Virus record (IMG/VR): IMGVR_UViG_3300044825_001105
Span: 1 to 31,092 of that record
Reading direction: 5' to 3' (one strand)
Origin: a virus
Length of the DNA: 31,092 nt
Part shown: in pieces, positions 1 to 31,092 of the stretch
How positions within the stretch are numbered: the stretch's first letter is position 1
Layout: each line of letters starts with the position of its first letter
Made by a program: the position numbers and the translations under genes
The notes under the pieces: generated by a model
Told to the model about the DNA's origin: nothing
What the model saw: only the letters and a program-made list of their open reading frames with translations
Databases searched by the model: none

Positions 1-127
1 ATAGTAACAAATGTGGACTTAACAAATCCTGAAATGTATAGAGTGCCTGAAGGAAAGGTAATCACTACACCAAAATCAAATAAAATATGAAAAAGACTAT
101 AGAATTAAAAGTGCCAAAGGATTGGTC
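1..127. repeat. Terminal overlap, first copy (circular contig)
   Basis: These 127 bases are identical to the last 127 bases of the window (30966-31092). An exact overlap of 127 bp equals a common assembler k-mer size, so it most likely shows that the contig closes into a circle rather than a true packaged terminal repeat. The unit genome would then be 30,965 bp. Confidence 0.93.
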
Positions 128-740
128 AGCAATAACATTAAGGGAGTATCTAGCTCTCCGTAAGGATATGGATACATACAAAGATAATGAAGAAGCAGTA
201 ATGGCTGCCATCCTACATCACCTTTGCAAATTCCCAGTAGAGTATGTACAACAAATGGATATAGATACATTCTTAGCTGTGAAAAGAGATGTTGCATCAT
301 TTTTTAATAATGTAGAATTACCACTAAAAAGATTTGTAACTATAAATGGATTAGAATTTGGATTTGAACCTAATCTATCACAAATGGCATATGGTGCTTA
401 TGTGGATATATCAAAATACGAAACAATTGGTATAGATGATAAATGGGCCGAAATAATGAGTATCTTATATAGACCTGTGATAAGTAAGATGGGTTCTCTA
501 TATGATATTAAACCTTATGATGGTGTACATAATTCAGAATATTTCTTAGATGTGACAATGGATATACATTGGGGAGCACTTTTTTTTTTCAAAGATTTAT
601 TGACGGACTTACAAAATTATACCCTGAAATATTTGACGGAGGAATTAGCGGGGATGCACTTGCCCCCGATGCTCAAGCAAATTTTGGAAGAAAATGGAAA
701 GGCTACTCAAGCATTCTCCAATTGGCAGGTGAAGATATAA
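87..740 (+). CDS. Tail assembly chaperone-like protein, frame-0 product
   Basis: A 217-residue protein starting at an ATG that overlaps the stop of the preceding coiled-coil gene (ATGA), so the two are translationally coupled. Residues 1-165 look like a conserved N-terminal domain of marine phage proteins (KVP-x-W-x-x-ITLREYLAL near residue 8, GFEPNLSQMAYGAY near residue 93). At codons 165-168 the gene enters a run of ten T (580-589). Frame 0 continues for about 50 further residues to a stop at 740, while the -1 frame stays open to 868. This arrangement resembles the short and long products of tail assembly chaperone genes of long-tailed phages. The role is inferred from architecture and family resemblance. 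The gene is unusual in not lying directly next to the tape-measure gene. Less likely, it is a single gene broken by a homopolymer error. Confidence 0.6.
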   Translation: MKKTIELKVPKDWSAITLREYLALRKDMDTYKDNEEAVMAAILHHLCKFPVEYVQQMDIDTFLAVKRDVASFFNNVELPLKRFVTINGLEFGFEPNLSQMAYGAYVDISKYETIGIDDKWAEIMSILYRPVISKMGSLYDIKPYDGVHNSEYFLDVTMDIHWGALFFFKDLLTDLQNYTLKYLTEELAGMHLPPMLKQILEENGKATQAFSNWQVKI

Positions 741-868
741 CAAAAATAGATTCGGTAGTAAAAGAACCATTGGAAAAATGTTTACTATTCTTATCATATC
801 AAGCAGATAAGCATCAGTTAGAAGAATTAGTACATAGGGCGGCAATGAAAAGAGCAGGAGCCCGATAA
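569..868 (+). CDS. -1 frame extension of the tail chaperone-like gene
   Basis: This frame overlaps the end of the 87-740 gene. Its own ATG at 569 lies inside the conserved region of the upstream frame, so translation through a -1 shift at the T10 run is more likely than independent initiation. After the slip it encodes about 92 residues. The part from FGRKWKGYSSI to the C-terminus has the W/F-x(3)-Y-S-x-I, LAGEDI and PLEKCLLFLSY pattern that I associate with the C-terminal part of T4 gp26-like and related phage chaperone or hub-assembly proteins. It ends in a basic tail (KRAGAR). That both frames between 590 and 740 look protein-like supports true dual coding. Confidence 0.55.
   Translation: MGSTFFFQRFIDGLTKLYPEIFDGGISGDALAPDAQANFGRKWKGYSSILQLAGEDITKIDSVVKEPLEKCLLFLSYQADKHQLEELVHRAAMKRAGAR
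579..590 (+). other. Candidate -1 ribosomal frameshift site (T10 run)
   Basis: In frame 0 the codons read CTT TTT TTT TTC. Slippage by -1 re-pairs perfectly on the T run and joins the frame-0 N-terminal domain to the open frame ending at 868. The long product would be about 260 residues. I did not identify a stimulatory hairpin or pseudoknot with confidence. Confidence 0.55.
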
Positions 869-889
869 TGTATTATTTTTGGTTTTAAG

Positions 890-900
890 TTTGTTAAATG
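890..900 (+). promoter_or_regulatory. TTGTTAAA motif, fibre operon
   Basis: TTTGTTAAATG lies 21 nt before the ATG at 912 (measured from the TTG). It is one of about ten similar sites at operon heads. A lone TATTTTTG lies just upstream (874-881) but has no TTG at the right distance. Confidence 0.4.
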
Positions 901-911
901 TAAAATATCCT

Positions 912-1091
912 ATGAAACTAAAAACCGTAGAAACACCAAAACCTAAACCACAACCAACGCAAGGATTATCATCTCCGAGAAAAGGAAGTAGAATGGGTTG
1001 TTTATGTAGAAATAAAAATACATATTCAATTAAGTGTTGTGATAAAAGTTTAGGAGCACAAGGAATTGGATTAATCTATAAACAACCATAA
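912..1091 (+). CDS. Small GCLC-motif cysteine protein A
   Basis: A 59-residue protein. I chose the ATG at 912; the longer reading starts at a TTG (879) that overlaps the upstream motif. The N-terminal third is rich in Pro and Lys. Residues 29-53 carry the pattern GCLC, YS, then CC, and Q-x-IG, with cysteines at 30, 32, 42 and 43. The next gene has the same spacing exactly (C-x-C-x9-CC), so the two are paralogues. The cysteines could bind a metal or form disulfides. I recall similar motifs in small proteins of Bacteroidota phages but know no function. Its position directly before the long fibre gene suggests a virion or fibre-related role, which is inference. Confidence 0.75.
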   Translation: MKLKTVETPKPKPQPTQGLSSPRKGSRMGCLCRNKNTYSIKCCDKSLGAQGIGLIYKQP

Positions 1092-1092
1092 T

Positions 1093-1344
1093 ATGCCAAC
1101 ACCAGCTTATAATTCAAATATGAGAAAATGGTCCGGCGTATATTTTGGACCTACAAGGGGTAAAGCAACTGGAAGAAATAAAAGGAGAGGTTGCTTATGT
1201 GTGGATAGTGATATATACTCTACTGAATGTTGCGAAGGTGCACTGATTAATCAAACAATCGGTGAAACTCAATCGGCATTTAATAATCAAAGAGGTGCTT
1301 TCAGTTCAGGTTTTAGTAACGGATTTCAAACAGGAAATATATAA
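1093..1344 (+). CDS. Small GCLC-motif cysteine protein B
   Basis: An 83-residue protein starting one base after the previous stop, a paralogue of protein A. Cysteines 34, 36, 46 and 47 repeat the C-x-C-x9-CC spacing, followed by L-x-x-Q-x-IG. The N-terminus is basic and aromatic. The last 25 residues are rich in Gly, Ser, Asn and Phe and have no counterpart in protein A. It lies 11 nt before the collagen-like fibre gene in the same operon. Function unknown; structural or metal-binding is plausible. Confidence 0.78.
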   Translation: MPTPAYNSNMRKWSGVYFGPTRGKATGRNKRRGCLCVDSDIYSTECCEGALINQTIGETQSAFNNQRGAFSSGFSNGFQTGNI

Positions 1345-1355
1345 ATATATACGAG

Positions 1356-4300
1356 ATGTCTCAATTAAATAAAACACAATTAGAGAATGTAAACCAAACA
1401 AACTTTCCGAATAATAATACACAATTTATTACGCCGGAAAAGTTAAGAGAATTTAATACTGATATTATTGACAGTATGGCATTGCAAAGCGATTTGAATG
1501 CCGTATCACAATCTCTTAGTTCATCGGTTGACAATCTTCAAAATCAAATAGATAGCATTATTGTAAGTGGAGCTAATCTTATTATAAAAGATGAAGGCCA
1601 AACATTAGGTGTTGCTTCAACTATTGATTTTGTTGGTGGTATTGTAAACGCAACACTAACAAATTCAACTGCAACTATTACTATTAGTACAGCTACATTA
1701 GCAACAACAGGTTCTAATACATTTGAAGGAAATCAAACAATCAATGGAGATTTAGATGTTAATGGTACATTTACAGCTTCTCTAACTGAAGGATATGCGT
1801 GGATAGGTGGAAGTGGAAATACACCAATCTTAGTTCCAACAGGTTCTTTTATTGCAATTGGTACATCTGGCACAGCAGGTACAGCAGGCACATCAGGAAC
1901 TGCTGGCACAGCTGGTTCATCAGGTTCAGCAGGTTCTTCTGGTACTAGCGCAACTGCTGGTAGTGGTGGAACATCTGGCACAAATGGAACTGGCGGAAGT
2001 AGTGGCTCGTCCGGTTCAGCTGGAACAAGCGGCAGTTCAGGAAGTTCAGGCACATCGGGTTCGTCTGGCACATCAGCAACAGCAGGTTCAGGCGGTACAT
2101 CAGGAACGAGCGCCACTGCAGGAAGTGGTGGCTCATCAGGCACATCTGGAAGCGGAGGTAGTAGTGGCACGTCAGGAAGTGGTGGCACTAGCGGCACATC
2201 AGGTAGTGGTGGAAGCAGCGGAACATCTGGCAGCGGTGGTAGTTCTGGTTCAGCTGGCAGTAGTGGAAGTTCAGGTTCAGCGGGAACAAGCGGCTCAGGC
2301 GGCACTTCAGGTACTTCAGCAACTGCGGGAAGTGGTGGCACATCTGGTACAAGTGGTACGGGCGGCAGTAGTGGAAGCTCCGGCTCATCTGGAAGCGCAG
2401 GCTCGTCAGGTACAACAGGAAGTAATGGTAGTAGCGGAAGCAGTGGGTCATCAGGCACAAGCGGCACAAACGGTACAACTGGCACAGCCGGTACTTCAGG
2501 CACAAATGCAAGTGCAGGAACATCTGGTACATCAGGTACAACTGGTTCAGCAGGCACATCAGGTTTTAATGGACAAGCAAGTGGTAGAGTATATTACTTC
2601 AATGGTAGTGTAACAGCTTCTATCTCAGGTTCAACTTTTAACGAATTAGGAGTGCAACCTGTTGTTGGTGGAACAATCATTGTATCTCAATCACTTTCAG
2701 GCTCTGGTGTAGCGCAAGTAATAGATAGATACCTTACTGACCCATTAGGGTTTGATTTAATACCTGGTGGATTACAAACATTCCACTTTAATATGTTGAA
2801 ACCTGCAGCTAATGATAATATTCAAGCGCAGGTAAGTCTTCAATTAGCAGATACATTTGGTACACCATCTGGTTCTATTATAACTTCATCATTCTTTGAG
2901 ATTGGATGGAATGGACCTACAACACCTGATTCAGTAATATTAGATTTTGTATTCCCAACAACTACAATCAATTCATCTTCAAGAATGATTGTGGACGTAT
3001 TTGCTAAAAATAATGATGCATCTCCTAAAGAAATAAAATTCTATACTGAAGGTGACCAATATTCATTTGTTGTAACATCAGTAGGATTTAATAATGGTAC
3101 ATCAGGTACTTCAGGTACTGGTGGTACGAGTGGCACATCCGCAACTGCAGGAAGTGGTGGCACGTCTGGTACAAATGGAAGCGCCGGCACATCTGGCAGT
3201 AGTGGAAGTACAGGTTCAGCAGGAACGTCTGGCACGGATGGTGCTCCTGGCTCATCAGGGACTTCAGGAACAAGCGGGACTGCTGGAAGTGGAGGAACAT
3301 CAGGTACAAACGGAAGCGCTGGTTCTAGCGGCATCTCTGGAAGTTCTGGAAGCTCAGGAAGCAGTGGCACAACAGGCAGTTCTGGCAGTTCAGGAAGCGG
3401 AGGCTCTTCGGGAACAAGCGGCAGTGGTGGAAGTTCAGGAACAAGCGGCAGTGGTGGGAGCTCAGGTACTAGTGGCAGTGGCGGTAGTAGTGGAACTGCT
3501 GGGTCAGCTGGAACATCTGGCACTAACGCAAGTGCTGGTACATCAGGAACATCTGCAACAGCAGGAGCAGGATTTCCATTTACAGGTTCTGCACAAATAA
3601 CTGGTTCTTTAGGAATAACTGGTTCTATTTCTTTTACGGGTGTAAATTATTATAGAAGCGGTAGTAATAGTGGCTCCTTTGTTGACAACGCAACTGATTC
3701 ATTTACTGATATAGCTAGAGTAGAACATATTGTAACATTAACATCAGCTTCTTTATCTACATTAATTACAGCAGGAACAACTGACCCAAATACTTTATAT
3801 ATCGTAACCGGTTCATCATTCGCATCAGGTACAAGCGGAACATCAGGTACTTCGGCTGTTGGTTCAGCAGGTACATCTGGCACAAATGGTTCAGCAGGCA
3901 CATCAGGTACTAATGCAAGTGCTGGTACATCCGGTACTTCAGCAACGGCTGGTGCAGGATTTCCATTTACAGGTTCTGCACAAATTACAGGCTCATTGGG
4001 AATTACCGGTTCATTAACATTCTTATCAGGTTCATTCTCAGGTTCAGCAATTACAAACTTAGGTGATACATTTACTGATGTAGCAACTGCTTTAAGAGTA
4101 ATTACATTAAGTTCATCATCTTATGCATCACTATCACCAAAAGACCCTAATACATTATATTTTGTTAGTGGTAGCGGAATAAACGGAACGTCTGGTACAA
4201 GCGGAACAATATTTCCTTACACAGGTTCTGCAGAAATTACTGGTTCTTTAATAATTACAGGTTCTGCTAGAGGTAATGTAGTATCAGCAAGTATTGCTTC

Positions 4301-4589
4301 AGCAACAGCTTCTTTAGATTTCTCAGCAGGAGATTATTACACTTGTTTGGTAAGTGGTAATATGTTTTTTAATATTACAAATGTAAGACCAGGAGAAGTT
4401 GCAAATCTTTTACTAACTGTTGGACAAAATTCACCAACAAACGCAACAGCATCATTTAGTAGTAATGTAAGACAAGTAAGTGGAAGCCGTTATATACCTA
4501 CATCTGGAAGTGGAAGACAGGATATATTAACTTTTGTTTCATTTGATAGTACTAATGTGTATTTAGCTAAAATAAATGATTTAAGATAA
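1356..4589 (+). CDS. Collagen-like tail fibre protein
   Basis: A 1077-residue fibre. Residues 1-60 form a polar N-terminal region with an ITPEKLREFN segment, likely for attachment, followed by a short heptad-like stretch (S-L-S-S-S-V-D-N-L-Q). Three Gly-X-Y tracts follow, at about residues 169-409, 581-738 and 825-868, built almost only of G, S, T, A and N with very little proline. Between the first two tracts lies a globular domain of about 170 residues. After the second and third tracts a module beginning FPFTGSAQITGSLGITGS occurs twice and a shorter variant a third time. The C-terminal 120 residues look like a beta-rich tip. A trimeric fibre used for host binding is the expected role, by analogy with phage collagen-like fibres. 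The tracts use many synonymous codons, so the DNA is less repetitive than the protein. Confidence 0.85.
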   Translation: MSQLNKTQLENVNQTNFPNNNTQFITPEKLREFNTDIIDSMALQSDLNAVSQSLSSSVDNLQNQIDSIIVSGANLIIKDEGQTLGVASTIDFVGGIVNATLTNSTATITISTATLATTGSNTFEGNQTINGDLDVNGTFTASLTEGYAWIGGSGNTPILVPTGSFIAIGTSGTAGTAGTSGTAGTAGSSGSAGSSGTSATAGSGGTSGTNGTGGSSGSSGSAGTSGSSGSSGTSGSSGTSATAGSGGTSGTSATAGSGGSSGTSGSGGSSGTSGSGGTSGTSGSGGSSGTSGSGGSSGSAGSSGSSGSAGTSGSGGTSGTSATAGSGGTSGTSGTGGSSGSSGSSGSAGSSGTTGSNGSSGSSGSSGTSGTNGTTGTAGTSGTNASAGTSGTSGTTGSAGTSGFNGQASGRVYYFNGSVTASISGSTFNELGVQPVVGGTIIVSQSLSGSGVAQVIDRYLTDPLGFDLIPGGLQTFHFNMLKPAANDNIQAQVSLQLADTFGTPSGSIITSSFFEIGWNGPTTPDSVILDFVFPTTTINSSSRMIVDVFAKNNDASPKEIKFYTEGDQYSFVVTSVGFNNGTSGTSGTGGTSGTSATAGSGGTSGTNGSAGTSGSSGSTGSAGTSGTDGAPGSSGTSGTSGTAGSGGTSGTNGSAGSSGISGSSGSSGSSGTTGSSGSSGSGGSSGTSGSGGSSGTSGSGGSSGTSGSGGSSGTAGSAGTSGTNASAGTSGTSATAGAGFPFTGSAQITGSLGITGSISFTGVNYYRSGSNSGSFVDNATDSFTDIARVEHIVTLTSASLSTLITAGTTDPNTLYIVTGSSFASGTSGTSGTSAVGSAGTSGTNGSAGTSGTNASAGTSGTSATAGAGFPFTGSAQITGSLGITGSLTFLSGSFSGSAITNLGDTFTDVATALRVITLSSSSYASLSPKDPNTLYFVSGSGINGTSGTSGTIFPYTGSAEITGSLIITGSARGNVVSASIASATASLDFSAGDYYTCLVSGNMFFNITNVRPGEVANLLLTVGQNSPTNATASFSSNVRQVSGSRYIPTSGSGRQDILTFVSFDSTNVYLAKINDLR
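1860..2583 (+). repeat. Gly-X-Y (GTSG-type) coding repeat 1
   Basis: About 240 residues of G-T-S, G-S-S, G-T-A and G-G-T triplets in the fibre gene. At DNA level it is a degenerate 9-bp-like periodicity. It also opens long spurious reading frames rich in Pro and Val on the opposite strand. Confidence 0.9.
3096..3572 (+). repeat. Gly-X-Y (GTSG-type) coding repeat 2
   Basis: About 158 residues of the same composition. It holds one of the few prolines (GAPG). It ends in ATAGAGFPFTG, the start of a repeated module. Confidence 0.9.
3828..3956 (+). repeat. Gly-X-Y (GTSG-type) coding repeat 3
   Basis: A short tract of about 44 residues ending in the same ATAGAGFPFTG junction as tract 2. Tract plus downstream module therefore appears to have been duplicated as a unit. 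Confidence 0.85.
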
Positions 4590-4593
4590 AAAT

Positions 4594-5385
4594 ATGATTG
4601 GAAGTGGTTTTGCAAATATGAATCAATTTGACCCAGATGCTGGAGCATTTATTAACGCTACTGGTATTGGTGGTATTGAAGCGGTAGCTGTTAATAATTT
4701 AGTAAATGAATTAAAAAGTTCAGGTCTTTGGAGTTTAATGTTTGCTATATATCCTATGGTTGGTGGTACTGCTTTTACACATCAATTTAATTTAGTTAAT
4801 CCACAAAACACAAATGCAGCTTATAGATTAAGTTTCGCAGGTGGTTGGACACACAATAGTAGTGGAGCAAAACCTGATGGATTGGGTGGAACATACGCTG
4901 ATACATTTGCAGTTCCAAATACATTATTTACAACAACCAATGGTTCATTCTCATATTATTCATTTACAAATAATGCTGCAGCAGATGACGTAGAAATGGG
5001 TGCTAATGATGGAGCAGCAACAACTGGTGAAACTATTGCTGCATTAAGATTTAGTGATGGAAACCAATATGCTTTTTTCGGACAAGTTGGTGGTAGCGGT
5101 GGAGCATCTGGAAATAGTTCAGGATATTTTATTACAAATAGAACTGCAGCTGTAGAGGGTTGGAAAAATGGAACTAGAGTAGTAAATACAGGTACAACTG
5201 TAACTACAATAACTGCACGTTCACTTTATTTGGGAGCACAAAATAATGGTACTACAACTTATAGAAATAGTAGTAGGGGATGTTGTTTTGCTCATATTGG
5301 TAGAAGCTTACCTACTGGAGGTCCACAAAATTTGAATACAATTGTAAATAATTTTCAAAGAACTTTACAAAGAAACGTATTCTAA
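4594..5385 (+). CDS. Tail fibre or receptor-binding protein, lectin-like
   Basis: A 263-residue protein four bases after the fibre gene. It is rich in Gly, Asn, Thr and aromatic residues and has no signal peptide. The segment LVNELKSSGLWSLMFAIYPM, followed by VGGTA and a FAGGWTH motif, resembles the start of concanavalin A-like folds in phage adhesion proteins I have seen from Bacteroidota phages. Two adjacent cysteines (RGCCF) lie near the C-terminus. A role at the tail tip or on side fibres is inferred from the fold-like pattern and the operon. Confidence 0.65.
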   Translation: MIGSGFANMNQFDPDAGAFINATGIGGIEAVAVNNLVNELKSSGLWSLMFAIYPMVGGTAFTHQFNLVNPQNTNAAYRLSFAGGWTHNSSGAKPDGLGGTYADTFAVPNTLFTTTNGSFSYYSFTNNAAADDVEMGANDGAATTGETIAALRFSDGNQYAFFGQVGGSGGASGNSSGYFITNRTAAVEGWKNGTRVVNTGTTVTTITARSLYLGAQNNGTTTYRNSSRGCCFAHIGRSLPTGGPQNLNTIVNNFQRTLQRNVF

Positions 5386-5397
5386 AAATAAAAATAT

Positions 5398-6234
5398 ATG
5401 CCACAACAAGGAACAAGAATATTTTTAGGAGATTTAGATGTAACAGGAGCTTATTTGGGTGATAATCAAGTTTTTGGTAATCCATTTTCAAGTCCTAATT
5501 TACCACCTGTAACTGATGGATTAGAAATATATTTAACAACAGCTACAGAATCATCTTATACTTCAGGTTCTACAACTTGGAGAGATATTAGTGGTAATGG
5601 TAGAAACTTTAATTTAACAAATCCATTATATTACACAACAGGTTCGGTAAATGGATTATTATTAGGAACTGTAAGTGGTATTGGTACAAGTAGAACATGT
5701 AGTAGAATATTTAGTTCTTCTTTAGATTTTACATTTAATACTACTGGTTCAGCATTTTTAGTAATGAGTAGACATCCTAGTTATCTTGCTGAGAACTTTG
5801 CAGCATGGTTATCTATGAATAATGGAACTACAACTAATAATGATTTTACAAATTATCAAAGACATGGATTTGCAAACTCTACCACACAACCTGCTTATGT
5901 TTATGTATATACTAATGGTGCAGCCAGTCTTCAAACAAATGATGAAAATACACAAAGTACTCCGCCTATTCCACACTTGATATATTCAACATGGACAAGT
6001 GGTACAAATAATGCTCAAATAGGAATTGATAACAATGCACCAGATACAGGTACAATTACAGCATTTACAAATAGTGGATTAATTAGAATGAGTATTGGAC
6101 AGAACGCAACATTAAATAATCAAGACTCAACTAATGCTGTGTTTTATGAAATTGCATTATATAGTAGAAAATTAACAGGGCAGGAGTTGACGGACGTAAA
6201 TAATTATTTTATAAACCGATATAATATAGTATAA
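5398..6234 (+). CDS. LamG/concanavalin A-like tail protein, YLG-repeat N-terminus
   Basis: A 278-residue protein. The N-terminus carries two copies of a short repeat, IFLGDLDV and AYLGDNQV, a pattern common at the N-termini of phage tail fibre and adhesin proteins. The rest looks like a jelly-roll lectin domain: YLTTATESSYTSGSTTWRD near the start and the typical final strand YEIALYSRKLTGQEL near residue 255. The next gene is a diverged paralogue with the same N-terminal repeat and the same C-terminal pattern. Glycan binding on the host surface is the likely role. Confidence 0.7.
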   Translation: MPQQGTRIFLGDLDVTGAYLGDNQVFGNPFSSPNLPPVTDGLEIYLTTATESSYTSGSTTWRDISGNGRNFNLTNPLYYTTGSVNGLLLGTVSGIGTSRTCSRIFSSSLDFTFNTTGSAFLVMSRHPSYLAENFAAWLSMNNGTTTNNDFTNYQRHGFANSTTQPAYVYVYTNGAASLQTNDENTQSTPPIPHLIYSTWTSGTNNAQIGIDNNAPDTGTITAFTNSGLIRMSIGQNATLNNQDSTNAVFYEIALYSRKLTGQELTDVNNYFINRYNIV

Positions 6235-6235
6235 A

Positions 6236-7003
6236 ATGCCAATATTTTTAGGAAATCAACAAATAACAAATGCTTATTTAGGAAGTTTTAATGTTACTGA
6301 TATTATACAATCAGAAATTAATATTCCACAAAATAACTTAATATTTTGGCTGGACCCTACTACTTTTACAAGCGGTAGTTCTACGTGGAATTCAAAATAT
6401 AATTTACAATTTAGTGGAAGCTTTACTGGGGTTACGCCTGTAAAAAAAGATTTAGATTATGCGGTAAATTTTACAACATCTTCGGCAATGAGATTTGGTG
6501 GAGATAGTTCACTTAATTATACTTCTTCTAATTTCACTCTATTTGTAGCAACTAGATATTCTGGCTCTTCTACTGATAGACATGGTAGATTAATAGATTC
6601 TGTAAATTCAAATTGGTTAGCTCCAACTTATGGTGGCGGCGGCGGTGCAGGTGATACTGAATATTGGGCTGCATATTATAATACAATAGGATTTATTATA
6701 CAATCAGGCTCCATTTATGATACACAATGGAGAATTTCTACAATAGTAAGAGATACTACAAACCTTTCTTCTTCTTTTTATATAAATTCAGTATTAGCAG
6801 CATCAGCTTCTAATAATTCTACATCACAGGCATTTAATGGTTTAGCTATTAATAATGGACAGTTTACAAATGGTACAGTAAATCCTGCAACTGGTGAAGT
6901 AACACAAGCAGATGTTGGTGATATAATACTTTATAATAGAGTACTTTCTCAAAATGAAATAACAACAGTTTATGATACCATTAAAGGAAGATATGGTTTA
7001 TAA
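6236..7003 (+). CDS. LamG/concanavalin A-like tail protein (paralogue)
   Basis: A 255-residue protein that starts two bases after the previous stop. N-terminal repeat IFLGNQQI and AYLGSFNV, then a jelly-roll domain with FWLDPTTFTSGSSTWNSK and a final DIILYNRVLSQNEI strand, matching the preceding protein in order. Middle portions differ strongly, as expected for receptor-binding domains that diverge after duplication. Confidence 0.7.
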   Translation: MPIFLGNQQITNAYLGSFNVTDIIQSEINIPQNNLIFWLDPTTFTSGSSTWNSKYNLQFSGSFTGVTPVKKDLDYAVNFTTSSAMRFGGDSSLNYTSSNFTLFVATRYSGSSTDRHGRLIDSVNSNWLAPTYGGGGGAGDTEYWAAYYNTIGFIIQSGSIYDTQWRISTIVRDTTNLSSSFYINSVLAASASNNSTSQAFNGLAINNGQFTNGTVNPATGEVTQADVGDIILYNRVLSQNEITTVYDTIKGRYGL

Positions 7004-7023
7004 TCACTAAATCACAAAGAATA

Positions 7024-7034
7024 ATTGTTAAATA
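7024..7034 (+). promoter_or_regulatory. ATTGTTAAA motif, spike-base operon
   Basis: ATTGTTAAATA 21 bases after a stop codon, with TTG 26 nt before the ATG at 7051. Same spacing as the copy before the scaffold gene. Confidence 0.45.
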
Positions 7035-7050
7035 TAAAAAATAACTCAAT

Positions 7051-7326
7051 ATGAAATTAGAAACTCAAAATTCGTATATTACTAATCCACAATTTGTTGG
7101 TGGAGTAGCAGTAACTCCAACTGGTTCAGTTGTAGGAGTTACTCCTGATAATCCACAATTTGGATTCGTAGCTGGAGGATTATATGTTGGACAAACTGGA
7201 AACCTTGTAGTTAAAACTTGGGATTCTTCAGTAATCACATTAGTATCTGCTTCAGGCTTTATTCCTGGTATTATTACAGCAGTATCTTCTTCTTCAACAG
7301 CTGCAAGTATAATCGCATTAAGATAA
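7051..7326 (+). CDS. Spike base-like virion protein
   Basis: A 91-residue protein with the pattern FVAGGLYVGQTGNLVVKTWDSS, then GFIPGII and a final SIIALR. This closely follows the RAIYVG-x-GGDL and P-x-x-V-x-x-ATGTTATDIVAL pattern of the small spike-base family (RCAP_rcc01079 type) seen in many tailed phages and gene transfer agents. The assignment is from memory of the family. It begins its own transcription unit after an ATTGTTAAA motif and is followed three bases later by a LamG protein. Confidence 0.6.
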   Translation: MKLETQNSYITNPQFVGGVAVTPTGSVVGVTPDNPQFGFVAGGLYVGQTGNLVVKTWDSSVITLVSASGFIPGIITAVSSSSTAASIIALR

Positions 7327-7329
7327 TAT

Positions 7330-8301
7330 ATGTTAAATCTAAACTATAATATAATTGGTTCAACAGGATTAGGTAGAGGTGAACTAAGACAAGGTGCAAC
7401 TTATCAAGTTCGCTTTGACCAATATTCAGGCTCTATTGTTCTTGCTATGCCAGGTACATTATTTTATGATGGAGATTATCAGAATCAATTTGGAATGACA
7501 AATCCATTTGATGATATTTCTGCATGGGTAAAAGGTGGACCAAGTGGAGGACCTGTTGGAACAAACAATCCAATATTGTATTCCGGCTCAGCAACAGCAC
7601 AAATATCATATCCATCTGACCCAGTAAAATGGAATTCTCAAAAATATAATGGAAGTACTTTATTAACTGGTTCAAATGCATTGGTTGTGAATAGAACCTA
7701 TGCAGCAGAACAGGGAACTAACCTTACATTCAAAAAAGATTTTGTAATAGAAGGTTGGTTTGCATTTACAACTACTGGTTCAGCATCTACAAATTTTGAT
7801 TTACCAAATAGAAGTTTCGCAGTTTTAGCAGGACCTGGTTCACCATCACCACAATTTGGTTCATATATTTGGCAAGCATTTGGTGGTGATATAGATCCTG
7901 GTGGTGGTATTAATATAATTTCTGGTTCGCAAGCATTCTTCTATGATTATGGACCAGCAGGACCTGATGAAGAACCTGTACAAGCTTCTGGTTCAGGCCA
8001 ATGGCAACCATTCCAATTTAACCACTTAGCCGTTTCTTATACTTCTGCTTCGTGGGGAGATGGACAACCTGCTAATACAATTAAACTCTATGTAAATGGA
8101 GTAAAGATAGCTCAAGAAACAACTGGAACTAGACAACTTAATCAGGTTACTTCAAGATTATTAGATGTTATGGGAACTACAAGATTGGTAAATAATGCAT
8201 CAGCAGTTTATTTCCAAGACTTTAGAATGTATAATGGAACTGATAAAAATTACACAGGTTCAATTATTCCTCTGCCTGAAAGTATTGTGACATGGGGATA
8301 A
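7330..8301 (+). CDS. LamG-domain virion protein
   Basis: A 323-residue protein. The central and C-terminal part fits a laminin G-type fold: FVIEGWFAF near residue 138, FNHLAVSYTSAS near residue 234, IKLYVNGVKIA and the closing YFQDFRMYNG near residue 300. The first 45 residues (GELRQGATYQVRFDQYSGS) may be a separate attachment part. Likely a surface-exposed virion protein that binds glycans. Its place between spike base and scaffold leaves open whether it decorates the tail or the head. Confidence 0.7.
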   Translation: MLNLNYNIIGSTGLGRGELRQGATYQVRFDQYSGSIVLAMPGTLFYDGDYQNQFGMTNPFDDISAWVKGGPSGGPVGTNNPILYSGSATAQISYPSDPVKWNSQKYNGSTLLTGSNALVVNRTYAAEQGTNLTFKKDFVIEGWFAFTTTGSASTNFDLPNRSFAVLAGPGSPSPQFGSYIWQAFGGDIDPGGGINIISGSQAFFYDYGPAGPDEEPVQASGSGQWQPFQFNHLAVSYTSASWGDGQPANTIKLYVNGVKIAQETTGTRQLNQVTSRLLDVMGTTRLVNNASAVYFQDFRMYNGTDKNYTGSIIPLPESIVTWG

Positions 8302-8324
8302 AAATTACTATAAATACAAATATA

Positions 8325-8335
8325 ATTGTTAAATA
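8325..8335 (+). promoter_or_regulatory. ATTGTTAAA motif, capsid operon
   Basis: ATTGTTAAATA with TTG 26 nt before the ATG at 8352, in the gap between the LamG gene and the scaffold/capsid pair. Confidence 0.45.
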
Positions 8336-8351
8336 ACTAAATACAAAAACT

Positions 8352-9077
8352 ATGAACGCAACTCAAGTATTAAAAAAGATTCTAGCTAACTTAGCGATGG
8401 TTAAGGAAGAAGTAGAATTTACATACGCAAAATTAGCAGATGGTACAATATTGGAATCCCCAACTTTTGACTTGGGTGAGCAAGTAGATGTTGTATCTGA
8501 AGATGGTACTAAAAGCCCAGCTCCTGATGGAGAACATGAGGTTGTACTAAAAGATTCTGAAGGTAGAGATGTAAGAATCAAAATTATGACAAAAGACGGT
8601 AAAATAACCGAAAGAGAAAACGTAGAAGTAGAAACTCCAGCAGCTGATGAAGCTGTTGAAATGGAATCAATCGCTGGTGGTGACATGGGTGATGATGAAG
8701 AGGTAGCTACTGAAGAAACAGCTAATCCAATCCCTGAAGATGAAGATATGAAATCAGTAATCCAAAAATTACAATATCGTATTGAAGAATTGGAAAAGAA
8801 GTACAATGAAATGGCTAATGTAAAAGACATTTCAGAAGGTAAGAAAGCTGAAAAAGTTGAAGCAGAACCATTACCTGGTGATGTTGGAACTGGTGTTGTA
8901 AAACCAGCTACTAAAATGGCAACTGTAAATCCTGAAGAAAAGGATGAAGAAGAATTACCAAAATTGGATGGTGCACCAATTGATGAAAATGCACAAAAAA
9001 TACAAAACGGAGTTAAATTAGGTAAAACAAAGATGACTAACTATCAATCAGCAGTTTTATCTAGACTTTATAAATAA
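8352..9077 (+). CDS. Scaffold-like protein
   Basis: A 241-residue, highly acidic protein directly upstream of the major capsid gene, the usual place of a scaffold. The N-terminal half is beta-like (KLADGTILESPTFDLGEQV, APDGEHEVVLKDSEGRDV). The middle is Glu-rich and disordered, and residues 135-158 form a short coiled coil (IQKLQYRIEELEKKYNEM). The C-terminus is basic (TKMTNYQSAVLSRLYK), as in scaffolds that contact the capsid through a helical tail. A decoration-protein role for the N-terminal half cannot be excluded. Confidence 0.65.
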   Translation: MNATQVLKKILANLAMVKEEVEFTYAKLADGTILESPTFDLGEQVDVVSEDGTKSPAPDGEHEVVLKDSEGRDVRIKIMTKDGKITERENVEVETPAADEAVEMESIAGGDMGDDEEVATEETANPIPEDEDMKSVIQKLQYRIEELEKKYNEMANVKDISEGKKAEKVEAEPLPGDVGTGVVKPATKMATVNPEEKDEEELPKLDGAPIDENAQKIQNGVKLGKTKMTNYQSAVLSRLYK

Positions 9078-9094
9078 AACAAAACTTATTAACA

Positions 9095-10051
9095 ATGAGA
9101 AAGCAACAAAATTTCGCACAACCATCATTCACTCAGAACACTTACGCTGGTGAATTTGCTGGTAAGTACATTGCTGCAGCGTTATTATCAGCTAAGACAT
9201 TGGATAACCAATACATCACAATCATGCCGAATGTGAAGTATAAAAGTGTAATCCAATCAATAGCAGTTGATTCAATCGTAAACGATGCATCTTGTAACTT
9301 TACTACTTCTGGTACTGTAGCTCTTTCTGAGAGAATCTTAGAACCAAAAGAACTTCAAGTAAACCTTGAATTATGTAAGCAAGAATTTGTTGATTCTTGG
9401 GAAGCACTTCAATTGGGCTTTAGCGCATTTGATGAAATTCCTAAAGATTTCAACGATTTCTTAATCAGCTATGTAGCTGGTAAAGTAGCACAAGCTACTG
9501 AAGAATCAATTTGGAGAGGTAACTCAGCTACCAACGGTCAATTCGGTGGTATCTATACAGCTCTTTCTTCTTCAGTTGTAGCTGGTGGTACAAACGCTCC
9601 TGTAACTTCATCTGTTTCAGGTTCTATCACTTCTGCAAACGTATTAACTGCATTAAACGCATTAGTTGATGCAATTCCTCAAACTGTATACGGTAAAGAA
9701 GATGTAATGATTTATGTACCAACTAACGTAGTTAAGGCTTATCAACAAGCTTTAGCAGGTGGCGCTCAAGGTGCTAATGGTTGGAACAACCAATTGAACG
9801 TAGGAGAGAAGCCATTGAACTTCAATGGTATTGAATTAGCATTCTGTCCTGGTCTTGCTTCTTCAGCTATGGTAGCAGCTCAAAAATCAAACTTGTATTT
9901 CGGTACTGGTTTATTGAGTGACCATAATGAAGTAAGAGTATTGGATATGGCTAACTTAGATGGTTCTCAAAACTACAGAATCATTATGAGATACACAGCT
10001 GGTACTCAATATGGTATCGGTAATGACATCGCTATCCATAAGAACTATTAA
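9095..10051 (+). CDS. Major capsid protein
   Basis: A 318-residue protein of the HK97-fold type. It has the N-terminal aromatic/Gly-rich arm (AGEFAGKYIAAALLSA), the LEPKELQVNLELCKQEFVDS segment, a long acidic helix ending in ATEESIWRGN, then VMIYVPTNVVKAYQQAL and a C-terminal NYRIIMRYTAGTQYG part. The order and length fit capsid proteins of Bacteroidota siphophages. Codon choice is more C-ending than in neighbouring genes (for example AAC, ATC), as is common for highly expressed genes. It lacks an N-terminal delta domain, in keeping with a separate scaffold gene upstream. Confidence 0.85.
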   Translation: MRKQQNFAQPSFTQNTYAGEFAGKYIAAALLSAKTLDNQYITIMPNVKYKSVIQSIAVDSIVNDASCNFTTSGTVALSERILEPKELQVNLELCKQEFVDSWEALQLGFSAFDEIPKDFNDFLISYVAGKVAQATEESIWRGNSATNGQFGGIYTALSSSVVAGGTNAPVTSSVSGSITSANVLTALNALVDAIPQTVYGKEDVMIYVPTNVVKAYQQALAGGAQGANGWNNQLNVGEKPLNFNGIELAFCPGLASSAMVAAQKSNLYFGTGLLSDHNEVRVLDMANLDGSQNYRIIMRYTAGTQYGIGNDIAIHKNY

Positions 10052-10058
10052 TATATTT

Positions 10059-10096
10059 GAGTGAATAATGAGAGGGTGAAATTCCCTCTCTCACTC
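10059..10096 (+). terminator. Two-part RNA hairpin after capsid gene
   Basis: GAGAGGG (10070-10076) pairs with CCCTCTC (10084-10090) around loop TGAAATT. An outer helix GAGTGA/TCACTC extends it past a one-sided ATAAT bulge. No T-tract follows, so it is more likely a 3' mRNA-stabilising or partial attenuation element than a full intrinsic terminator. Confidence 0.6.
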
Positions 10097-10100
10097 TTAA

Positions 10101-10110
10101 TATGTTAAAA
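10101..10110 (+). promoter_or_regulatory. Weak TTGTTAAA-like motif, tail tube gene
   Basis: TATGTTAAAA directly after the post-capsid hairpin and 42 nt before the tail tube ATG. It matches GTTAAAA but has ATG in place of TTG, so it is the weakest member of the motif set. Confidence 0.25.
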
Positions 10111-10142
10111 CAAAAACAAATTAACTTAAAAAACTCAAACGT

Positions 10143-10694
10143 ATGTCTTGTAATTTAACACTAGGTAGAAATGAACCTTGTAAAGATTCGGTAGGTGGTA
10201 TAGCTTCAGTATTTTTCTGTAACTATACGGGTTCTTTTGGTACATCAAATGCAGCTAATGCAGATGCACTTTTAGAATCATTACCTTCTGGCTTAACAGT
10301 GTATCAATATGACCTAAAAGGAAATTCTAGCTATACTGAAACTGTAAACTCATCTCGTGATAATGGTACAACTTTCTTCAACCAAGAATTAGTTCTTAAC
10401 TTGAAGAAATTAACTAACGAAATGACAACTCAATTAAAGTTGATGGCTTATGGTAGACCTCAAATCTTTATCCACACAATGGCAGGTGATACTCTATTGG
10501 TAGGACAAAGAGAAGGTGCAGATGTAACAGGTGGTACTATTCAGACTGGTGCAGCATTAGGTGACCTTTATGGTTATTCTATTACTTTCACTGGACAAGA
10601 ACAATTCCCAGCTCCATTCATCTCTGGTTCTACTTATGGTAATCCATTTGGTGCAGTAACTAATCCGCCAACAATTGTTGTAGGAACTAACTAA
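10143..10694 (+). CDS. Major tail tube protein
   Basis: A 183-residue protein. It carries the segments CKDSVGGI near the N-terminus, YQYDLKGNSSYTETVNSS, NGTTFFNQELVLNLKKL, and DVTGGTIQTGAALGDLYGY near residue 140, then FTGQEQ. These match, in order, the tail tube (major tail) protein pattern of Bacteroidota siphophages. It is flanked by a hairpin after the capsid gene and a strong terminator after its own stop, so it can be expressed as a separate high-level transcript. Confidence 0.75.
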   Translation: MSCNLTLGRNEPCKDSVGGIASVFFCNYTGSFGTSNAANADALLESLPSGLTVYQYDLKGNSSYTETVNSSRDNGTTFFNQELVLNLKKLTNEMTTQLKLMAYGRPQIFIHTMAGDTLLVGQREGADVTGGTIQTGAALGDLYGYSITFTGQEQFPAPFISGSTYGNPFGAVTNPPTIVVGTN

Positions 10695-10716
10695 TCAGTA
10701 TAGATAAGAAATAATT

Positions 10717-10747
10717 AAGGGTGGCTATAAAGTCACCCTTTTTTTAT
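10717..10747 (+). terminator. Intrinsic terminator after tail tube gene
   Basis: AAGGGTGGC (10717-10725) pairs with GTCACCCTT (10732-10740) with one G-T pair, loop TATAAA, followed by a T-tract. It separates the tail tube gene from the portal unit. Confidence 0.88.
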
Positions 10748-10771
10748 TTTATCACTATTTGTGCTTCTAAA

Positions 10772-10782
10772 ATTGTTAAAAT
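10772..10782 (+). promoter_or_regulatory. ATTGTTAAA motif, portal operon
   Basis: ATTGTTAAAAT follows the terminator and lies 38 nt (from TTG) before the ATG at 10811. A start signal is needed here because the terminator cuts off upstream transcription, which makes this the best-supported promoter candidate of the set. Confidence 0.5.
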
Positions 10783-10810
10783 ATAAACGTAAAGACAAGC
10801 TAAATACATC

Positions 10811-11185
10811 ATGCTAACATTTATAACATCAGGAAGTAATATTTGGACACTGAGAGTACAACCCACAGGCAGTTCTAATCTTACTTTGTATTTGCAAGAT
10901 ATGACAACATTAGAGAATTATTCAGCATCTCTATCAAATTATAATTACGATGCGTATGAATCTAAGTTATCATTTACATCTTCACAGGTAACTACTTTAG
11001 TATCATCTTCAGTAGGAACACAATATAGAGCTTATATTTCTGATACTACGTGTTCAATATGGCATGGAAGTGTTTCAGTATTTACTTCTCAATCACTTAA
11101 TAAATCTGGCTATGTTAATCAGATACCATTGGAAAATGTGTACATAAGCAGAGTATCAGATAATGAATATATAATTTTAGACTAA
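10811..11185 (+). CDS. Hypothetical virion-associated protein
   Basis: A 124-residue beta-rich protein with many Ser, Thr and Tyr residues, no cysteine pair and no membrane segment. It ends one base before the portal gene and is the first gene after the terminator and ATTGTTAAA motif. A small head or neck structural role is likely from context. I do not recognise the family. Confidence 0.6.
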   Translation: MLTFITSGSNIWTLRVQPTGSSNLTLYLQDMTTLENYSASLSNYNYDAYESKLSFTSSQVTTLVSSSVGTQYRAYISDTTCSIWHGSVSVFTSQSLNKSGYVNQIPLENVYISRVSDNEYIILD

Positions 11186-11186
11186 T

Positions 11187-12476
11187 ATGAAATTAAATCA
11201 AAATTTTTCGGTTGTAAACATGGCACAGCAAGAAATCCCAGTTATTACTGAGGATACAAAAACAAGGTATCAATGGGTACCTGTTGGTATTATTGGACCT
11301 GATGATTTCTTCTCAAATGTAACCGATGCTTACAATAATTCTACTACAAATGCAGCTTGTATAGAAGGAATTGCGGACTTAATCTATGGTAAAGGTGTAT
11401 TTAGTAAAAATCAATCTTTTGTAGAAACATTAGGTAAGATACTTCCGCAAGAGGAAATTAAAAGAGCAATATTTGACCTAAAATTATATGGTAATGCTGT
11501 AATACAGGTATACTGGGATGATTCTCATACTAAGATTATAAAAATGTATCACGCACCTGTACAAAACTTCAGAGCAGAAAAATTATACAATGAACCGAAA
11601 ATCCAAAACTTCTATTATTGCACAGATTGGAGTGACCATAAAGCGCAGAGATATAAGAAAAAAATACCTGCGTTCGGTACTTCAAAAGATAAGATGGAAC
11701 TCCTATGGATTAAAAACTATTCGCCAGGCAAATACTATTACTCGTTGCCTGATTGGATTCCTGCTTTACAATTCTCTTTTGTAGAGGCTGAATTATCTAA
11801 CTTACACTTAAACAACATTGAGAATGGTTTCTTACCATTAGTGATGTTGAATATGAACAATGGTATTCCAGCGCCTGAAGAAAGAGATACAATTGAAGAT
11901 TTAGTAGAAGCTAAATTTACAGGCACTAGAAATGCTGGACGTTTTATTATCACATTTAACGATGACCCAGAAAGAAAACCAACTATTGATACAATCCAAA
12001 CTGATAATCTGCATGATAAAACAAAGTATGTTGCAGAATATGCACAGGATAGAATCTTAGTTGCACATAGAGTAACATCTCCACTTCTTTTTGGTATTCG
12101 TACTGTAGCTAATGGATTTAGTTCACAATCAGAAGAAATGAAAACAGCTTACTCAATTCTTCAAACAATGACAATTACTCCGTTCCAAAACTTAGTTATT
12201 AACTTCTTAGCAGATGCGTTTGATAAAGGTGGATACCCTGATTCACAATTATACTTTGAACAATTAACACCATTAGTAATTCTTTCACAAACTGCAGAAG
12301 AAACTGGTCAAACAACTGAGCAAGTTCAAGAACAAATTAATGAACAGGCTGAAAATCCTGCGGAGATTGAAGAAAATCCATCAGCAATTGATATTGATAT
12401 TAATAATGAACAATTAAGTGATTTCAAAAGAAGTAATCCTAATTTTTCAAAAAACTTTGTAACATATAAATTATAA
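11187..12476 (+). CDS. Portal protein
   Basis: A 429-residue protein, the dodecameric ring through which DNA enters and leaves the head. It contains a FDLKLYGNAVIQVYWDD core segment near residue 96, followed by MYHAPVQNFRAE and LPDWIPALQ, typical of small portal proteins of Bacteroidota phages. The region YAQDRILVAHRVTSPLLFG near residue 290, with FSSQSEEMKTAYSIL after it, fits the long wing/crown helices. The last 50 residues are acidic and low-complexity. The ATG at 11187 lies two bases after the previous stop; an internal ATG at 11220 is an alternative start. Confidence 0.85.
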   Translation: MKLNQNFSVVNMAQQEIPVITEDTKTRYQWVPVGIIGPDDFFSNVTDAYNNSTTNAACIEGIADLIYGKGVFSKNQSFVETLGKILPQEEIKRAIFDLKLYGNAVIQVYWDDSHTKIIKMYHAPVQNFRAEKLYNEPKIQNFYYCTDWSDHKAQRYKKKIPAFGTSKDKMELLWIKNYSPGKYYYSLPDWIPALQFSFVEAELSNLHLNNIENGFLPLVMLNMNNGIPAPEERDTIEDLVEAKFTGTRNAGRFIITFNDDPERKPTIDTIQTDNLHDKTKYVAEYAQDRILVAHRVTSPLLFGIRTVANGFSSQSEEMKTAYSILQTMTITPFQNLVINFLADAFDKGGYPDSQLYFEQLTPLVILSQTAEETGQTTEQVQEQINEQAENPAEIEENPSAIDIDINNEQLSDFKRSNPNFSKNFVTYKL

Positions 12477-12483
12477 ACCAATT

Positions 12484-13002
12484 ATGGCATACGCTTTATT
12501 CATAACAAGAAACGATATAATCAAAAATACTCCACTTCAAGGTTCAATTGATGCGGATAGGTTATTGAATTTTGTGAGAACAGCACAAGATAAATACATT
12601 CTTAATTTAGTAGGAACTGTACTATTTGATTATCTCCAAGCTCAAATTGAAGCTGGTACTTTTAATCAATTAAATGTATATTATCAAGACTTAATGAATG
12701 ACCACATCAAACCAACTCTTATTTGGTATGCTGTTGTAGAATATTTACCGTTTAGTGGTGTCCAATTCAAATCTGAAGGCGCTGTAAAACATGAAACGGA
12801 GACCGCTAAATCGGTAACTAAGAATGAAGTAGATTATCTTCTTCAAAAAGCTATGAATAATGCTGATTACTACGCAACTCGTTTACAAAATTATTTGATT
12901 TCTTATTCTAATCAGATACCACAATACTACGAATCAGTAGGTAATCAAACACAAATTTATCCTGATATGGGTAATGCTTATTTTGGTGGAATAAATTTAT
13001 AA
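12484..13002 (+). CDS. Head-tail connector (neck adaptor)
   Basis: A 172-residue, mainly helical protein directly after the portal. The pattern ITRNDIIKNTPLQGSIDADRL then TAQDKYILNLVGTVLFDYL resembles the DUF6712-type gp6-like adaptor found in Bacteroidota phages that sits under the portal. Assignment is by position and pattern. Confidence 0.65.
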   Translation: MAYALFITRNDIIKNTPLQGSIDADRLLNFVRTAQDKYILNLVGTVLFDYLQAQIEAGTFNQLNVYYQDLMNDHIKPTLIWYAVVEYLPFSGVQFKSEGAVKHETETAKSVTKNEVDYLLQKAMNNADYYATRLQNYLISYSNQIPQYYESVGNQTQIYPDMGNAYFGGINL

Positions 13003-13006
13003 TATA

Positions 13007-13567
13007 ATGGGAGCAACAATAGTAAATAACATTGGTACAAATTATGTACTTTATTACAATATACTCAATTATTTCAAAACAATAATGAGTAATCATCCAA
13101 GTATTCAAAGAGTAACTTATGGTGATAATTGGGGATTAGATGATGATGAGTTTCCACAATATCCTTTGGGAAATGTATTCATTTCTAACGCTAGATTTGA
13201 TAATAAAGTACTCAATTATACAGTTCAACTTACTATTGCCGATAAAGTTAAGTTAAAAAATAATGAAAGTGTTGGTAGTTCAAATAGTGAAACAATTCCA
13301 TTCTTTGGAACTGATGATACTGTTGATATTCATGCTAATACATTATCAATCTTAAATGACCTTCTTTCATTTACAAGATTAGGAACTGAAGCATTTACTA
13401 TTGTAACTACTATGAATGCAGTACCATTTAAGAACGAATTTCCAAATGCTTTAGCAGGTTGGGTTTGTACATTTGATTTAGAAGTATTTAATGACCAAGA
13501 CATTTGTTTATATCCTAACTTATTGGGTAGTCCATTAAATATTAAAGGTGTACAAACTGATTGTTAA
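13007..13567 (+). CDS. Neck / tail completion protein
   Basis: A 186-residue protein. The N-terminal helix (LYYNILNYFKTIMSNHPSI), followed by PLGNVFISNARFDNKVLNYTVQLTIADKV, fits the tail terminator/completion proteins that cap the tail tube at the neck. It lies between the connector and the gp10-like protein, as expected. Its stop overlaps the start of the next gene (TAATG). Confidence 0.6.
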   Translation: MGATIVNNIGTNYVLYYNILNYFKTIMSNHPSIQRVTYGDNWGLDDDEFPQYPLGNVFISNARFDNKVLNYTVQLTIADKVKLKNNESVGSSNSETIPFFGTDDTVDIHANTLSILNDLLSFTRLGTEAFTIVTTMNAVPFKNEFPNALAGWVCTFDLEVFNDQDICLYPNLLGSPLNIKGVQTDC

Positions 13568-13959
13568 TGGCTAGAATTCCTACTTTACAAGATGTTGCAA
13601 GTGTATATCAAACACAAGCAAAAGCATTAGCTCCTGTTAAGACTGGAGCAATGAGAGATAGAATTAAAGTATCTTATAAGAAATTATCTGATTTCAAATA
13701 TTCTTTTGACCTAACCTCATTACCTTACATTATTTGGTGGAACGCACCTACAATAAGTAGAACTGTCAAAAATGCTCAAACTGGTAATGCTGACAAAATA
13801 AACTTTGTTTACAAGGCTGCAAATTCACAACCTGTAAGGGATATAATAAGAGAATATCAAGTTAAAGGTATTATTGAAACTGAAGTTCTAAAAGGAATGA
13901 GAGAATATTTTGATAAAGATGGATATGGAAAATTGAAGCAAGTTTACCGCAAAAAGTAA
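13567..13959 (+). CDS. HK97 gp10-like neck protein
   Basis: A 130-residue protein. I use the ATG at 13567, which overlaps the previous stop, rather than the TTG at 13561. The motif ALAPVKTGAMRDRIKV near residue 20 is the hallmark of gp10-like head-tail joining proteins. The rest is basic with an aromatic segment (YIIWWNAP). Confidence 0.68.
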   Translation: MARIPTLQDVASVYQTQAKALAPVKTGAMRDRIKVSYKKLSDFKYSFDLTSLPYIIWWNAPTISRTVKNAQTGNADKINFVYKAANSQPVRDIIREYQVKGIIETEVLKGMREYFDKDGYGKLKQVYRKK

Positions 13960-13983
13960 ACTTCCAATATATAATACCATTTT

Positions 13984-13994
13984 TTTGTTAAAAT
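13984..13994 (+). promoter_or_regulatory. TTGTTAAA motif, distal tail operon
   Basis: TTTGTTAAAAT in the 50-bp gap, with TTG 25 nt before the ATG at 14010. Confidence 0.42.
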
Positions 13995-14009
13995 AGAAAA
14001 CATTTAAGA

Positions 14010-15197
14010 ATGTCATTGTCTATAACACAAACGCCGGCAACCTGTTCATTGGCTCAGTCACCTACAATATTTACAGCGTATGAGACTGGAGATGTTGTAT
14101 TATCATCTTCATTTCAATATTATTTAGACCTGTATTATTGGAGTGGTACACCAAATCAATCAGGTTCTGTAGCAAATTATACACTGGTAAAATATCCAAA
14201 CGCAAGTAGAGTTGGTATATTTGATGTTGGTAGAATTCTTAATTCAGCATTAACTGGTTCAGCTGAAGGTACACCATCAAATGTAAAATATTTCAAAGCA
14301 GATGTTTATTGGAGATACCTTTCAGGTTCTAACGCAATACCAACTACTGGTTCGCATGTAGAAAGTTCAAATTATAAAGCTTTAGATGGTTATGCAATAT
14401 TTGATGAACCAATAGGTCAACAAATACAAAATAAAACACCATACTGGCCTATAATGACTGATGGACCTGTTTCTCAATCGTGTTTATTTGAAGATGTAGG
14501 TAAAATGAGTGTTTATATTGGTGAGTATGCGGCAGGAGTATTTCCTAGCCGAATTGTTTACTCAGGTTCATTAGGTATAAATGGAAGTATTTCTATAAGT
14601 GGTAGCGCAGCTTCAACAATATCTTCTTCACAGCAAATACAATTATTTCCAATAGGCCCATCTGACCCACAATTTCCTGTTGGGTTAATAACAGGAGCTG
14701 AACAATCGTTTACTGTACAAGCTTTTGATGGAACTACACCTATTAGTAATAAAATTAATTTTAATGTTGTTTGTAAGCAAAAATATCCAAACATAAGAAT
14801 TAAATGGAAGAATAGATACGGACAATTTGATTTCTTCTCATTTTATATGGTAAATCGTCAGTCATTTAGTACAACTAAAAGAGGTTATCAACCACAATTA
14901 GGAACATGGACTGCACCAACATTAACATATACACAATACGATAGTTCTAACTTAAATTATATTGTAGATTCTAAACAGTCTATAAGTGTTAATACTGATT
15001 GGATAGATGAAGATTATAATGAAATAATAAAACAATTGCTTGTTTCTGAAGAAATATATTGGGTAAAAAGTTCTACTGACCTTTTACCACTTACAATTAA
15101 TACAGAAAGTATTACATTCAAAACAGGCGTAGTAGATAAAGTAATTCAATACCAATTTGATTTTGATTTCGGACAAGGATATAAATTAATTCTATAA
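14010..15197 (+). CDS. Distal tail structural protein
   Basis: A 395-residue beta-rich protein. The start MSLSITQTPATCSLAQSPTI matches a conserved start of tail proteins in Bacteroidota siphophages as I remember them. The final third (RIKWKNRYGQFDFFSFYM, then IDEDYNEIIKQLLVSEEIYW) looks like a conserved domain. It overlaps the next gene by one base (TAATG), so the two are coupled. A baseplate or distal tail role is inferred from this pairing and the tape measure downstream. Confidence 0.6.
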   Translation: MSLSITQTPATCSLAQSPTIFTAYETGDVVLSSSFQYYLDLYYWSGTPNQSGSVANYTLVKYPNASRVGIFDVGRILNSALTGSAEGTPSNVKYFKADVYWRYLSGSNAIPTTGSHVESSNYKALDGYAIFDEPIGQQIQNKTPYWPIMTDGPVSQSCLFEDVGKMSVYIGEYAAGVFPSRIVYSGSLGINGSISISGSAASTISSSQQIQLFPIGPSDPQFPVGLITGAEQSFTVQAFDGTTPISNKINFNVVCKQKYPNIRIKWKNRYGQFDFFSFYMVNRQSFSTTKRGYQPQLGTWTAPTLTYTQYDSSNLNYIVDSKQSISVNTDWIDEDYNEIIKQLLVSEEIYWVKSSTDLLPLTINTESITFKTGVVDKVIQYQFDFDFGQGYKLIL

Positions 15198-17236
15198 TGG
15201 GAGTTTTAAGTACACAAGGAATACAGTTTCAGTTAGTAGCAAATGATATAATCTTAGACCTATTCAAAGATGAAGATATTTTATTATCAGATAATGTTAC
15301 AGGCCTTTTTGATCTTGGTGTTATCCCAGCCGATTTTACAAGGCAGATTACGTTACCTGGGACGAAAAAGAACAATGCTTTTTTTGAGCATGTTTATGAT
15401 ATTAGTATTCAGTCTCCTGATACATTTGCAACTAACATTAAAGTTCCATGCTATTTAGATTTTGGTGGAGTTTATCTTTCGCAAGGATATTTACAACTAA
15501 ATCAGGTAAATATTTTTGAGAATAAATTTATTGATTCTTATGAAGTTACTATATTTGGTGCTATATCTTCGTTTGCAAGAGAAATTAATAGAAGTTTTTT
15601 AACTGACTTAAATTCATTAAGTATATACAATCACACAGCTTCTTATCAAAATATAACTGGAAGTTGGGAGAATAAATTATTTTCAGGTTCAATTGTTTAT
15701 CCATTTGCAGAATATGGACAAAAGATAGAATTCACTCCCGAAGAAGCAGAATTTGGTATAGATGCTGAATCTGATGGTATGTGTGTACAAGATTATAAAC
15801 CAGCTATAAAAGCAAAATTAGTTTGGGATGCTATTTTTAATGAAGCTGGTTACAATTATTCTTCTTCATTTATAGATAATGGTGGATTAGATAATATCTA
15901 TCTTCTATGTAATCGTTCATTAAGATACCCATTATTTTCAGAAGCAAATTTAGAAACATTTGGTTTATTTAAGATACAACCAATATCAGGTTCTGGTCAA
16001 ACAAATTGGCAACCATCTGCTGGTTCTGACCACCCTCTACCTTGGTACAATGTTACAAAAAATACAGGTGGACAAATGGGTGGTAATTTGATTTATTCAT
16101 TACCATATTCTTCATCATTAAGAGGTAATATTAATTTGAATGTTGAAATAAGTGGTAGCGCAAATGCAGGTGGTTTAGGTAAAGTTCCTAATTTTACATT
16201 AAGAATAAAAAATGTAGATACAAATACATTTACTGATGTAACTCTAAATTCAATTAACAATTATTTTTTAGAAGTTCAAGAATATAACGGAAATGATGGT
16301 ACAAAAAGACAAAAAACTGAAGTTGGACAAAAATGGAATAGTCCATTATTAGGTTCTGGTTCTTATGAATTTGATATTAAATGGTTGAAAACAAATGATG
16401 GTAATGGTGATGTAGTTATTACTTTAGAACCTGATAATCAAATAAAATCTTATTTAGAAGTTACAAAAGTAGCACAATTAGGTGATGGTTGGGTAATGAA
16501 TATTCCAGCTAACATGCCATTTGGAACTAATGGAATTAAACAAATTGATTTTTTAACTTCTATACAAAAGAAATTCAATTTAGTAATGTATCCATCTAAA
16601 GTAGTTAGAAATCAAATGGTTGTAGAGCCTTTTAATAGTTGGTATAAAAGTGGTAGAAGATGGGATTTTAATAAATACATTAATCTAAATGATAAAATAG
16701 AAATAATTCCAGCAAATAATTTAGCTGTGAATGAATTAAACTTTGGTGACCTATTAGACCAAGATTATATTTCACAACAATTTAGTAAAGAAGCAAATAG
16801 AGAATATGGAAAGCAATATTATGTTGATACTGAAAATTTCTTTTCACAAGGTACTCTAAATGTAAAAACATCAGTTGCTTCAACACCTTTACTACAATTA
16901 GCAAATACAGGCGTATCTGGTTCAGTTAGTGGATTAAACCCTGGCGGTGGTGGAAACGTAACAGTATTTTATTTAGGTGGTGGATTTAGAATATCCCCTT
17001 ATGGTGAAACAGCTGCTTGTAGGTCATTTACATTTACCGAATTATATTCTACCACTGGTGATTTATCTAATGGTTCTATACTTTATTATGATGCTAATGG
17101 TAGCCAATTAGTAACAGGAATTATTACCTTAGTAGACCCTAATTGTGATATTTATGAAGTTAATGCAGCAACTGGAGAAATAGTTCAATATACAGGAATA
17201 ACTTGTGTAAGTGTTCCTAGAGGGATTTGTTTATAA
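15197..17236 (+). CDS. Large distal tail / baseplate protein
   Basis: A 679-residue protein. The N-terminus (IQFQLVANDIILDLFKDEDI, ADFTRQITLPGTKKN) is typical of the large baseplate-like proteins of Bacteroidota siphophages. Middle segments include CVQDYKPAIKAKLVWDAIFN and GIKQIDFLTSIQKKFNLVMY. The region after about residue 575 is different: Gly-rich, then Cys-containing (ETAACRS, DPNCD, TCVSVPRGICL). The part that usually closes this family, NPRTRLLNASAIIPL onwards, is in the next gene, so the ancestral protein may have been split. Confidence 0.62.
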   Translation: MGVLSTQGIQFQLVANDIILDLFKDEDILLSDNVTGLFDLGVIPADFTRQITLPGTKKNNAFFEHVYDISIQSPDTFATNIKVPCYLDFGGVYLSQGYLQLNQVNIFENKFIDSYEVTIFGAISSFAREINRSFLTDLNSLSIYNHTASYQNITGSWENKLFSGSIVYPFAEYGQKIEFTPEEAEFGIDAESDGMCVQDYKPAIKAKLVWDAIFNEAGYNYSSSFIDNGGLDNIYLLCNRSLRYPLFSEANLETFGLFKIQPISGSGQTNWQPSAGSDHPLPWYNVTKNTGGQMGGNLIYSLPYSSSLRGNINLNVEISGSANAGGLGKVPNFTLRIKNVDTNTFTDVTLNSINNYFLEVQEYNGNDGTKRQKTEVGQKWNSPLLGSGSYEFDIKWLKTNDGNGDVVITLEPDNQIKSYLEVTKVAQLGDGWVMNIPANMPFGTNGIKQIDFLTSIQKKFNLVMYPSKVVRNQMVVEPFNSWYKSGRRWDFNKYINLNDKIEIIPANNLAVNELNFGDLLDQDYISQQFSKEANREYGKQYYVDTENFFSQGTLNVKTSVASTPLLQLANTGVSGSVSGLNPGGGGNVTVFYLGGGFRISPYGETAACRSFTFTELYSTTGDLSNGSILYYDANGSQLVTGIITLVDPNCDIYEVNAATGEIVQYTGITCVSVPRGICL

Positions 17237-17247
17237 AATTTTATATT

Positions 17248-17802
17248 ATGCCACAATTAGGAGGAAATCAAAAAATACCAATCTACATACCAACCTATAT
17301 AGGTGATGCAACTTATGCGCCAGCAAGAGTTCAACCAAGATTACTATATTACAATGGTATATTAGATTGTGAAGATTATTATATTAATGGATTTAATAAT
17401 CATACTGCATCAGCTTTTACGTTAGATAAAAAACCTTTAGATACATTTCCTTATTTTGATAATTACAACGTTGTATCAGGCTCATTTCCTACAACTGGTT
17501 CTAAATCCCTTTTATTTTATAATGAACAACCTGCTTATGGAATTGCACCGACAGCATCTTTATATTCTACATATTGGAGTGATTATGTAAATCTACTTTA
17601 TAATCCAAGAACTAGATTATTAAATGCTTCAGCAATTATTCCCTTAGCTGATTATTTTGATATGGAATTGAATGACATAGTTGAATTTAGAGGAAATCAA
17701 TATCATTTGAGAGCAATTAATGATTATAATCTAAATACAGGTGAGTGTAAAATACAACTATTGGGCCCTATTTTAGAGGGTTCATTAAATGTAGGTTCAT
17801 AA
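17248..17802 (+). CDS. Baseplate protein, C-terminal part as separate gene
   Basis: A 184-residue protein. The ATG at 17248 is preferred over a TTG at 17227 that overlaps the previous gene. Segments YWSDYVNLLYNPRTRLLNAS and NDIVEFRGNQYHLRAIND, then LNTGECKIQLLGP, correspond to what I remember as the C-terminal end of large baseplate proteins in related phages. Here it stands alone, in the same direction and 11 nt behind the 679-residue protein. Confidence 0.6.
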   Translation: MPQLGGNQKIPIYIPTYIGDATYAPARVQPRLLYYNGILDCEDYYINGFNNHTASAFTLDKKPLDTFPYFDNYNVVSGSFPTTGSKSLLFYNEQPAYGIAPTASLYSTYWSDYVNLLYNPRTRLLNASAIIPLADYFDMELNDIVEFRGNQYHLRAINDYNLNTGECKIQLLGPILEGSLNVGS

Positions 17803-17815
17803 ATGTTATATTTGT

Positions 17816-17959
17816 ATGATAAGAGATATTATAGACCTTTTACAAACAAGCGAATATTATGGAGTATCTCCTAAAGTTTCATTTGCTAAAGGTAGTAGAA
17901 AAATTCCTTATAATTGGAAACAATTAAAACAATTAATAAAACGATTGTGGCATGGCTGA
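17816..17959 (+). CDS. Small basic protein before tape measure
   Basis: A 47-residue reading frame filling the gap before the tape-measure gene and overlapping its start by 8 bases (CATGGCTGA). The protein is basic and helical: MIRDIIDLLQTSEYYG, then SFAKGSRKIPYNWKQLKQLI. Coding is supported by the tight overlap and by protein-like composition. Tail assembly genes usually sit here, so a small chaperone-like role is possible. Confidence 0.5.
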   Translation: MIRDIIDLLQTSEYYGVSPKVSFAKGSRKIPYNWKQLKQLIKRLWHG

Positions 17960-20375
17960 AAATGTAACAACATATGAAGTAGTAGTAGATACTAAAGTTG
18001 AAGGTACTGATAAATTACAACAGGCCGGCTCAGCTGCAGAATCAGCTGGTGGACAATTCCAACGTCTACAAACTCAGATTAGAGAAACTCAAAAACAATT
18101 ACAGGCAGCAGCAGAAGCAGGTGATAAAGCTAAGTTTAACCAATTAAAAGGACAGTTAAATGATTTGCAAGATAAATTAGAAGTAACTCAAAAACGTTCT
18201 TTAGAATTCAAAGATGCTCTTGCAGCAGCACCTGGTCCAGTTGGTAATGTTGGTAAAGCATTACAAGGTTTAGATGCTACATTCAAATCATTTCTTGCTA
18301 ATCCTATCGTTTTAACTCTCGCAGCAATTGTAGGAGCATTTGTTTCTCTTAAAGAAGCATTAAGTAGAACTGAAGAAGGACAAGCTAAATTAAATAAAAT
18401 ATCTGAAGGATTTACAAAGATTCTAAATGGTTTATTTGCAATCATAGAACCTGTAGCTAATATGTTTGCTGACCTGATTATCTCTTTAATGGAGAATAAA
18501 TCAGTAATGGAAGGTCTTTCAGTAGCAGCTGGTGGATTAAGTGCAGCTTTCCAAGTTGTATTCAATGTAGGTAAACAATTAGTAGGATTTATTATTAATA
18601 ATTTTGTAAATGCTTTCAAAACACTTGTAGATGTTGCAGGTGGGGCTGGTAAAGTATTAAAAGGTGTATTTACATTTGATTTTGACCTAATTAAAGAAGG
18701 TGTAGCACAAGTTGGTGATGGAATTAAAAAAGGATTTAATGCAACGGTTGAGAATGTAAAAAGTACTGCAAAAGGAATTGGTGAAGGAATTCAAAATGGT
18801 ATAAAAGATGGATTTACAAGTGGGCAGAAAGCATTTAACGAAGGTACAAAAAGATTAACTGAAGCTGAAAAGAAAGCATTAGAAGAAAGAAATAAGAAAG
18901 CAGCAGAAGCAGCTAAGAAAAGAGCAGAGCAAGAAAAGAAAGATGCAGATGATAGAAAAAAAGCAATTGAAGAAGCTGGTAAAGTAGAAACTGAAGCATA
19001 TCTTTCAACACTTTCACAAAGAGACCAAGAAATATTCAAAAGAGGTCAGAAATTAAATGAAGATTTAGAAAAATTAGAAAGAGCAAGAGTTGCAGCAGTT
19101 AAAGAAGCACAATTAAAAGGTGTAACAGATTTTTCATCAATAGATGACCAATATAAAAGTGCTAGAGTTAATGCACAACAGGCATATAAGAATGATGAGG
19201 CTGCAATTAATAAAAAGTTTGATGAAGAAGAAGCTAAGAAAGCAGAAGAGAAAGCATTAAGAGAAAAAGAATTATCTCAAAAAGCATTTGATGAATTTAA
19301 GTTTTCTCAAGAGAATAGATTACAAGAATTAAATAACCGATATAATAGAGAGATTGCTTTAGTAAATGCACAAGAACAATTATTACTTTGTGCTGAAGGT
19401 TTATGTACTAAAGATAAAGAGAATATTATAGCTGATGCTAATCAAAAAAGAGTTGATTTAGAAAGAAAGAAATATGAAGATATTCTTGCACTTATCAATG
19501 AAGAAGAAAAAAGAGCATTAGAAGTTGTTGGATTAACTGAAGAACAAAAAACAAGAATATTCTTAGATGCTGAAGCTAAGAGACAAGCAATTAGACAACA
19601 ACAAAGAGATGATGTTGTATTAGGATTAGAAACTGAATTAGCTAATATTGGAACTTCATTTGATAGAAGAAGGGAATTAGTAGCACAAAAAGAAGCTGAG
19701 TTATTATCACAAGAAAATCTTACTGAAAATCAAAGAACTGCCATAAAACAACAGGCCGCTCAAGAGAGAATGGCCATTGATATGGAAGAATTAGACCAAA
19801 GAGCTGAAATACAAAATGCTTATTTGGATTTGGTTGGACAGTTTGGTAATTTATTACAACAAATCGCTGGTAAGAATAAGAAAGTAGCAATTGCTGGTAT
19901 TATTATAGAACAGGCAGCAGCTATTGGTAGAATTATAGCAAATACAGCAGTAGCAAACGCAAAAGCAGTAGCAACATTCCCTATAACTGCAGGTCAACCT
20001 TGGGTTACAATTAACACAATTTCTGCGGCATTAGGTATAGCATCAACAATAGCAAGTGCAGCTAAATCAATACAACAAATTAATTCTGCAGGAAATAGTA
20101 CTTCAGCGCCAGCTAGTACAGGTAGCACAGCTGGATTAAGAAGTGCTTCAGCACCAGCTGGTATAGCACCAACAGCACCTGGTGTAGGTGGTGGAATGGC
20201 AGTACCACAAATTATTGGTACAAGGGAAGCAACACCTGGAGCACAAATTGCACAAACTCTTTCTATGAGAACTGGACAACCAATCCGAGCTTATGTAGTT
20301 AGTGGGGATATAACTTCACAACAGGCTTTAGACCGCAGAACAAATAGGGCTGCAACTTTTAGTAGTGGTGGATAA
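17952..20375 (+). CDS. Tail tape measure protein
   Basis: An 807-residue protein that sets tail length and moves into the cell envelope at infection. Residues 20-90 are Gln/Ala-rich coiled coil. Residues 115-215 carry several hydrophobic helices (IVLTLAAIVGAFVSLKEAL, LFAIIEPVANMFADLIISLM). Residues 290-620 are a long charged coiled coil (EAEKKALEERNKKAAEAAKK and similar). Another hydrophobic stretch (KVAIAGIIIEQAAAIGRII) and an Ala/Ser/Pro-rich C-terminus follow. By the usual 0.15 nm per residue rule the tail would be about 120 nm long, which fits a siphovirus. Confidence 0.88.
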   Translation: MAENVTTYEVVVDTKVEGTDKLQQAGSAAESAGGQFQRLQTQIRETQKQLQAAAEAGDKAKFNQLKGQLNDLQDKLEVTQKRSLEFKDALAAAPGPVGNVGKALQGLDATFKSFLANPIVLTLAAIVGAFVSLKEALSRTEEGQAKLNKISEGFTKILNGLFAIIEPVANMFADLIISLMENKSVMEGLSVAAGGLSAAFQVVFNVGKQLVGFIINNFVNAFKTLVDVAGGAGKVLKGVFTFDFDLIKEGVAQVGDGIKKGFNATVENVKSTAKGIGEGIQNGIKDGFTSGQKAFNEGTKRLTEAEKKALEERNKKAAEAAKKRAEQEKKDADDRKKAIEEAGKVETEAYLSTLSQRDQEIFKRGQKLNEDLEKLERARVAAVKEAQLKGVTDFSSIDDQYKSARVNAQQAYKNDEAAINKKFDEEEAKKAEEKALREKELSQKAFDEFKFSQENRLQELNNRYNREIALVNAQEQLLLCAEGLCTKDKENIIADANQKRVDLERKKYEDILALINEEEKRALEVVGLTEEQKTRIFLDAEAKRQAIRQQQRDDVVLGLETELANIGTSFDRRRELVAQKEAELLSQENLTENQRTAIKQQAAQERMAIDMEELDQRAEIQNAYLDLVGQFGNLLQQIAGKNKKVAIAGIIIEQAAAIGRIIANTAVANAKAVATFPITAGQPWVTINTISAALGIASTIASAAKSIQQINSAGNSTSAPASTGSTAGLRSASAPAGIAPTAPGVGGGMAVPQIIGTREATPGAQIAQTLSMRTGQPIRAYVVSGDITSQQALDRRTNRAATFSSGG

Positions 20376-20386
20376 TCACAAATTAA

Positions 20387-20397
20387 ATTGTTAAATT
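20387..20397 (+). promoter_or_regulatory. ATTGTTAAA motif, protease operon
   Basis: ATTGTTAAATT with TTG only 13 nt before the ATG at 20401. If it is a core promoter the transcript would be leaderless or nearly so. Confidence 0.38.
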
Positions 20398-20400
20398 ATT

Positions 20401-21768
20401 ATGAAACTATTTGAATTAGTAATTGAAGATGAAAATATAGATGAAGTATTTGCAATATCATTGGTAGAAGAGCCAGCGATTGAAGCAAATTTCGTCTACT
20501 TTGATAAGGAAGAAGTTAAATTCCAAGCCGTAAATGATGAAAAGAGATTGGTTATGGGACCTATCCTTATTCCTGATAAAAAGATATTAAGAATAGATGG
20601 TATGGGTGAGCAATACTATGTTTACTTCAAACCCGAAACTATTAGAAGATTATCAGAAATGTATCTTCAAAAGAAATATACTGATTCTACAACTATTGAA
20701 CACAATGAAAAAGTTAATGGTGTATCGTTGGTTGAGAGCTGGATTGTTGAAAGTAGAACAAAAGATAAATCCGCTAATTATGGTCTTAGTTTGCCAGTTG
20801 GTACTTGGATGGGTACTTTTAAGGTGGATAATGATGATATATGGCAAAACTATGTAAAGACAGGTGAGGTAAGAGGATTTTCAATAGAAGGACTATTTGG
20901 ACACAATTTAGTTGAACAATCCCTATCACAGGATCTATTCCTTAGCCAATTAGAGGAGCAAGAAGCGGCTTTAATCCTTTCGGAGATAAGAGCATTGATA
21001 AAAAGAGATAATCGCTATAAAAAGAAAAAAAGAGTAGAAATGGAAAGCTATTCCGATTATGGTGATTCAGTTGCAAACAATGCAAAAAGAGGAATTGAAT
21101 TAAATGAAAAGGTTGGTAATAAATGTGCAACACCAGTAGGTAAAGTACGTGCACAACAATTAGCACAAAAACGCCCAATATCAGTAGAAACAATTAAGAG
21201 AATGTATTCTTATCTAAGCCGTGCTGAAGCATACTATGATGAAAGTGATACATCTGCATGTGGCACGATTTCATATCTTTTATGGGGCGGCAAATCAGCA
21301 CTAAGTTGGAGTAGAAATAAATTAAGAGAATTAGGATTATTAGAGGAAACAAAATTAGAAGCACAACCTTCAATAACATCAACATATCCTGGCCAAGCTG
21401 CAAGTGGCAGTGTAGCACCAGCTTTATTGAGTGAAGAAGAAGGAAATATAAATGTATTTGGTATAGAAACTGAATATTTTCATATGTGCCCTGGCGCTGT
21501 AGGATTATTTGAACATCTTACATCTATGGAAATGGATGAAGATACAAAAGGTATGGTTCGTTCAGCTGCATTGATTGCTGATAGAGTATTTGATATTGAA
21601 GAAGATGTAATTGAAGATGGTGTAGCAACTCCTAAAGATATGGGAGAAGTAATTCAATTAGTTGCTGATTTCAAAGACCTTATGGCTGAGATTGATGATA
21701 TAACTGGAATGAAACATGATATATCTTTTATGGATAATCACCTTAAACTAATTAAACAATATCTCTAA
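20401..21768 (+). CDS. Prohead protease (XkdF-like) fused to two further domains
   Basis: A 455-residue protein. Residues 1-170 match the XkdF-type phage serine protease: FELVIEDENID, SLVEEPAIEANF, then H101 in TIEHNEK and S161 in VRGFSIEGLF, the likely catalytic His and Ser of a herpes-protease-like fold. Residues about 215-315 form a second domain (YSDYGDSVANNAKRG, CATPVGKVRAQQLA, PISVETIKRMYSYLSRAEAY, CGTISYLLWGG). Residues 355-455 form a third, mostly helical acidic domain (YFHMCPGAVGLFEHL, GMVRSAALIADRVF). I remember the second and third modules from other phage protease genes but cannot name a function. Expected role: cleavage of scaffold and other head proteins during maturation. Confidence 0.75.
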   Translation: MKLFELVIEDENIDEVFAISLVEEPAIEANFVYFDKEEVKFQAVNDEKRLVMGPILIPDKKILRIDGMGEQYYVYFKPETIRRLSEMYLQKKYTDSTTIEHNEKVNGVSLVESWIVESRTKDKSANYGLSLPVGTWMGTFKVDNDDIWQNYVKTGEVRGFSIEGLFGHNLVEQSLSQDLFLSQLEEQEAALILSEIRALIKRDNRYKKKKRVEMESYSDYGDSVANNAKRGIELNEKVGNKCATPVGKVRAQQLAQKRPISVETIKRMYSYLSRAEAYYDESDTSACGTISYLLWGGKSALSWSRNKLRELGLLEETKLEAQPSITSTYPGQAASGSVAPALLSEEEGNINVFGIETEYFHMCPGAVGLFEHLTSMEMDEDTKGMVRSAALIADRVFDIEEDVIEDGVATPKDMGEVIQLVADFKDLMAEIDDITGMKHDISFMDNHLKLIKQYL

Positions 21769-22190
21769 TGAATAGTAATAAAGTATATAAAAAAATTGTA
21801 GAGTTTGCTAAGTTAGTAACATTTCAAGAAGATTGTCCACCAGCTACGCAAGATATACAATTGAATTTAGCAAATAGACAAAAAGCAATAGATGAAGCGA
21901 ACTACGGACCCCAAAATCCAAACGAACCAAACGAAGGATATTGGGAACAAAAAGCAGAACAATTCCAAGGAAATGTTGAAGAAGCAAAGAAAGCCCTTTG
22001 CGGTAACTGTTCATTCTTTTATAGAACTCAAAAAGTTTTGGATTGCATTGCAGAAGGATTAGGTAATGAAGTAGACCCATACGATGCAATAGAAGCTGGT
22101 GAGTTAGGTTATTGTGAGGCCTTTGATTTCAAATGTGCCGCTCAAAGAACCTGCGATGCGTGGGTTGTTGGTGGACCAATAGTAGATTAA
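21768..22190 (+). CDS. Six-cysteine conserved phage protein
   Basis: A 140-residue protein overlapping the protease stop by one base. Cysteines 78 and 81 (CGNC), 93, 116 (GYCEAFDFKC), 123 and 129 (RTCDAW) suggest a metal or cluster site. The order NYGPQNP, EGYW, CGNC, GYC, CAAQRTCDAW is conserved in marine phages as I remember it, with no known function. The first 15 residues (MNSNKVYKKIVEFAK) resemble those of the next protein and may be a shared tag. Confidence 0.72.
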   Translation: MNSNKVYKKIVEFAKLVTFQEDCPPATQDIQLNLANRQKAIDEANYGPQNPNEPNEGYWEQKAEQFQGNVEEAKKALCGNCSFFYRTQKVLDCIAEGLGNEVDPYDAIEAGELGYCEAFDFKCAAQRTCDAWVVGGPIVD

Positions 22191-22191
22191 T

Positions 22192-22530
22192 ATGAATTCA
22201 AATAAAGTACATAATAAAATAATTAAATTTGCATATGCACAAGTTTCATTTAATAGATTTATGCAAATTTTAAGAAGTACATCTCCTTCAAATACAATTC
22301 GTATTAGGTGGAGAACTGCAATTATTCCTACCCATAGAAGTCAATATGAATTTTATTGGATTGATGGACCTTTTGGTGTAACTGAAGCCGCACAAGATGC
22401 AACAGCAACTAAAGAAGAAGAAGGAATGATTAATTTATTTTCTCCTGAAATTGGTGATTGGAGAACTGTAACTTTAGAAAATATATCCTCTTTTCAATTT
22501 GAGGGAAAAAACTATACTATTAATTTCTAA
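22192..22530 (+). CDS. Hypothetical protein with MNSNKV leader
   Basis: A 112-residue beta-like protein directly after the six-cysteine gene. Its start MNSNKVHNKIIKFAYA parallels the start of that neighbour, while the remaining sequences are unrelated. The body (SNTIRIRWRTAIIPTHRSQ, WRTVTLENISSFQFEGKNY) looks like a small beta-sandwich. Its stop overlaps by four bases the end of the opposite-strand sigma gene. Function unknown. Confidence 0.65.
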   Translation: MNSNKVHNKIIKFAYAQVSFNRFMQILRSTSPSNTIRIRWRTAIIPTHRSQYEFYWIDGPFGVTEAAQDATATKEEEGMINLFSPEIGDWRTVTLENISSFQFEGKNYTINF

Positions 22531-23375
22531 TTGATAGATTTAGCATAATCATTTACAATATGAACATCAACGCCTAATTTACGTGCTATAACTGCTGCAC
22601 CTGTATTTCCTTTTGTATATTTGAAATTCTTTTTTATAAAATCCTTTTCATCATCAGTAAGATAATTTTTAGTACAAAGTTCTAAAGATTCATTACCAGA
22701 TTCCCATCTTTCTTTGAATAAAGTTAAGTGAGATGAAAATATATTTACAACTTTTGTAAGATATGCTCTATCTTTTTCTCTATTAGATAATTGAATATAT
22801 ACAGAATTTAATATTTTTCTTCTATTTAATTCTTCCTCATTTTCAAAGTTATTTAACCTATTCAATAATTCTTTAGCTAAAGCTTTATATTTTATAGGCA
22901 TGATAGTATCGTAATGCAATTCACAATATTTTAGAAATGCATAAAATAATTCAGCTGATTCTTTTTTTCTATCATCATCTCTATCATTATTTTCAACATC
23001 CCAATTTTCTGTCATAGATGAAATTGGAATTGTGTTTTGAAAATACCTGTAATTTCTATTTGATAATTGAATATAAAAGAAACGTGCGGATACTGTAAAA
23101 TAAGAGAATGCTTTAGTACCAATACCACATTTGAATTTACCTAAATTTTCAGTAAGATGAATAACGCATTCTGCCATAGTGTCTCTCATATCATCATCGG
23201 AATAAGAGAATTTTGTTTTATGATATAGAACTTCAGCTACCTTACACAAAGCTGGATATATGATACGATAATGCTTTTCCCTTTCAGATTGGGTAGTAGC
23301 AGAATTGTATCCACAAACCGCATCTTCTACGGCCTGATTCCAATAGTTGTTTTTTGGATTCTTTTTTCTTGGCAT
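22527..23375 (-). CDS. T4 gp55-like late RNA polymerase sigma factor
   Basis: A 282-residue protein and the only confident gene on the minus strand. Residues 60-120 resemble sigma-70 region 2 in its gp55-like form: DDMRDTMAECVIHL, then GTKAFSYFTVSARFFYIQL, where gp55 proteins have NPFAYF followed by an aromatic helix. The C-terminal 40 residues (FIKKNFKYTKGNTGAAVIA, RKLGVDVHIV) look like a helix-turn-helix. The gp55 family directs host polymerase to late promoters. It has a host-type promoter (23424-23454) and an ATTGTTA copy 22 nt before its ATG, so it may be started by the host and then reinforced by a phage factor. Confidence 0.7.
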   Translation of the reverse strand: MPRKKNPKNNYWNQAVEDAVCGYNSATTQSEREKHYRIIYPALCKVAEVLYHKTKFSYSDDDMRDTMAECVIHLTENLGKFKCGIGTKAFSYFTVSARFFYIQLSNRNYRYFQNTIPISSMTENWDVENNDRDDDRKKESAELFYAFLKYCELHYDTIMPIKYKALAKELLNRLNNFENEEELNRRKILNSVYIQLSNREKDRAYLTKVVNIFSSHLTLFKERWESGNESLELCTKNYLTDDEKDFIKKNFKYTKGNTGAAVIARKLGVDVHIVNDYAKSIN

Positions 23376-23384
23376 TGTAACGTT

Positions 23385-23398
23385 TAATATATAACAAT
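23385..23398 (-). promoter_or_regulatory. ATTGTTA motif, minus strand, sigma gene
   Basis: ATTGTTATATATTA on the minus strand, TTG 22 nt before the sigma gene ATG, the same spacing as the copies before virion operons. It forms one arm of the dyad at 23392-23410. Confidence 0.4.
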
Positions 23399-23410
23399 TT
23401 ACGATTGTTA
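23392..23410. promoter_or_regulatory. Inverted repeat TAACAAT-5-ATTGTTA
   Basis: Seven-base arms (23392-23398 and 23404-23410) separated by TTACG, between the divergent sigma and 23460 genes. It places one ATTGTTA motif facing each gene. It lies just downstream of the expected start of the minus-strand host-type promoter, so it could act as an operator as well as two divergent promoters. Confidence 0.5.
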
Positions 23411-23414
23411 AATT
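23404..23414 (+). promoter_or_regulatory. ATTGTTAAA motif, plus strand, 23460 operon
   Basis: ATTGTTAAATT with TTG 55 nt before the ATG at 23460. Plus-strand arm of the divergent dyad. Confidence 0.42.
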
Positions 23415-23423
23415 AGTGTATTA

Positions 23424-23454
23424 CAAATATACGAAAAATAACTAATAAAACCAA
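23424..23454 (-). promoter_or_regulatory. Bacteroidota-type promoter for the sigma gene
   Basis: On the minus strand, TTG (23452-23454), a 20-nt spacer and TATATTTG (23424-23431), matching the TTG/TAnnTTTG consensus. The transcript would start near 23417, giving a leader of roughly 40 nt. Confidence 0.7.
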
Positions 23455-23459
23455 ATAAT

Positions 23460-23942
23460 ATGCCAATAAAACCTGGTCCAACCGAATCAAAAGAGGAATT
23501 TATCTCCCGTTGTATAGGTGAAGAAATAACTGCAGGATACGAACAATCACAAGCAGCTGCTATATGTTACTCAAAATGGGATAGAAAAGAAATGAGTTCT
23601 AAAAAGTATTCTGACCCACAAAAGAGAGTAATGAGTAAATTAAACTTTGAAAAGAAATATGAAGGTATCAATCTACAAGAACCAGCAGAAGGATTAGAAG
23701 ATGCATGTTGGGAAGGATATGTAGCAATTGGATTAAAACCTATGGATGGTAGAATGGTGCCAAATTGTGTACCTGTTGAAGAAGAAATGGAAAAGATTTT
23801 TGTAGAAAAAGGAATCAATTTGCAAGAAGAAGGAGTATCATATCCTTGGGAAGAATGTATTGCTGACCAAACAGCTAGATATGGTGATGAAGAAATCGCT
23901 AAGAAAGTTTGTGGAATGATTAAATCAAAATACGGAAGCTAA
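23460..23942 (+). CDS. Conserved phage protein with three paired-Cys motifs
   Basis: A 160-residue protein. Residues 10-40 (KEEFISRCIGEEI, QAAAICYSKW) match a short conserved N-terminal motif seen in many phage proteins linked to capsid maturation genes. Residues 80-107 (CWEGYVAIGLKPMDGRMVPNC) and 128-155 (WEECIADQTARYGD, KKVCGMI) form two further motifs, each with two cysteines. The short peptide GINLQE occurs twice. It looks like a chain of small phage motifs. Function unknown; neighbours are protease-cluster genes. Confidence 0.7.
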   Translation: MPIKPGPTESKEEFISRCIGEEITAGYEQSQAAAICYSKWDRKEMSSKKYSDPQKRVMSKLNFEKKYEGINLQEPAEGLEDACWEGYVAIGLKPMDGRMVPNCVPVEEEMEKIFVEKGINLQEEGVSYPWEECIADQTARYGDEEIAKKVCGMIKSKYGS

Positions 23943-24217
23943 TGGATTTTGAACAAGAATTAAGAGCACACTTTAATACTCTAATGAAAGCTGGAAGTAA
24001 AGAAGTGTATAAAATAGTAGATGAGATTGATGGGTATATTGATGATACTCAAAAATTGACAATCTTAGAAAAGAGAATGGATTCAATTGTAAAATCAGTA
24101 AGAGCTGATAAGAAACTATCTTTCACACAATTCAAAGAATTATATCCTTTCTTATTATCTGAAAGGAAGTTAGCGGAAGCTAGAAAAGATAATGATGAAT
24201 ATATCATATTAGAATAA
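23942..24217 (+). CDS. Hypothetical helical protein
   Basis: A 91-residue, charged, all-helical protein whose start overlaps the previous stop by one base (TAATG). No motif recognised. It is the last gene before a terminator and so closes the 23460 unit. Confidence 0.65.
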   Translation: MDFEQELRAHFNTLMKAGSKEVYKIVDEIDGYIDDTQKLTILEKRMDSIVKSVRADKKLSFTQFKELYPFLLSERKLAEARKDNDEYIILE

Positions 24218-24251
24218 AAAAATGAGATACCTGTCATAATTTATCCATTTT

Positions 24252-24278
24252 ACCCTATCCTAAAAGATAGGGTTTTTT
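24252..24278 (+). terminator. Intrinsic terminator before early region
   Basis: ACCCTATC (24252-24259) pairs perfectly with GATAGGGT (24266-24273), loop CTAAAA, followed by six T. It insulates the early promoters downstream. Confidence 0.88.
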
Positions 24279-24290
24279 ATGCTATTTTAT

Positions 24291-24321
24291 TTGGAAAAAT
24301 GGTATTTTTTTCGTATTTTTG
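24291..24321 (+). promoter_or_regulatory. Bacteroidota-type early promoter 1
   Basis: TTG (24291-24293), 20-nt spacer and TATTTTTG (24314-24321). Transcription would begin near 24327, only a few bases before the ATGs at 24331 and 24337. Confidence 0.7.
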
Positions 24322-24330
24322 TATAAATTA

Positions 24331-24660
24331 ATGGTTATGGATAATAATATGGAAGAAAGAATGTTATCATTAGAGCGTAGATTAATGGCTCTGCTAAACA
24401 TCTTACCAAAGGAATGGCAAGATAAAGTTGAAGAAGAAAAGTTTATAATGAGAAAGGAAACTGGTACAAAGTACAAAGTGCAATTCCTTATTGAAACTGA
24501 TAAAGGTACTAAACCAATTACCATAGATGATATATGGGCCTGGTCTGACAAGGATGCTATGTACGTTGGAACTGTATTACATATCCAACCAAATATGGAT
24601 AGATTACAAAGTGAAGGTAAAATTAGGTTCTATAAAATAATCAATAAAAAGATTTTGTAA
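24331..24660 (+). CDS. Hypothetical early protein
   Basis: A 109-residue protein. The TTG at 24319 that would extend the frame is part of the -7 box. Either ATG (24331 or 24337) gives a very short leader. The N-terminal 40 residues form a charged helix (MEERMLSLERRLMALLNILP). The rest is beta-like (TKYKVQFLIETDKGTKPITI, AMYVGTVLHIQP). As the first gene behind a host-type promoter it is a candidate early takeover or regulatory protein. No family recognised. Confidence 0.65.
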   Translation: MVMDNNMEERMLSLERRLMALLNILPKEWQDKVEEEKFIMRKETGTKYKVQFLIETDKGTKPITIDDIWAWSDKDAMYVGTVLHIQPNMDRLQSEGKIRFYKIINKKIL

Positions 24661-24684
24661 TATCAGGAATTATTCGTATATTTG
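24655..24684 (+). promoter_or_regulatory. Bacteroidota-type early promoter 2
   Basis: TTG (24655-24657), exactly 19 nt and TATATTTG (24677-24684). The TTG lies in the last codons of the preceding gene. Expected start near 24690, leaving a leader of about 100 nt before the replication gene. Confidence 0.75.
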
Positions 24685-24712
24685 TAAATAAGTGTTCCAA
24701 TTGTTCATAACA

Positions 24713-24734
24713 GGGTGGGTAGTGATACTCACCC
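24713..24734 (+). promoter_or_regulatory. Leader hairpin with GTGA tetraloop
   Basis: GGGTGGGTA pairs with TACTCACCC over nine pairs (one G-T) with a GTGA loop, a GNRA-type tetraloop. Only a broken T-rich stretch follows (AATTTTATGTTTTG). It could be an attenuator, a weak terminator releasing a transcript of about 45-50 nt, or a 5' stabiliser for the replication mRNA. Confidence 0.55.
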
Positions 24735-24772
24735 AATTTTATGTTTTGTTGAACTACTAACTATTTATATAA

Positions 24773-24778
24773 AAGGAG
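24773..24778 (+). promoter_or_regulatory. Strong Shine-Dalgarno sequence AAGGAG
   Basis: AAGGAG nine bases before the ATG at 24788. Nearly all other genes in this genome have only A-rich upstream sequence, as usual for Bacteroidota, so this site stands out. Confidence 0.7.
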
Positions 24779-24787
24779 AAATAAATT

Positions 24788-25351
24788 ATGGCAAAAAGAT
24801 TTACAGACTCTGAGAAGTGGAAAGACCCATTCTTTGAGGAATTAACAAAAGACTTAAAATTAGCTTGGTTGTATTTATTAGATGATTGTGACCATGCTGG
24901 AATATGGAAAAAATCTATTAAAAGATTAAACTTTTCTATTGATACAAATTTTACTGAAAAAGATTTATTAGAAGCTTTCAAAGATAGAATTGTAGTACTA
25001 AATGCTGATAAATGGTTTATACCAAAGTTTATTACATTTCAGTATGGTAATGATTTTATTAAATCTAAGCAAAAAGCTGTATTATCAGTAGTTAAAATTC
25101 TTAATGAAAATAATTTAATTAAAGAGTTAGATAATGGTACACTAACCATATCTATACCCTTAACTAACCCTATGGAAACCCTTATGGATACAGATACAGA
25201 TACAGTTATGGATAAAAATATGAATACAGATACGAGTATGGACAAAGTTATGAGAAAAGATATGGAAATGAGAATGAGAAAGGATAAAAGACTGAGCAAA
25301 GAACAATTAGAAAATGTATATAGTGAATTAGATTCAATAGTAAACAAATAA
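24788..25351 (+). CDS. DnaD-like replication initiator (replisome organiser)
   Basis: A 187-residue protein. The start AKRFTDSEKWKDPFFEEL, then KLAWLYLLDDCDHAGIWKK, matches the N-terminal winged-helix domain of phage replication initiators as I remember it from Bacteroidota phages. Residues 130-165 are a low-complexity Met/Asp/Thr/Lys linker (MDTDTDTVMDKNMNTDT, KDMEMRMRKDK). The DNA there holds short direct repeats that could act as an origin. No DnaC-type loader, helicase or primase gene follows, so the host replisome is presumably recruited. Confidence 0.65.
   Translation: MAKRFTDSEKWKDPFFEELTKDLKLAWLYLLDDCDHAGIWKKSIKRLNFSIDTNFTEKDLLEAFKDRIVVLNADKWFIPKFITFQYGNDFIKSKQKAVLSVVKILNENNLIKELDNGTLTISIPLTNPMETLMDTDTDTVMDKNMNTDTSMDKVMRKDMEMRMRKDKRLSKEQLENVYSELDSIVNK
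25187..25230 (+). repeat. GATACA direct repeats within initiator gene
   Basis: GATACA occurs three times in tandem (25187-25204) and a related AATACAGATACG follows (from about 25223), with ATGGATA repeated around it. AT-rich, repeat-bearing DNA inside an initiator gene is a common place for a phage origin, as in lambda O and lactococcal replisome organiser genes. The origin role is inference. Confidence 0.4.
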
Positions 25352-25357
25352 TAAGTT

Positions 25358-25531
25358 ATGGATTATCAGAATTTATTTGAAAAGTATTTGATAAAAAAAG
25401 AAGAAAATAAAAAAATACAAACTCCTGTCTCAGCTTCTATTCAAGTTTTAGAACCAAATAAAATGCTTGGTAAAAGTGGAATATCAGAAGAAGAATTTGA
25501 TAAAATGTTTGAAGAAATATTAAAAAAATAA
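25358..25531 (+). CDS. Small acidic/basic protein
   Basis: A 57-residue protein in the gap between two early genes: MDYQNLFEKYLIKKEENKK, then a central PVSASIQVLEP segment and a C-terminal helix (SEEEFDKMFEEILKK). The ATG lies six bases after the preceding stop, and the next gene starts three bases after its own stop. Spacing and composition support coding. Function unknown. Confidence 0.62.
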   Translation: MDYQNLFEKYLIKKEENKKIQTPVSASIQVLEPNKMLGKSGISEEEFDKMFEEILKK

Positions 25532-25534
25532 AAT

Positions 25535-25771
25535 ATGAAAGATTATAAACAATCAAAAGAGTATAAAGAAGCTAAAGAGCAGAATGATTCTAAAAATAGG
25601 TTATCAGCTGAAATGCAACAAAAGTTAGATGAACTCCTAAAGAAATCACCAATGGAAATCAAACACGATGAAATAATGTTTGTATTGGAAAATATGAATT
25701 TAGAATCTATTACTGCAGCAGCAATGGAAAGACAGAACTTACAAACTAGAAAGGGAAGTGAAGAAAATTAA
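25535..25771 (+). CDS. Hypothetical early helical protein
   Basis: A 78-residue, strongly charged helical protein (SKEYKEAKEQNDSKN, MQQKLDELLKKSPMEI). Last gene of the early unit. No family recognised. Possibly a small replication or regulatory partner, from position only. Confidence 0.58.
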   Translation: MKDYKQSKEYKEAKEQNDSKNRLSAEMQQKLDELLKKSPMEIKHDEIMFVLENMNLESITAAAMERQNLQTRKGSEEN

Positions 25772-25787
25772 TATATTTACATATACG

Positions 25788-25798
25788 ATTGTTAAAAT
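25788..25798 (+). promoter_or_regulatory. ATTGTTAAA motif before possible small RNA
   Basis: ATTGTTAAAAT 16 bases after the last early gene. The next confident protein start is 174 bases away, past a strong terminator, so transcription from here would make mainly a short non-coding RNA. Confidence 0.4.
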
Positions 25799-25800
25799 AT

Positions 25801-25915
25801 TGGCTGGGTTGACATATATTTTATCTAATGCCATTGATTATTTATTTCTCCTAACCCAGCTAATTTATTTATCCTATATAAATCGGCCTGCAGTTTCTAC
25901 TGCGGGCCCTTTTTT
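25801..25915 (+). ncRNA. Candidate structured small RNA
   Basis: The 190-base gap 25772-25961 has no convincing gene. TGGCTGGGTT (25801-25810) pairs with AACCCAGCTA (25853-25862) over ten pairs (one G-T) around a 42-nt loop, and 22 bases later a strong terminator closes the unit. With the ATTGTTAAA motif just upstream this could be a discrete RNA of about 110 nt. If the motif sets a start near 25806 the first stem strand would be cut short, which counts against this exact model. A 66-codon frame runs through the region but reads across the terminator. Confidence 0.35.
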
Positions 25916-25917
25916 GC
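25885..25917 (+). terminator. Strong intrinsic terminator
   Basis: GGCCTGCAG (25885-25893... loop TTTCTA) pairs with CTGCGGGCC ending at 25909, nine pairs with one G-T, followed by CTTTTTTGCTTTTTTT. It ends the early unit and any small RNA ahead of the HNH gene. Confidence 0.9.
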
Positions 25918-25961
25918 TTTTTTTCAACTACTTAATATTTATTAATATAAACTACTAAACA

Positions 25962-26327
25962 ATGGCAAAAGAAACAATTAAATCAATTAAAGGATTTTCT
26001 GATTATTATATTTCAGATAAAGGAATTGCTTATACAACTAAAATAGCTAAACGTTATAATCCTAATGGTGAGATGAAAGTACTAAGACCACGTATTCATC
26101 CATCAGGTTATCTTTACTTAGGACTTTTCAAAGGTAAAGGCCCTTCTAAACAAAGAATTTGGAAAAGAGTACATAGAGTTGTTTGGGAAACTTTTGTTGG
26201 TAAGATTCCTACAGGTTTAGAAATAGACCATATCAATTGTGACAAGCATGATAATAGAATTTCTAATCTAAGAGTTGTAACACATTCTGAAAATTGTAAA
26301 AATAGAAAGAGAAAAAAGAAAGTATGA
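25962..26327 (+). CDS. HNH homing-type endonuclease with NUMOD4-like region
   Basis: A 121-residue protein. Residues 5-30 (IKSIKGFSDYYISDKGIAY) resemble a NUMOD4 module. The HNH core follows: H71 (VHRVVWETFVG), EIDHINCDKHDNRISNL with D89 and H90, N98 and N102, and then an SENCKNR tail. These free-standing enzymes cut DNA at specific sites and spread themselves. It sits behind a terminator at the border between the early region and the glycan/methyl cassette, a likely insertion point. Its stop overlaps the next start (ATGA). Confidence 0.85.
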   Translation: MAKETIKSIKGFSDYYISDKGIAYTTKIAKRYNPNGEMKVLRPRIHPSGYLYLGLFKGKGPSKQRIWKRVHRVVWETFVGKIPTGLEIDHINCDKHDNRISNLRVVTHSENCKNRKRKKKV

Positions 26328-26983
26328 GAGTAGCAGTATTAATTAGCGGACAACCTTCTGAAAATGTAGATTGTTACAATTCAATTCAAAATAATATTAT
26401 TAAACCATACGGAGCAGATACATTTGTGGTTTATCCTTCAGATAATCACATCATTTCTGAAAATGAAACATTAGCACTATGGAATCCAACAGGTCTATAT
26501 TATGGAAAGTTTCCTGAGATTATTCCTGTTAATATGCGTTCATTGGAAAGGTATCCTAAAGAATCAGAAACCAACGTAGAATCGTTAGTAAAAGGATTGT
26601 GGGGTATTTATACTGCAAATGAAATAAAGCAAAAATATGAACAGGAAAATGGGTTTAGATACGATTTTGTAGTAAGGTGTAGACCTGATTTATTAATACA
26701 TAATAGATTAGAACTGAAAAGAGATGGTATAAACATTCCAATAGGATGGGACCATAGGGGCGGATATAATGATACATTCGCTTATGGTGATTCTAAAAGT
26801 ATGGATTGGTATGCTGGATTATATCATAATCTTTGGCATTATGCTAATAATCAAATAACAATTCATCCAGAAACATTCTTAAAGATACATTTACAAAGGG
26901 GTGATTTTCCAATTTGGAGATTCCACTTTCCAATAAGATTAAGAGATATGGAACTTTCACAATTAGAATATAGACAAAAATGA
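26324..26983 (+). CDS. Glycosyltransferase-like protein
   Basis: A 219-residue protein. The start MRVAVLISGQPSENVDCYNS and the RYDFVVRCRPDLLI segment (R118, R120, D122) match a family of predicted sugar transferases (DUF7796 type, as I remember it) found in phages and large viruses. The fold is presumably nucleotide-sugar binding. It is coupled by four-base overlaps (ATGA) to the HNH gene upstream and the methyltransferase downstream. It may modify virion or host surface glycans; the substrate is unknown. Confidence 0.6.
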   Translation: MRVAVLISGQPSENVDCYNSIQNNIIKPYGADTFVVYPSDNHIISENETLALWNPTGLYYGKFPEIIPVNMRSLERYPKESETNVESLVKGLWGIYTANEIKQKYEQENGFRYDFVVRCRPDLLIHNRLELKRDGINIPIGWDHRGGYNDTFAYGDSKSMDWYAGLYHNLWHYANNQITIHPETFLKIHLQRGDFPIWRFHFPIRLRDMELSQLEYRQK

Positions 26984-27597
26984 TATACTTTGACATAGGA
27001 GCTAACGAAGGACATTGGTGCGTGGACATTGCTAAAAATAATCCACATATACAAATTTATGCATTTGAACCAGTACCACAACTATATAATACATTAATTG
27101 AAAAAACTTCTCATCTTAAAAATATAGAGATTGTAAACAAAGCAATAGATTTACAAAGTGGTAAAAGAGTATTCAATATTTCAAAAGAAAGTTGGTATGG
27201 TAATCATGGTTGTTCATCATTCCTTACATTTTCAGAAAGGTCAAAAACTGAATGGGTTGGTAGAGATGATTTCCAAGTAATCGAAACAATTGAAGTAGAT
27301 ACAATTAGTTTAGAAGAATTTGTAAACGAAAAAGGAATAGAAATTATTGATTACATTAAGATTGATACGCAAGGTTGGGATGTAAACGTTCTAAAAAGTT
27401 TAGGTGATAAAATTAGCATTATAAAAGAAGGTGAATTGGAAGCCGGTGCAAAAAATGATATTCTTTACGTTGGACAGAATACTGAATTAGAATCAGTTAG
27501 TTTTTTATTAAACAATAACTTTAGAATTATTAAGATAGAACCTAATGATATACACCATAATGAAGTAAACATAAAATTCAAAATAAATGAAGATTAG
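26980..27597 (+). CDS. FkbM family methyltransferase
   Basis: A 205-residue protein. The S-adenosylmethionine site is clear at the N-terminus (FDIGANEGHW, residues 4-13), with YAFEPVPQ about 25 residues later. The family hallmark IDYIKIDTQGWDVNVLKSL lies near residue 123. FkbM enzymes mostly O-methylate sugars or small molecules, which fits the glycosyltransferase-like neighbour. Overlaps both neighbours, so it is part of a tightly coupled cassette. Confidence 0.85.
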   Translation: MIYFDIGANEGHWCVDIAKNNPHIQIYAFEPVPQLYNTLIEKTSHLKNIEIVNKAIDLQSGKRVFNISKESWYGNHGCSSFLTFSERSKTEWVGRDDFQVIETIEVDTISLEEFVNEKGIEIIDYIKIDTQGWDVNVLKSLGDKISIIKEGELEAGAKNDILYVGQNTELESVSFLLNNNFRIIKIEPNDIHHNEVNIKFKINED

Positions 27598-28255
27598 ACA
27601 AATAATAAAAGAAAATACAGGGGTTGATGACCATAACTTACCTGGTTATCAGCATGGTGATGGATTAACTAAAGCCGGTCATCCAGCGCATGAAGCAATT
27701 AGACATGATATGAGAGAGTTTGCAGATGATTTAGTAAAGATGTATCCTAATGCAAGAAAGTTTTTAGATGTAGGAAGTGGAGCTGGTTATTTGACAGAAA
27801 GAATTAGAGAATTAGGTGAAGAATATATCGGAGTTAATTTGGACGGTAATAGGGAAACATTAGGATTACCATCAGTAGATAGTAAGTATCATTTTATTGT
27901 AAGGACAGATAAGGAATGGATATTGACAAATGAAGAAGGTGACATTATGTATTTTGACGTAATAACCTGTTTTGAACACTTTGAGCATATTCATCCTGAT
28001 AATTTTCCACAATTTATTGATAATATTAAAAAGCATATGACTAGTACATCAGTTCTTTATGCATCTGCAGCTAAATGGAATTACTCACCAAATGATAGAG
28101 TTCATATTAACGTAAAGCCAGAAACACTTTGGAAGCTGGAAATGGAAAACTATGGATTCAAAGAATTAGATAAAAAGTTATTCAACGAAACTAATACATC
28201 AGGTTGTAGATTAAGATGGAGTGAGACTGCAGAATTGGCATATAAATTAAAATAA
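27587..28255 (+). CDS. Class I SAM-dependent methyltransferase
   Basis: A 222-residue protein. Motif I is FLDVGSGAGYLTERI (D61 to G67). The segment YFDVITCFEHFEHI supplies the acidic post-motif and a His-rich loop. The start (MKIRQIIKENTG) is reminiscent of short N-terminal tags on accessory proteins of marine phages. It overlaps the FkbM gene by 11 bases. Substrate unknown: glycan, small molecule or protein are possible, while DNA base methylation is unlikely as no (D/N)PP(Y/F) motif is present. Confidence 0.75.
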   Translation: MKIRQIIKENTGVDDHNLPGYQHGDGLTKAGHPAHEAIRHDMREFADDLVKMYPNARKFLDVGSGAGYLTERIRELGEEYIGVNLDGNRETLGLPSVDSKYHFIVRTDKEWILTNEEGDIMYFDVITCFEHFEHIHPDNFPQFIDNIKKHMTSTSVLYASAAKWNYSPNDRVHINVKPETLWKLEMENYGFKELDKKLFNETNTSGCRLRWSETAELAYKLK

Positions 28256-28256
28256 T

Positions 28257-28451
28257 ATGAAGTGGATACAAATAGGAACTTATGTAGAAGCACTAATTCA
28301 CGTGGTAACATTAGGGTTTGGAGAAAGGATAGCAATATTTATAGCTGGCTTATTCGGTAAATCTTCTTGTGGCTGCTGTGAAAGAAAGCAATGGCTAAAT
28401 CGCTTAACTAATCCGGAATGGGATGGTGAGTGCGGTGGAATTAAATTATAA
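28257..28451 (+). CDS. Small membrane-type protein with CGCC motif
   Basis: A 64-residue protein. Residues 10-34 are hydrophobic (VEALIHVVTLGFGERIAIFI), possibly one membrane helix. A CGCCERKQWLNRL motif follows, and a further Cys lies near the end (GECGG). Similar CGC-x-x-RK-x-WLN motifs occur in small phage proteins near terminase genes, as I remember. A holin role was considered but the single weak helix and Cys cluster do not support it strongly. Confidence 0.6.
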   Translation: MKWIQIGTYVEALIHVVTLGFGERIAIFIAGLFGKSSCGCCERKQWLNRLTNPEWDGECGGIKL

Positions 28452-28455
28452 TACT

Positions 28456-28686
28456 ATGAATACAGGACCTTTATCAACGGAAGATTTTCAAAGATTACAA
28501 AAAGAAATAGAAGGTATTAAAAGCTTTTTACCTGAGCACCTGATGGGACCATTTTGGGCTTGGTACAATCAAATAAGAGGTGTAAATGAAAAACAACCCT
28601 GTGGTTGCAAATCGGCAGCTGGACATTGGAGTAGATGCGTGGACGAACTAAGAAAATTTGTAAGAGAAAGAAGTGAGCAAGTGTAA
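28456..28686 (+). CDS. Small conserved protein with CGCKSAA motif
   Basis: A 76-residue protein. I use the ATG at 28456; an earlier in-frame ATG (28423) overlaps the previous gene. Residues 25-45 (FLPEHLMGPFWAWYNQIRG) and then PCGCKSAAGHWSRCVDELRK match a small conserved protein found before terminase genes in marine phages. The three cysteines might bind a metal. It overlaps the sigma-like gene by 14 bases. Confidence 0.68.
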   Translation: MNTGPLSTEDFQRLQKEIEGIKSFLPEHLMGPFWAWYNQIRGVNEKQPCGCKSAAGHWSRCVDELRKFVRERSEQV

Positions 28687-29218
28687 AGAAAATACAAACC
28701 GATTAGAAGTGCTGTTCAGAAATCATAACAAATGGTTAATGGCATGCGCATTTAATGTAGCAAAGAATAAAGATATAGCAGAAGAATTAGTAAGTGAACT
28801 GTATCTTTATTTAGGAGAAAGATGTAATCCACAATTATATTATTTAGATTCTTTCAATTTACAATACTGCTACGCATTCCTAAAGACCAGATTTATCAAT
28901 CGTATTAAAGCGGATAAAAGAAACTCTCCCCTATCGGACGGATATGATGTTGTAGAAGAAGAATATGATTACGATACAGATTCTAAATTAGAAACGGCAC
29001 ATGATGGGATAATAGATGAACTAAAAAGATTAGAACAACAACCAAAGATATGGGCTAGTTCAAAGATATACCAAATGTACACTTTTGATAAGGAGATGAC
29101 ATACGAAAAGTTGAGTGAAGAAATTGATATATCTAAATCAACTGCTTACCTACATTGTAAGAAGATAAGAAAGCATCTAAAAGAAACATTACCAAATCCA
29201 TTTAGACAGGGTGATTAA
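28673..29218 (+). CDS. ECF-like sigma factor
   Basis: A 181-residue protein with a GTG start overlapping the previous gene. Residues 13-80 resemble sigma region 2 (LFRNHNKWLMACAFNVAKN, IAEELVSELYLYLGE, YCYAFLKTRFINRIKAD). Residues 141-170 form a region 4-type helix-turn-helix (MTYEKLSEEIDISKSTAYLH, CKKIRKHLK). The linker is acidic. Such two-domain sigma-like proteins often precede terminase genes in Bacteroidota phages. It could read the TTGTTAAA-type promoters or act as a terminase-linked DNA-binding protein. It is one of two sigma-like genes here. Confidence 0.68.
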   Translation: MSKCKENTNRLEVLFRNHNKWLMACAFNVAKNKDIAEELVSELYLYLGERCNPQLYYLDSFNLQYCYAFLKTRFINRIKADKRNSPLSDGYDVVEEEYDYDTDSKLETAHDGIIDELKRLEQQPKIWASSKIYQMYTFDKEMTYEKLSEEIDISKSTAYLHCKKIRKHLKETLPNPFRQGD

Positions 29219-29237
29219 ATATATTTCTAAAAGTGGG

Positions 29238-29247
29238 TGTTAAAATA
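29238..29247 (+). promoter_or_regulatory. GTTAAA motif, terminase operon
   Basis: TGTTAAAATA between the ECF-like sigma gene and the small terminase, 39 nt before the ATG. It lacks the first T of TTG, so it is a weaker member of the set. Confidence 0.33.
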
Positions 29248-29276
29248 TATGAAACCAATTAAATAATGGAAAGATA

Positions 29277-29582
29277 ATGGCAAAGTTTGAACCTGGACAT
29301 AAATTAGCTAAGGGTAGACCTAAAGGAGCACTGAATCGTTCAACTGAAATGATGAAGTTATCAATAGCTCGTGCTACCAATAGAGTATTAGACCAACTTC
29401 CTACAATTATGGAAGAAATGGTGAAGAAGGACCCAAAAGGAGCTGTGGATTTGGCACTGAAGATGTTAGAATTCCACATGCCGAAAATGAGTAGAGTAGA
29501 AATGAAAGCTGAGATAGAACAAAGGATACAGCAGATTTCAGTAAACATAACACAAAAGAGCATAGATGAATCTGGAAGTTAA
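29277..29582 (+). CDS. Terminase small subunit-like protein
   Basis: A 101-residue protein. The start AKFEPGHKLAKGRPKGALNRST is the basic GRPKG region of small DNA-binding terminase partners in Bacteroidota phages (DUF5681-like). A helical body follows (VLDQLPTIMEEMVKKDPKGA, ALKMLEFHMPKM). It overlaps the large terminase gene by 17 bases, which supports the pairing. It should recognise the packaging site. Confidence 0.7.
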   Translation: MAKFEPGHKLAKGRPKGALNRSTEMMKLSIARATNRVLDQLPTIMEEMVKKDPKGAVDLALKMLEFHMPKMSRVEMKAEIEQRIQQISVNITQKSIDESGS

Positions 29583-30729
29583 TACAACCATAACATACCA
29601 AAACCAAAATGATTCACCAACTCGGATAACAATTCATTACGGTGGTACTCGTTCAGGTAAGAGTTATGCATTACTTCAATGGTGTATTGTAAAGTGCTTG
29701 GAAGAAAAGCATGATGTAGTAATAGTAAGAAAAACAATACCAAGCCTGAAAAGAACTATTATTAAAGATTTTGAAGATATAATGAAAGAGCTTGGAATAT
29801 GGAATGATAATGATTTTAATATTACCGATAGAGTATATGAATTCTATACCGGCTCTACAATATCATTCCTAAGTACTGATAACCCTGAGAAGCTGAGAGG
29901 ATTAAAGAGTTCTATTCTATGGTTGGAAGAAGCTAATGAAATAGATGAAGAATCTTATTTTCAGTTAAGAATACGTTGTACAGGTCCTATTATGTTATCC
30001 CTAAACCCTACAATATCACCACACCATTGGATTCGTCAGATAGAAGGTGCTACGGCATACTTTACAACATTCCGTAACAATCCATACCTACCAAAAGATG
30101 TTGTAAATAGTATAAAAGAGCTTGAAAGAACAAATCCAAAAGCATGGAAAGTGTATGGTATGGGTGAGTTTGTGACAAATGATAAAGCCGTATTTGATTT
30201 TAATGTAACCGATTGGGTACCTGATGATGCTGAATTCGTTTGTTTAGGAATAGATTTTGGATATAGTTCAGACCCAACTGCAATCGTTTCCCTGTTCCGA
30301 AAGGATAGAGATATATGGTTTGTAGAGAATTGCTATGAAAGAGGAATGGTGACAAACGATATTGCTTCTAAACTACGAACAATCATTGGAGATAATCGTT
30401 GGGAAATATGGGCAGATAGTGCAGAGCCCCGATTAATAGAAGAATTATACCGATTAGGATTCAATATAAGGCCGGTAGTAAAAGGAAAGGATAGCATTAA
30501 CTTTGGTATCCAAGTACTTCAGAATTACCAAATCAATTTACCACGCACATGCCAAAACTTAGTAAATGAGTTCTATGGATACGAATGGGAAACGGATAGA
30601 TTCGGTAGACAGATGGATAAACCAATAGATTTTAATAATCACCTAATTGATGCAAGTAGATATGCAGCAATGATGAGATTATCGCAAGTAGCAACAGCTA
30701 AAGGAAAATATGTAATCAGAGTAAAATAA
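29566..30729 (+). CDS. terL: Terminase large subunit
   Basis: A 387-residue packaging motor. ATPase: Walker A GGTRSGKS (residues 26-33), Walker B with catalytic acid SILWLEEAN (E121/E122), coupling motif LSLNPTISPHHW near 145. Nuclease: D230 in LGIDFGYSSDPTAI, D284 in IWADSAEP and D362 in NNHLIDASRYA, the three metal-binding acids. It fits the Terminase_3/XtmB-like group. All key residues are present, so it should be active. It forms a unit with the small subunit upstream and the coiled-coil gene six bases downstream. Confidence 0.95.
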   Translation: MNLEVNTTITYQNQNDSPTRITIHYGGTRSGKSYALLQWCIVKCLEEKHDVVIVRKTIPSLKRTIIKDFEDIMKELGIWNDNDFNITDRVYEFYTGSTISFLSTDNPEKLRGLKSSILWLEEANEIDEESYFQLRIRCTGPIMLSLNPTISPHHWIRQIEGATAYFTTFRNNPYLPKDVVNSIKELERTNPKAWKVYGMGEFVTNDKAVFDFNVTDWVPDDAEFVCLGIDFGYSSDPTAIVSLFRKDRDIWFVENCYERGMVTNDIASKLRTIIGDNRWEIWADSAEPRLIEELYRLGFNIRPVVKGKDSINFGIQVLQNYQINLPRTCQNLVNEFYGYEWETDRFGRQMDKPIDFNNHLIDASRYAAMMRLSQVATAKGKYVIRVK

Positions 30730-30734
30730 ATAAT

Positions 30735-31055
30735 ATGGAAGAAAAAGAAATAGATTTAGATAATCTAAGTAAAGAGGACTTTATGGAGATGGCAAAGTAT
30801 GTATATCATTTACAACAACAAAATGGTATGCTAATTGAACAATTGAGAGAAGCTAAAGCAATGCTAACTGCAACTGTACAACAAAGAAACTCATTGAATG
30901 CACGATTGCAGAATATGGTTTTAGAAAAAGCAAATACCATAGATATACAACCAATAAAAACAAATATAGTAACAAATGTGGACTTAACAAATCCTGAAAT
31001 GTATAGAGTGCCTGAAGGAAAGGTAATCACTACACCAAAATCAAATAAAATATGA
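30735..31055 (+). CDS. Coiled-coil protein after terminase
   Basis: A 106-residue protein: an acidic helix (EEKEIDLDNLSKEDFMEMAK), a coiled coil at about residues 25-68 (YHLQQQNGMLIEQLREAK, AMLTATVQQRNSLNARLQ) and a C-terminal tail (DLTNPEMYRVPEG). Its 3' end is repeated at bases 1-90 because the contig is circular. Its stop overlaps the chaperone-like gene start (ATGA). Possibly an assembly factor; no family recognised. Confidence 0.68.
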   Translation: MEEKEIDLDNLSKEDFMEMAKYVYHLQQQNGMLIEQLREAKAMLTATVQQRNSLNARLQNMVLEKANTIDIQPIKTNIVTNVDLTNPEMYRVPEGKVITTPKSNKI

Positions 31056-31092
31056 AAAAGACTATAGAATTAAAAGTGCCAAAGGATTGGTC
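30966..31092. repeat. Terminal overlap, second copy
   Basis: Identical to bases 1-127. It contains the 3' part of the coiled-coil gene at 30735 and the first codons of the gene at 87, so it duplicates real coding sequence and carries no separate element. Confidence 0.93.

Follow-up and report, generated by a model that had tools for sequence, protein, structure and literature searches.

Background

The genes of phage tail chaperones usually, but not invariably, lie between the genes of the tail tube and the tape measure. Their frameshift usually comes where the short gene is about to end, so that the short form stops almost at once. In phage lambda, G and GT are the short and the -1-extended forms of one tail protein; the slippery site, GGGAAAG, lies 15 nt before the G stop, and G directly precedes the tape measure gene. 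In phage P2, a -1 shift on T_TTT_TTG joins the short chaperone E to a -1 extension (E+E'). Frame 0 stops 18 nt past this site in P2 and 6-48 nt past it in six P2-like relatives, and E adjoins the tape measure gene. The slip-to-stop distance is used for prediction by the program PRFect, and its mean is 26 nt in the SEA-PHAGES training genes (PMC10885494).

Here we analysed a window of 31,092 nucleotides, the whole of the IMG/VR virus record IMGVR_UViG_3300044825_001105, in which a first, sequence-only reading had pointed to a probable -1 frameshift on a run of ten T residues. As in lambda and P2, a short form would be made along with a -1-extended one, and as in lambda a tape-measure protein is encoded in the same genome. 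The gene differs from both systems in that frame 0 continues for 147 nt past its T_TTT_TTC site, and in that it adjoins the gene of the terminase large subunit (TerL) instead of that of the tape measure. No sequence similarity to lambda G/GT was seen in family searches, and PF10109, the P2 E family, was the best Pfam match, below its cut-off. The sole cultured genus in which we found the gene is Inhavirus. In the Nonlabens phages P12024S/L of this genus, a homologous gene, 26% identical to that of the window, lies beside TerL and carries a T9 run in the same register, as well as a homologous -1 extension. In the annotation of P12024S, genes 38 and 39 stand as two hypothetical genes and no frameshift is given; the frame-0 tail of this phage has only 25 codons, compared with 49 in the window. 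We propose, with a probability of about 0.78, that the gene of the window specifies a tail-assembly chaperone in two forms, made by -1 slippage on the T run.

Methods

Relatives were collected by two scans of viral sequences, both seeded from the part upstream of the T run and therefore not selecting for the run itself. The first scan gave 34 relatives, and a profile scan contributed 80 of at least 562 loci; combined, they amount to 106 loci, some of them repeats of the same contig. The full-locus set (n = 98) includes the window and P12024S. A further scan, seeded from P12024S, gave 63 distant loci, 62 of which were read; one of its seeds (FFYHLGND) lies just past the run, so that this distant set is partly biased towards the motif. 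Synonymous rates were compared over 26 independent pairs. The short form and the -1 extension were modelled separately with AlphaFold.

Results

The frame-0 ORF lies on the plus strand at 87..740 and corresponds to a short form of 217 aa (AlphaFold model pLDDT 85). It meets a T10 run at 580..589, the sole A/T homopolymer of more than 7 bases anywhere in the record. There the frame-0 codons are CTT TTT TTT TTC, which contain T_TTT_TTC (584..590) in frame-0 register as the last in-frame heptamer. Past the shift site, a frame-0 tail of 49 codons (591..737) is followed by the stop at 738..740. For this tail, helices are predicted at residues 158-188 and 194-211, with falling confidence. The -1 frame is open from the T run until the stop at 866-868, and its extension (590..868) consists of 92 aa and a stop; the long form, join(87..590, 590..868), would thus have 260 aa. 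Both frames are coding over 590-737, about 148 nt. The sequence-only reading had placed the run at exactly these positions, and its ends of the two frames (740 and 868) and its estimate of about 150 bases of dual coding agree with the ORF reading. Dinucleotide shuffles give an expectation of about 2 T10 runs per record. The run by itself is therefore not improbable; its conservation is.

A run of T7-T10 in register was present in all 106 loci of the two viral scans, which are about 46-88% identical; in the first scan, identity to the window over the upstream part was about 48-88%. The -1 extension was seen in all but two of them, in which the contig ends before the diagnostic -1 motif, and both frames were kept in every untruncated locus. 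The alignment of homologues that had been proposed as a check thus gave a clear answer: the run and both frames recur in every locus checked, and a single uninterrupted frame was found in none of the 106. Of the 98 full loci, 70 have a T10 run, 26 a T9 run and two (L025 and L026) a T7 run, and these two nevertheless keep the X_XXY_YYZ register and both frames. The heptamer is T_TTT_TTN in all full relatives, its last base being C in 39 loci, T in 28, G in 19 and A in 12; beyond the shift, frame 0 runs for 25-58 codons and the -1 frame for 81-92. The layout was also kept in 62 of the 62 distant loci read, their frame-0 tails being 16-84 codons long and their extensions 80-92, with an overlap of up to 84 of 92 codons. 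The slip-to-stop distance, 147 nt in the window, reaches 252 nt in distant relatives. As expected of a programmed -1 frameshift, the slippery heptamer is conserved in frame-0 register, and the -1 ORF is conserved as a protein and has no start of its own. No relatives were found among the GTDB genomes scanned, and no report of this gene family in the literature searched, which lay mostly outside subscription journals.

In the distant group (L113-L174) the bases that follow the run (tatcatttaggNaacgayt) are near-invariant and conserved in both frames (YHLGNDL and LSFRxRL). To judge from these sequences, they may have an added role at the nucleotide level.

Purifying selection acts on both frames exactly over the overlap. 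Synonymous shuffling of the -1-frame codons gave, for most relatives, a mean open stretch of frame 0 of about 10-25 codons, compared with the 41-61 observed. P values for single sequences ranged from <0.001 to 1, the weak ones arising because the amino acids of those sequences allow few stops. Synonymous differences in the -1 frame amounted to 125/1091 (11.5%) in the overlap, 223/861 (25.9%) beyond it and 780/3687 upstream (Fisher test, overlap vs after p 1.6e-16, overlap vs upstream p 8e-14). When the pairs were aligned on their own frame-0 stop, the rate was 0.07-0.11 across the 50 codons preceding this stop and 0.20-0.28 beyond it. The step, from 0.08 to 0.27, falls at the stop itself, and from there on the -1-frame synonymous sites are freed of the constraint. 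The pair formed by the window and its relative L003 by itself showed 1/47 in the overlap vs 12/36 after it. In the distant group, the corresponding change was 37/1058 (3.5%) in the overlap vs 340/2145 (15.9%) upstream (p 1e-28). Transversions that are silent in the -1 frame and make a frame-0 stop accounted for 0.009 of realised vs 0.130 of possible changes in the overlap, and for 0.082 vs 0.054 after it. Replacements in frame 0 of the overlap had a mean BLOSUM score of -0.60 when realised vs -0.76 when possible, a weak test; the realised replacements are thus scarcely more conservative than those available, and chemical constraint on the short tail seems loose. The earlier impression that both frames are protein-like is thus borne out by synonymous shuffles, synonymous rates and stop avoidance, and the frameshift with its dual coding is, at the level of the sequence, a real feature under selection.

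The window carries an exact terminal repeat of 127 bases (1-127 = 30966-31092); it is probably a whole genome, 30,965 b long, that was assembled as a circle. Because of this repeat the record can be read as a circle, on which the gene follows TerL (29566..30729, plus strand) and a 106-aa ORF; its placement next to the terminase by the sequence-only reading was right. This linkage is conserved: a TerL homologue was matched in 143 of the 143 relatives with enough upstream sequence, and in 141 it lies on the same strand, at most 1.5 kb upstream. The tape-measure protein (17952..20375, plus strand; phrog_1538, E 3e-13), the presumed client, is encoded about 17 kb away, and a candidate tail-tube protein at 10143-10694.

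Several other features of the genome were observed. Directly 3' of the gene are two small Cys-rich ORFs (879-1091 and 1093-1344) with the common pattern GCLC...YS...CC, homologues of which occur in about 80 of the 143 relatives. They are followed at 1356-4589 by a 1077-aa protein with long GTSGTSG-like repeats of the collagen type and three copies of a FPFTGSAQITGSLGITGS-like module. The head and tail gene order in 9095-20375 is unusual, the tape measure coming after long unnamed tail-like genes and not after a tail-tube/chaperone pair. The ORFs at 22527-23375 (minus strand) and 28673-29218 (plus strand) look sigma-factor-like by eye, the former being the sole large minus-strand ORF outside repeat regions.

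Regarding function, a tail-assembly chaperone is the best reading, drawn from sub-threshold profiles, gene content and architecture. In all six frames of the record, PF10109 (Phage_TAC_7) matched this gene only (E 1e-5; 20.8 bits, below the cut-off of 25), and so did phrog_166 (E 4e-6). A search of a viral fold library returned mostly uncharacterised proteins and one named tail assembly chaperone (E 0.039). Comparison with the folds of solved tail chaperones gave short helical pairs only, sequence and fold searches of the PDB found no relevant match to a solved structure, and NCBIfam profiles were uninformative. The genomic layout is that of the lambda G/GT kind, a short and a shifted long form sharing their N-terminus; the position is not, since the gene does not lie between those of the tail tube and the tape measure. 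The suggested link to tail chaperones has thus become the best-supported function through the profiles, the tape measure and the architecture, while hhalign against P2 E and Mu 41 showed no relationship (probability about 1%, with small profiles).

Discussion

Slippage at this site is inferred, as are the rate at which it would occur, its probable ribosomal nature, the function of the protein as a chaperone and the partners it would bind. The majority of ribosomes would keep frame 0 and make the 217-aa protein, with C-terminal helices encoded by 591-737. A minority would slip by -1 on T_TTT_TTC within the T10 run and make the 260-aa protein, which would end in a different, conserved domain of 92 aa. 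By analogy with the roles of the short and long forms in lambda G/GT (PMC5009743), the part common to both forms may bind the tape measure, the -1 domain may recruit the tail-tube protein, and the shift rate may set the ratio of the two. We found no significant fold of an RNA stimulator (z 0.23) and no covarying consensus structure among the relatives, an absence that fits the report that some tailed-phage shifts work without stimulators (PMC5009743).

The same two products would result if the RNA polymerase rather than the ribosome slipped on the T run, an alternative that we hold unlikely but take seriously. Runs of 9-10 T, as found in 96/98 full loci and 62/62 distant ones, exceed the 7 that a ribosome needs, all remaining A/T runs in the window have at most 7, and both kinds of slippage can occur at a single site (PMC5009743). 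However, L025 and L026 keep both frames with only 7 T, and in every full locus the heptamer is in register with frame 0, which polymerase slippage would not need. As these two relatives manage with 7 T and no full locus departs from the codon register, the ribosome is favoured. It is also conceivable, though rather doubtful, that the shift is real and the gene specifies some different factor of the tail or head, as it adjoins TerL in all relatives tested and its best PHROG, phrog_32199, is of no known function. Against this, two tail or tail-chaperone profiles single out the gene at 87-740, a tape measure is present in the genome, and the design of a short and a long form is the hallmark of tail chaperones. 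That the frame-0 tail is non-functional, with an RNA element constraining the overlap and chance keeping frame 0 open, appears improbable. The lack of strong chemical conservation in frame-0 replacements and the conserved nucleotides right after the run in the distant group would be in keeping with it. Yet the constraint stops at the frame-0 stop; in phages with a short tail it is gone by codons 42-51 after the shift (0.466 vs 0.399 in long-tail phages); stop codons are avoided in frame 0, and there is no conserved RNA fold.

We see very little chance that the -1 ORF is a separate gene with an internal start. GenBank annotates P12024S_39 as a gene of its own in P12024S, and the window has a TTG at 569. 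However, neither ATG nor GTG nor TTG occurs in the -1 frame around the shift in 91 of 119 distinct loci, and there is thus no conserved independent start; a TTG at the position matching 569 is found in only 10 of the 119, and the ATG annotated in P12024S would omit the conserved first part of the extension. Finally, homopolymers are error-prone, and a sequencing error, an assembly indel or a decayed gene had to be considered. Such an origin is next to negligible, since the same layout is found in more than 100 contigs with runs of 7, 9 or 10 T, always in register, as well as in an isolate genome, and since selection on both frames speaks against it. With none of the relatives checked having one continuous frame, this reading was rejected.

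The mechanism of two-form chaperone synthesis by -1 slippage is thus of a known kind; what is new is the long selected overlap and the location. The overlap is far longer than in the known cases examined, and the best reading of these sequences is that the short form carries a conserved C-terminus of its own, rather than a stop just past the slip. As a second C-terminus, up to 84 codons long, is maintained by selection over the same bases, a separate job for the short form can now be tested. We find it rather more probable than otherwise that in a widespread phage lineage, almost wholly uncultured, the tail chaperone ends in one or the other of two C-terminal domains, for both of which a single stretch of 75-250 bases codes in two frames, that the short form has a functional tail of its own, and that the two endings co-evolved in one overlap. 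Gene-calling programs divide the long form or overlook it, as in the GenBank entry of P12024S, and PRFect and other distance-based predictors may undervalue sites with long overlaps. With more than 560 relatives in one scan, this gene family provides a large natural data set on the evolution of overlapping frames.
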